Positions 1-37,672 of a stretch of DNA of 37,672 nt are shown here, in pieces. Under the pieces are notes generated by a model. That model worked only from the letters and a program-made list of their open reading frames with translations, was not told where the DNA came from and ran no database searches. Position 1 is the stretch's first letter. Every line of letters begins with the position of its first letter. Source of the DNA: a virus; IMG/VR virus record IMGVR_UViG_3300031707_000077, positions 1 to 37,672 of that record; one strand, 5' to 3'. Position numbers and translations under genes: made by a program.

Positions 1-32
1 TGCACGGCAGTCTTTTGGAGGCCCGCTCACCT

Positions 33-443
33 ATGAAGCTCACTCTCTGGCGTGCCGCCCCGGACGACTATGTTCCTGATGCGGCCTCATTTGCTCGCCG
101 CAGAGCGGATGCGGAGGCGTACCTGGACAACCGGGGGTTCGGCGGTCCTTCGCTCTGGAAAAGTCGCATCACGACGAGCGAACGACGGGTGCTCAATCTG
201 TACGATGAGCAGGAACCAGTGACATTCGTCGCAGAGTTACTGGATCTACCTCATCCCGGAGCAATCGGTGTCGAAGAATGGATCCCGATGCGCCCCGAGG
301 TCCAGGAAGGGCTTGCCGCCGCCGGCTATGACTGGGTGGTGGTCCGTGATTCGTTCCCGGAAGGTGCCGAAGCCTGGTTGTGGGTAGGACCGTTCGCGCG
401 AGAGCCTGAGTTAGAACTGGTTCAAGGAACTGGGGAGCGATGA
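33..443 (+). CDS. Hypothetical protein, weakly ADP-ribosyltransferase-like
   Basis: A 136-residue protein. I chose the ATG at 33 because GGAGG lies at 17-21; a TTG at 15 is the only longer start. The N-terminus reads LTLWRAAPDDY, followed by SFARRRADAEAYLDN, then GFGG and a basic strand. This order (Arg on a first strand, Ser-Phe, an Ala-Tyr helix, then a strand) resembles small ADP-ribosyltransferase-like folds, but I cannot place the catalytic Glu with certainty, so the function is a guess. No signal peptide or membrane segment is visible. The stop overlaps the next small ORF as TGATG, so the two are probably translated from one message. Confidence 0.7.
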   Translation: MKLTLWRAAPDDYVPDAASFARRRADAEAYLDNRGFGGPSLWKSRITTSERRVLNLYDEQEPVTFVAELLDLPHPGAIGVEEWIPMRPEVQEGLAAAGYDWVVVRDSFPEGAEAWLWVGPFAREPELELVQGTGER

Positions 444-502
444 TGAAGCAACAGAAGATAGCTATCCGCGCTCACCGCGACAGGAAGGAGTTGGTTCGTT
501 GA
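443..502 (+). CDS. 19-residue coupled mini-ORF
   Basis: ATG AAG CAA begins inside the preceding stop (TGATG at 441-445) and the frame ends in TTGA, sharing bases with the TTG start at 499. It would encode the basic peptide MKQQKIAIRAHRDRKELVR. It contains the AAGGAG ribosome site for the next gene, so it may serve as a translational bridge rather than encode a functional peptide. It carries the first copy of the TGAAGCA start motif that recurs in this region. Confidence 0.35.
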   Translation: MKQQKIAIRAHRDRKELVR

Positions 503-960
503 CCAAGGAAGCGATCATCCGGAAGGCGATGAGGATTCTCGCCGAGGGCAGAGAGATCAGTCCGGGAGTGTACGCAGATATTGACCGTGAAGAGTTGCAA
601 GACATCCTTGCCAGCGGAGCTTCGGACGCGCTTCGGGAGCTAGCTCCTCTGCGACGGCGGGCGCGAGTGCGGCTGTATCGGGCCATTCATGTCTCAGGTA
701 GAGAGCAGATCGATCTGAATCATCTGGGGATTTATTGGACATGGAGTGCCGAGTCGCCTAGCGCTTACTGGGAACGAGGTGCTGGACGCACCATCATCGT
801 CGTAGGAACCGTGGCGTCCAACGACGTGGATTGGTTGACCACGGCAGCTCTTATTGCGCTGCGGTCGCTGGATGAACTGGAGATTCGCGTGAGGCCCCAG
901 GCTCCAATCCGTGTACTGTCGATTGACGATGAGAAGGTCGTTGTGCAGGGGCGGGCCTAG
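499..960 (+). CDS. Hypothetical protein, possible ADP-ribosyltransferase-like fold
   Basis: A 153-residue protein starting at TTG, with AAGGAG at 485-490 giving normal spacing. The first 50 residues are helical and charged. The second half runs VRLYRAI, GIYWTWS with a following AYW, a strand around TIIVVGTV, VDWLTTAALIAL, and an ELEIRV strand. Arg, then a Tyr-Trp-Thr strand, then Glu-x-Glu is the R-S/T-E order of ADP-ribosyltransferase folds. This is pattern recognition only. No signal peptide or membrane helix is visible. It lies in the same short operon as the gene at 33. Confidence 0.72.
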   Translation: MTKEAIIRKAMRILAEGREISPGVYADIDREELQDILASGASDALRELAPLRRRARVRLYRAIHVSGREQIDLNHLGIYWTWSAESPSAYWERGAGRTIIVVGTVASNDVDWLTTAALIALRSLDELEIRVRPQAPIRVLSIDDEKVVVQGRA

Positions 961-976
961 ATAGGTGAGCGCACCC

Positions 977-1075
977 ATGAAAGACCAATCGAGCCCCGTG
1001 AAGCATTCTGACCGCCTCGTCCCCCCGCCCGCCCCGCCGGGCGACTCCCTCCTCCGTGTCGGCGACGTGAATTAG
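977..1075 (+). CDS. 32-residue mini-ORF
   Basis: ATG at 977 opens a 32-residue Pro-rich frame. An in-frame GTGAAGCAT near 998 could be an alternative start (MKHSDRL), matching the recurring start motif of this region. Its stop is at 1073-1075, and AGGTGG just after belongs to the next gene. No homology is recognised; it may be a peptide or a translational leader. Confidence 0.3.
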   Translation: MKDQSSPVKHSDRLVPPPAPPGDSLLRVGDVN

Positions 1076-1084
1076 GTGGCGCCC

Positions 1085-1243
1085 GTGAAGCACTACGTCA
1101 TGTCAGGTATCGCGTTGGTGGGTCTGGTGTGCCTGACGCTCGCGCACGTCTGGAGGGTGGTCGGAATCGGGCAGGCCGTAATCATGTACGCCCTGCTTGC
1201 CGTCTCGGGAATCAGTGACTTCAGGAAGGGCAGGCAACCGTGA
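1085..1243 (+). CDS. Small two-helix membrane protein
   Basis: GTG start with AGGTGG at 1074-1079, encoding 52 residues. There are two hydrophobic stretches, around SGIALVGLVCLTLA (7-20) and QAVIMYALLAVSGI (30-43), with a basic C-terminus FRKGRQP, so it is probably a two-pass inner-membrane protein. The stop overlaps the next GTG as GTGA. The size would suit a holin or small membrane regulator, but nothing here proves that. Confidence 0.5.
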   Translation: MKHYVMSGIALVGLVCLTLAHVWRVVGIGQAVIMYALLAVSGISDFRKGRQP

Positions 1244-1281
1244 AGCATCCCGAAACAGCAATCCCGAAGGAGACGACATGA
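1240..1281 (+). CDS. 13-residue coupled mini-ORF
   Basis: GTGAAGCAT starts inside the previous stop (GTGA) and the frame MKHPETAIPKETT ends in ATGA, shared with the next start at 1278. It spans the AAGGAG ribosome site of the next gene. It is probably a coupling leader; I have low confidence that the peptide itself matters. Confidence 0.25.
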   Translation: MKHPETAIPKETT

Positions 1282-1589
1282 CCAAAAAACTATACGGATG
1301 CAGTAACCTCCACACCCTGGAGCCGCACTACTCACGGCACGTCGCGGCGATGACGGCGGAAGGGCTCCACTCGAAATCGGACATCGCGGCGGAGCTGGCG
1401 TTTCGCGACAAAGAGATTGCGCGACTGCGTTCCGCATTGTCCCGTGTCGCCGACGCCGTCAGCTTTTTGGCGGGGCTGTTTCTGTCGATGGACGAGACGG
1501 ACGCGCGGCGAGACAAGGTGCGCGAGGCTGCGCAGCGAATCGAGGACGGGCTGGGTGAGCTGGGAGAAAAACCTACGGGGCAACTGTGA
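1278..1589 (+). CDS. Hypothetical helical protein
   Basis: A 103-residue protein with AAGGAG six to seven bases upstream of the ATG. The middle (about 40-65) is a charged amphipathic helix (AELAFRDKEIARLRSALSRV), followed by a short hydrophobic stretch and another charged helix, so a coiled-coil or small oligomer is likely. The family is not recognised. The stop overlaps a GTG as GTGA. Confidence 0.7.
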   Translation: MTKKLYGCSNLHTLEPHYSRHVAAMTAEGLHSKSDIAAELAFRDKEIARLRSALSRVADAVSFLAGLFLSMDETDARRDKVREAAQRIEDGLGELGEKPTGQL

Positions 1590-1741
1590 AGCAACGCACG
1601 CCGACCGCCTGCCGAGGATCCGCGCCGAAGGGGCTTGGACCAAGGAAGAAGCCGAGACGATGCAACGTAGAGTTCTCCAAGAAAGAGGTTGAACATGAAG
1701 TGCAACATATCCGTTCTGATTTTTGTGCTGACCGGTTGTAG
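1586..1741 (+). CDS. Possible 51-residue basic protein overlapping a lipoprotein start
   Basis: GTGAAGCAA overlaps the preceding stop as GTGA and opens a 51-codon frame rich in Lys and Arg with three Cys. Its last 47 bases overlap the lipoprotein gene at 1695 in another frame. It carries the fifth copy of the TGAAGCA start motif. It may be a coupling ORF or a real small protein; sequence alone does not decide. Confidence 0.3.
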   Translation: MKQRTPTACRGSAPKGLGPRKKPRRCNVEFSKKEVEHEVQHIRSDFCADRL

Positions 1742-2480
1742 TGGTGGCGGCGGGGCGTTCTCGGGATCCGGCATCACAGACTTGCCGGGCGACGCAGGCA
1801 CGGGTTCCGGAGGGAACACGGCGACGGGCGGAACCACGCACTCGTCAGGCGGCGCGCTCGATGGAGGCGCCTCGGCGGGCGGGACGACGAACGTGCTCGG
1901 TTCGGGTGGCACGACGTCCGGTGGCGGCGCGACGGCGACCGGCGGAGCGACGTCAGCGGGCGGCGCGGCGTCGGGGGGCTCCCCCGGATCGGGCGGCTCG
2001 TCGTCGACCTGCTCAAGCGGTGCCGCACGGTGCAGCAGCACGATACCGACGCTGCGTGAGACCTGCGTGGCCGGAGCGTGGGTCGCCGACAGCTTCCTGT
2101 GCTCGGGCGGCACTCCGGTCTGCCTCAACGGCGCGTGCGTTGCGTGCGACCCGGGCGCCAAGTCGTGCGCAAGCGCCACGCAGCCGAGGACGTGCGACGC
2201 CTCCGGCGCATGGGCGCCGGACACGGCATGTCCAGCGGCGACGCCGTTGTGTTCCGACGGCGCCTGCTCCGCCGTCTGCTGCAAGCTCCCGATCGGGAGC
2301 GCGATCAACCCGGTGTCTTGCTCCAGCGGCAACGCTTGGACCTGCGTCGTCCCGTGGCAAGGCGGCGGCGGGTCGAACTACTCCTGCACGGAACAGGGGC
2401 GCTGCACTTCAGGTTTGACGTGCGGCTACGCCAGCGGGCCGTTCGCCGGCACGACCGGCACCGTCGAGGCGTGCCCGTAA
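1695..2480 (+). CDS. Cys-rich surface lipoprotein with Gly/Ser/Thr linker
   Basis: A 261-residue protein with AGAGG at 1684-1688. The signal MKCNISVLIFVLTGC has a clear lipobox (L-T-G-C), so Cys15 should be lipidated. Residues about 17-108 are an almost pure Gly/Ser/Thr/Ala linker. The C-terminal half carries repeated Cys modules of the type C-x-A-C-x-P-G-A-x-x-C and TCDASGAWAPDTAC. This lipoprotein design is very common in Myxococcota and is my main clue to the host. It is probably exposed on the outer surface. Its presence beside phage-type genes could mean surface conversion by a prophage, or a host-derived moron gene. Confidence 0.85.
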   Translation: MKCNISVLIFVLTGCSGGGGAFSGSGITDLPGDAGTGSGGNTATGGTTHSSGGALDGGASAGGTTNVLGSGGTTSGGGATATGGATSAGGAASGGSPGSGGSSSTCSSGAARCSSTIPTLRETCVAGAWVADSFLCSGGTPVCLNGACVACDPGAKSCASATQPRTCDASGAWAPDTACPAATPLCSDGACSAVCCKLPIGSAINPVSCSSGNAWTCVVPWQGGGGSNYSCTEQGRCTSGLTCGYASGPFAGTTGTVEACP

Positions 2481-2512
2481 TACGGCGCGAGCTCTACTTC
2501 TTCGCCCGGCGA

Positions 2513-3148
2513 CTACTCGAGCGTGACCCGCACCACCGACCCGCCGCCCTTCTTCGTGCCCTGGTACTGGCACGGCACGTCCGGGTGGTACTGATCCGGC
2601 CCCGTCTTGCAGCCCTCGTGACCCTTCGGGATGCCGCAAGGTGGCGAGGAGCGCGCGACGCAGATGTCGCAGCCGTAGGGGTAGACGCCGAACGCCTTCT
2701 CGTTGCCCGCTTGGGACGTGACGGGACCGAGCGCGTGCGTGCCGGCAGAGTCCTTCGCGCTGATACCGATCTTCGTCGAGAACCCATCAACCAGGCTGAT
2801 GTCGGCGATGTCGTACCAGCTTGGGTTGTTGAGGTTCAGCTCGAACTTCGTCACGCCGCACGTGACGGGGCCGTTCACCGAGAAGGTCGCGTTCAGGTAC
2901 CGCCCCGTGATGCCCAGCGGAAGGAACTGCTCGCCGCCACTCGTGATCTGGAACGTGCAGTTGAGCCGTCCCGCTGGCACGCAGAACGGAAAGCTCGTGA
3001 CGGCTGAGTCGGCGCCGAAAGCCACGTAGACCATGACGGCGTTGCCGGTCTTGTTCGCAATGCTCGCGGTTGCTCGTTCGCATGAAGCGATGCCGACGAA
3101 GGTCGCGCCGAGTAGAACGCTGATGACGGCGGTGACTTTGAGTTTCAT
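2513..3148 (-). CDS. Thaumatin-like lipoprotein
   Basis: From the ATG at 3148 this is a 211-residue protein with AAGGT six bases upstream. The signal MKLKVTAVISVLLGATFVGIASC ends in lipobox I-A-S-C. The mature part begins ATASIANKTGNAV and contains DISLVDGFSTKIGIS, which closely matches the DISLVDGFN signature of thaumatin or osmotin-type beta-sandwich domains; a Cys-rich stretch with PYGCDIC, PPCGIPKGHEGC and DVPCQY follows. An alternative ATG at 3181 overlaps the upstream stop as ATGA and adds 11 residues. Bacterial thaumatin-like proteins are known but their role is unclear; binding to glucans or host walls is possible. Confidence 0.72.
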   Translation of the reverse strand: MKLKVTAVISVLLGATFVGIASCERATASIANKTGNAVMVYVAFGADSAVTSFPFCVPAGRLNCTFQITSGGEQFLPLGITGRYLNATFSVNGPVTCGVTKFELNLNNPSWYDIADISLVDGFSTKIGISAKDSAGTHALGPVTSQAGNEKAFGVYPYGCDICVARSSPPCGIPKGHEGCKTGPDQYHPDVPCQYQGTKKGGGSVVRVTLE

Positions 3149-3177
3149 GGTCGTACCTTGGATTTTTCTGGATGCGT

Positions 3178-3858
3178 TCATCTGAACGCCCCCGCTAGCT
3201 TCTTGAGGATACGGTTTCGATTTGCAGCGGTGAGATGCGGGAGCATCGCGCGCCAGTGCGGCAACTGTTGCAGCGAGACCGCGATGATCTTCCCGATCCC
3301 CCATCGCGTTCTCAGTGGTCCAGCCATGCGCCCGTTGACCTCATCACGAATCTCCTCGTACAGCTCTCGTGTGTGGGCTCGCACCTCTGTCGGGTCGTTA
3401 TAGTATCCGGCGGGATCGACGAGATTTTCAGCCCGTGTCGGCCCTTCGTTGCGCGTTCCTCCTTGCGCTGCCCACTTCTTGATCCAGTCGTTTGCATGGG
3501 TCAGTTCGTGCATCAACGTCAGGCGCAAACGATTCTGCACCACCGTCGTGCCGAGTGCGGCGAGGGAGTACCTGGCGTCGTAGAACACCTTGACCAAGAC
3601 GCCCAGACTAGGGTGACGACCGTAGCCGCCCCCGAAACCGTCGCTGGCCAAGAACGCGACGTTGACGGGAGTGTCGCCCCATGCGTTTCGCACCGTGAGG
3701 TAATAGAGACGGTCTAGCTCGGTGTCTTCCGCATCTATCGCTGCGGTCCCCGGCTCGTATTCTGCCGCCTCGTGCGTGGCCCATCGGCTGAAACTTTCGA
3801 GGATCTCTTGAACCGCGACGCGGTCCAATGGGATCATGCCCCCGTTTGTTTTGGTCAA
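3178..3858 (-). CDS. HExxH zinc metalloprotease-like protein
   Basis: A 226-residue protein from a TTG start at 3858, with GGTGA seven bases upstream; the in-frame ATG at 3837 is the alternative. Residues 117-121 are HELTH, a canonical HExxH zinc site, followed by NDWIKKW. A third ligand is likely in NDPTEVRAHTREL (Glu158), the spacing of compact gluzincin-type peptidases. There is no signal peptide, so it acts in the cytoplasm or is delivered. It is followed by the thaumatin-like lipoprotein in a two-gene minus-strand unit. Confidence 0.7.
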   Translation of the reverse strand: MTKTNGGMIPLDRVAVQEILESFSRWATHEAAEYEPGTAAIDAEDTELDRLYYLTVRNAWGDTPVNVAFLASDGFGGGYGRHPSLGVLVKVFYDARYSLAALGTTVVQNRLRLTLMHELTHANDWIKKWAAQGGTRNEGPTRAENLVDPAGYYNDPTEVRAHTRELYEEIRDEVNGRMAGPLRTRWGIGKIIAVSLQQLPHWRAMLPHLTAANRNRILKKLAGAFR

Positions 3859-3881
3859 GGGTTCACCAGAAAAGTCTTTCG

Positions 3882-3901
3882 GAGAGTCCGAGCGTACTCT
3901 C
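3882..3901. promoter_or_regulatory. Inverted repeat in divergent intergenic region
   Basis: GAGAGT at 3882-3887 and ACTCTC at 3896-3901 form a 6-bp inverted repeat with an 8-base spacer. It lies in the 86-base gap between the diverging metalloprotease and Nudix genes, where an operator for either promoter would be expected. TGATAC at 3929-3934 is a possible -10 element for the plus strand, with no good -35. Confidence 0.3.
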
Positions 3902-3944
3902 GATGTCGCTGTGCCGCATCTGGCCTCGTGATACCCTGGACGGC

Positions 3945-4373
3945 ATGCCGGAACACTACCGGGACGTGGGCCACGTCGGAGGGCGCTGGGGCCACGCCGG
4001 ATCGGGACTGCTCTTCACGACGGGGCGACGGATCCTACTCCTCCTCCGAGCCGACTGGGTCATGGAGCCCGGGACGTGGGGGATCCCGGGCGGCGCCATT
4101 CCGGTCGACGAGCACGGCCGCGCGATGGACCCATTTGAGTCGGCGCTACGCGAGGCACGCGAGGAGATCGGGCCGCTTCCGCCGTACTGCATCGTGGACG
4201 AGTTCGTGTTCAGAGAGAGTGGGTTCCGCTACACGACCTACACCGCTCAGGTCGAGCGCCAGTTCACGCCGGTCCTGAACGAGGAGCACGACGACTTCAT
4301 GTGGTGGAACCCGGAGCGAGACTCACCGTTGGAGCTTCACCCTGGCGTCGAGGCTCTTCTTCGCCCGCATTGA
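3945..4373 (+). CDS. Nudix hydrolase
   Basis: A 142-residue protein. GG at 49-50 and REAREEIG at 69-76 form a Nudix box with a short insertion between the GG turn and the helix; Arg69, Glu70, Glu73 and Glu74 are in place for metal binding. Nudix enzymes hydrolyse nucleoside diphosphates linked to another moiety, such as oxidised dNTPs, caps or sugar nucleotides; the substrate here cannot be told. The ribosome site is weak and the ATG is close to a possible -10, so a near-leaderless message is possible. It is a lone plus-strand gene between minus operons. Confidence 0.85.
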   Translation: MPEHYRDVGHVGGRWGHAGSGLLFTTGRRILLLLRADWVMEPGTWGIPGGAIPVDEHGRAMDPFESALREAREEIGPLPPYCIVDEFVFRESGFRYTTYTAQVERQFTPVLNEEHDDFMWWNPERDSPLELHPGVEALLRPH

Positions 4374-4379
4374 AAGCCA

Positions 4380-5165
4380 CTACGCGACGGTCCCCGGATC
4401 AGGCGCGGGCTCGGTGTCCGCCACATCTTCCCCCGCTCGTCGCCCAGCCCGGAAGGCTTCGTCCGCGGCGTCGAGCAATGTGAGGGAGAGCAGCCCCGCG
4501 AATCGCTCTCGATCCGCGTCCGTCAGTGGATCGGGCTTCGCTCCGATGAGAGGTAGCGGCTGGAGCAAGCGATCCTGATCTAGATCCGGGTGTTTCTTGT
4601 CGTACCCGCCGGGGCCATTTCGTTCGAACTGCGCCACGCGGTGCTGCCAGATCGTCGGCTCGACGCCGCCAGGCGATGCGGCTTTCGGAGCTGACGTGAA
4701 ATGCGCGACCCACAAGGGTCGAGCGAGCACCCACGACGGGGATCCGAGTTGCTTGAACTCGCTCTGCGTGATGTACACGAGCGCTTCTCCGTACTCCGCA
4801 ACCGCGCGACCCACGAACTCCTCGGCAGCGTCGGACCACGCGGGAGACACGTCTCGCCCTGGCGCTGGGAAAGGATCTCGCTCGATGTCGAGCGCCGGCA
4901 CAATGTCGCCCTCGCGGTATTTGATCGCGTCGGCCACGCGGCGTAGCGCATCCCACTGGTCGGCGACCGGCTGGAAGTCACGGAAGAAGGTGTAGAGCCC
5001 GAGCTTCGCGCCGATCGTACGGACGCGGGCCGCGTGATCGATCACGCGCTTGTCTTGGCTCGTGCCGTAGGCCGCGCGGCAGATGACGAAGTCGACCTTG
5101 CCCGCGCAAGCGTCTATGACGCTCGGGGACTGGAACGAGGACACGTCGATACCGTAACCGATCAT
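4380..5165 (-). CDS. GH25 lysozyme (endolysin)
   Basis: A 261-residue protein with GGGGAG upstream of the ATG. It opens YGIDVSSFQ, the first strand of GH25 muramidases (Asp7), and has PALDIERD with Asp93 and Glu95 as the catalytic acid pair; the late DLDQDRL motif also fits. GH25 enzymes cleave the N-acetylmuramic to N-acetylglucosamine bond in peptidoglycan. About 60 further residues after the barrel are charged and helical, with an acidic Pro-rich end. There is no signal peptide, so export would need a holin or incorporation in the virion. It is the last gene of the minus cassette 7009-4380 and overlaps the one before it as ATGA. Confidence 0.88.
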   Translation of the reverse strand: MIGYGIDVSSFQSPSVIDACAGKVDFVICRAAYGTSQDKRVIDHAARVRTIGAKLGLYTFFRDFQPVADQWDALRRVADAIKYREGDIVPALDIERDPFPAPGRDVSPAWSDAAEEFVGRAVAEYGEALVYITQSEFKQLGSPSWVLARPLWVAHFTSAPKAASPGGVEPTIWQHRVAQFERNGPGGYDKKHPDLDQDRLLQPLPLIGAKPDPLTDADRERFAGLLSLTLLDAADEAFRAGRRAGEDVADTEPAPDPGTVA

Positions 5166-5263
5166 CGAACACTCCCCGTCTCGCGCATCTCCTCCCGTAC
5201 GTCATCGACGATCCCCGCGACGAGCAGCCACGTCCAACTAGCGACAAGCCGGAGCGCCTTCAC
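5162..5263 (-). CDS. 33-residue membrane peptide in the lysis cassette
   Basis: GTG at 5263 overlaps the stop of the Cys-rich gene (GTGA), and its own stop overlaps the lysozyme start (ATGA). It encodes MKALRLVASWTWLLVAGIVD followed by a charged tail. One hydrophobic segment with a basic N-terminus suggests a single-pass membrane peptide. The double overlap in a lysis operon makes it credible and a candidate holin-like or spanin-like factor, which is an inference from context. Confidence 0.5.
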   Translation of the reverse strand: MKALRLVASWTWLLVAGIVDDVREEMRETGSVR

Positions 5264-5571
5264 GGCGCCGCCTTCCCGCCGCACGCGCGTTCGGCCGCGC
5301 AATCTTTCGCTGCGATCCCGCAGGCGTGGTCGAGCGGCGCCGAGTGGAGAGCGGCCAGTTTTGCGTCCACGTTTTTGCAGTCCGGCACGCACGATGGCGC
5401 CCACGACGGGCAGTTGAGCTCGTGCAGACGCACACACCACGCCACGCACAGATCCGTCGGCGGCGGCGCAGCGTCCGCCACGTGTATTGGTTGAGGCTCG
5501 GGACCAATCGGCGGCGGGGAGTGTTGAGCGGTGCAGGTCGATGCGAACAGAGCGAGGAGTAAGAGTCTCAT
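5260..5571 (-). CDS. Exported Cys-rich protein of the lysis cassette
   Basis: A 103-residue protein with AGGTGA upstream. The N-terminus MRLLLLALFASTCTAQ is a signal sequence; Cys13 could be lipidated although Thr at -1 is atypical, and a signal peptidase I site after CTA is the alternative. A Pro-rich spacer follows, then a domain with at least eight Cys: DLCVAWC, ELNC, SCVPDC, HAC, DCAAERAC. Small Cys-rich lipoprotein-like proteins beside endolysins sometimes act at the outer membrane; that role is an inference. It overlaps both neighbours as ATGA and GTGA. Confidence 0.7.
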   Translation of the reverse strand: MRLLLLALFASTCTAQHSPPPIGPEPQPIHVADAAPPPTDLCVAWCVRLHELNCPSWAPSCVPDCKNVDAKLAALHSAPLDHACGIAAKDCAAERACGGKAAP

Positions 5572-6332
5572 GGGATCACCTGGAGAGATCCGGCCCACAC
5601 GACGGCTCCAGAGATGAAGCGCGAAGTCAAAATAGCCGTCCCCTGCTTACCCCAATCTAAGCCCCAAGAGTTACAGTCCAGAGCACCGGCATCTGAAAAT
5701 CCTGCCAAGCATTGCGCGTGCAGTCCCCTGCTCGGTCCGCTCGGGTCGTCGATCACGCCGCCTGGTCCGGGGTTGTCGAACGCGCGCACGACCTGCAACG
5801 CGATCAGGACCGGCCGACGTTCGACCGCAATCACGTGCTGGATCGCCGGATAGAGCATGCTGCCCGTCGCCAGGATCGGCGAGAGGAGGCAGCGATGTTG
5901 TTGCGCCGCCAGAAAGGCCGTGTCGTTGGGCTTGTCGTTGATCTTCGTCTCGTTGAACGGGTCCTCCTCCCAAGGGCAGGCGCCGAAGTCCGAGAGAGCA
6001 GCGATCATCCCGTCGGGGTCCGAGCCACCGTCGGTGATATCTGTGTCCGCGCTGGTGTGCTCGCGTCGAGCGGCCCAGTACGGCAGCACCGGTGAGAGGA
6101 GCGACGAGGGGCGACCCTCTGCCTGGAGGGCGATGTGGATGGCCTGGACGGCGGCAAAGCCAAAACATTCCGCGGTCCCTCCCTGATCCTTGATCGTCGG
6201 CGTCCCGAGGATCGTTGGGGCCGGAGGGGGACTCGAGAACACCTTGCCCATGCGGGCCTGATGGGTCCCGAGTTCAAGTTGTGTGGGCCACCGTTGGGGA
6301 AAGTGAAACCCGTGAACCTTTCGCTCGATCAC
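5568..6332 (-). CDS. Papain-family (C1A) cysteine protease
   Basis: A 254-residue protein; GTG at 6332 overlaps the upstream stop as GTGA with GAGGGG eight bases away. IKDQGGTAECFGFAAV holds Cys56 in the papain active-site context, GLHAQCLAGF holds His205, and DCNSWGLDWGKQGTAIL holds Asn221 in the NSWG-x-x-WG signature. All three catalytic positions are present, so it should be active. There is no signal peptide or long pro-domain. Its place between a membrane protein and a GH25 lysozyme suggests lysis or cell-envelope digestion. Papain proteases are unusual in a phage lysis operon. Confidence 0.85.
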   Translation of the reverse strand: MIERKVHGFHFPQRWPTQLELGTHQARMGKVFSSPPPAPTILGTPTIKDQGGTAECFGFAAVQAIHIALQAEGRPSSLLSPVLPYWAARREHTSADTDITDGGSDPDGMIAALSDFGACPWEEDPFNETKINDKPNDTAFLAAQQHRCLLSPILATGSMLYPAIQHVIAVERRPVLIALQVVRAFDNPGPGGVIDDPSGPSRGLHAQCLAGFSDAGALDCNSWGLDWGKQGTAILTSRFISGAVVWAGSLQVIP

Positions 6333-7009
6333 TTCGCGCACCCCTCGGAGACGTAGCTCGTCGCGGCGGATTCGGCGATAAATCCGGTGGTCACGGCGAC
6401 GGCCGCAAGGAAAGCGCTGGAGACGCCGAGAGCGAGCTTGGCGCGGTCATCGGACGTCGGGACCGTCGCGAGCCCGGAAGCGCCAGCGAGAGCGGCAGAT
6501 CCCTTCGCTGCGCCCCCGTAGAAGGCTTCGCGATCATCCAGGGTGATGCAGCGGGCGAAGCGCTCGGGAGAGGGAGCGCCGGCAGTGACGCTTCGGGGGC
6601 CTCTGGCCTCCTCGAAATGTCCGCCACATCCAGTCAGCAGGAAGATCATCCCGACGACCACCGGGATGATCTTCGGTGGCGGCGTCCCATAGGGCAACGG
6701 ACTCTCTTTCAGAGTTCGGTGGAGCCCGACAGCCGCGACGCCGCTGACGAGCCCCGTCAAACTCATCCCGAGCGCCGAAACGACGGCTGCCACAAGCCCA
6801 CCGGAGAGGTTCGACGAGAGCGCCGCCAGCACCGCGCCGCCCGCCAGCGCCGGCCACGCTTGGAGCGTCGGGGGGAGCTTCGCGAAGAGATCCGGCTTGA
6901 AGCGCCGACCGAGCCAGAGCGCGACAAAGAGGAGAGCGGCCAAGCTCGCGTTGAATGCGCCAGGTGACCAATGGTCAAGAGTTTCGCGTAGATGCTGAAG
7001 AATGAGCAT
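6329..7009 (-). CDS. Multi-pass membrane protein with internal lipobox
   Basis: A 226-residue protein starting at ATG 7009 with AAGGGA upstream. Three hydrophobic segments occur early (around AALLFVALWLG, LAGGAVLAALSS and GLVAAVVSALGM). Midway the sequence IPVVVGMIFLLTGCGG looks exactly like a lipoprotein signal (L-T-G-C), and an internal GTG or ATG lies just before it. The end has another membrane segment (AFLAAVAVTTGFIAE). It may be one protein, or a holin-like protein plus an embedded lipoprotein made from an internal start. First gene of the lysis-type cassette. Confidence 0.65.
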   Translation of the reverse strand: MLILQHLRETLDHWSPGAFNASLAALLFVALWLGRRFKPDLFAKLPPTLQAWPALAGGAVLAALSSNLSGGLVAAVVSALGMSLTGLVSGVAAVGLHRTLKESPLPYGTPPPKIIPVVVGMIFLLTGCGGHFEEARGPRSVTAGAPSPERFARCITLDDREAFYGGAAKGSAALAGASGLATVPTSDDRAKLALGVSSAFLAAVAVTTGFIAESAATSYVSEGCAK

Positions 7010-7049
7010 GGGGTTCCCTTTCGACGCCGAGAGAGGATAGCATGAGACA

Positions 7050-7448
7050 ATGCTCAACACAGGCTTGGAGTTCGCACCCGGGACGACCGACGATTGCAAG
7101 AAACTGGTCACGGAGCTCTTCACTCCGACCGATCTTTTCAGCGCCTACCAAATGGCGCGCACCCAGTTCGGCACGGGCGATCTCGTGCTCCGTGTTTCGG
7201 ATCAGGATCCGTCTGGGTTCGAGGCAGAGCCGCGCATCGCGTACATCAAGCGGATCCGAGACTTTCAGGGATCGAAGGGTGTGCCGCTACTCATGCGCGG
7301 GATGGCGGAATCCTCGGCCCACAAGGTGGTGCAACTCCCGTTCGAGTCGGACGCCTTGTGGCTCGTCATCGTGCGCGGGCCGAAGGCGGTGCCGATCACG
7401 TGCGTGATTTTCGCGGCGCCGTATGACGTTTCGCCCGCAGCGAACTGA
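7050..7448 (+). CDS. Hypothetical protein
   Basis: A 132-residue soluble protein. AGAGGA at 7032-7037 lies somewhat far from the ATG at 7050; an ATG at 7042 is in another frame. The sequence looks globular alpha/beta, with strands near VLRVSD, ALWLVIV and ITCVIFAAPYDV. I recognise no family. It starts 40 bases from the diverging membrane-protein gene, so both promoters would have to be very compact. Confidence 0.72.
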   Translation: MLNTGLEFAPGTTDDCKKLVTELFTPTDLFSAYQMARTQFGTGDLVLRVSDQDPSGFEAEPRIAYIKRIRDFQGSKGVPLLMRGMAESSAHKVVQLPFESDALWLVIVRGPKAVPITCVIFAAPYDVSPAAN

Positions 7449-7464
7449 AGCCAGGAGAAATTCG

Positions 7465-7713
7465 ATGAGCAACGCATCCACAGGATTCTGGTCCGCGCTT
7501 GGCGCCGTGGTCGGCGGAGCTGCGGGAGCAGCAGCGGGGCACTACGCGCAGAAGTCGCGTCCGCGTGTCAGGTACGCGAGGGCGCCCCTCACCCAAGGGG
7601 ACATCATGGAAGACGCCATGGTGATCGGCGGCGCGGCCGGTGCCGTGGTCGGCGCGTTTCTTGGGGGCACGATGGCCGGTGAAGATCCGGTGCCTCCGCA
7701 GCTTACTCGTTGA
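7465..7713 (+). CDS. Glycine-zipper membrane protein
   Basis: An 82-residue protein with AGGAGA six bases before the ATG. Two Gly/Ala-rich helices, ALGAVVGGAAGAAAG (10-24) and MVIGGAAGAVVGAFLGG (52-68), show the GxxxG spacing of glycine-zipper membrane segments, separated by a basic loop. Such proteins oligomerise in membranes. It could be a virion membrane protein or a holin. It overlaps the next gene as TTGA. Confidence 0.72.
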   Translation: MSNASTGFWSALGAVVGGAAGAAAGHYAQKSRPRVRYARAPLTQGDIMEDAMVIGGAAGAVVGAFLGGTMAGEDPVPPQLTR

Positions 7714-8471
7714 GAGCTGTGCGCGGCCCGATCTACATGGGTGCGCGAGGCCGTCGCCCGGGAAGTCCCGAGCGCCTCTGCGAGATCGCGGTCGATCTGA
7801 AGACGTACCTCGACCAGGACATCGATCCGTACGACTTCACTGGAGACTACATTCTTGAGCGGTGGAACGAGGAGTACCCAGAACTCGCCGTAGACCTGGG
7901 GGCGGGAGAGCCTCCAAAGGGCGAACTGTTCCTAGAGTGGGTTCGAGACACCGTCGTCCCGGAACTGATGAGGCACGACCCGATGTCGCTCCCCGGCTAC
8001 GTGTACTTCTACGGCCCACGCCTTCTCCCGAAGGGTTCTTGGCTCGTCCACTTCTCTTGTGATCGGTTCGACGTATTCGATCGCGGTACGACGTTTGAGA
8101 ACCTCGCGCTCTCTACCTGGAATAAAACGAAGGCCGAGGTCTCTTGTGATCGGAACCGTTACCCCGACGCGAGCCTCTACGACATCGTGTGGGGATTCGC
8201 GTTTCAAGCGAGCGACAGGAACGTCGGCGGCGTTGGCGCGAAGAAGTACGGCAGCAACATCGTTCTCTTTCAGACAGACTGCGCCGTCGTCGCGCATCAT
8301 TCCGGCGACGAGGAGTACCAAGCAATCTTCCCGCTCTGCTCTGAGTACAATCGGCACTCCGGCAGCTACTCAAGCGGCACCTTCTACTTCGAGGGCAAAG
8401 ACCGCAAAGAGCGTGACTTCGATTCGATCGACGACGCCATCGAGGCTGTGCTCGCGCGGGAGATCCGGTGA
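7710..8471 (+). CDS. Hypothetical protein, possible ADP-ribosyltransferase-like domain
   Basis: A 253-residue protein from a TTG at 7710 that overlaps the preceding stop; GTG 7719 is a possible later start. The C-terminal half contains WLVHFSCDRFDVFDRGT, GFAFQASD, KKYGSNIVLFQTDCAVV and HSGDEEYQAIF. This series resembles phage proteins predicted to adopt an ADP-ribosyltransferase-like fold (His-Phe strand, Gly-Phe, then a GDEE loop). The assignment is tentative. No membrane segment is visible. It is coupled to the next gene by GTGA. Confidence 0.75.
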   Translation: MRAVRGPIYMGARGRRPGSPERLCEIAVDLKTYLDQDIDPYDFTGDYILERWNEEYPELAVDLGAGEPPKGELFLEWVRDTVVPELMRHDPMSLPGYVYFYGPRLLPKGSWLVHFSCDRFDVFDRGTTFENLALSTWNKTKAEVSCDRNRYPDASLYDIVWGFAFQASDRNVGGVGAKKYGSNIVLFQTDCAVVAHHSGDEEYQAIFPLCSEYNRHSGSYSSGTFYFEGKDRKERDFDSIDDAIEAVLAREIR

Positions 8472-9280
8472 CCAAGGAACAGCGCTTGGCGGTTCTGGCA
8501 GAAGCCCGCATACACGGCATGGGCGGGTACTGCGGAGAAGCCGCCATCGCGATCAACAAGATACTGTTCGATGGGAAGGGCGAACTCGTCGCCGCGCTCA
8601 ACGGGCCGCTGTACTACGACAAGGGGATCATCGTGGGACACGTCGGTGTGCTTTTCGACGGAGACATCTGGGACGCCGAAGGCACGTTCGAGGGTGAAGA
8701 TGGGGTCGAGGAGTTTCGATCATGGGGTATGGTCGATCCAGAAGATCCCGATTACCGGCTATCGCCTGAAGACGCGGCGGACGCGGAGGTCTTGGCGATG
8801 AGCGCGCAAGAGATTCGACTGGCTCTCGACGTGTGCCCGGCCGAGGATTACGAGGCCAAGCTCCTTGCTGCTCGGCGGAACGTGCTGCGCCGCCGTCGAA
8901 GACAGGCAAAGGAGATCGACGACCAGAACGACGATGAGGATGAGCGCGAAAACACCGCAGAGCTAGACTACGAGCGCGGCGACTGCGCCATCCTCGCCTT
9001 GAGGCTCGCGGAGCTGACCGGTCTCCCGCTCGTGGGGATGTTCGAGGGTGAGGACTTGCACCACGTCGCCGTCGAGGTTGATCGCGAGCGCGTCCTCGAC
9101 GTGAGAGGGGTGTCCACGAAGCGCGAGCGCGCGATGGACGCCGGAAGGCCGGAAGCTCGGTGGCGGCGTGTCGATCTACGCACCATCCACGCCTACGGCC
9201 TTCCAGACTGGGACGGCTACGACGAAGACGAGCTTGACGCCGTCGATTCTGCGGCGGACGCCTTGGCGCAGATGGGGTGA
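8468..9280 (+). CDS. Protein with two papain-fold-like units
   Basis: A 270-residue protein. The first unit has YCGEAAIAIN (Cys22), GHVGVLFDGDIWDAEG (His58, Asp69). The second has DCAILALRLAELTGLPLVG (Cys173), HHVAVEVDRERVLDVRG (His198 or 199, Asp211). Cys at a helix start, then His-x-x-V and a strand with a conserved Asp is the layout of papain-like or transglutaminase-like folds. A highly basic and then acidic linker (about 136-168) joins them. It may be a protease, deamidase or inactive binding fold. It ends facing the minus operon at 9723-9337. Confidence 0.75.
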   Translation: MTKEQRLAVLAEARIHGMGGYCGEAAIAINKILFDGKGELVAALNGPLYYDKGIIVGHVGVLFDGDIWDAEGTFEGEDGVEEFRSWGMVDPEDPDYRLSPEDAADAEVLAMSAQEIRLALDVCPAEDYEAKLLAARRNVLRRRRRQAKEIDDQNDDEDERENTAELDYERGDCAILALRLAELTGLPLVGMFEGEDLHHVAVEVDRERVLDVRGVSTKRERAMDAGRPEARWRRVDLRTIHAYGLPDWDGYDEDELDAVDSAADALAQMG

Positions 9281-9284
9281 ACGC

Positions 9285-9330
9285 GAAGATGTGGCAGTAG
9301 CGAAGTCAATCCTCGGTGAGTTTCCACATC
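9285..9330. terminator. Possible bidirectional hairpin between convergent genes
   Basis: GATGTGG at 9288-9294 pairs with CCACATC at 9324-9330, and flanking GCGA/TCGC bases extend the stem with a bulge. The 29-base loop is long and there is no clear U-tract. It sits in the only gap between two converging operons, which is the place for a shared terminator. Confidence 0.3.
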
Positions 9331-9336
9331 GCTAGT

Positions 9337-9723
9337 TCAGCGGTGAGTGAGCCACCCAGCGATCACACCGCGGATTTGTGCCCACGCCTCAAGTGTCACG
9401 AGCACGCCACCGACGAGCATGCCCAGGCGCTTGGCCTCGATGTGGTAGGGCGGGATCGACGCCGGTTTCTGGAACGTCGGCATGCTCTGGACCTTGCTCG
9501 GGTGCTCAGCCATGTAGAGCTCGATAACGGGGCGCATGGTCTCGGTGAAGACGTCGAGGCGCTTGTCGAGATCGTTGAGCTTGTCGAGCGCGTTATCGAG
9601 TTTCTTGCCCACGTCGCCCAACTCTCCGATCATGCGCCCATGTATCCCGTCGTCGCTGGAGGCGTGTGCTTTTTGTCGTTCCTCGATCCGAGCCAGGCGC
9701 ACCTCTGTGGATTCGTCGCTCAT
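9337..9723 (-). CDS. Coiled-coil protein with C-terminal membrane helix
   Basis: A 128-residue protein; the ATG overlaps the previous stop as ATGA and has CCGGAG upstream. Residues about 1-70 form a charged heptad-rich coiled coil (GKKLDNALDKLNDLDKRLDVF), then a Pro-rich hinge, then a membrane helix around LGMLVGGVLVTLEAW. The layout recalls XhlA-type haemolysin or holin-associated proteins, but no signature proves it. It is the only member of this six-gene operon without the GFG tag. Confidence 0.72.
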   Translation of the reverse strand: MSDESTEVRLARIEERQKAHASSDDGIHGRMIGELGDVGKKLDNALDKLNDLDKRLDVFTETMRPVIELYMAEHPSKVQSMPTFQKPASIPPYHIEAKRLGMLVGGVLVTLEAWAQIRGVIAGWLTHR

Positions 9724-10538
9724 GCTGGCTCCGGGAGCGACCGCTGCACGGGAGCCGACCGCTTCGGCAGGTAGTAGACGACTAGCGCGCCACCTACGAC
9801 GGCGACAGCTACGGCACCGGCGATCAGCGCCCAGTTCAGCGCTTTCGGGATCCCCTTCGCGGCCTCGGTGAGCCCCTGAGCCGTGGCCTGGACGAGATCG
9901 TGCGCTTCTCCGAGTAACTCACCAGCAGAGTAGCCGATGAGCTGAACGACGCCTTTCGCGGTGATGTAGGCCCCCTCGATGCGAGCACGGATCTCCTGCT
10001 GCGTGCTGAACGACGGCACGTCCGGAAGATGTATGGGGATGCCCCAGATTTTTCCGATCTCCAGGAGATCCTTCGCGTAGGGTCCACCGACGCGCATGAC
10101 CACGTCCTGGTGAAACGCGAGCATCGACGCCGCACCGGCAACGACGTCAGCGCTGGATTTGTCCTTCCAAGCGTTCCATTGCGGCAGGATGCCGCCAGGG
10201 TCAGTGGTGCTGATGCGAATGCGCGAGTGCTGAAGCGCGGCGCAGAATCCCGTCGGATCGCTCGCGGCTGCGGCGACGCCCGGTGGGCACTGTTGTGCGG
10301 CGGGCACGCTTTCGAGCAAGGTATTCACCTCACGCCAAAGCGCGACGTGCGCCGCGATGAACGGCTCCCATTCCTGCCGGTACGCGAGGAGATCCCCGAC
10401 GTCGCCGACGCCGACATCCCCCATGCCGAGCCGGATAACGCGGCGCCCTTCGTAGTAGATCCCGTCCGGTTGAATGACCGGGCACTCTCCGAATCCGACG
10501 ACAGATGCCCCGCCAAGTGAGATCGTCTCGTTCATCAT
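9720..10538 (-). CDS. GFG-tagged protein with C-terminal membrane anchor
   Basis: A 272-residue protein starting MMNETISLGGASVVGFG, with the start overlapping the upstream stop (ATGA). The tag SLGGASVVGFG aligns with SLNGVPIIGFG and SLNGVPGVGFG of its neighbours. The middle is helical with few Cys (QQCPP, GFCAAL). Near the C-terminus LIAGAVAVAVVGGALVVYY is a strong membrane helix followed by a short basic tail (LPKRS). It is probably a single-pass membrane protein with its bulk on one side. I propose a virion-membrane protein; the function is unknown. Confidence 0.75.
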   Translation of the reverse strand: MMNETISLGGASVVGFGECPVIQPDGIYYEGRRVIRLGMGDVGVGDVGDLLAYRQEWEPFIAAHVALWREVNTLLESVPAAQQCPPGVAAAASDPTGFCAALQHSRIRISTTDPGGILPQWNAWKDKSSADVVAGAASMLAFHQDVVMRVGGPYAKDLLEIGKIWGIPIHLPDVPSFSTQQEIRARIEGAYITAKGVVQLIGYSAGELLGEAHDLVQATAQGLTEAAKGIPKALNWALIAGAVAVAVVGGALVVYYLPKRSAPVQRSLPEPA

Positions 10539-10918
10539 GGTGTCCAACCTGACGCTATCAAGGCACCAGCCAAAACGAACGGCGTCGCGGCGCCAACCAG
10601 TGCGCCGACAGTGGCTCCATGTGCGTTTTTCTTGATGCCGTATCCGACTAATCCGCCGATTGCGGCTCCAGTGGTAGGAACGGCCAACAGACGAAACACG
10701 TGCAATTTTTTCGTGTCGCCCGGGGCGCACGTTCCGCGAAATAGAGCCCACTCTTCACAAAAACTACCATCCGGGAACTCACAGAGCCCGCCCTGATCTC
10801 CGTTGAGGAGTTGGGTGATTTTTGAAACGCCACCTTTAGCGACGCAGTTCTCCGAAGCAGGGTTGGCTGCTCCAAATCCGATGATCGGCACTCCGTTGAG
10901 TGAAATTTGTTCGTTCAT
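10535..10918 (-). CDS. GFG-tagged membrane protein with DUF333 domain
   Basis: A 127-residue protein with start MNEQISLNGVPIIGFG. Residues about 19-65 (ANPASENC, AKGG, QGGLCEFPDGSFCEEWALFRGTC) match the DUF333 signature, including its four Cys and the FPDGxxCEEWAxxRG core. Two hydrophobic segments follow (GAAIGGLVGYGI and GATPFVLAGALIASG). DUF333 is known from small exported bacterial proteins, so the Cys-rich part is expected in an oxidising place. Fusion to a tag shared with neighbouring membrane proteins suggests recruitment as a structural or surface module. Confidence 0.8.
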   Translation of the reverse strand: MNEQISLNGVPIIGFGAANPASENCVAKGGVSKITQLLNGDQGGLCEFPDGSFCEEWALFRGTCAPGDTKKLHVFRLLAVPTTGAAIGGLVGYGIKKNAHGATVGALVGAATPFVLAGALIASGWTP

Positions 10919-11097
10919 CGCCGTTTCTTCTTTCGGATCGTGCGCTGCGCGACTTCTTCGATGACCCAGCCAGCCGTCGCACCGACGACGCTGGTCACCA
11001 GCGCGACCGTCCATGGTGAGGTTGCGGCGACGGGGACCGCGAGCGCCTCGGCCTGGCCGAAACCGACGGTCGGCACGTTGTTGTAGCGAACGATCAC
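10915..11097 (-). CDS. 60-residue GFG-tagged single-pass membrane protein
   Basis: GTG at 11097 overlaps the previous stop (GTGA). The protein begins MIVRYNNVPTVGFG, the shortest version of the shared tag, then has a membrane helix around WTVALVTSVVGATAGWVI and ends RTIRKKKRR. Its small size, one helix and strongly basic tail resemble minor membrane proteins of membrane-containing phages. The basic tail may touch nucleic acid. Confidence 0.72.
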   Translation of the reverse strand: MIVRYNNVPTVGFGQAEALAVPVAATSPWTVALVTSVVGATAGWVIEEVAQRTIRKKKRR

Positions 11098-11402
11098 TGC
11101 TTCTCCTCACGGTGAACCAGCACCCACCCGATAGCGAACAGCTCGATCGCCACGCCCGCTCCGAGGGCGCGTACCCAGAGGTGCGGATTCCGATCGCCGC
11201 CGATCGCGTACATGCCGCCCCCGATGAGCGCCGATCGGAGGAGCGTGTGCCCACTGGCTCGCCAGAACGCGCCCGGTTTGCCTTCGACGAGATCGATCGC
11301 TGAGCGGCTGGACGGCAGCTCCCTCGGATCAGTAGGTGGGGAGACCGCAGCGACTCCGAACCCGACGCCCGGGACGCCGTTGAGGGATAGCTGCTCGTTC
11401 AC
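11094..11402 (-). CDS. GFG-tagged two-pass membrane protein
   Basis: A 102-residue protein with GTG start coupled to the upstream stop (GTGA). It begins MNEQLSLNGVPGVGFG, nearly identical over the first 16 residues to the DUF333 gene product downstream. Two hydrophobic stretches (LLRSALIGGGMYAIGG and VAIELFAIGWVLV) predict two passes, ending in the charged tail HREEKQ. No enzyme motif is visible. Confidence 0.74.
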   Translation of the reverse strand: MNEQLSLNGVPGVGFGVAAVSPPTDPRELPSSRSAIDLVEGKPGAFWRASGHTLLRSALIGGGMYAIGGDRNPHLWVRALGAGVAIELFAIGWVLVHREEKQ

Positions 11403-11902
11403 TTATCGCCCCCAAAGGAAGCGAGGGTCGCGATGATACCCACGGCGAGGCTCGCTACCGTGAGCCCAGCCACGAGTTTACCCGACCCGCTCTCCTGGGG
11501 CGGCGTGATGCCGGCCCCGTCAGCCGTCCCGCTCGGGAGAAAGATCGCTCCGGCGCGAAAGCAACCTGTCACGAGAGCGCCCTGCGCGTCGCGGCCCCAG
11601 GCTTGCGGCTCGACACGGATGAGCGTCGTGACACCCGGCAGCGGAAAGCTCTCGGTCGCGCCGAGGGGTACAGCTTGATCAGTAGCTATGGCCCGCGCGC
11701 GTGCGGCCAAAGCATCCGGAACAGGACCATCCGCTTCAACCCAAGATCGCCACCCGTCCGGGAGCGGGACACGAGGGCATTGCGCTGCGAGCGCGGCTCC
11801 GGCACCGAACTGCGCCATTCCAAACGAGTCTACGTGCAGAGCCTTGACACGTCCACTCGCGGCGACGCAGTATGCCGCAGGGCTAACCCCGGTAGAACGC
11901 AT
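11399..11902 (-). CDS. Possible GFG-tagged membrane protein, uncertain start
   Basis: From the ATG at 11902, preceded by a strong GGAGGAG, this is a 167-residue protein. An ATG at 11818 would give 139 residues. SFGMAQFGAGAAL is a diverged version of the tag of the next genes and lies across the second start, favouring an upstream start. The C-terminus has a membrane helix (KLVAGLTVASLAVGIIATLA) ending in FGGDK. The 11902 start overlaps the diverging gene at 11901 by two bases, which is odd and should be checked. Confidence 0.68.
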   Translation of the reverse strand: MRSTGVSPAAYCVAASGRVKALHVDSFGMAQFGAGAALAAQCPRVPLPDGWRSWVEADGPVPDALAARARAIATDQAVPLGATESFPLPGVTTLIRVEPQAWGRDAQGALVTGCFRAGAIFLPSGTADGAGITPPQESGSGKLVAGLTVASLAVGIIATLASFGGDK

Positions 11903-12101
11903 GGCACACACTCCTCCGTTCAAAACCAAGGTTGCGGCGGTAAAACTCACCCCCGAGCAGTATCGAGAGATCGAGCAGCGCGCCGAGCGCTGCGGGGTGC
12001 GCCTAAGCGCCTGGATGCGGTCGATCTTGCTCCAGGCCGCCAGCCAGAAGTCACGCAAGGGGTATCTTCACATTCGCGAACCGGACGGAGCCACGACCTG
12101 A
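11901..12101 (+). CDS. Ribbon-helix-helix DNA-binding protein
   Basis: A 66-residue protein. KVAAVKLTPEQYREIEQRAE then CGVRLSAWMRSILLQAA has the strand-helix-helix pattern of Arc/MetJ or MobC-like ribbon-helix-helix proteins (VKLTPEQY, then a turn and SAWMR). It binds DNA as a dimer and is a candidate regulator of the two diverging operons or an accessory DNA-processing factor. The ribosome site is poor. The stop overlaps the next ATG as TGATG. Confidence 0.75.
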   Translation: MAHTPPFKTKVAAVKLTPEQYREIEQRAERCGVRLSAWMRSILLQAASQKSRKGYLHIREPDGATT

Positions 12102-12646
12102 TGCAACCGAGCAAGATGATGGGGTTCGAGACGCCTGACGACCGGCGGGTGCCGGTTCCGATCCGCGACTGGAACGGAATGAAGCTCGGACTGTGGCGCA
12201 GCAAAGTGGCGTGGGAGATCGCGGCGCGGGAAGCAGCCGAGATCATCGATCGATGCGGCCACATGCCGGGCTGCCCCGGCAAGACAGACGAGGCCGAGCC
12301 GTGCTTGCCTCATTGCCCCGACCGCGAATTGAGGATGAGCGCTCTCGTTGTCCTGAACGCTGCGCGGATGTTCGCCCCGATGGATGCCCGCCAGCCCGCC
12401 AACGGGCCGTACATGGCGCCCAGCCGAGAATACTTCAGCGAGGTGATCTCGGCGCTCGGCATCGCTCAGCTCGAAGTCGATGTGCTGCGCGAAAAACTGC
12501 GCGAGCTTGGGCTGGAAGTACCGACGCCGCCGCCGAACGTGGATCTGGCGCTCTTGACTCACGAGTCCCCGCGACTCAAGTCGGACTTCGAAGAAATTTT
12601 CGAGGAAACCGAGCAATCGAGCGAACCCGAATCGGAGGCTACGTGA
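12101..12646 (+). CDS. Hypothetical protein with Cys cluster
   Basis: A 181-residue soluble protein. Cys52, Cys58, Cys68 and Cys72 (RCGHMPGC, PCLPHC) could form a zinc site. The C-terminal part is helical (QLEVDVLREKLRELG) and ends with an acidic tail. No family is recognised. It lies between the ribbon-helix-helix gene and the GroES-like gene, overlapping both. Confidence 0.72.
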   Translation: MQPSKMMGFETPDDRRVPVPIRDWNGMKLGLWRSKVAWEIAAREAAEIIDRCGHMPGCPGKTDEAEPCLPHCPDRELRMSALVVLNAARMFAPMDARQPANGPYMAPSREYFSEVISALGIAQLEVDVLREKLRELGLEVPTPPPNVDLALLTHESPRLKSDFEEIFEETEQSSEPESEAT

Positions 12647-13023
12647 AATTCGTTCCCAGGCGCAATCAGATCATCGGTCGAGTCGTCATCCGGCGGTCCT
12701 CGTCAGCAATCGTTCGTTTGGACGAGACGAAGGTCACGAAGTTCGTGCTCGTGGACGCCGTCGGCAGCGAGGCCGAAGCGAAGGGCATCAAGGTCGGAGA
12801 CGTCGTCGTGACGAAGACGATCAGCCACATCATCCTGGACGGAGGAACGAGCTTCCGTCCCTCCTTCGAAGAGGAGAGCGTCGCGTTCTTCGTGACGGAC
12901 GTGCTGCCGGGCGAGCTCGTGGTGCAGACGGACGGCGGCAACGAGTTCGTTCCGCTGGACTCGCCGAAGGCGGCGCAGCCCCTCGGTGCACCCCCCAAGA
13001 GCGAGTCAGAGAAGGCGGCTTGA
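12643..13023 (+). CDS. GroES-like beta-barrel protein (tentative)
   Basis: A 126-residue protein with GTGA overlap at its start. VPRRNQIIGRVVIRR, VDAVGSEAEAKGIKVGDVVV and a late EEESVAFFVTDVLP give the strand order and the VGD turn of co-chaperonin GroES folds, where the equivalent is VKVGDIVIF. A basic hydrophobic mobile loop is not obvious. Phage co-chaperonins help fold capsid proteins; this would fit but is an inference. The C-terminal 20 residues are a charged tail. Confidence 0.6.
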   Translation: MKFVPRRNQIIGRVVIRRSSSAIVRLDETKVTKFVLVDAVGSEAEAKGIKVGDVVVTKTISHIILDGGTSFRPSFEEESVAFFVTDVLPGELVVQTDGGNEFVPLDSPKAAQPLGAPPKSESEKAA

Positions 13024-13688
13024 TGTCCAGCTTGAACCCGTTTCTGCGCCGTGGATCCGCGTCGTCGTGCGCTTGTTCGGTGAGCCCACGCTCTCGCGTG
13101 CTCGAAGCCAAGAGGTGGTCTCCCCCCTCCTCATCTTCTCGCCTGCACGTGGTGAGAGATCAAGCTGTGCCGCACCGCCCCCGCGGCGTCGAGCCGGTCA
13201 TCTTGATGGGCGGCCCCGGTTCGAAGTGCCGACCGTTCCTCAAGGTCGAGAAGAACGCCGAGGCGTTCGCGGCGTGCAATGCGCTGGCCGATGAGATCGG
13301 TCCGCTCAACACACCAAAGAAGGCGTACCGCATCATCGAGGAGGCCATCGGTGACGAGGTGAACGAGGTCTTTGGTATCTTGACGCTCGACATCCACCTG
13401 CGTCTGAAGAGCGTCGCCGAGACCGGACGTGGAGAGCCATCGAGCGTGATGGCCCCGATGGGACCGACGCTTCAGGCGGCACTCATCGACGGCGCTCACG
13501 CCGTAATTTTGATGCACGTGCACCCCTCCGGCGTCGAGGCCGAGCCCAGCGAAGCGGACAAGGACACCACGAAGGCGTTCGCTGAGGCGTTCGAGACGGT
13601 CAACATCTACCTTCTGGACCACATCATCGCCGCAGGAAGTGTGAAGCGGCGTAGTTACTTCAGTTTTGCGGAGGCGGAACTTCTGTGA
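13023..13688 (+). CDS. RadC/JAMM-domain protein
   Basis: A 221-residue protein; the ATG overlaps the stop before it (TGATG). The JAMM metal site is complete: Glu115 (NEVFGIL), His165 and His167 (HVHPSG), Ser176 and Asp179 (PSEAD), then LLDHII, as in RadC-type MPN domains. The first 55 residues are Ser/Arg-rich and low complexity, so a later start is possible. JAMM proteins cleave isopeptide or similar bonds, or act in DNA metabolism; the role of the RadC branch is not settled. Confidence 0.82.
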   Translation: MSSLNPFLRRGSASSCACSVSPRSRVLEAKRWSPPSSSSRLHVVRDQAVPHRPRGVEPVILMGGPGSKCRPFLKVEKNAEAFAACNALADEIGPLNTPKKAYRIIEEAIGDEVNEVFGILTLDIHLRLKSVAETGRGEPSSVMAPMGPTLQAALIDGAHAVILMHVHPSGVEAEPSEADKDTTKAFAEAFETVNIYLLDHIIAAGSVKRRSYFSFAEAELL

Positions 13689-14314
13689 GGCTCACCTGTG
13701 AAACTTGTGGCTCCGGGTTCGCTCGACGGCCGAGTGGAGCGGGGCCGTATTGCAGTCGACCGTGCATGTACAAAGGGAAGATCGCCCAGGCACGTGCGCG
13801 CAGGACGGAACAGGAACCTGCACCCATAGACGGGGCGCGATGGATCGCGTTGAACCGAGGTTTCGCACTCATCGACGCTGATCGATTCGAAGAGTTGAAC
13901 ACTTTCGTGTGGTCGGTCTATGGGCGAGACGGCAAACACGCCGCACGATGTGACGGACGCAGGACGACATCTCTTCACTGCGCCGTCCTTGGCACTCCGC
14001 GTTCCGTTCATATCGATCACATCAACGGCGACGGGCTCGATTGCCGTAAGGGCAATCTCCGAATTGCCGACAACTCACTCAACCACGCGAACATCGGCAA
14101 GATGAGGAAGGTTACTTCCTCGAAGTACAAGGGTGTGCACCTGCGACGGGATCGAGATAGGTGGTCCGCCGAGGTTGCAGTCAGAGGACGGCGACACAAG
14201 TTGGGCTGCTACGGCACTGAGCGTGAGGCTGCCCTCGCTTACGACGCAGCCGCCGTTCAACACTTCGGCGAATTTGCTAAGACCAACTTCCCCTTGGAGA
14301 CTTCTTTCTCATGA
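13685..14314 (+). CDS. HNH endonuclease with AP2 DNA-binding domain
   Basis: A 209-residue protein. Cys5, Cys8, Cys23 and Cys27 form a small zinc ribbon at the N-terminus. VHIDHINGDGLDCRKGNLRI is an HNH nuclease core, with NSLNHAN after it. SKYKGVHLRRDRDRWSAEV to AALAYDAAA (about 145-203) is an AP2 domain that binds DNA. This architecture is typical of free-standing phage homing endonucleases. It overlaps both neighbours (GTGA, ATGA), so it is well settled in the operon rather than a loose insertion. Confidence 0.88.
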   Translation: MRLTCETCGSGFARRPSGAGPYCSRPCMYKGKIAQARARRTEQEPAPIDGARWIALNRGFALIDADRFEELNTFVWSVYGRDGKHAARCDGRRTTSLHCAVLGTPRSVHIDHINGDGLDCRKGNLRIADNSLNHANIGKMRKVTSSKYKGVHLRRDRDRWSAEVAVRGRRHKLGCYGTEREAALAYDAAAVQHFGEFAKTNFPLETSFS

Positions 14315-14733
14315 CCCAGACGAATACACCCACGAGAACTATCGAGCTGCCGCAGCCGCAGTTCCCGATGCTGACGCGCTTCATCTCGAACGCGCTCTTC
14401 CCGGAGAACAGGCGAGGCGTGCTCGACTCAGAACCGGTCACCTGGACACTCAGCCAGGCGCACCCACTCGTGCCGGACATGAAGATAATCCGGATGTTCG
14501 TCGACCGAGGTGGCGTCGAGGTCTACTCGGTGTCAGCGGACGGCAGCAAAGGGATGCGCAACCTCGTCCCGATGAACTGGGTACGCCTCATCGAAGAAGC
14601 GATGCCGCTAGACGTCTTCGTCGACGAGCTCGCTGCCTCCGAGTCGGATGAGGACGACGACCCAGAAGACTTGGTCGACCCGGAACCCGATCCAGAAGCA
14701 CCGACTCCGGTGAACGGTCACGTCGCGTCCTGA
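14311..14733 (+). CDS. Hypothetical protein with acidic tail
   Basis: A 140-residue protein starting at ATGA overlap. The first 110 residues look globular with strands around KIIRMFVDRGGVEVYSVSAD; the last 30 are very acidic (SDEDDDPEDLVDPEPDPE). Acidic tails are found on scaffold or chaperone-like proteins and on DNA mimics. I recognise no family. Confidence 0.72.
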   Translation: MTQTNTPTRTIELPQPQFPMLTRFISNALFPENRRGVLDSEPVTWTLSQAHPLVPDMKIIRMFVDRGGVEVYSVSADGSKGMRNLVPMNWVRLIEEAMPLDVFVDELAASESDEDDDPEDLVDPEPDPEAPTPVNGHVAS

Positions 14734-14762
14734 AAACGTCATCGAAAGAGATACGAGAACGA

Positions 14763-16568
14763 ATGGCAGCCAGACGCAGGGGACAGGAACGTTCGCAAGA
14801 GCGGGACGACAATAGAAGCACGCCGTCTCAACAAGATGAGGCGGACATCGTCGCAGAGTCGGGCGCCGAGCCCGACGAGAACGGCGAACTCATGGTCGAC
14901 GAGGCCAAGATCCGTGAGCTGGGCGCGGTCGACGCTACGAGCGTGCTCGAGAACCGTCGGCTCAGCAAGGTCGTCGACAAGAAACGCGCAAACATGCCGG
15001 GCATCACGTTCAACACGAGCGATCCGATCGTCTTGTACGAGAACACCATCAAGGTGTGGCCCGCGAACACGATCGACATCAGCGTCAGGCGCCTCACCGG
15101 CACTCCGGTGCAGCACGTGATCATCAGCCGCCCTCGATCTGGGGCGGAGCTCTACGAGGCGATCAAGGCCGTCCACGGCCAGTACAGCGAGGCCGAATAC
15201 GAGGTCAAGCTGCTCGACACGAGCCACAAGGTGTACCGCGGCACTGGGAGGATCACGATGCCGGACACGCGCGCCACGCAGCAGCCGCAGCAGCAGCCGC
15301 AGCAGCAAGGACAGCCCATGAATCCTCCTTACTATCCGCCGCAGGCTCCGTCAGGTTACCCGCCGCAGTACGCGCCGCAGTACCCGCCGCAGTACGCGCA
15401 GCCGCAGCAAGCGCAACCGCAGCAACCGCAGCAGGCGCCCCAGGTCGCGCCGCAGCAAGCGCCGCAACAGCCGCCGACCGTGCAAGTCATGCCGTCGTCG
15501 TTCGATCCGCACTCGATGATGTCGATGATGGATCAGATGTTCGGGATGTTCCGGCAGATGCAGTCCGCCGCGCAGCCGCCACCTGCTCCGCCGCCCGTGT
15601 TCTTGCAACCGCCGCCGCCTCCGCCGCCTGCTCTGATACAGCAGATGCCGCCGATGCCGTCACCGCAGGCCAGTCCTGCCGAGATGATGGCGTGGATGCA
15701 GGAGGCGTTTCGGATGTTCCAGCAAATGCAGCCGCCTGCGCCGCAGCCGTACATGCAGCCGCCCGCGCCGCAGCCGGCGCCGCAGCAGCCTGTTCAGCCG
15801 CCGCCCTCTCCGCAGTCTGGCCTCGTCGAGTCGATGGCGATGATGGAGAAGATGTTCGGGATGTTCCAGCGTATGCAGGCGCCGAGCAGCGGACCTGGGC
15901 CTGGGCTCGGCGGACCTGGCGGGCCGTACCGCGGACCGCGCCCGTCTTACAACCCGCAGGGCGATCAAGGCGACCCGCGCGCTCCTTACTACCCGCGGGG
16001 CGACGATAGACCGCCGCAATACCCCGCTCCGCCGCAGCGAGAACGGACGGCCGCCGAGCAGTTCCGCGAAGCGATGACGGTTGTGCGCACGGCCGTCGAC
16101 GCGGTGCAGGAGATGAACGCGCTGATGCCGCAGCACGAGGCGCCCGCTGCCACTCTGCCGCACGAGGTGGACGACGACAGCCCGGTCCAGATCATCGACA
16201 CAGGCCCGGTGAAGATCGCCGTCAACAAGAGCGACGGCGCCATGCGGTGGGCTGACACGAGCATGATCGCGCTCCCCGGTGTGCTCAGATGGCTCGGCGA
16301 GCAGCGCGAGGCGATTCAAAAGGAGAGCGCCGCGCGACAGACTCGGCAACAGTCCCCGCCGCCGCAGCAGCTCCCGCCTGGTTTCGTCGAAGTCGGTCCC
16401 GGCTACCAGCCACCGCCTGGATACGTGGCCGTGGCGGTCGACACGCAGGGGCATCCGTTACCGCCGCCTCCGGCATACGTGCCGCCGCCGATCCAATCGA
16501 CGCCAGAGCCGCCGGTCAGACGAGCGTGGGGAGCGCCGACGATCCCTTCTGAAGGAGAAGGCCAGTGA
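14763..16568 (+). CDS. Pro/Gln-rich protein with three Met/Phe helices
   Basis: A 601-residue protein. Residues 1-60 are charged; about 70-165 form a beta-containing domain (GITFNTSDPIVLYENTIKVW to YRGTGRITMP). From about 170 the sequence is Pro/Gln-rich with PPQYA-type repeats. Three 17-residue Met/Phe-rich amphipathic helices interrupt it at 251-267, 307-323 and 356-372, with core (M/A)FxMF(R/Q)xMQ. A second folded part lies at about 415-520, before a Pro-rich end. It may be a scaffold or membrane-associated organiser. The helices could sit on a membrane surface or grip a partner. No known family recognised. Confidence 0.78.
   Translation: MAARRRGQERSQERDDNRSTPSQQDEADIVAESGAEPDENGELMVDEAKIRELGAVDATSVLENRRLSKVVDKKRANMPGITFNTSDPIVLYENTIKVWPANTIDISVRRLTGTPVQHVIISRPRSGAELYEAIKAVHGQYSEAEYEVKLLDTSHKVYRGTGRITMPDTRATQQPQQQPQQQGQPMNPPYYPPQAPSGYPPQYAPQYPPQYAQPQQAQPQQPQQAPQVAPQQAPQQPPTVQVMPSSFDPHSMMSMMDQMFGMFRQMQSAAQPPPAPPPVFLQPPPPPPPALIQQMPPMPSPQASPAEMMAWMQEAFRMFQQMQPPAPQPYMQPPAPQPAPQQPVQPPPSPQSGLVESMAMMEKMFGMFQRMQAPSSGPGPGLGGPGGPYRGPRPSYNPQGDQGDPRAPYYPRGDDRPPQYPAPPQRERTAAEQFREAMTVVRTAVDAVQEMNALMPQHEAPAATLPHEVDDDSPVQIIDTGPVKIAVNKSDGAMRWADTSMIALPGVLRWLGEQREAIQKESAARQTRQQSPPPQQLPPGFVEVGPGYQPPPGYVAVAVDTQGHPLPPPPAYVPPPIQSTPEPPVRRAWGAPTIPSEGEGQ
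15513..15878 (+). repeat. Three copies of a 17-residue Met/Phe helix repeat
   Basis: The copies are at 15513-15563, 15681-15731 and 15828-15878, each 51 bases. The encoded cores read SMMDQMFGMFRQMQ, WMQEAFRMFQQMQ and MMEKMFGMFQRMQ. They are spaced by Pro/Gln linkers of different length, so this is a repeated binding element rather than a slipped tandem repeat. Confidence 0.75.
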
Positions 16569-16996
16569 AGTTCGCTGTCAACGTCGAGTTCACGGACGAC
16601 GAGCTGCGCAAATACGCCGAGGACGTCGGTCGACGATGGACCATGGGCTTCTTTCAGGAGGCTTTCAAAACAGGCCAACGACTGAAAATCAATCCGAACG
16701 CACTCAGTGAGATCGGTCTCGCGCTCGCGAGCGCCCTCAGTGCGAGCGGCGTGAAGACGGACTCGGCACCGCGACCTGATCCGGGGCCGACGGCGGACAC
16801 GCCGATACCGTACGCGCCCACGCCGTCGCGCTGCGAGCGTGTTGAGGTGTCGCCGTTCAACGAAGAGGGTTGGATGTGCCACCCCTGCGGCTTCTACAAT
16901 GGAGTGCAGCGCTCGGTGTGTCGGCATTGCGACCACGAACGTTGCGACATCGTAGTCCCCCCGCCGCCCCGTCAAGACGATCCGTCCGTGCAGTAG
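16565..16996 (+). CDS. RanBP2-type zinc finger protein
   Basis: A 143-residue protein overlapping the previous stop (GTGA). The first 60 residues are helical. Near the C-terminus Trp103-x-Cys105-x2-Cys108-x3-Asn112-x6-Cys119-x2-Cys122 fits the RanBP2 zinc finger consensus exactly, including the Trp and Asn. In eukaryotes this finger binds RNA or ubiquitin; in bacteria it is uncommon. A Pro-rich spacer separates the parts. Its partner here is unknown. Confidence 0.75.
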   Translation: MKFAVNVEFTDDELRKYAEDVGRRWTMGFFQEAFKTGQRLKINPNALSEIGLALASALSASGVKTDSAPRPDPGPTADTPIPYAPTPSRCERVEVSPFNEEGWMCHPCGFYNGVQRSVCRHCDHERCDIVVPPPPRQDDPSVQ

Positions 16997-17004
16997 AGGA
17001 CACC

Positions 17005-17193
17005 GTGAAATACCGGATCATGATGAGCATCGAGGTGGAGGCGAGGGACGATCGTCAGGCCCACGAGTACGCGACGAAGTTCGCGGAACTGCTCAAGTCG
17101 CCGCTCGTGCGGATGGCGGTCGTGGGCGAGGGGATCCAGCTCTCCGGCGGCGGACGACCGATCGTGCATCAGCCGCAACGTGAGCCCACCTGA
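17005..17193 (+). CDS. Small hypothetical protein
   Basis: A 62-residue protein from GTG with AGAGGA just upstream. YRIMMSIEVEARDDRQAHEYATKFAELL then LVRMAVVGEGIQL suggests a small strand-helix-strand (ferredoxin-like) unit. No family is named. It is followed by a 66-base gap before the LysM gene, one of the few gaps in this block. Confidence 0.65.
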   Translation: MKYRIMMSIEVEARDDRQAHEYATKFAELLKSPLVRMAVVGEGIQLSGGGRPIVHQPQREPT

Positions 17194-17259
17194 GCAGGAA
17201 AACTCGGGCGCCGATTGCTTTTGTAGACGAGTCTCGAACACGCGCGTAGGCTACCGGCC

Positions 17260-18039
17260 ATGCGCCTCCATGAAGTGCAGCCTGGAGACAGTCCCGCGAG
17301 TATCGCGATTGCTCACGTCGGATGCCCCAAATGCGCGGTCGATCTCGTGCGCGCCAATCCGCACAAGGAAACCGTCACGCACCCGAACGGCTTCGTGACT
17401 TTCAAGGAGCTGCACGTCGGCGAGCAGCTCAATCTGCCGGACAAATGGTGGACGAAAGAGTTCGACGAGCTGCCTCCCGCGTACTTCGCGGCGCTACCTC
17501 ACCCGGACGGCGTCACGCTGCCCAAATCCACTGCGCGCACGCTCGGGGATGACCCAACCGGCCCTCTCGTCGTCTCCGCAGCGCAAACGGCTGCCGCCGC
17601 CATTGCAGCCGATCCGAGCTATTGCGCGTCGGTCGCGCGCCCCGGCAGCGCGGTCAACACAGCGGTGCACGCCTTCAAGGTGGCCTGGAACGCTGCGAAT
17701 CCAGGGGGTCCGGTGCCGATCAACACCGGCAACTACGAGCAGGCCACCGCCGACGCGCTCAGGCGCGCACTCGGCACGGCGCCCGCGGCGTGTGCGGCGC
17801 CTCTTTTTGTGCCCCCTTCTCCGCCACGGAAGCAAACGCAGCAGGGGCTCAGTACCAGCGCCGTCATGGGCCTCGGGCTACTGGGCGTCGGAGCCGTGGG
17901 CGTTGCGATCTACCTCGCTACGCAGGGAGATCCGCCTGCCCGAGCGCACCGCCAGCCTCCGCCCCGCCAACTTCCCCGAGCGCACCGTCAACTACCGCGC
18001 GTACACCGAGTGTGGCCGCCTCCTGGAGATTTTTCATGA
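17260..18039 (+). CDS. LysM protein with YC domain and C-terminal membrane anchor
   Basis: A 259-residue protein. The start LHEVQPGDSPASIAIAH and a later LNLPD end form a LysM-type domain with an insertion that includes CPKC. Residues about 118-177 are a YC domain (SYCASV, AVHAFKVAWNAANPGG, VPINTGNYE, ATADALRRALG) that also appears twice in the 24511 gene. GLSTSAVMGLG starts a membrane helix near 197-222, followed by an Arg/Pro-rich tail. LysM binds N-acetylglucosamine in peptidoglycan. I infer a virion membrane protein that faces the cell wall on entry. ATGA couples it to the next gene. Confidence 0.78.
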   Translation: MRLHEVQPGDSPASIAIAHVGCPKCAVDLVRANPHKETVTHPNGFVTFKELHVGEQLNLPDKWWTKEFDELPPAYFAALPHPDGVTLPKSTARTLGDDPTGPLVVSAAQTAAAAIAADPSYCASVARPGSAVNTAVHAFKVAWNAANPGGPVPINTGNYEQATADALRRALGTAPAACAAPLFVPPSPPRKQTQQGLSTSAVMGLGLLGVGAVGVAIYLATQGDPPARAHRQPPPRQLPRAHRQLPRVHRVWPPPGDFS

Positions 18040-18698
18040 TCGAAAAGCCCGTAGAGAACGTGAAGACCGACGCCAGGCCGCATCCCGCAGGAGGCAAGGG
18101 CGCGAGACTGTCACTCAAGGAGGTCGCGGAGCGTGCATGGAAAGCGCGCATGAGCCCGCGGCTTCGCGCGTGGGTCACGCAACAGCTCGCCAAGCACAAC
18201 GCCGCGACCGGAGCGCGCCGTCAGAAGGCGCAGGCCATCCTCACTGAGTTCCGGAAGAAGGTGCCGTACATCGCTGATCCGGTGATGGGCGAGTTCATGG
18301 AGACACCCGACCAGACGCTCTGTCTCGACGAGGGCGGCCTGTGCTTCATCGGGACGGACTGCGACGGCGCGGCCATCACGCTCGCCGCCGCGATGATGTC
18401 GATCGGGATCTCCACCATGATCATCGGCAGCAGTCACCATGAGCCGTACGACGTGCCCTCACACGTGTTCATGGGGTTCGAGGACGAACTCGGAGCGTGG
18501 GTGAAGATGGATGGCACAACGAAGTTCCCAGTGGGTCGCGTCTCGCCCAGCATGCGCGAGTGGTGGGTGGAGCCAGGTCAAGAGGCCAAAGAACGAGGCG
18601 TGGGCGACTTCGTCGGCATGAGCGGCGATCCGACGACGACTGGAGCGCTCGCGGCACCGGCTAGCGCACTCGATCTGCTCTATCCGGGGATCCGCTAG
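18036..18698 (+). CDS. Transglutaminase-like cysteine protein
   Basis: A 220-residue protein with GGAGA before the ATG. Cys109 in GTDCDGAAITLAAAMMSIG, His143 in PSHVFMGF and Asp159 in WVKMDGTTKFP give the C-H-D triad of transglutaminase-like folds. It could cross-link or process proteins, for example during particle assembly; proteolysis or deamidation are also possible in this fold. It lies between a membrane-anchored wall-binding protein and the major structural block. No signal peptide. Confidence 0.78.
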   Translation: MIEKPVENVKTDARPHPAGGKGARLSLKEVAERAWKARMSPRLRAWVTQQLAKHNAATGARRQKAQAILTEFRKKVPYIADPVMGEFMETPDQTLCLDEGGLCFIGTDCDGAAITLAAAMMSIGISTMIIGSSHHEPYDVPSHVFMGFEDELGAWVKMDGTTKFPVGRVSPSMREWWVEPGQEAKERGVGDFVGMSGDPTTTGALAAPASALDLLYPGIR

Positions 18699-18944
18699 TA
18701 CAACGCACGTTTACCCGGCGTAAAACTTAGCGCGGTTATTTTCAACATTTCGCACACGTCACTCACGTGTCGAAGAGCACTCCGCCGATCGTGCGCAACC
18801 GATTGTCTTGATTACGGTTTCGAGCCGTAAGCAGATCAGCGCGCGGAGCCCGAATGCTCCTGTAACCACGACTGCGGCGCACCGCAATGCGTGTATTAGT
18901 GGACGCCTCGATCTCAGGCTGCGATCGTATGAGCGCACCGTGAC
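18699..18944. promoter_or_regulatory. Longest non-coding gap, three inverted repeats
   Basis: This 246-base gap is more AT-rich at 18707-18752. It holds TTTAC/GTAAA at about 18710-18724, ACACGT at 18754-18759 with ACGTGT at 18765-18770, and TTACGG at 18812-18817 with CCGTAA at 18825-18830. No clear -35/-10 pair with standard spacing is seen. The gap precedes the structural block, so I infer a transcription control site: the repeats may be operators or RNA hairpins. Confidence 0.45.
18887..18943 (+). CDS. Possible 18-residue leader ORF
   Basis: ATG at 18887 opens MRVLVDASISGCDRMSAP and stops one base before the ATG at 18945, which itself lacks a good ribosome site. That spacing suggests translational coupling. 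The peptide may have no function of its own. Confidence 0.25.
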   Translation: MRVLVDASISGCDRMSAP

Positions 18945-20699
18945 ATGGGCCTTTACGACGATCGCTTGTCCGAACTCAGCGAACCCCGACACGGTCGGCG
19001 GGTCGCTCAGCGTCGATCTTCGTCACTCCGCCCGAACGCGCCAGTTGCCCGGATCCCCGAAGCCGCGACCAAGCCGCAATCGCTGCTCTTTGATCGCTCT
19101 TCCGGCTGGACCGTCAACAAATCCAAAGCGTGGGCCAAGTCCCGCGACTACCGGTACGGGGAGGTGGACGTCACCGACCAGTACATCCGTCTCCGCCAGT
19201 TCGATCCTACAGGGTTCAAAGTCAAACGGACTATTCCATTCGGCCGGGGTATCCGCGCCGTAGTTGCTCACGAGGAAAGCATGCTCACCACCACCGCCCG
19301 AGAAGCCCCCCGTCGCCATCGCGCCTCCAAGAAGAAGAAGAAGGCGACATCCAGCAAACGCCCACGTCGGCATGCGAAGAAGGTGACAGCCGTCGCGACT
19401 CGGCGTCGACACCGCAAGGTGAAGGCGGCGAAGCGGTCGAGTCACATGATGGAAGCGAGCAAGAAGCGTCGCACCAAGCGTCGCCCGGCGCGCGCATCGG
19501 AAGCGTGGAAGGGCGACTCGGCCGGTCACGCGAAGGCGGCTCGGAAGGGTCACAGGCGCAGCAAGGCGCGCAAGTCACGCAAGGCCGGTCGTCGGCGCAG
19601 CAAGAAGACGCGCGAGACGATGTACGCCGCAGCACCGAAGCGTCGTCGGCATGCGAAGAGGCGCACTCGCGAGCCTATGGTGATGGAAGCGAAGCGCTCG
19701 CGTCGCCGCTCCCACCGCAACTCCGAGGCGAAGCGCAGCGGACGTGGCAGCGCGATGGGTCCAGCCGAGTTCGGTATCGCGATCGTCTCCGCCGGTCTCG
19801 GTTTCGTGCTGGCCGACGGTCTCGACCGTATGCTCGCCACCTACGATCCGACGGCGAAGGAGTTGCCGACGGACAAGTTCACGTCGAGCGGCGCCGGCAC
19901 TCTCGCGAACACGCTCAACGTCGCTGCGGCACCGAGCTGGCAGCGCGTCGTGGCGAGCATCGCCGTGACCGCGGCACCGGCCGTCGGGAGCATGTACATC
20001 AAGAACCCGATGCTGAAGAGCTCAGCCGAAGGGCTGGCAATCGGCGCGGGCGTCTCGTTGTTCAAGACGCTCTGGAGCAACGTCCTCATGCCCATGCTCG
20101 TGGGCAAGGACACCTCGGTGGATGCTCTCAAGAAGAGCTACATCGCTCGGCTCTACCCGGCCGAGGTCGCAGCGCGCATCAACTCGCGCAAGACCAACGA
20201 CGCGGGCGCGGCCGTCACGCCGCAGATGGCCGTCTCGAGCACAGGCTCGGGCGCACTGTCTGCGCCTCCTGAGCAGCAGATGTACTACCCGCCGGCCGCT
20301 GGCGTCGGAGAGCCGGCGGACGTGGGTCCGTTCGCGCTGGCCGGTAGCTCGGACTACCCCAGCGCTGCGGAGGCTCTGCGCAGCCAGGCTGGGATGGGCG
20401 ATTTCCCCACCGTGCAGCACACGTGGGGGACGGGCGGCTCGGCCGCTGGTGGGATCCTCCCCACCGCGGCTCAGGCGATGGGCACGGGCGGCTCGGCCGC
20501 TGGCGGGATCCTCCCCACCGCCGCTCAGGCGATGGGAGTAAGCGCGGCGTACATGCCCGGCCCGCCCCCGGGACCGGGTCCGGGTCCGAACATCGAGCGA
20601 GGATCGGATCCAGCAGCATGTGGCTGCATCGGTGACGACAACCAGTTCCTCGGCTTCGTCGGTGACGAGGCTGCGGACGGCACGCTCGCTAGCATGTGA
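18945..20699 (+). CDS. Arg/Lys-rich protein with membrane segments
   Basis: A 584-residue protein in four parts. Residues about 50-110 are a small domain (SSGWTVNKSKAWAK, YIRLRQFDPTGF, PFGRGIRAVVA). Residues 120-266 are very rich in Arg, Lys, Ser and His, like histone H1 or protamine tails. From about 268 there are hydrophobic stretches (FGIAIVSAGLGFVLADG, VVASIAVTAAPAVG, GLAIGAGVSLFKTLW). The end is Gly/Pro-rich with two 18-residue repeats. An internal ATG at 19281 with AGGAAAG could start a shorter form. A membrane-bound DNA-condensing protein of the particle is my inference. Confidence 0.75.
   Translation: MGLYDDRLSELSEPRHGRRVAQRRSSSLRPNAPVARIPEAATKPQSLLFDRSSGWTVNKSKAWAKSRDYRYGEVDVTDQYIRLRQFDPTGFKVKRTIPFGRGIRAVVAHEESMLTTTAREAPRRHRASKKKKKATSSKRPRRHAKKVTAVATRRRHRKVKAAKRSSHMMEASKKRRTKRRPARASEAWKGDSAGHAKAARKGHRRSKARKSRKAGRRRSKKTRETMYAAAPKRRRHAKRRTREPMVMEAKRSRRRSHRNSEAKRSGRGSAMGPAEFGIAIVSAGLGFVLADGLDRMLATYDPTAKELPTDKFTSSGAGTLANTLNVAAAPSWQRVVASIAVTAAPAVGSMYIKNPMLKSSAEGLAIGAGVSLFKTLWSNVLMPMLVGKDTSVDALKKSYIARLYPAEVAARINSRKTNDAGAAVTPQMAVSSTGSGALSAPPEQQMYYPPAAGVGEPADVGPFALAGSSDYPSAAEALRSQAGMGDFPTVQHTWGTGGSAAGGILPTAAQAMGTGGSAAGGILPTAAQAMGVSAAYMPGPPPGPGPGPNIERGSDPAACGCIGDDNQFLGFVGDEAADGTLASM
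20427..20534 (+). repeat. Two tandem 54-base repeats
   Basis: Units 20427-20480 and 20481-20534 differ at only a few bases and encode GTGGSAAGGILPTAAQAM twice in frame near the end of the Arg/Lys-rich protein. This is a recent in-frame duplication, probably in a flexible tail. Confidence 0.85.
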
Positions 20700-20705
20700 G
20701 ACGGC

Positions 20706-20722
20706 GCCTGCACCTAGCAGGC
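20706..20722 (+). promoter_or_regulatory. Hairpin in the leader of the capsid candidate
   Basis: GCCTGC at 20706-20711 pairs with GCAGGC at 20717-20722 around a 5-base loop, just after the preceding stop and without a U-tract. It may be a weak terminator or an mRNA stabiliser for the strongly expressed gene at 20846. I see no other element in 20723-20830. Confidence 0.35.
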
Positions 20723-20845
20723 ACATCGACCCCATCCCGGTAGGCTTCGAGCCCCGGGATTGGGGCGTTGAAGAGGGCACTGCGCGCCCCAAACCAAAAC
20801 GCTCGCGTCGGCACAGGAAACGGCGAGCATCAGGAGACACAAGAC

Positions 20846-22117
20846 ATGGCCAACAGAAGCATCACGGGTCGGAAAATGATGAAGTACGGCGATTCGCAGG
20901 AGAAGGTCCGGCGAGTTCCGTTCGGTCTCGGAGCGGCTCCGGGCACGCCGGGCGCCGCGGAGAAGTGTCTCCGCTGCTCGTTCGGGAACATCCCGGTCAT
21001 CGAGGAGGTCGTCTGGACGATCCCTCTCCCGCTGACGTCTGATGAGGCGCTCGCGACCCTCGGTGACACGGTGAACCTGCTCTCGGGCAGCTCCAGCGTG
21101 CCCGGTGTGGCGTCGATCGACTCGACGTTCCTCATCAACGGCATCCTCCAGACGGACATCCTCTCGCAGGGGATCGGCGTCCACGTCTTCTGCGAACCGA
21201 TGACGTTCTCGACGATCGGCAACGCCTTCACGGCGCCAGGCACGCCTCCGGTGCAGACCCCTCCTTCGCCGGACGTGTTCACGTCGAACGACGTCTTCGC
21301 TGGCGCTCTCGGTGCGCAGTTCCAGGTCGGCGGCTCGGGAGCAACGATCACTCCCGCCGTGTTCGAGTTCGGATCCCCCGCGTGGCGCGCGGGATGGAAC
21401 TTCATCAACGCCTACCAGTTCCAGTGGAAGACCTCGCAGCGCGAGCTCGTCCTCAACGAACTGGCGGCGGACGTGTCGTACTTCGGCTCCTTCGCGGACG
21501 CCGAGGCGGCCGGCACCTCGGAAATCGCCATCATCGAGTTCGTCGCCGCGGTCAACGCGACGTACCGCTCGAAGGGCTCAGCGACGATCTTCCTGCCGAT
21601 CAGCTTCCGGCGTGTGGGAAGCGTCACCCCCCTCCTCAACGTCGGTGTCTTCCACCCGACGCGCGACTTCGACCTCGCCCCGGTCACCTGGGGTGGTCTC
21701 CGGTGGCAGGGCTACGGCTGCCGCGGTCAGATGTACCGGCCGATCGAGAGCCCGTGCTTCCTTGAGCGCGGTATCCCCATCGGGATGCTCTTCGTCGTGC
21801 AGGACGCCGTCCACCAGGCGCAGATGCTCGAAGCAGTCACGATCAACAACGATCCGTTCGGCTCCAACATCTCGCCGGACGAGAACCTGCCGTGCCTGAC
21901 GACGTTCGGCGTGCTCGACCCCAACGTCATGCTCGAGCAGACGCTCGACGCGGTGCCAGTGCTCGCGTCGCAGCAGGTCAACGTCTGTCGCCAGACCTTC
22001 AAGGGCGGCATCCTGAAGCTCGCCATCAAGATCAAGGGCTGGGAGATGCCCGGTGGCTGGAAGGCGTATTGCTCCGCCAACCTGCCGCAGATCATGGCGT
22101 CGTCCACGGCGCCCTGA
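20846..22117 (+). CDS. Putative major capsid protein (423 residues)
   Basis: Start ATG at 20846 with AGGAGA at 20832-20837; upstream in-frame codons look non-coding. The protein is beta-rich with many Pro/Gly turns and almost no long charged helices (VWTIPLPLT, IGVHVFCEPMTF, ATIFLPISFRRVGS, MLFVVQDAVHQ, LKLAIKIKGW). Size and composition suit a double jelly-roll coat protein, but fold is not provable by eye. Support is contextual: it has its own leader, a terminator-like hairpin follows, and structural genes come next. It could also be a spike or another particle protein. I see no HK97-type features. Confidence 0.72.
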   Translation: MANRSITGRKMMKYGDSQEKVRRVPFGLGAAPGTPGAAEKCLRCSFGNIPVIEEVVWTIPLPLTSDEALATLGDTVNLLSGSSSVPGVASIDSTFLINGILQTDILSQGIGVHVFCEPMTFSTIGNAFTAPGTPPVQTPPSPDVFTSNDVFAGALGAQFQVGGSGATITPAVFEFGSPAWRAGWNFINAYQFQWKTSQRELVLNELAADVSYFGSFADAEAAGTSEIAIIEFVAAVNATYRSKGSATIFLPISFRRVGSVTPLLNVGVFHPTRDFDLAPVTWGGLRWQGYGCRGQMYRPIESPCFLERGIPIGMLFVVQDAVHQAQMLEAVTINNDPFGSNISPDENLPCLTTFGVLDPNVMLEQTLDAVPVLASQQVNVCRQTFKGGILKLAIKIKGWEMPGGWKAYCSANLPQIMASSTAP

Positions 22118-22139
22118 TCTCTGAACAGCAGTAGCCCGA

Positions 22140-22182
22140 CGGGCGGCGTGGCCAACAGCGCCGCGACCGCCCGTTCGCTTTT
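22140..22182 (+). terminator. Rho-independent-like terminator after capsid candidate
   Basis: CGGGCGG at 22140-22146 pairs with CCGCCCG at 22167-22173, with smaller pairing inside the 20-base loop, and TTCGCTTTT follows at 22174-22182. The T-run is short, so termination may be partial, letting the capsid message be more abundant than the downstream genes. Confidence 0.55.
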
Positions 22183-22216
22183 CCAAGGACCGTGATCGAG
22201 CTTCGAGGAGACTCCA

Positions 22217-22819
22217 ATGCAGCCGCGTGACACTCAGATCCGCAATCTCGCTTTGTACGCCCCGAAGACTGCCTTCGGGATGATGGTCGGCGTGCCGCGT
22301 GTGCCGTTCGTCGCGGACATCCCGATCCAGTTCTCATCGAGCACGGTGAACGCGCCACCGGTCGTGCAGAGTCTTCAGAACAACCTGTCGCAGGATACGG
22401 TCATCGAGCGCATCTCGTACAACCTGTTCCAGCAGAACACCTTCCCCGGATCGCCCTTCCAGAGCACGTACTTCAACCAGTTGAAGCAGAGCGGACAGAT
22501 CGGCGTCGGTATCCAGATGGCCGTCTACGGCGGCCCCAAGTACAACGTGAACGACACGTTCACCGATCTTGGCAATCTCGCCGACGTGTTCGCGGTGACC
22601 TGGCCCGAGGGCTGGCCGCTCCAGAAGCAGAGCAACGTGAAGATCAGCGCGATCCTCACGCAGACGCCGGTGAGCGTCCCTTTCAACATCACTTTGACCT
22701 TCCTCGGGTGGCAGTTCCTTTCGAAGGATCTGGACGATCTATCGGACGAAGAAGCACGTTCGCGGCTTCGCAAGCTCGGCATCGAGACGCCGGATCTCAG
22801 CATTCTGCTCAAGCCGTGA
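22217..22819 (+). CDS. Beta-rich structural protein, small capsid candidate (200 residues)
   Basis: The ribosome site GAGGAG lies about 9 bases upstream. After a short N-terminus the sequence alternates strands and loops (IPIQFSSSTV, VIERISYNLFQQN, IGVGIQMAVYGG, SNVKISAILTQTPVS, FNITLTFLGWQFL), as in a single jelly roll, then ends with a charged helix (DEEARSRLRKLGI). It lies between the 423- and 300-residue candidates. The 200 + 300 residue pair recalls the two single-jelly-roll coat proteins of P23-77-like viruses, but sequence similarity cannot be checked here. Confidence 0.72.
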   Translation: MQPRDTQIRNLALYAPKTAFGMMVGVPRVPFVADIPIQFSSSTVNAPPVVQSLQNNLSQDTVIERISYNLFQQNTFPGSPFQSTYFNQLKQSGQIGVGIQMAVYGGPKYNVNDTFTDLGNLADVFAVTWPEGWPLQKQSNVKISAILTQTPVSVPFNITLTFLGWQFLSKDLDDLSDEEARSRLRKLGIETPDLSILLKP

Positions 22820-22823
22820 ACTG

Positions 22824-23726
22824 ATGACCTCCCGCTCCGACAACGTGATCCGTCTCCAACGCGCCGCTGGCGGCGTGGCGACGAATCTGCGCTCGGTGCT
22901 CGACAACGGCCGGAACGAGATCGTCACCAACGGCCCGAGTCCCGAGTTCGGGTTCATCGGGAGCGATCCGTACAACACGAACGCCTACACGGGGCTCGTC
23001 GTACCTGCGACGCCGAGCTCCGCCATCGGCGGCGCGCGCTACCTCTTCCTTCTCGCGCGTCAGAGCTTCAGCACCAGTGAGCAGAGCGCGAGCAATCGCG
23101 GCGTACGCCTCGTCGGCATCCGGCAGTACGCCGAGCTTGTCGCGAGGATCCCCGCAGGTACGGCGCCGCTCGCGAGTCAGGGCGGACCGCCAGTCGGCAG
23201 CACGGTCACGCTCCACAAGGAGATCGAGAGCCCGCTCTGGCACCCGCCGGATGGCGACATCTCCTGGCACGTGATGATCATCAACAAGGTGCAGCGCGAC
23301 ACGCGCAATCCGGCGAACACCGACGGATTCCTCTTCCAAGACGCGCTCTCCCCCGCGCTCCTCTATCAGACCGGAGCGCCAAGCGGCGCCGGGTACGCGC
23401 CACCAAACGGAGGCCGTCCGTGGGGCACGCCCATCGGAGCGAGTCTCGGAAACATCCACGAGTTGCGCTACCCTTGGCGCACCGCCTACAGCGAAAGCGT
23501 GCTCGACATCCCGATCCCGGTGCCGTGCGATGTTGCGCTCTTCGCGAGCGTCCGGCAGAACAATCCCGCCCTCAACCCGACGCTCGCTGACCCGCTGTTG
23601 ACGCCTCAGTTCGTCGCACTCTCCAAGGAAGATCAGTTCCTCGTCGCGTACAGCGCGTTCGCGCAGTACGGCGTGATCGCGGGCTCGCTCGTCTTCGATC
23701 AGAACCTCGGGGAGGACGTACCATGA
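22824..23726 (+). CDS. Beta-rich structural protein (300 residues)
   Basis: It starts four bases after the previous stop with no strong ribosome site, so it is probably coupled. Strands such as ARYLFLLARQSF, VRLVGIRQYAELVA, GDISWHVMIINKV and PCDVALFASVRQN suggest a beta-sandwich coat or vertex protein. No signal peptide, membrane helix or enzymatic motif is visible. The stop overlaps the next start (ATGA). Confidence 0.72.
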   Translation: MTSRSDNVIRLQRAAGGVATNLRSVLDNGRNEIVTNGPSPEFGFIGSDPYNTNAYTGLVVPATPSSAIGGARYLFLLARQSFSTSEQSASNRGVRLVGIRQYAELVARIPAGTAPLASQGGPPVGSTVTLHKEIESPLWHPPDGDISWHVMIINKVQRDTRNPANTDGFLFQDALSPALLYQTGAPSGAGYAPPNGGRPWGTPIGASLGNIHELRYPWRTAYSESVLDIPIPVPCDVALFASVRQNNPALNPTLADPLLTPQFVALSKEDQFLVAYSAFAQYGVIAGSLVFDQNLGEDVP

Positions 23727-24511
23727 GCGCATTGTTCGGTGGCGTCGGCGTTCCGGGCCAGCACGCGACCCTGGCTCGTCCGGATGTGACGCTCGCTCGG
23801 AACATCCTGAGCCCCACGCCGGCGCAAGCGAACGGCCATCCAAATTTCGTCACGGACGTTCCCGTCCAAGGCCCGACCGATCAAGGCATGCGCGAAGCCT
23901 CCTGCTGGTTCGCGCAGAACCGACTACCTGCACATCCAGCGTGCGTCGATTGCAAAGGACCGATTCCCATGTGGGCACAGAGCAAAGGACTTCTTGGAAA
24001 CGAGTGGGGTTCACTGGGCGGCGTGCGCGCTCCCGGATTCGCACTCGAGGCGCCAGGCGACCCCGAGGTCTGGACGAAGCTCACAGACGCTCAGCGAGCG
24101 TGGGTGGCGAACGTGTTCAACAGGCTCAACGGGCTGATCCTCAAAGGAGGTAGCTCACCGTGCCCGACATGGAAGCCGGCGCCGTCAGCCGAGGCGGGCG
24201 CCTGTATCCAGCGCTGGTTCAACTCGACCTACGCCAATCGCCCCCCGGCCGGCATCAAGATGCCGCTTCGAACCGACGGCGTCTTCGATCAGGATACGTT
24301 CTGGGCGACCATGAAGATCATCGAGGACAACTCGAAGGACTTCCCGGAGCCGTGGCCAGGATCGCCGGGAGCCATCGAAGCGGAAAAGTCAAAGGGCCTC
24401 TCCGCTGGCGCGATGACGGGTATTGCCGTCGTGGGCGCAGCGGCCATCGGAGGAATCATCTACGTCGCCACGAGCGGCAAGACTCGGCGCAAGGCCGGAA
24501 AGAGGAAGTAA
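23723..24511 (+). CDS. Virion-type protein with C-terminal membrane anchor and basic tail
   Basis: A 262-residue protein. The middle has Cys pairs (CVDC, SPCPTW, GACIQRWF) and MPLRTDGVFDQDTFWATMKII, which resembles the core of a peptidoglycan-binding domain (TDGVFGPxT). GLSAGAMTGIAVVGAAAIGG begins a membrane helix at about 225, followed by GKTRRKAGKRK. The same GhSxxA anchor is used by the proteins at 17260 and 24511. I infer a membrane-anchored wall-binding protein with its basic tail on the nucleic-acid side. TAATG couples it to the next gene. Confidence 0.75.
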   Translation: MSALFGGVGVPGQHATLARPDVTLARNILSPTPAQANGHPNFVTDVPVQGPTDQGMREASCWFAQNRLPAHPACVDCKGPIPMWAQSKGLLGNEWGSLGGVRAPGFALEAPGDPEVWTKLTDAQRAWVANVFNRLNGLILKGGSSPCPTWKPAPSAEAGACIQRWFNSTYANRPPAGIKMPLRTDGVFDQDTFWATMKIIEDNSKDFPEPWPGSPGAIEAEKSKGLSAGAMTGIAVVGAAAIGGIIYVATSGKTRRKAGKRK

Positions 24512-26307
24512 TGTTGCTCTACAAGACTCAGCCAGGCGATAGCCCGGCTCTCATCGCACGCAAACTGGGCACTTCGACGGAGGCTCTCCTCGCCGCCAAT
24601 CCGTACAAGCCAACCACGATCGTTGCAGGCCAGCCCACTTGGCAGAGCTTGCACTTCGACGAGGTTTTGAACGTACCGGCAGGCATCGGCGTGCTTGGGA
24701 CGCTCGGAGCAACGTGCACGCCGGCCGCTCGCAACGCGCCGCACGCGCTCATCAAGAGAGGCAGCTCCGGACCCGACGTCGGGCTTTGGCAGACAATTCT
24801 CGGCGTCTCAGTGGACTGCTCGTTCGGGCCGAATACCGAGACCGCGACGCGCGCGTGGCAGAAATCTCACGGTCTTTCCGTGGATGGCGTCGTCGGGACG
24901 AACACGTGGGCCGCAGCGCTCGGTGGTGCGGTTGCGCCTCCGTCGCCTCCGCCCGACGCAGGTCGACAGTCGGTGCTGGACGCAGCCGCGAGAGACACGG
25001 CCGCCGTAGCGGTTGCGGCGCTCATGTCCAACCCGAACTACTGCGCACCCGGCGCAATGGTCAACACGCCAGTCGGCAATGCGGTGCACAACTTCAAGGC
25101 GGCCTGGAACGCGGCCAATCCGAGCAAGTTGGTGCCTATCGGCACCGGTAAGTACGAAGTCAGCGTCGCTACTGCGCTCTCAGCGGCCTTCGGCGGTCGA
25201 GCCGTTCCTCCGGGCTGCGGCGCGGCGGCTCCTCTACCCTCTACTCCGCCTTCGTCGAGCCTCACAGCGGCGGCCGACATCGCGATCAACGCGCTCAACG
25301 CGACCCCGAACTACTGCGCGCCAGGTAAGATGGTCGGTACGTCGGTCGGCAATGCGGTGCACAACTTCAAGGCCGCATGGAACTCGGCCAATCCAGGGAG
25401 CCCTGTGCCCATCAACACCGGTAAGTACGAAGTCAGCGTCGCCGCAGCGCTCACTTCGGTGCTCGGCACTCAGGCGCCGCCGGGCTGCGGTGGCGGTGGC
25501 GGAACCACGCCAGGTGGCGGCGGCGGAACCACGCCGGGCGGTGGCGGAGGAACCACGCCAGGTGGCGGTGGCGGAACCAAGCCAGGAGCGACGTGCACGC
25601 CGGCCGCCCGCAACGCGCCGCACGCATTCATCAAGAGAGGCAGCTCCGGACCCGACGTCGGGCTCTGGCAGACGATTCTCGGCGTCTCGGTGGACTGCTC
25701 GTTCGGGCCGAATACCGAGACCGCGACGCGCGCGTGGCAGAAATCGCACGGCCTTTCCGTGGATGGCGCGGTCGGGACGAACACGTGGGCCGCAGCTCTC
25801 GATGGTGCGTCTCCTCCGCCGCCGCCGCCTCCTCCGCCGCCCCCGCCGCCGCCGCCCCCGCCGCCGCCGCCCCCGTCGGGAGTTTGTCCGCCAGGTTCGA
25901 TGCGCAACCCCGCAACGGGGCAGTGCGAAGCCTTATCTCCTCCTCCTCCTCCTCCTCCTCCGCCTCCTCCGGGGAAGGTCTGTCCGCCGGGTCAGACGTT
26001 CAACGCCGCCACAGGCCAGTGCGAGGCGGGAGCGTCTCCGCCCCCGGGGCAGCAGTGCCCCGTCGGTCAGACGTTCAACCCCGCCACAGGGAAGTGCGAA
26101 GGTGGCGGCACTGCGCTCACGACGCCCGAGGACAAGGGCATCAGCACCGGCGCGATCGTTGTCGGAGCTCTCGGAGCGGCGGCGCTCGTCGGGCTGATCG
26201 CTGTCGCGGCGTCGGGCAAAAAGGCGCCAGCGCGTCGCGGTACGCGCGGCAAGCCGGGCAAGCAGGGCAAACGCGGGCCGGCGAAGCGCAAGAAGTCGAA
26301 GAGGTAG
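24511..26307 (+). CDS. Multi-domain LysM and peptidoglycan-binding membrane protein
   Basis: A 598-residue protein. Order: LysM (1-50, YKTQPGDSPALIARKLGTS), peptidoglycan-binding domain A (68-140, RGSSGPDVGLWQTILG), YC domains at 173-236 and 264-326, Gly/Thr linker, peptidoglycan-binding domain B (361-433), poly-Pro, three CPxGxxxNxATGxCE repeats, a membrane helix starting GISTGAIVVGA (about 543), then a 30-residue Lys/Arg/Gly tail. No catalytic residues of known lysozymes are obvious, so binding or wall alignment is the safer reading. Likely a long spike anchored in a particle membrane. It is the most elaborate protein in the window. Confidence 0.82.
   Translation: MLLYKTQPGDSPALIARKLGTSTEALLAANPYKPTTIVAGQPTWQSLHFDEVLNVPAGIGVLGTLGATCTPAARNAPHALIKRGSSGPDVGLWQTILGVSVDCSFGPNTETATRAWQKSHGLSVDGVVGTNTWAAALGGAVAPPSPPPDAGRQSVLDAAARDTAAVAVAALMSNPNYCAPGAMVNTPVGNAVHNFKAAWNAANPSKLVPIGTGKYEVSVATALSAAFGGRAVPPGCGAAAPLPSTPPSSSLTAAADIAINALNATPNYCAPGKMVGTSVGNAVHNFKAAWNSANPGSPVPINTGKYEVSVAAALTSVLGTQAPPGCGGGGGTTPGGGGGTTPGGGGGTTPGGGGGTKPGATCTPAARNAPHAFIKRGSSGPDVGLWQTILGVSVDCSFGPNTETATRAWQKSHGLSVDGAVGTNTWAAALDGASPPPPPPPPPPPPPPPPPPPPPSGVCPPGSMRNPATGQCEALSPPPPPPPPPPPGKVCPPGQTFNAATGQCEAGASPPPGQQCPVGQTFNPATGKCEGGGTALTTPEDKGISTGAIVVGALGAAALVGLIAVAASGKKAPARRGTRGKPGKQGKRGPAKRKKSKR
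24712..24930 (+). repeat. 219-base internal duplication, copy A
   Basis: Encodes the first peptidoglycan-binding domain. Aligned by eye with 25591-25809, the two differ at about a dozen of 219 positions, mostly silent, so the duplication is recent or kept alike by gene conversion. Confidence 0.85.
25591..25809 (+). repeat. 219-base internal duplication, copy B
   Basis: Second copy of the peptidoglycan-binding domain, after the Gly/Thr linker and before the poly-Pro stretch. Same orientation and frame as copy A at 24712-24930. Confidence 0.85.
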
Positions 26308-26311
26308 AGGC

Positions 26312-26566
26312 ATGCGTATCGTCATCGACAAAGCGACTCTCAAGCGACACCGGGCTTGCAATAGATCCTGGGATCCAGGCGGCGGCATCGTCTCCCCTGA
26401 GTGGGATGCGGAGTTGCAAGCGCTCGTGTACGAGGATTGGTCCGCGACCGCCGAACGGCTGCTGTCCAGTCCTGCGGGCGTGGTCCAGCTCAGGTGGCTG
26501 GTCGATCACGAACTCGTGCCGATGACGGTCGCCGAGTTCGAGACAGCACGCGGAGGTTCCAAATGA
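26312..26566 (+). CDS. Small hypothetical protein
   Basis: An 84-residue protein with AGAGG upstream of the ATG. It is charged, Trp-containing and mostly helical (AELQALVYEDWSATAERLL, VVQLRWLVDHEL). No family recognised. Its end overlaps the next start as ATGA; it may be a chaperone or adaptor for the adhesin cluster, which is a guess from position. Confidence 0.68.
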   Translation: MRIVIDKATLKRHRACNRSWDPGGGIVSPEWDAELQALVYEDWSATAERLLSSPAGVVQLRWLVDHELVPMTVAEFETARGGSK

Positions 26567-27288
26567 GCGGTTTTCGAATCGGACGAAAGTCCGCGCAACA
26601 CTTCTACCCCGAGTCTTCGCGCGCTTCGGCGCTATCGCTGTTCGCGCGAAACTTCGCGACGGGACCGAAGTTCAGTACGGCGCTCGCTCCCGACGCTCAG
26701 ATCCCGTGGAACTCGATCGACGCCGATGTTCCGACGACGCCGTTCACGATCGCAGCGAATGGGATCACAGTATCCATCGCCGGAGACGTGACGGCTGCGT
26801 TCCAAAACTTCGACGACGTGACCGTCAAACCGACCGTACCGGCGTCGCTGACCGTTGTGTTCAGAACGATCGTGACCGTGCCCGTGTTCGCGCTCGGCTT
26901 CACGACGTTCGACATCAACGCGGCCATCGATCCCACAACCACGGCGGGTTTCATCAGCAGTTCGACCAGTGTGCCGATCACACCCAGGGTCACAGGGGTC
27001 GTTCGCGTGTCCGGCGTCGTCACGGTGAGTAACCCTACGGTCGCTCCGATCGACGTGGAAATAGGGGTTCAAGTCAACGGCGGCCCCACGCTCACCCCGG
27101 ACTCTGAGATTGCATCGCTCCTCCCCGGCGGGGTGATCACGATCCCTTTCCTCGTCGAGACAAGTCCGCTCGACACGCCGATCGGCGTGACCAGCAACAT
27201 CCAAGTCCTCGTGAGCGGAAACGGCGCGGCAGTAGTCGGGGACGGATCATCGATCGACGTGCAAGAGGTGTCGGTCGCAACCGGCTGA
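26563..27288 (+). CDS. Beta-sandwich virion protein with variant IGR tag
   Basis: A 241-residue protein. It begins MSGFRIGRKSAQHFYPESS, a diverged form of the IGRGRYAxxxYP tag. The rest is beta-rich (TVVFRTIVTVPVFALGF, ITPRVTGVVRVSGVVTV, SNIQVLVSGNG) and ends SIDVQEVSVATG. The last half resembles the protein at 27508 (ITPKVTGKFRVI to QIEVQEVF), so the two share a head domain, probably TNF/C1q-like. I infer a surface-exposed adhesin. Confidence 0.75.
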   Translation: MSGFRIGRKSAQHFYPESSRASALSLFARNFATGPKFSTALAPDAQIPWNSIDADVPTTPFTIAANGITVSIAGDVTAAFQNFDDVTVKPTVPASLTVVFRTIVTVPVFALGFTTFDINAAIDPTTTAGFISSSTSVPITPRVTGVVRVSGVVTVSNPTVAPIDVEIGVQVNGGPTLTPDSEIASLLPGGVITIPFLVETSPLDTPIGVTSNIQVLVSGNGAAVVGDGSSIDVQEVSVATG

Positions 27289-27314
27289 GCCGCAAGGCTG
27301 AAAGAGGCACTCCC

Positions 27315-27503
27315 ATGAAGATGATCCACCAGGAAACGATGTGTTGCGGGTACAAGAAGTGTCCGACGGTCAAGGTGTTCGACGACGGCTCCGTCGAACT
27401 CTCCGACGACGACGCGGAGATCGGATCGGTCGGCACGATCAAGATCCGTCCCGAGGCGGCAGCGCGGCTCATCGAGGTGCTGTCGAGCGCCCGGAAAGGG
27501 TGA
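27315..27503 (+). CDS. Small Cys-containing protein
   Basis: A 62-residue protein with AGAGG upstream. It opens MKMIHQETMCCGYKKCPTVKVF; Cys10, Cys11 and Cys16 may bind metal, then an acidic stretch and a helix follow. No family is known to me. It separates two related beta-sandwich proteins. Confidence 0.65.
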   Translation: MKMIHQETMCCGYKKCPTVKVFDDGSVELSDDDAEIGSVGTIKIRPEAAARLIEVLSSARKG

Positions 27504-27507
27504 TCAC

Positions 27508-27990
27508 GTGAGCGCCATCATCGGTCAAGGTCGGTATGCCCGTGAGACGTATCCTGCGCCGTCCGGCGGAGGAGCGGCAGCGGCACTCGCGCGCGAGTGG
27601 GCCGACAACCCGCAGGGAATACTCGTCGGCTCGGCCAACGGCACGACGCTCGCGTCAGTCACGATCACCCCGAAGGTCACTGGAAAGTTCCGCGTGATCA
27701 TCACGGGCGTGATTCTCTCCTCGCTCGCGAACCGCTTCACCTGCTGGGTGGGGCACGGCCCAGTCGATCCAGTGCCCGTGGACTACACGAGTGCCATCTA
27801 TCAGGTGCCCGTCGCGGTCAGCAACGACGGAGTCGGTTTCTCGCTCGTCGTCGATCTCGACAAGATCGCGGCTCCGTTCGTCTTCCCTGTTGGTGTTCCG
27901 GTTCGGATCGCTGTGGGCGGGGCCGGAAACCTAAACGGCTGCTCCATCTTAGCGAGCGGCGTCCAGATCGAAGTGCAGGAAGTGTTCTGA
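27508..27990 (+). CDS. IGRGRYA-tagged beta-sandwich protein
   Basis: A 160-residue protein from GTG with an AAGGG ribosome site. The N-terminus MSAIIGQGRYARETYP is the shared tag, followed by a short Gly/Ala linker. The remainder is one compact beta-sandwich (VTITPKVTGKFRVIITG, FSLVVDLDKIA, VPVRIAVGGAG, VQIEVQEVF), probably a TNF/C1q-like head. It shows the architecture in its simplest form: tag, linker, head. Confidence 0.8.
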   Translation: MSAIIGQGRYARETYPAPSGGGAAAALAREWADNPQGILVGSANGTTLASVTITPKVTGKFRVIITGVILSSLANRFTCWVGHGPVDPVPVDYTSAIYQVPVAVSNDGVGFSLVVDLDKIAAPFVFPVGVPVRIAVGGAGNLNGCSILASGVQIEVQEVF

Positions 27991-27997
27991 TCGGCTG

Positions 27998-28264
27998 ATG
28001 ATCTACGTCGCCCTCATCGGTCTGACGCTCATCATCGTGAGGGGCACCATCTTCCGTCCCGTCCGGCGGCTCTGGCCCGCGCTCCTTGAGTGCAGCCAGT
28101 GCACCGGCATGTGGGTCGGGATGACGGCCGGCGCGAGCGGCGTCGTCTCGACCGGTCACGGTCGCATCCTGGACACGGTCATCGTCGGAGCTGCGACGAG
28201 CTTCTTGTCGCTGCTGGCCGATGCTGTACTCTTGAATCTGCTCGGTCACCCCGAGGAAGGCTGA
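27998..28264 (+). CDS. Small membrane protein with CxxCxGMW motif
   Basis: An 88-residue protein. IYVALIGLTLIIV is an N-terminal hydrophobic helix; ECSQCTGMWVGM resembles the CxxCxGxW motif of DUF1360-type membrane proteins; VIVGAATSFLSLLADAVLL is a further segment. It sits inside the adhesin cluster without a tag, perhaps an assembly or holin-like factor. Confidence 0.65.
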   Translation: MIYVALIGLTLIIVRGTIFRPVRRLWPALLECSQCTGMWVGMTAGASGVVSTGHGRILDTVIVGAATSFLSLLADAVLLNLLGHPEEG

Positions 28265-28268
28265 TCCC

Positions 28269-28472
28269 ATGCGACGCAAGCTCAAGAATCTGAAGAACAA
28301 GTCTGGGCACTCGGAAAACGGAGCGCCTCGGCAGATGATCGACGAAGCGGTGTACCGCGAGCGCGCGTCGCTTGCGCGTTACGATAGCGAGTATTCGGGC
28401 TGGAGCCACGCTTCGCGTCCGCGGGATCAGGCCATCAGTCTGCGCAGTATGGGATCCGGGAGACCTCAGTAG
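28269..28472 (+). CDS. Small basic hypothetical protein
   Basis: A 67-residue protein with GGAAGG before the ATG. It starts MRRKLKNLKNKS and is basic and polar throughout, probably disordered or nucleic-acid binding. No family recognised. Only 14 bases separate it from the next start, with no clear ribosome site between. Confidence 0.6.
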   Translation: MRRKLKNLKNKSGHSENGAPRQMIDEAVYRERASLARYDSEYSGWSHASRPRDQAISLRSMGSGRPQ

Positions 28473-28486
28473 TTCTCCCGCCGCCG

Positions 28487-29461
28487 ATGCCGCCCGCGCT
28501 CGGACAAACGCTGCGCGACTACGACACCGACTCACTCGGCGTATCGAGATCGGCTTCCGTGGCGTGTCGAGACACGGCCCGATCGATGTTGCGCCCGCCA
28601 ACGCTGGCCCGCCTGTGCCCGAGCTCGCGCGCCGTCCGGATTCGGTTCGACCCGCCTAGCGGGTACGCGCCGATGAACCCGAGCGTTTGCTACCACAAAG
28701 GTGCACTGTGGTGCGTCGTGCGTGCGGTCAACTACTCGCTGGAAGGTCGGGAGTACGCCTCCCACGATCCGCACGGCGTCTTCCGCACAGAGAACTATCT
28801 GGGCCGTCTCGACCCGAACGGGGAGTTCATTGAGCCGCGACTTATGCGCGATCTCGACCCGTCACCAAAGTTTCTGTCGCGCCACGTCGGGTACGAAGAC
28901 GTGAGGTTGGTGTCGATCAAAGACACGTTGACCGCCAGCGCAAGCGTCGACGATCGAACCCCCGGCAAAAGTTGTCGCGTCGCCCGGCTCCACCTGGACG
29001 GGTTTGGTGACGTGACACGCGCTGATGTGCAGCCGAGCAATCAGCTCCACGAGAAGAACTGGATGCCGCTCTCGGTGAACGGAGAGTTCGCGTGGATCTA
29101 CTCGCTCGATCCGGTGGCGATCTTGCCGGGACCACTGCGGAGTTGTCCGCTCGCGCTGGATCACCTGCGCGGCGGGGCCGCGATCGACTTCGATGACGGC
29201 TACCTGTGCGTCACGCACGAAATCATCGAAGAGAGCGTCGGGCGGATTTACCTACACCGGTTCGTGCGCCTCGATAAGCGGTTTTGTGTGACTTCAGTCT
29301 CGCCGACTTGGGTCTTCGCGCGCCACGGTATCGAATTTTGCGCCGGGATCGCTCGCAACGAGGAGCAAGTCACGTTATCCTACGGCATTGCTGATCGAGA
29401 GGCATGGTTCACGCAGATCGATGCGAAAGAGATCAGAGCCATGGAGTGGATCACGCCATGA
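28487..29461 (+). CDS. Glycosidase-like beta-propeller protein (tentative)
   Basis: A 324-residue protein; the first 45 residues are low complexity, so the true start may be later (for example GTG or ATG near 28560-28680). NPSVCYHKGALWCVVRAVNYS, ENYLGRLD, GYEDVRLVSIKDTLTASASVD and LHEKNWMPLSVNGEFAWIYS follow the pattern of five-bladed propellers related to GH130/GH43-type enzymes (NPS, R-x-x-NY, ED-x-RL, EKNW). It could cut or bind surface glycans. It lies in the adhesin cluster, so a depolymerase-like role is an inference. ATGA links it to the mini-gene at 29458. Confidence 0.65.
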   Translation: MPPALGQTLRDYDTDSLGVSRSASVACRDTARSMLRPPTLARLCPSSRAVRIRFDPPSGYAPMNPSVCYHKGALWCVVRAVNYSLEGREYASHDPHGVFRTENYLGRLDPNGEFIEPRLMRDLDPSPKFLSRHVGYEDVRLVSIKDTLTASASVDDRTPGKSCRVARLHLDGFGDVTRADVQPSNQLHEKNWMPLSVNGEFAWIYSLDPVAILPGPLRSCPLALDHLRGGAAIDFDDGYLCVTHEIIEESVGRIYLHRFVRLDKRFCVTSVSPTWVFARHGIEFCAGIARNEEQVTLSYGIADREAWFTQIDAKEIRAMEWITP

Positions 29462-29544
29462 GCAGAATCATCGGTAATGGACGTTACGCCAGCGAAACGT
29501 ATACTCGTCGTCGTCGCGGGACTACTGAGAAGGAGACGCTGTGA
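29458..29544 (+). CDS. 28-residue stand-alone IGRGRYA tag peptide
   Basis: ATG at 29458 overlaps the previous stop (ATGA) and the frame ends in GTGA, overlapping the next start at 29541. It encodes MSRIIGNGRYASETYT followed by RRRRGTTEKETL. This is the full tag with no head domain behind it. AGAAGGAGA near its end is the ribosome site of the next gene. It may be a remnant of an adhesin gene that lost its head, a peptide that competes for docking sites, or a coupling leader. Confidence 0.55.
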   Translation: MSRIIGNGRYASETYTRRRRGTTEKETL

Positions 29545-30629
29545 GCACCGTCATCGGACGTGGGCGGTACGCGCGCAGCACGTACCCTGAAAGGTCGAAC
29601 GGCGGCAACAGCGTGTTGCCGTTCGAGGCCGTGTTCGGCAATGGTGCCGACGGCGCGATCGTCACTCCACCAGGCGTCGTCGCGTCACTCGGCGGCAACT
29701 TCACGACCTTCACGCTCAGCGCCGGCACGACGCTCAAACCGCCACCTGGGCGCAACCTCATCATCATCCGCGCGACCGAGCGGATCGTGCTCGATGGCAA
29801 GATCGACGCAAGCGGCGCCACGGCGTTCGCGACGAGTGGCATGGTCTGGTACGGCTCAAACCCTCCTGCGTTCGGCGGCGGAGGCGGCGGCGGAGGCGGC
29901 TCCGCGACCAATCCTGCCAATTTCTTCGACGGCGGCGACGGCGGCGGCGGCGGCCCGATAATCGGGTTCACGCCTGCGTCGTTCGGCAACCAAGGGAACA
30001 ACGGCTCCCCGGGGAACATCGGTTTCCCCGGTGGCCCCGGCGGCGCCGCATCACCCTCGAGTCCCGGCGCAGCCGATCCTACGTTCGCACAGCAGGTCGC
30101 GCTCTGGCTCTCGCCGATCATCTTCGCGGGCGGAGCGCCTGGATCCAACGGTATCCAGGGGTCACAGGGCGGGACAGGCGCCCCCGACACCGGCAACGGG
30201 GGCAATCCCGGAAACGGAGGAAACGGCGGCGTTGGCGGCGACGGCGGGGGGCTCATCTTCCTCATCGCACCGAGCATCGTCTTCGGCGCAGCGTGTGAGT
30301 TGCACACGGACGGAACGATCGGCACCGCCGGTGTCGCCGGATCGCCTGGAGGCGACGCACCAGCCGCCTCAAACGGCGGCGGAGGCGGAGCTGGCGGCGG
30401 CGGGGGTGGCGGGGGCGGCGGATGCGGCGGCATCATCATCGCGCGCGCCGGCACGTTCTCTGGCTCCCCACTCGCTGCCACGGCGGTCGGAGGAGCCGGA
30501 GGTGCGCTCGGCGCAGGAGGTGCGCCTGGCGGCGCCCTCGATGGTACCGGCCAAAATGGCGGTGTCGGTGGAGACGGCGCTACCGGCCCGACAGGAACGA
30601 CGGGTCTCGTTCTCTTCTCACCGATCTGA
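29541..30629 (+). CDS. IGRGRYA-tagged glycine-rich adhesin
   Basis: A 362-residue protein starting MSTVIGRGRYARSTYP. A beta-strand region (FTTFTLSAGTTL, RNLIIIRATERIVLDGKID) precedes long Gly-rich blocks (GGGGGGGGG, NGGNPGNGGNGGVGGDGG), interrupted by IIFAGG and LIFLIAPSIVFG strands. Alternating Gly-rich and beta stretches recall the polyglycine-sandwich adhesin of T-even phages (gp38), where Gly-rich helices pack side by side. I infer a receptor-binding tip. Confidence 0.8.
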   Translation: MSTVIGRGRYARSTYPERSNGGNSVLPFEAVFGNGADGAIVTPPGVVASLGGNFTTFTLSAGTTLKPPPGRNLIIIRATERIVLDGKIDASGATAFATSGMVWYGSNPPAFGGGGGGGGGSATNPANFFDGGDGGGGGPIIGFTPASFGNQGNNGSPGNIGFPGGPGGAASPSSPGAADPTFAQQVALWLSPIIFAGGAPGSNGIQGSQGGTGAPDTGNGGNPGNGGNGGVGGDGGGLIFLIAPSIVFGAACELHTDGTIGTAGVAGSPGGDAPAASNGGGGGAGGGGGGGGGGCGGIIIARAGTFSGSPLAATAVGGAGGALGAGGAPGGALDGTGQNGGVGGDGATGPTGTTGLVLFSPI

Positions 30630-30645
30630 AGATCGAGATGAGATC

Positions 30646-32337
30646 ATGTTCGTAATAGGTCGAGGGAGATACGCCAAAGCGGTCTATCCGCAAGCGCCGC
30701 GCGTGACCCCGGACGACCACAAGGTCGCGGTCACTGCCGTCGATCCGACGCCGGACTTCCTCGCCGCGAAGGTCACTGCGGGTCCCGGTATCTCTCTCGC
30801 AGTGTTGCCGGGACAGCAGTTGGAGATCACGGCGACGGCCGTGTCGGAGGACCACAAGGTCCAGGTCACGGCGGCGGACACGACACCTGGGTTCCTGGAC
30901 GCGAAGATCGCTGCCGGCACGAACGTCGTGAAGACGGTCCTGTTCCCCGCCGGGAACGAGCAGGTCGAGCTCTCCGTTCCGAGCGCCGCACCGAGCGGGG
31001 CGGCCGGTGGCGATCTAGCCGGCACGTACCCGAACCCGAGCGTCGTGGCGCTCACCGAGGCGGGAGGCCCGACGTCGCTGCCGATCAGCGCAATCGCGAA
31101 CGGACAACTGTTTATCCGCATCGGTGGGATCGTCGTCGGGATCTCTCCGAGCGGGCTCTACCCGGTCCCCGACAACGTCTTCTCGGTCAACGACAACGTC
31201 GATCCGACAAAGTTCCTGAACATCGAGCTTGCAGGTCAGGCCGCAGGCACCACTCAGACGATCGTCACGACGGCCACCATCTCGCGTCCGTTCCGTCTTC
31301 CGGACATCAGCGGCACTGCCGTCGTCATGCAGGACGTGACGGGGCAAGTCTTCATCGGCATCGGCGTGACCGGCACCCTGCACGGCTCGAACGCCGGCAT
31401 CCAGTATTCGAGCACGACGGCGAATCGTGGCGCTGTTCGCGTCAACCAGTACGGGGCGAACGTCGGTGTCCCTGGGTTCGTCGGATTCAAGTCTCGCGGC
31501 GCGACCATCGGTTCTACCGCGTCCGTGATTGCTGGTGACGTGCTGTGGCGCGGCACCGCCATCGGTGTCACCGGGGACAACGTGAGCGTCCCGAACGCAG
31601 CCTTCATCTCCATCGTGGTAGCCGCGGGCGGACCTACGGCTGCGCAGTGCCCGTGCCAGTACGAACTGGAACTGACGAACCTGGCTGGCGCGCGCCAGCT
31701 TGCTTTCAAGGTCACCACCGAAGGCGAGGCGCAGACGTTGCGCGGAGTGCGCGCCGGAGGCCCGGCAACGCTCCCTGCTGCTCTAGGGGCAGGAACGCTC
31801 TGGTCGAGCGGGACAGGCAGTCCAGAGACCGTCATCACGGGCTCCCCCGGCGACCTATGGAGCCGAACGGACGGAGGTAGCTCGACCACGCTCTACGTGA
31901 AGGAGAGCGGCGTCGCAACGAACACCGGCTGGATCCCGGTCCAGTCGGCTGGAGTCGCCAGGAACGTACTCTTCTGGGGCGCTGGCACCCTCGCTCTCAC
32001 TGCGGTGACACGCTTCCTGCGTCCTGGCTACCAGAGCGGGCTCGCTCCGACGACCAGTGTTCGCATGCCCATCACGCGAGCGGGCACGCTGCAACGGTTG
32101 TTCGTTCGCTGTCGCGTCGCTGGAGCAGGGGTGAACAACATCACCTACACCGTGCTCCTGAACGGAGTGGCCACTACGCTTGCCGTGTCCATGCTGCCGA
32201 CTGCCGTGTCCGCGTCGAACATCGCGAACACCGTGGCCGTGGTTGCCGGAGACTTCGTCGAGCTTCAGGTCACGAAGGCTGGCGTCATTGTCACGACGCC
32301 GACCGATGTAGAAGTAGCCTTTGAGGAGGCCGCCTAA
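30646..32337 (+). CDS. IGRGRYA-tagged phage fibre protein
   Basis: A 563-residue protein starting MFVIGRGRYAKAVYP. Two copies of a fibre repeat follow (DDHKVAVTAVDPTPDFLAAKV and EDHKVQVTAADTTPGFLDAKI), then GGDLAGTYPNPSVVALT, a very common fibre motif. Downstream are triple-beta-helix-like stretches (IQYSSTTANRGAVRVNQYG) and a C-terminal beta-sandwich (SVRMPITRAGTLQRLFV to TPTDVEVAFEEAA). The end is probably the binding head. The start has only a weak ribosome site. It is the longest tagged protein. Confidence 0.83.
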   Translation: MFVIGRGRYAKAVYPQAPRVTPDDHKVAVTAVDPTPDFLAAKVTAGPGISLAVLPGQQLEITATAVSEDHKVQVTAADTTPGFLDAKIAAGTNVVKTVLFPAGNEQVELSVPSAAPSGAAGGDLAGTYPNPSVVALTEAGGPTSLPISAIANGQLFIRIGGIVVGISPSGLYPVPDNVFSVNDNVDPTKFLNIELAGQAAGTTQTIVTTATISRPFRLPDISGTAVVMQDVTGQVFIGIGVTGTLHGSNAGIQYSSTTANRGAVRVNQYGANVGVPGFVGFKSRGATIGSTASVIAGDVLWRGTAIGVTGDNVSVPNAAFISIVVAAGGPTAAQCPCQYELELTNLAGARQLAFKVTTEGEAQTLRGVRAGGPATLPAALGAGTLWSSGTGSPETVITGSPGDLWSRTDGGSSTTLYVKESGVATNTGWIPVQSAGVARNVLFWGAGTLALTAVTRFLRPGYQSGLAPTTSVRMPITRAGTLQRLFVRCRVAGAGVNNITYTVLLNGVATTLAVSMLPTAVSASNIANTVAVVAGDFVELQVTKAGVIVTTPTDVEVAFEEAA

Positions 32338-33377
32338 TGGGAACGCATCGCTTTCAACTGGACAGCATCAACGCGACCGAGGTCGGCAATCTCTCCGAGC
32401 CGGGGCTCGTAGCGACCACGCTTGCTGCGCGTCCGCAGATCGACGTCACGCTCGCGAACGATGCGTTCCTGCCCGATCTGACCGAGGCGATGGCTCAGTT
32501 CGGGTACTCGTTCGTCGCAAGCGCCCCCACGACCCCCAGGGTCACGTCGAACCTCCTGGTGGACATGAGCGACCCGGGAGCGACCACCACCGTTGCTCCA
32601 GCCGGCACGATCCGCCAGCGGTACGACAACACTCAGAAGGCGCTCCTCGTGTCCGTGGACGGCGGGGCGTTCTACCCGCTCGGGGTGCCCCCCCCGAACG
32701 GGGCGAGCTTCTTTGACGACTTCCTCACCATCAACGGGACGGTTATCGGGAACGGTTGGACCGCAGCCACGAGCGGCGCGGGCAGCGCCGTCACCGTCGG
32801 CTCCGGTGTACCCGGCAACGTGATGCTCACCGGAGCCCGCCAGGGGATCCTGTCCTTGGCCTCCGGGACGACAGCCACCGGGCGAGCGAGTGCCAGGCAG
32901 GCACAAGCATACTCCAACCTGGCCGCCACCGGAGGAAACAGCCGCCTTGAGTGGCTGACGGCGATGGCCGACCCGTTGGCAACCGTAGCCGAGGACTACA
33001 CCTACTTCTGCGGGTACTCCGACAGTATCGGTGGCGCCGGCTTCGGAACTCAAGCGGTCCTGTTCGCGCACATCAGAGCGGTCAGCGCGACCAACTGGAT
33101 CGCCCGCACCGTGGTCGGCGGCGTCCCGACCGACATCGTGACGGCAATCCCGATCTCGGCCGCCGGCACCTTCGACAAACTCCTCATCGACATCTCTCCC
33201 GTCATCGGTATCCGGTTCTTCGTGAACGGCGTACTCGCAGCGACGCAAGTAACGATGCCGATCGCGAGCGTGGTGTACACTCCGATCACGAAGATAGAGA
33301 AGCTCGCCGGCATCACGACCCGACGAGTGAACATGGACTACGCATCTTGGAGCTACCGACTCTCCGTGGCGAGGTAA
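32337..33377 (+). CDS. Fibre or lectin-like virion protein
   Basis: A 346-residue protein, TAATG-coupled. No IGR tag; it opens MGTHRFQLDSINATEVGN and has LVATTLAARPQIDVTLAND, a motif seen in phage fibre proteins. The C-terminal 200 residues (FFDDFLTINGTVIGNGWTA to MDYASWSYRLSVAR, with TFDKLLIDISP and IRFFVNGVL) look like a concanavalin A-like jelly roll, as in LamG lectin domains. Glycan binding on the host surface is a reasonable inference. Confidence 0.75.
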   Translation: MGTHRFQLDSINATEVGNLSEPGLVATTLAARPQIDVTLANDAFLPDLTEAMAQFGYSFVASAPTTPRVTSNLLVDMSDPGATTTVAPAGTIRQRYDNTQKALLVSVDGGAFYPLGVPPPNGASFFDDFLTINGTVIGNGWTAATSGAGSAVTVGSGVPGNVMLTGARQGILSLASGTTATGRASARQAQAYSNLAATGGNSRLEWLTAMADPLATVAEDYTYFCGYSDSIGGAGFGTQAVLFAHIRAVSATNWIARTVVGGVPTDIVTAIPISAAGTFDKLLIDISPVIGIRFFVNGVLAATQVTMPIASVVYTPITKIEKLAGITTRRVNMDYASWSYRLSVAR

Positions 33378-33380
33378 CCA

Positions 33381-33686
33381 ATGTCGTTCGTTTATGTTTC
33401 TGCGATCAAACTCAAGGCCGATGGCACGACGATCAACTCCGACAACTGCACAGGCGCTCGCACGAGTCTGGGCAAGTACCGAATCGATCTCGGGACGGAC
33501 ATGAGCGAGGAAGAAGCGATGTTCGTTGTCCAACCCGCGAACGGCAATGTCACCGACTGGGTGATCTCAAGCCAGAAGCTCCTCCCCGACGGGAGCACCG
33601 TCGAGATCGATTTCGCCACAGTCGCGGTGTTCCCCACTGACTCGGCGTTCAACTTCATCGCCTACAAGTTCCAGGCAGGCCCATGA
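33381..33686 (+). CDS. Small beta-sandwich protein (paralogue 1)
   Basis: A 101-residue protein with GAGGTAA just upstream. VYVSAIKLKADGTTINSDN, GKYRIDLG and FNFIAYKFQAG outline a small TNF/C1q-like or fibre-head sandwich. The next gene has the same length and strand order (DAAGVILASSNVVG, GIYHVQMV, FDLIVWRFVP). No tag. It is coupled to its paralogue by ATGA. Confidence 0.7.
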   Translation: MSFVYVSAIKLKADGTTINSDNCTGARTSLGKYRIDLGTDMSEEEAMFVVQPANGNVTDWVISSQKLLPDGSTVEIDFATVAVFPTDSAFNFIAYKFQAGP

Positions 33687-33994
33687 TCACGCTCTGGGCT
33701 GCGTGCAAGTGCGATGCGGCGGGCGTCATCCTCGCCTCCTCGAACGTCGTCGGCGTAGCCGTGATGGGCGCGGGCATCTACCACGTTCAGATGGTGAACG
33801 AACTCGGCCCGTACGAGTGCAGCGCGGGGGCGGTGCCGTGGTACGTCGAGCCGAGCGCCGTACCGCTGGTCCGATTCGTGTGCGGCGTCGATCCGGCTTT
33901 CCCTGATCGCATCATCGTGAACGGGTTCGCCGGGATCCCACCAGTAGCCTCCCCCGGGCCGTTCGACCTCATCGTCTGGCGGTTCGTGCCATGA
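33683..33994 (+). CDS. Small beta-sandwich protein (paralogue 2)
   Basis: A 103-residue protein with ATGA overlap at both ends. It aligns by eye with the 101-residue protein before it at the first strand pair, the GxYxV strand and the final FxxIxxRF strand, but has diverged, with CKCDAAG and four Cys in total. The pair may form a hetero-oligomer or offer alternative binding heads. Confidence 0.7.
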   Translation: MITLWAACKCDAAGVILASSNVVGVAVMGAGIYHVQMVNELGPYECSAGAVPWYVEPSAVPLVRFVCGVDPAFPDRIIVNGFAGIPPVASPGPFDLIVWRFVP

Positions 33995-35034
33995 GCCGCA
34001 TCATTGGACGAGGGCGATACGCGAGCGAGACGTACCCGATCAGCCCAGGTGTAGGCGGAGGCGGGGGCGGGGGCGGGGGAAACACTCTGGTCTTTCGTCC
34101 TGGTGGTGTGACCTCCGGGAACGTTTACGCAACATGGCCCGCGCTGGTTGTTGCGGCGTTCGCAACTCAGGGGCCAAAGAACGTCGCCATCGACACGAGT
34201 TTCGCCGCAGCGGTGGTTCCGGCGGGCGCTTGGAACCTTGGGACTGAGGCGAGCATCGTCGGTAGCGCGGGGACGTCCCCGACACCGCTCTCCATTGCCC
34301 CTGGAGCGACTCTGGTCGGAGTGGTTGACGTTGTAGATGTAGCGGTCACGACGAACGGCGCTACTCCGACGATTCTGAATACCAACGCGGCGACTCAGTT
34401 TTTCTATCTGAGTGGCACCACGACGGTCACCTGCTCTGGCGCCGGTCCTTTCCTGCGCCAGACGGTCGCAGCGCCATTCACGCTCTATGTGAGAGGGCTT
34501 GCAGCAGTGAACGCTGGCGCATCGCCGGTACTCGACACGCTCATCGCCGGCACGACGCTCGGAGTCGTTGCGCTCGACGCGGGGTTCATCGACGCAGGTG
34601 TCGTCGCTGGCCCGGCGGGCGGGACGTATTACGGAGTGATCGGCAACGCGGCTGCGTTCGTTGATCCGTCGCAACCGGGCGTTCCAGGCGGAGTGATCCC
34701 GATCGCGAACTGGGAGCAGTCGAAATACGTCCAGTATGACGACACGCTCGCGCCGCCCGTGCTCGGAGCGAACACGGTGCAGGGCGCGATCGATGCGCTC
34801 AAGGCGCTGCCCGGGCCTCCGTATCAGACGGACGAGTTCGTGGCCGCCGCAGCGCAGACGTTCTTCGTACTGTCCTTCTTGCCCATCGACATTCCCAACA
34901 TGGAAGTGTTCGTCAACGGTGTGCGCTACAACCTCGGATCAAGCTACACGGTGGCCGCGTTAATTCTGACATGGCTCAACTCGCCGTTCGTTATGTCGGC
35001 AGGTGACAACGTGATTGTCACTTACCAAAGATAG
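33991..35034 (+). CDS. IGRGRYA-tagged fibre protein with poly-Gly hinge
   Basis: A 347-residue protein starting MSRIIGRGRYASETYP, then a pure Gly hinge (GVGGGGGGGGG), then a beta-helix-like region (VTSGNVYATWPALVVAAF, ASIVGSAG, GATLVGVVDVVDV) and a common fibre end (NTVQGAIDALKALPG, NMEVFVNGVRYNLGSSYTV, SAGDNVIVTYQR). The first 16 residues differ from the mini-peptide at 29458 only at the N of GNGR and the last residue. Confidence 0.83.
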   Translation: MSRIIGRGRYASETYPISPGVGGGGGGGGGNTLVFRPGGVTSGNVYATWPALVVAAFATQGPKNVAIDTSFAAAVVPAGAWNLGTEASIVGSAGTSPTPLSIAPGATLVGVVDVVDVAVTTNGATPTILNTNAATQFFYLSGTTTVTCSGAGPFLRQTVAAPFTLYVRGLAAVNAGASPVLDTLIAGTTLGVVALDAGFIDAGVVAGPAGGTYYGVIGNAAAFVDPSQPGVPGGVIPIANWEQSKYVQYDDTLAPPVLGANTVQGAIDALKALPGPPYQTDEFVAAAAQTFFVLSFLPIDIPNMEVFVNGVRYNLGSSYTVAALILTWLNSPFVMSAGDNVIVTYQR

Positions 35035-35043
35035 GAAATCCCA

Positions 35044-36222
35044 ATGAGCACACTGATCAAAGGCAAGCAAGTCGATGTGGCGCCAAACGGTATCGCCACC
35101 GCCAATATCAACTCTGGAGCGGTGACGGACGCTAAGGTAGACGCGACCGTGCTGGTGGCCAGCGGTGCGAACCCGCTGACAGGGAATCTCCCGGCGGGAG
35201 GATTCAAGATCACAGGGCTCGGGACTCCTACTGCCCCCGCAGACTCGGCGACGAAGGCGTATGTAGACGCTTTCGCGAACGGGCTGACGATCAAGGCTCC
35301 TGCGCTCGTCATGTCCACCGCAAACATCGCGGCGCTCACTGGAGAGCAGACAATCGATGGCGTTCTCACGAGCGCGTCTCGCGTACTGCTCACCGGACAG
35401 ACGACCGGATCTCAGAACGGTCTCTGGGTGACGGCCGCCGGCGCGTGGAGTCGCCCGTCAGACTTCGCGGCTGGATCTAGCGCAGAAGGCGCAGCGGTAT
35501 TCATCCGGCAAGGGACTCTCAACGCCGATTCGCAGTGGGTCTGCATAACCAACGCTCCCGCGGACATCGTGGACACGAACTCGCTGACGTTTGTGCAGTT
35601 CGCAGCTCCCGGGCTTACGACCTACACGAACGGGCTCGTCAAGACGGTCAACAATGTTGACGTTGTAGTCCCCGCCGGCTCTGGCGCGCTGACAGCAAGC
35701 CCCGGAGCTCTCTCGGTGAACTACGCTCTGGTCGGCGAACTCGCGGCGGTGGATGCTGGCGCCGCTGCGGCCGGTGTGGGTGAGAAGGTCACGCGCCAAG
35801 ATCACAAGCACACCATCACGACCGGCGCTCCCGTCAACGTCGGTGTCGCGAACTCTGCCGGTTCCGGCGTCGCGGTGGCGCTCGCGAACCACGTTCATGC
35901 CGTGCCAGTCAACACGACCGGCAACAAAAACATGGTCGCGAGTGTGACCGTCGCGGACAACGACGCTGCGACAGCGACGGTCGTGGCAAAGGCCAACGCG
36001 CTTGGAGGATACATCGCAGTATCCGTCAACGGTGTCGGTCCGTACTTGGTGGGAGACGGAACCAAGGTGGCGGTGGACTGCTACTTCTCGGGCGATGGTG
36101 GAGTCACGGCTCGCGCGCTGTCTGCCGTCGTTATCGGAGACACGCTGCGATGGAACGGAAGCGTTGCTGGGTTCCAGCTCGCAGCATCCGATCGCATTTC
36201 GCTGATGCAGGACGCATTCTAA
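35044..36222 (+). CDS. Phage tail-fibre-like protein with HxH motifs
   Basis: A 392-residue protein with AGGAAAT upstream. GGFKITGLGTPTAPADSATKAYVDAF is a hallmark of phage fibre proteins; GLTIKAPALVMSTANI, TIDGVLTSASRVLLTGQT and GLWVTAAGAWSRPSDF continue the pattern. Near the end RQDHKHTI and ANHVHAVP are two HxH motifs; in T4 long tail fibres HxH motifs bind metal along a trimer axis. No IGR tag, so its attachment must differ. I predict a trimeric receptor-binding fibre. Confidence 0.85.
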   Translation: MSTLIKGKQVDVAPNGIATANINSGAVTDAKVDATVLVASGANPLTGNLPAGGFKITGLGTPTAPADSATKAYVDAFANGLTIKAPALVMSTANIAALTGEQTIDGVLTSASRVLLTGQTTGSQNGLWVTAAGAWSRPSDFAAGSSAEGAAVFIRQGTLNADSQWVCITNAPADIVDTNSLTFVQFAAPGLTTYTNGLVKTVNNVDVVVPAGSGALTASPGALSVNYALVGELAAVDAGAAAAGVGEKVTRQDHKHTITTGAPVNVGVANSAGSGVAVALANHVHAVPVNTTGNKNMVASVTVADNDAATATVVAKANALGGYIAVSVNGVGPYLVGDGTKVAVDCYFSGDGGVTARALSAVVIGDTLRWNGSVAGFQLAASDRISLMQDAF

Positions 36223-36231
36223 AAAGGCCGA

Positions 36232-37008
36232 ATGACGCTCATTGCCCAAAAGCAAATCCAAGACTTCCCCACGCTGACCAACTGGACAGCTACAGGAGCC
36301 TGGACGCCACCGTTCGTGTGCTGGCCCTTCACTAGCTACACCTCTGGCGGCGGGAACACATCGACAGGGACGGTGACTGCGTTCGGCACGCCGGTCAGCA
36401 CAACGCCTGCCACCTACGGTGTCGTCATCACGACGGGCGGCATCGAGGGCACTGCGATCTTCTCACTCACCAGCACCATCGCCGCCACCATCACCGGCAT
36501 CACGGTCCCGGCAGGAGCGGGGGTCTACGTCGTGCCGGGTACTGGGATCTCTATCCTATTTGGCGCGGGCACCTACGTTGTGACCAACACCTGGGGATGG
36601 AACACGGTGTTCGCGGCTATCGGTGACGGCTCGCTGACCGGCCATTACCGCGTGGTCGGAGACTCGATAGATCTCCGGCTAGTGTTCACTATGGGCACGA
36701 CGACCGATCTAGGTGGCGGCGTCGGAACCCCAACCTCGCAGGGGATCATCATCCCGACCCCTCCAGCCTCCGTAGTGGATGGGGACAAGCTCCCGTTGCT
36801 AGCCGTGAGCGGCGGGGTCAGCATCAAGGCCATTCAACTATTGGTTTCAATCGGAACCGGCGTAGGCAACACGGTCGGGCTACTACAGTTCGTCTACAAA
36901 TATTCGGCGTTCAGCCAGGCTGTCGTAGACACGGATACATTGAGTTCCCTGGCGCCTGGTAACTTCGCGATGATTCAAATGGCCGATGTACCTATAAAAC
37001 ATGACTGA
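36232..37008 (+). CDS. Beta-rich virion protein
   Basis: A 258-residue protein with AAGG just upstream. It is rich in Thr, Gly and Val, with YGVVITTGGIEGTAIFSLT, AGVYVVPGTGISILFGAGTYVV and a final sandwich (SLTGHYRVVGDSIDLRLVFT). The layout resembles head or appendage proteins of phages with a C-terminal galactose-binding or TNF-like domain. No tag or membrane segment is present. Confidence 0.72.
   Translation: MTLIAQKQIQDFPTLTNWTATGAWTPPFVCWPFTSYTSGGGNTSTGTVTAFGTPVSTTPATYGVVITTGGIEGTAIFSLTSTIAATITGITVPAGAGVYVVPGTGISILFGAGTYVVTNTWGWNTVFAAIGDGSLTGHYRVVGDSIDLRLVFTMGTTTDLGGGVGTPTSQGIIIPTPPASVVDGDKLPLLAVSGGVSIKAIQLLVSIGTGVGNTVGLLQFVYKYSAFSQAVVDTDTLSSLAPGNFAMIQMADVPIKHD
36993..36998 (+). promoter_or_regulatory. 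Possible -10 element (TATAAA)
   Basis: TATAAA lies in an AT-rich stretch (36969-37020) at the end of the preceding gene, unusual for this GC-rich DNA, and about 40 bases before the ATG at 37037. No good -35 is found 16-18 bases upstream. It is a weak candidate promoter for the last genes. Confidence 0.22.
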
Positions 37009-37036
37009 TTGAATCAAGCACTCAACGGAGAATCAG

Positions 37037-37375
37037 ATGGCCGAATTCAGAATCCGACGCGCCGACATCGTTGCGCTGAACCCGTGCATGAACAGGTCCG
37101 TGAACCTAGCTGGTTCCGACCCCAACAGCTTCGACTACGGCCTCAACGCTGTTCAGCTGCTCGACAAGTACGTGGCGTGGTCAGGACTCGATCCTACCGA
37201 TCTGGTATTCCCGGACGGCTGGACCGAGCTGCACAGCATCTTCCTGTACCAGCGGCAGCCGCTGATGCATCAGTGGCTGATGAAGAAGGGCTTGATCCCA
37301 ACCGACACGGTTGCACAGCGGTTCCCTCCGCCCATCATGTACCGGCTGTATCCGGAGTTTCCGAAGCAGCCATGA
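37037..37375 (+). CDS. Hypothetical protein
   Basis: A 112-residue protein with GGAGA upstream. RIRRADIVALNPCMNRSVNLAG, LLDKYVAWSGLDPTDLVFPDG and LMKKGLIPTDTVAQRFPPP suggest a compact helical, Trp-containing protein. No family is recognised. ATGA overlap with a mini-ORF at its end. Confidence 0.68.
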   Translation: MAEFRIRRADIVALNPCMNRSVNLAGSDPNSFDYGLNAVQLLDKYVAWSGLDPTDLVFPDGWTELHSIFLYQRQPLMHQWLMKKGLIPTDTVAQRFPPPIMYRLYPEFPKQP

Positions 37376-37407
37376 CCTTGGGTGAGCTCATGGAACAGGT
37401 AGGCTGA
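37372..37407 (+). CDS. 11-residue coupling mini-ORF
   Basis: ATGA overlaps the preceding stop and TGATG overlaps the following start. It encodes MTLGELMEQVG. Its length and double overlap suggest a translational bridge rather than a functional peptide. Confidence 0.25.
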   Translation: MTLGELMEQVG

Positions 37408-37628
37408 TGTCCGGCGGATTCGGCGGCGGCGGATGGGGCTCAGTCCCGTGGGGCGGAACTGCGCTCGAATTCGAGAACCCACCCGCCGCCTTCGATGTCT
37501 TCTGCTTCTTCGACTCGCCCTTCTCTATGGGTTCGATCTTCTCGGAGCAGGCTGTCAGTAGTGCCGCTCGCTCTGGACCCCGAGCCGAAGCAATTCCTGA
37601 TCCCCGAGACGGTACACCTCGCTCATGA
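37407..37628 (+). CDS. Phage-type GGGGWGxxPWGG protein, possibly frameshifted end
   Basis: A 73-residue frame starting MSGGFGGGGWGSVPWGG, a start typical of a phage structural protein family; FDVFCFFDSPFSM continues it. The last 25 residues are of unusual composition and overlap an antisense frame of more gene-like composition (37672-37555). Either the gene is short, or a sequence change has moved its true end. Confidence 0.6.
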   Translation: MSGGFGGGGWGSVPWGGTALEFENPPAAFDVFCFFDSPFSMGSIFSEQAVSSAARSGPRAEAIPDPRDGTPRS

Positions 37629-37672
37629 CCACGTGCTCGGCCATGAACTTGTAGTAGATGACCTGGTTGGCG
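37555..37672 (-). CDS. C-terminal part of a minus-strand gene at the window edge
   Basis: Read on the minus strand the last 118 bases encode ANQVIYYKFMAEHVVMSEVY, then RLGDQELLRLGVQSERHY and a stop. Nearly all third codon positions are G or C, as in the certain genes here, whereas the plus frames on the same bases lack that bias. The start lies outside the window. If real it would converge on the plus gene and overlap it by 74 bases. Confidence 0.5.
   Translation of the reverse strand, partial: ANQVIYYKFMAEHVVMSEVYRLGDQELLRLGVQSERHY

Follow-up and report, generated by a model that had tools for sequence, protein, structure and literature searches.

A short N-terminal peptide was common to otherwise different fiber proteins encoded in the stretch of viral DNA analyzed here (an IMG/VR virus record with a length of 37,672 bases and 64% GC, referred to as the window) and in the relatives of that virus. 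The best explanation for this tag, and one that we consider reasonably probable, was that it is an N-terminal docking peptide that fixes interchangeable fibers to a common site on the virion. The tag consensus was [IVL][IVA]G[RK]GRYAxETYP; it spanned about residues 3 to 16 of the protein and had a 13-residue core.

A preliminary description of this DNA had placed tagged N-termini at positions 26563, 27508, 29458, 29541, 30646, and 33991, and all six were present in the window sequence at these coordinates. A profile was made from the tags of 32 relatives, with the window's own copies excluded, and this profile recovered the five main window tags at E values of 2.4e-11 to 1.3e-6. In the six-frame search, the matches were at 33991, 29458, 29544, 27511, and 30646 (29544 and 27511 are codon 2 of the 29541 and 27508 genes, respectively), and the best E value beyond the five main tags was 0.53. 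When up to two mismatches were allowed, a degenerate DNA pattern matched the window seven times, compared to 0.65 ± 0.80 times in shuffled sequences; five of the seven matches were exact, and every exact match was a true tag. Among the called proteins, 62 of 63 profile matches began within the first 6 residues, and the single exception arose because the start of the 30646 gene had been called incorrectly. The tag regions had no match in Pfam or PHROG and no sequence match in the PDB, and we found no paper describing the motif, in agreement with the earlier statement that no described family contained it.

All six tagged reading frames were located on the plus strand. The first gene (26563 to 27288), which had a strong GGAGG upstream of its ATG, encoded a 241-residue fiber protein that opened with MSGFRIGRKSAQHFYP (26563 to 26610), a tag of the EF subtype, and carried a head of family A6. 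The second gene (27508 to 27990) encoded a 160-residue fiber protein with the main tag, MSAIIGQGRYARETYP (27508 to 27555). Its head was homologous to that of the 26563 product; thus, the claim that the heads differed completely needed to be corrected for this pair, although the heads were diverse overall. The 29458 frame (29458 to 29544; MSRIIGNGRYASETYT) had been described as an adhesin, which was wrong because this 28-codon ORF consisted of the tag and 12 residues. It overlapped the stop of the preceding gene and the start of the next gene and was possibly the remnant of a fiber that had lost its head. The remaining genes encoded a 362-residue fiber protein with a Gly-rich head (29541 to 30629; MSTVIGRGRYARSTYP at 29541 to 29588), a 563-residue fiber protein with repeats followed by a C-terminal domain (30646 to 32337; MFVIGRGRYAKAVYP at 30646 to 30690), and a 347-residue fiber protein with a poly-Gly hinge (33991 to 35034; MSRIIGRGRYASETYP at 33991 to 34038). 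The 30646 product had a weak internal match to PHROG_28023, and residues 30 to 87 of the 33991 product matched PHROG_5596, which is annotated as unknown function. A fiber-like protein without the tag was encoded next to the tagged genes (35044 to 36222) and matched PHROG_2647 ("head decoration") at an E value of 1.7e-27.

In IMG/VR, the tag was confined to contigs of one clade, about 30 in number, with a common capsid-gene block. Eighteen stretches of DNA were found when the tag DNA pattern was searched across 2.9 million IMG/VR contigs, and an independent IMG/VR search with the 423-residue 20846 product yielded 29 contigs; most of the 18 stretches fell in contigs that were also found with the 20846 product. 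Many clade genes were also present in the two tag-bearing contigs in which the coat gene was absent (G007 and G008) and in L205, whose tag was found with a second pattern. The preliminary description had named a wide occurrence in cellular proteins without adhesin heads as a result that would speak against docking. GTDB species genomes yielded nine tag-pattern matches, all of which were chance matches to short ORFs or to internal positions in longer frames, so no such wide occurrence was seen, and the best match in cultured phage records was a 45% match at an E value of 6. Similarly, searches of 50,697 phage records and 72,556 plasmid records found no match to the 20846 product, and GTDB genomes contained no relative. 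Because of this clade-only distribution, the tag is a clade marker. Most of the 32 records searched with the profile, which included the window, contained one to eight main-type tags, and up to about ten tagged, otherwise different fiber proteins were found per genome. The tag genes were mostly located downstream of the conserved coat block, and some were located elsewhere in the genome.

Three plus-strand genes of the virion block encoded coat candidates, each of which is a possible socket for the tag. The 20846 product (20846 to 22117; alignment A3) was the most conserved virion-block protein, with family members in 25 contigs, and is the candidate major coat protein. Its structure model was unreliable (pLDDT 54), and the Foldseek matches, to papillomavirus L1 at a TM score of about 0.1, were rejected as unusable. 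The second candidate, a 200-residue protein (22217 to 22819), was modeled as a jelly roll (pLDDT 81). The longest good match of this model was the coat protein VP4 of Sulfolobus polyhedral virus 1 (SPV1), which aligned over 145 residues at a Z score of 6.9, less than Z 8; other viral jelly rolls had Z scores of 5.6 to 6.8, non-viral beta-sandwiches scored as high, and Foldseek yielded no match in the PDB at an E value of ≤0.001. The third candidate was a conserved 300-residue protein (22824 to 23726) with family members in 24 contigs; a P23-77-like pairing of 200- and 300-residue coat proteins was considered for the 22217 and 22824 products on the basis of size alone, and the fold search spoke neither for nor against it. 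Comparisons of the three coat-candidate alignments with PDB sequences yielded nothing meaningful. Directly before the 20846 gene was a gene (18945 to 20699) whose product was extremely rich in Lys and Arg, contained a hydrophobic segment, and may condense DNA at a membrane.

The likeliest particle was tailless and probably membrane-containing, a reading based on genes that were not found and on matches that fell short of the usual confidence limits. The portal (PF04860) and HK97 capsid (PF05065) profiles found nothing in 23 contigs, including ten with repeated ends, in searches whose controls were detected. The terminase profile phrog_2 produced one weak match in the same 23 contigs; this match, in G005, overlapped a gene resembling a P-loop helicase and was set aside. 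A HerA-type ATPase (PF01935) was matched in 6 of the 23 contigs, with five matches over the cut-off, and was not found in the rest; the HerA_C match in one contig had an E value of 1.3e-11. At the C-terminus of several virion-block proteins, a membrane helix preceded a basic tail. Direct repeats of 87 to 127 bases were located at or near the ends of ten contigs of 67 to 125 kb (G001, G002, G004, G009, G011, G013, G014, G015, G029, and G031), as in circular or complete assemblies, and these contigs may be complete genomes from a group of large tailless phages. The presence of LysM, PG_binding, and endolysin-type genes pointed to bacterial hosts. The jelly-roll-like coat candidate, the HerA-type ATPase of some genomes, and the C-terminal membrane anchors were reminiscent of Portogloboviridae SPV1 and the Halopanivirales. 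In contrast to these single-jelly-roll tailless viruses, to which there was no sequence similarity, the clade had end-redundant contigs of 67 to 125 kb, which to our knowledge is far larger than the known tailless viruses of prokaryotes.

In the docking model that we propose, residues 3 to 15 of each fiber protein would fit, in linear form, into a conserved pocket of a virion protein that is itself conserved across the clade. The tag would be followed by a flexible Gly/Pro/Ser/Thr or collagen-like stalk, and the stalk would carry at its end one of a large set of exchangeable heads for contact with the host surface. The computations showed the tag, its place at the N-terminus, its confinement to the clade, selection on the peptide, the variety of heads, and the occurrence of one head type with different tag subtypes, whereas we infer the virion location of the tagged proteins, the pocket binding, and the receptor binding by heads; with a common tag and exchangeable heads, different fibers and head-swapped descendants would fit equivalent sites on one particle. 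A mirror-tree analysis of tag distances and 15 conserved proteins revealed no clear partner, which counted against docking.

An alternative is that a maturation enzyme encoded by the virus recognizes or cleaves the tag, which would be removed or cross-linked at assembly. The conserved virion block contained two genes that would fit such a role, and their products are putative maturation enzymes. One was a RadC/JAB-like metalloprotease-type gene (13206 to 13688; PF04002, E value of 1.1e-24). The other (18036 to 18698, plus strand) encoded a conserved 220-residue protein that appeared transglutaminase-like by eye, with Cys, His, and Asp in the expected order. The 18036 family was present in 22 contigs, and 2 of 115 core-family representatives matched Transglut_core; the 18036 copy had no Pfam match, so the assignment is tentative and the product is a possible maturation enzyme. 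Among the families with full data, the 18036 family was also the one most strongly correlated with tag distance (partial correlation of 0.29; P of 0.05 before correction for 15 tests). However, the conserved stretch comprised 13 residues with constant spacing at the very N-terminus, where cleavage would remove almost nothing, and we consider processing to be unlikely.

To compare the heads, we used 97 tag proteins from 24 contigs, which were gathered by motif and cleaned by hand. When the tag and collagen-like runs were masked and 95 heads were compared via BLAST, 48 clusters were obtained, 38 of which were singletons. Pfam matches among the heads included collagen (21 of 96) as well as pectate-lyase-like, right-handed beta-helix, ice-binding-like, CBM_5_12, and Gly-rich domains. 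Head domains of this kind are common in phage fibers and depolymerases, and the predicted types were compatible with receptor binding or degradation. Homologous heads (alignment A6) were found on EF-type, GRYA-type, and GRYA-plus-collagen proteins, and this occurrence behind different tag subtypes appeared to reflect head exchange. Some tag proteins had as few as 28, 54, 77, and 83 residues, which counted against the docking reading. Collagen-like or Gly-rich stretches came after many tags, as might be expected if the tag were a folding or trimerization cap that nucleates a trimeric fiber instead of docking it. This idea is quite unlikely, since only 26 of the 97 tag proteins had collagen-like repeats and the remainder had the same tag in front of unrelated heads.

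The tag itself occurred in more than one form. The 26563 tag had been described as diverged; it was indeed homologous to the main tag, with which the EF subtype aligned over its full length (hhalign score of 19.3, compared to 12.9 for the best unrelated family), but it was more than a degraded copy. It belonged to a subtype (EFRIGRxxAxHxYP or EFVGRTGxxxYSYP) that was conserved in at least 11 genomes, and one head type was located on both subtypes (26563, EF type; 27508, main type). In G021 (81 kb), which lacked GRYA, four fiber genes opened with I[AL]G[IL]KN[KR]SPxTY[EP] variants, and other variants ending in YP were found in G027, G031, G019, and G029. Both GRYA and GLKGRSPETYP types were present in G013, with identical spacing. 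A docking code that drifts with its putative socket would be expected to look like these variants. The existence of at least two subtypes could mean that there are two sites, and we counted it against docking at a single site. The docking-code reading of the preliminary description was partly supported: a conserved, clade-specific N-terminal tag that is selected as a peptide and carries interchangeable fiber-type heads was confirmed, whereas presence on particles and the use of one kind of site by all tags are predictions of that reading.

By eye, the tag (RIIGRGRYA) resembled the N-terminal arm of the 20846 coat family (SIIGRKxxxKFG; general form IxG[RK]...[KR][YF]G), and it could be imagined to mimic this arm and insert at the arm position. 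In a profile comparison, the arm was not above background (9th of 61 families, 5 aligned columns, probability of 0.6%), and the coat proteins of G004, G010, and G028 lacked IIG, yet these genomes kept the usual tag. Hence, coat-arm mimicry was not supported and is very improbable.

To examine selection on the tag, we used 72 tags of fixed spacing, in which G3 and Y12 were invariant by construction of the set. Positions R6, G5, Y7, A8, E10, T11, and P13 were strongly preferred. Tag pairs in the same genome had 69% peptide identity, and the codons of their identical residues differed in 52.6% of cases, compared to 53.4% expected from codon usage. The peptide was kept while the codons were randomized, indicating that selection acts on the amino acid sequence. 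The tag is an element of long standing at the peptide level, and neither recent duplication nor a signal in the nucleic acid accounts for it. Tandem fiber genes, the apparent head exchange, and the leftover 28-codon tag ORF in the window would fit a recombination hot spot or recent duplication in which the 5' end is kept as DNA for head swapping and has no peptide function, but the full randomization of synonymous positions ruled out a recent duplication or DNA element and made this scenario extremely improbable.

Next to the tag-based tests, we compared all non-homologous protein pairs within each genome without bias, using N-terminal 26-mers, C-termini, and mid-protein windows. Strongly similar N-terminal 26-mers were found in 142 of 82,480 same-genome pairs, whereas strong similarity was found in 23 of 78,921 C-terminal pairs and in 2 of 80,545 pairs of mid-protein windows. 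The N-terminal groups were the GRYA tag, a GGRPVxGFGLG tag, and LysM-type starts, and the C-terminal group consisted mostly of membrane helices with basic tails. A wider reading, which we put forward tentatively as a serious possibility, is that these contigs represent an undescribed clade of large (67 to 125 kb), tailless, membrane-containing bacterial viruses in which terminal peptide tags act as an assembly code. IGRGRYAxETYP would plug up to about ten fibers into a common coat socket, and GGRPVxGFGLG and the C-terminal membrane-anchor tail would route other proteins elsewhere on the virion.

The principle of a conserved attachment end with an exchangeable head is already known. Modular receptor-binding proteins of tailed phages, such as Klebsiella phages, have a conserved N-terminal anchor and horizontally exchanged heads, with several such proteins per phage. 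The tag proteins likewise joined a conserved N-terminus to unrelated C-terminal heads; however, tailed-phage anchors are domains that attach to the tail, and the profiles phrog_2, PF04860, and PF05065 indicated no tailed-phage hallmark here. In the adenovirus fiber, a conserved N-terminal FNPVYPY binds the penton base (PMC3457955). As in the tag proteins, a short N-terminal peptide with a Tyr-Pro core is located on a shaft and an exchangeable knob, and adenovirus is an icosahedral tailless virus, as the virus here may also be. The tag consensus differs from FNPVYPY, and the tag is used by many different proteins of a single genome, unlike in adenovirus; we compare the mode of action alone. The tectivirus P5 spike (PRD1 and PR772) also has an N-terminal attachment part, a collagen-like motif, and a C-terminal knob. 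In PR772 P5, these are an N-terminal base, the collagen-like motif, and the knob, and the penton-like domain through which P5 attaches comprises about 124 residues (PMC6750898). In contrast, the attachment part here was about 13 to 16 residues, followed by a linker or diverse heads, with no penton-like base. We claim neither the adenovirus fiber nor PR772 P5 as a homologue. Here, the attachment end comprised only some 13 residues, a single genome could use it on up to about ten different proteins, and it belonged to a group of viruses that has no cultivated member and in which the tailed-phage hallmark genes that we searched for were not detected. If the docking model is true, the tag would provide a minimal sequence rule for spotting fibers of this virus group in metagenomic data, a short peptide that could be used to find the socket, and a simple account of how host contact diversifies without rebuilding the particle.

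A second, unrelated N-terminal tag, SLNGVPxVGFGxA, opened several neighboring small genes on the minus strand of the window (9720 to 11402). In relatives, this tag had the form GGRPVxGFGLG and was present in up to about six copies per genome, on proteins that varied in length, some with a membrane helix. In the 23723 to 26307 region and at C-termini in G009, G022, and G026, LysM/PG-binding and other virion-block proteins shared a C-terminal tail in which a basic stretch (e.g., YLATRKxRRR) came after a membrane helix.
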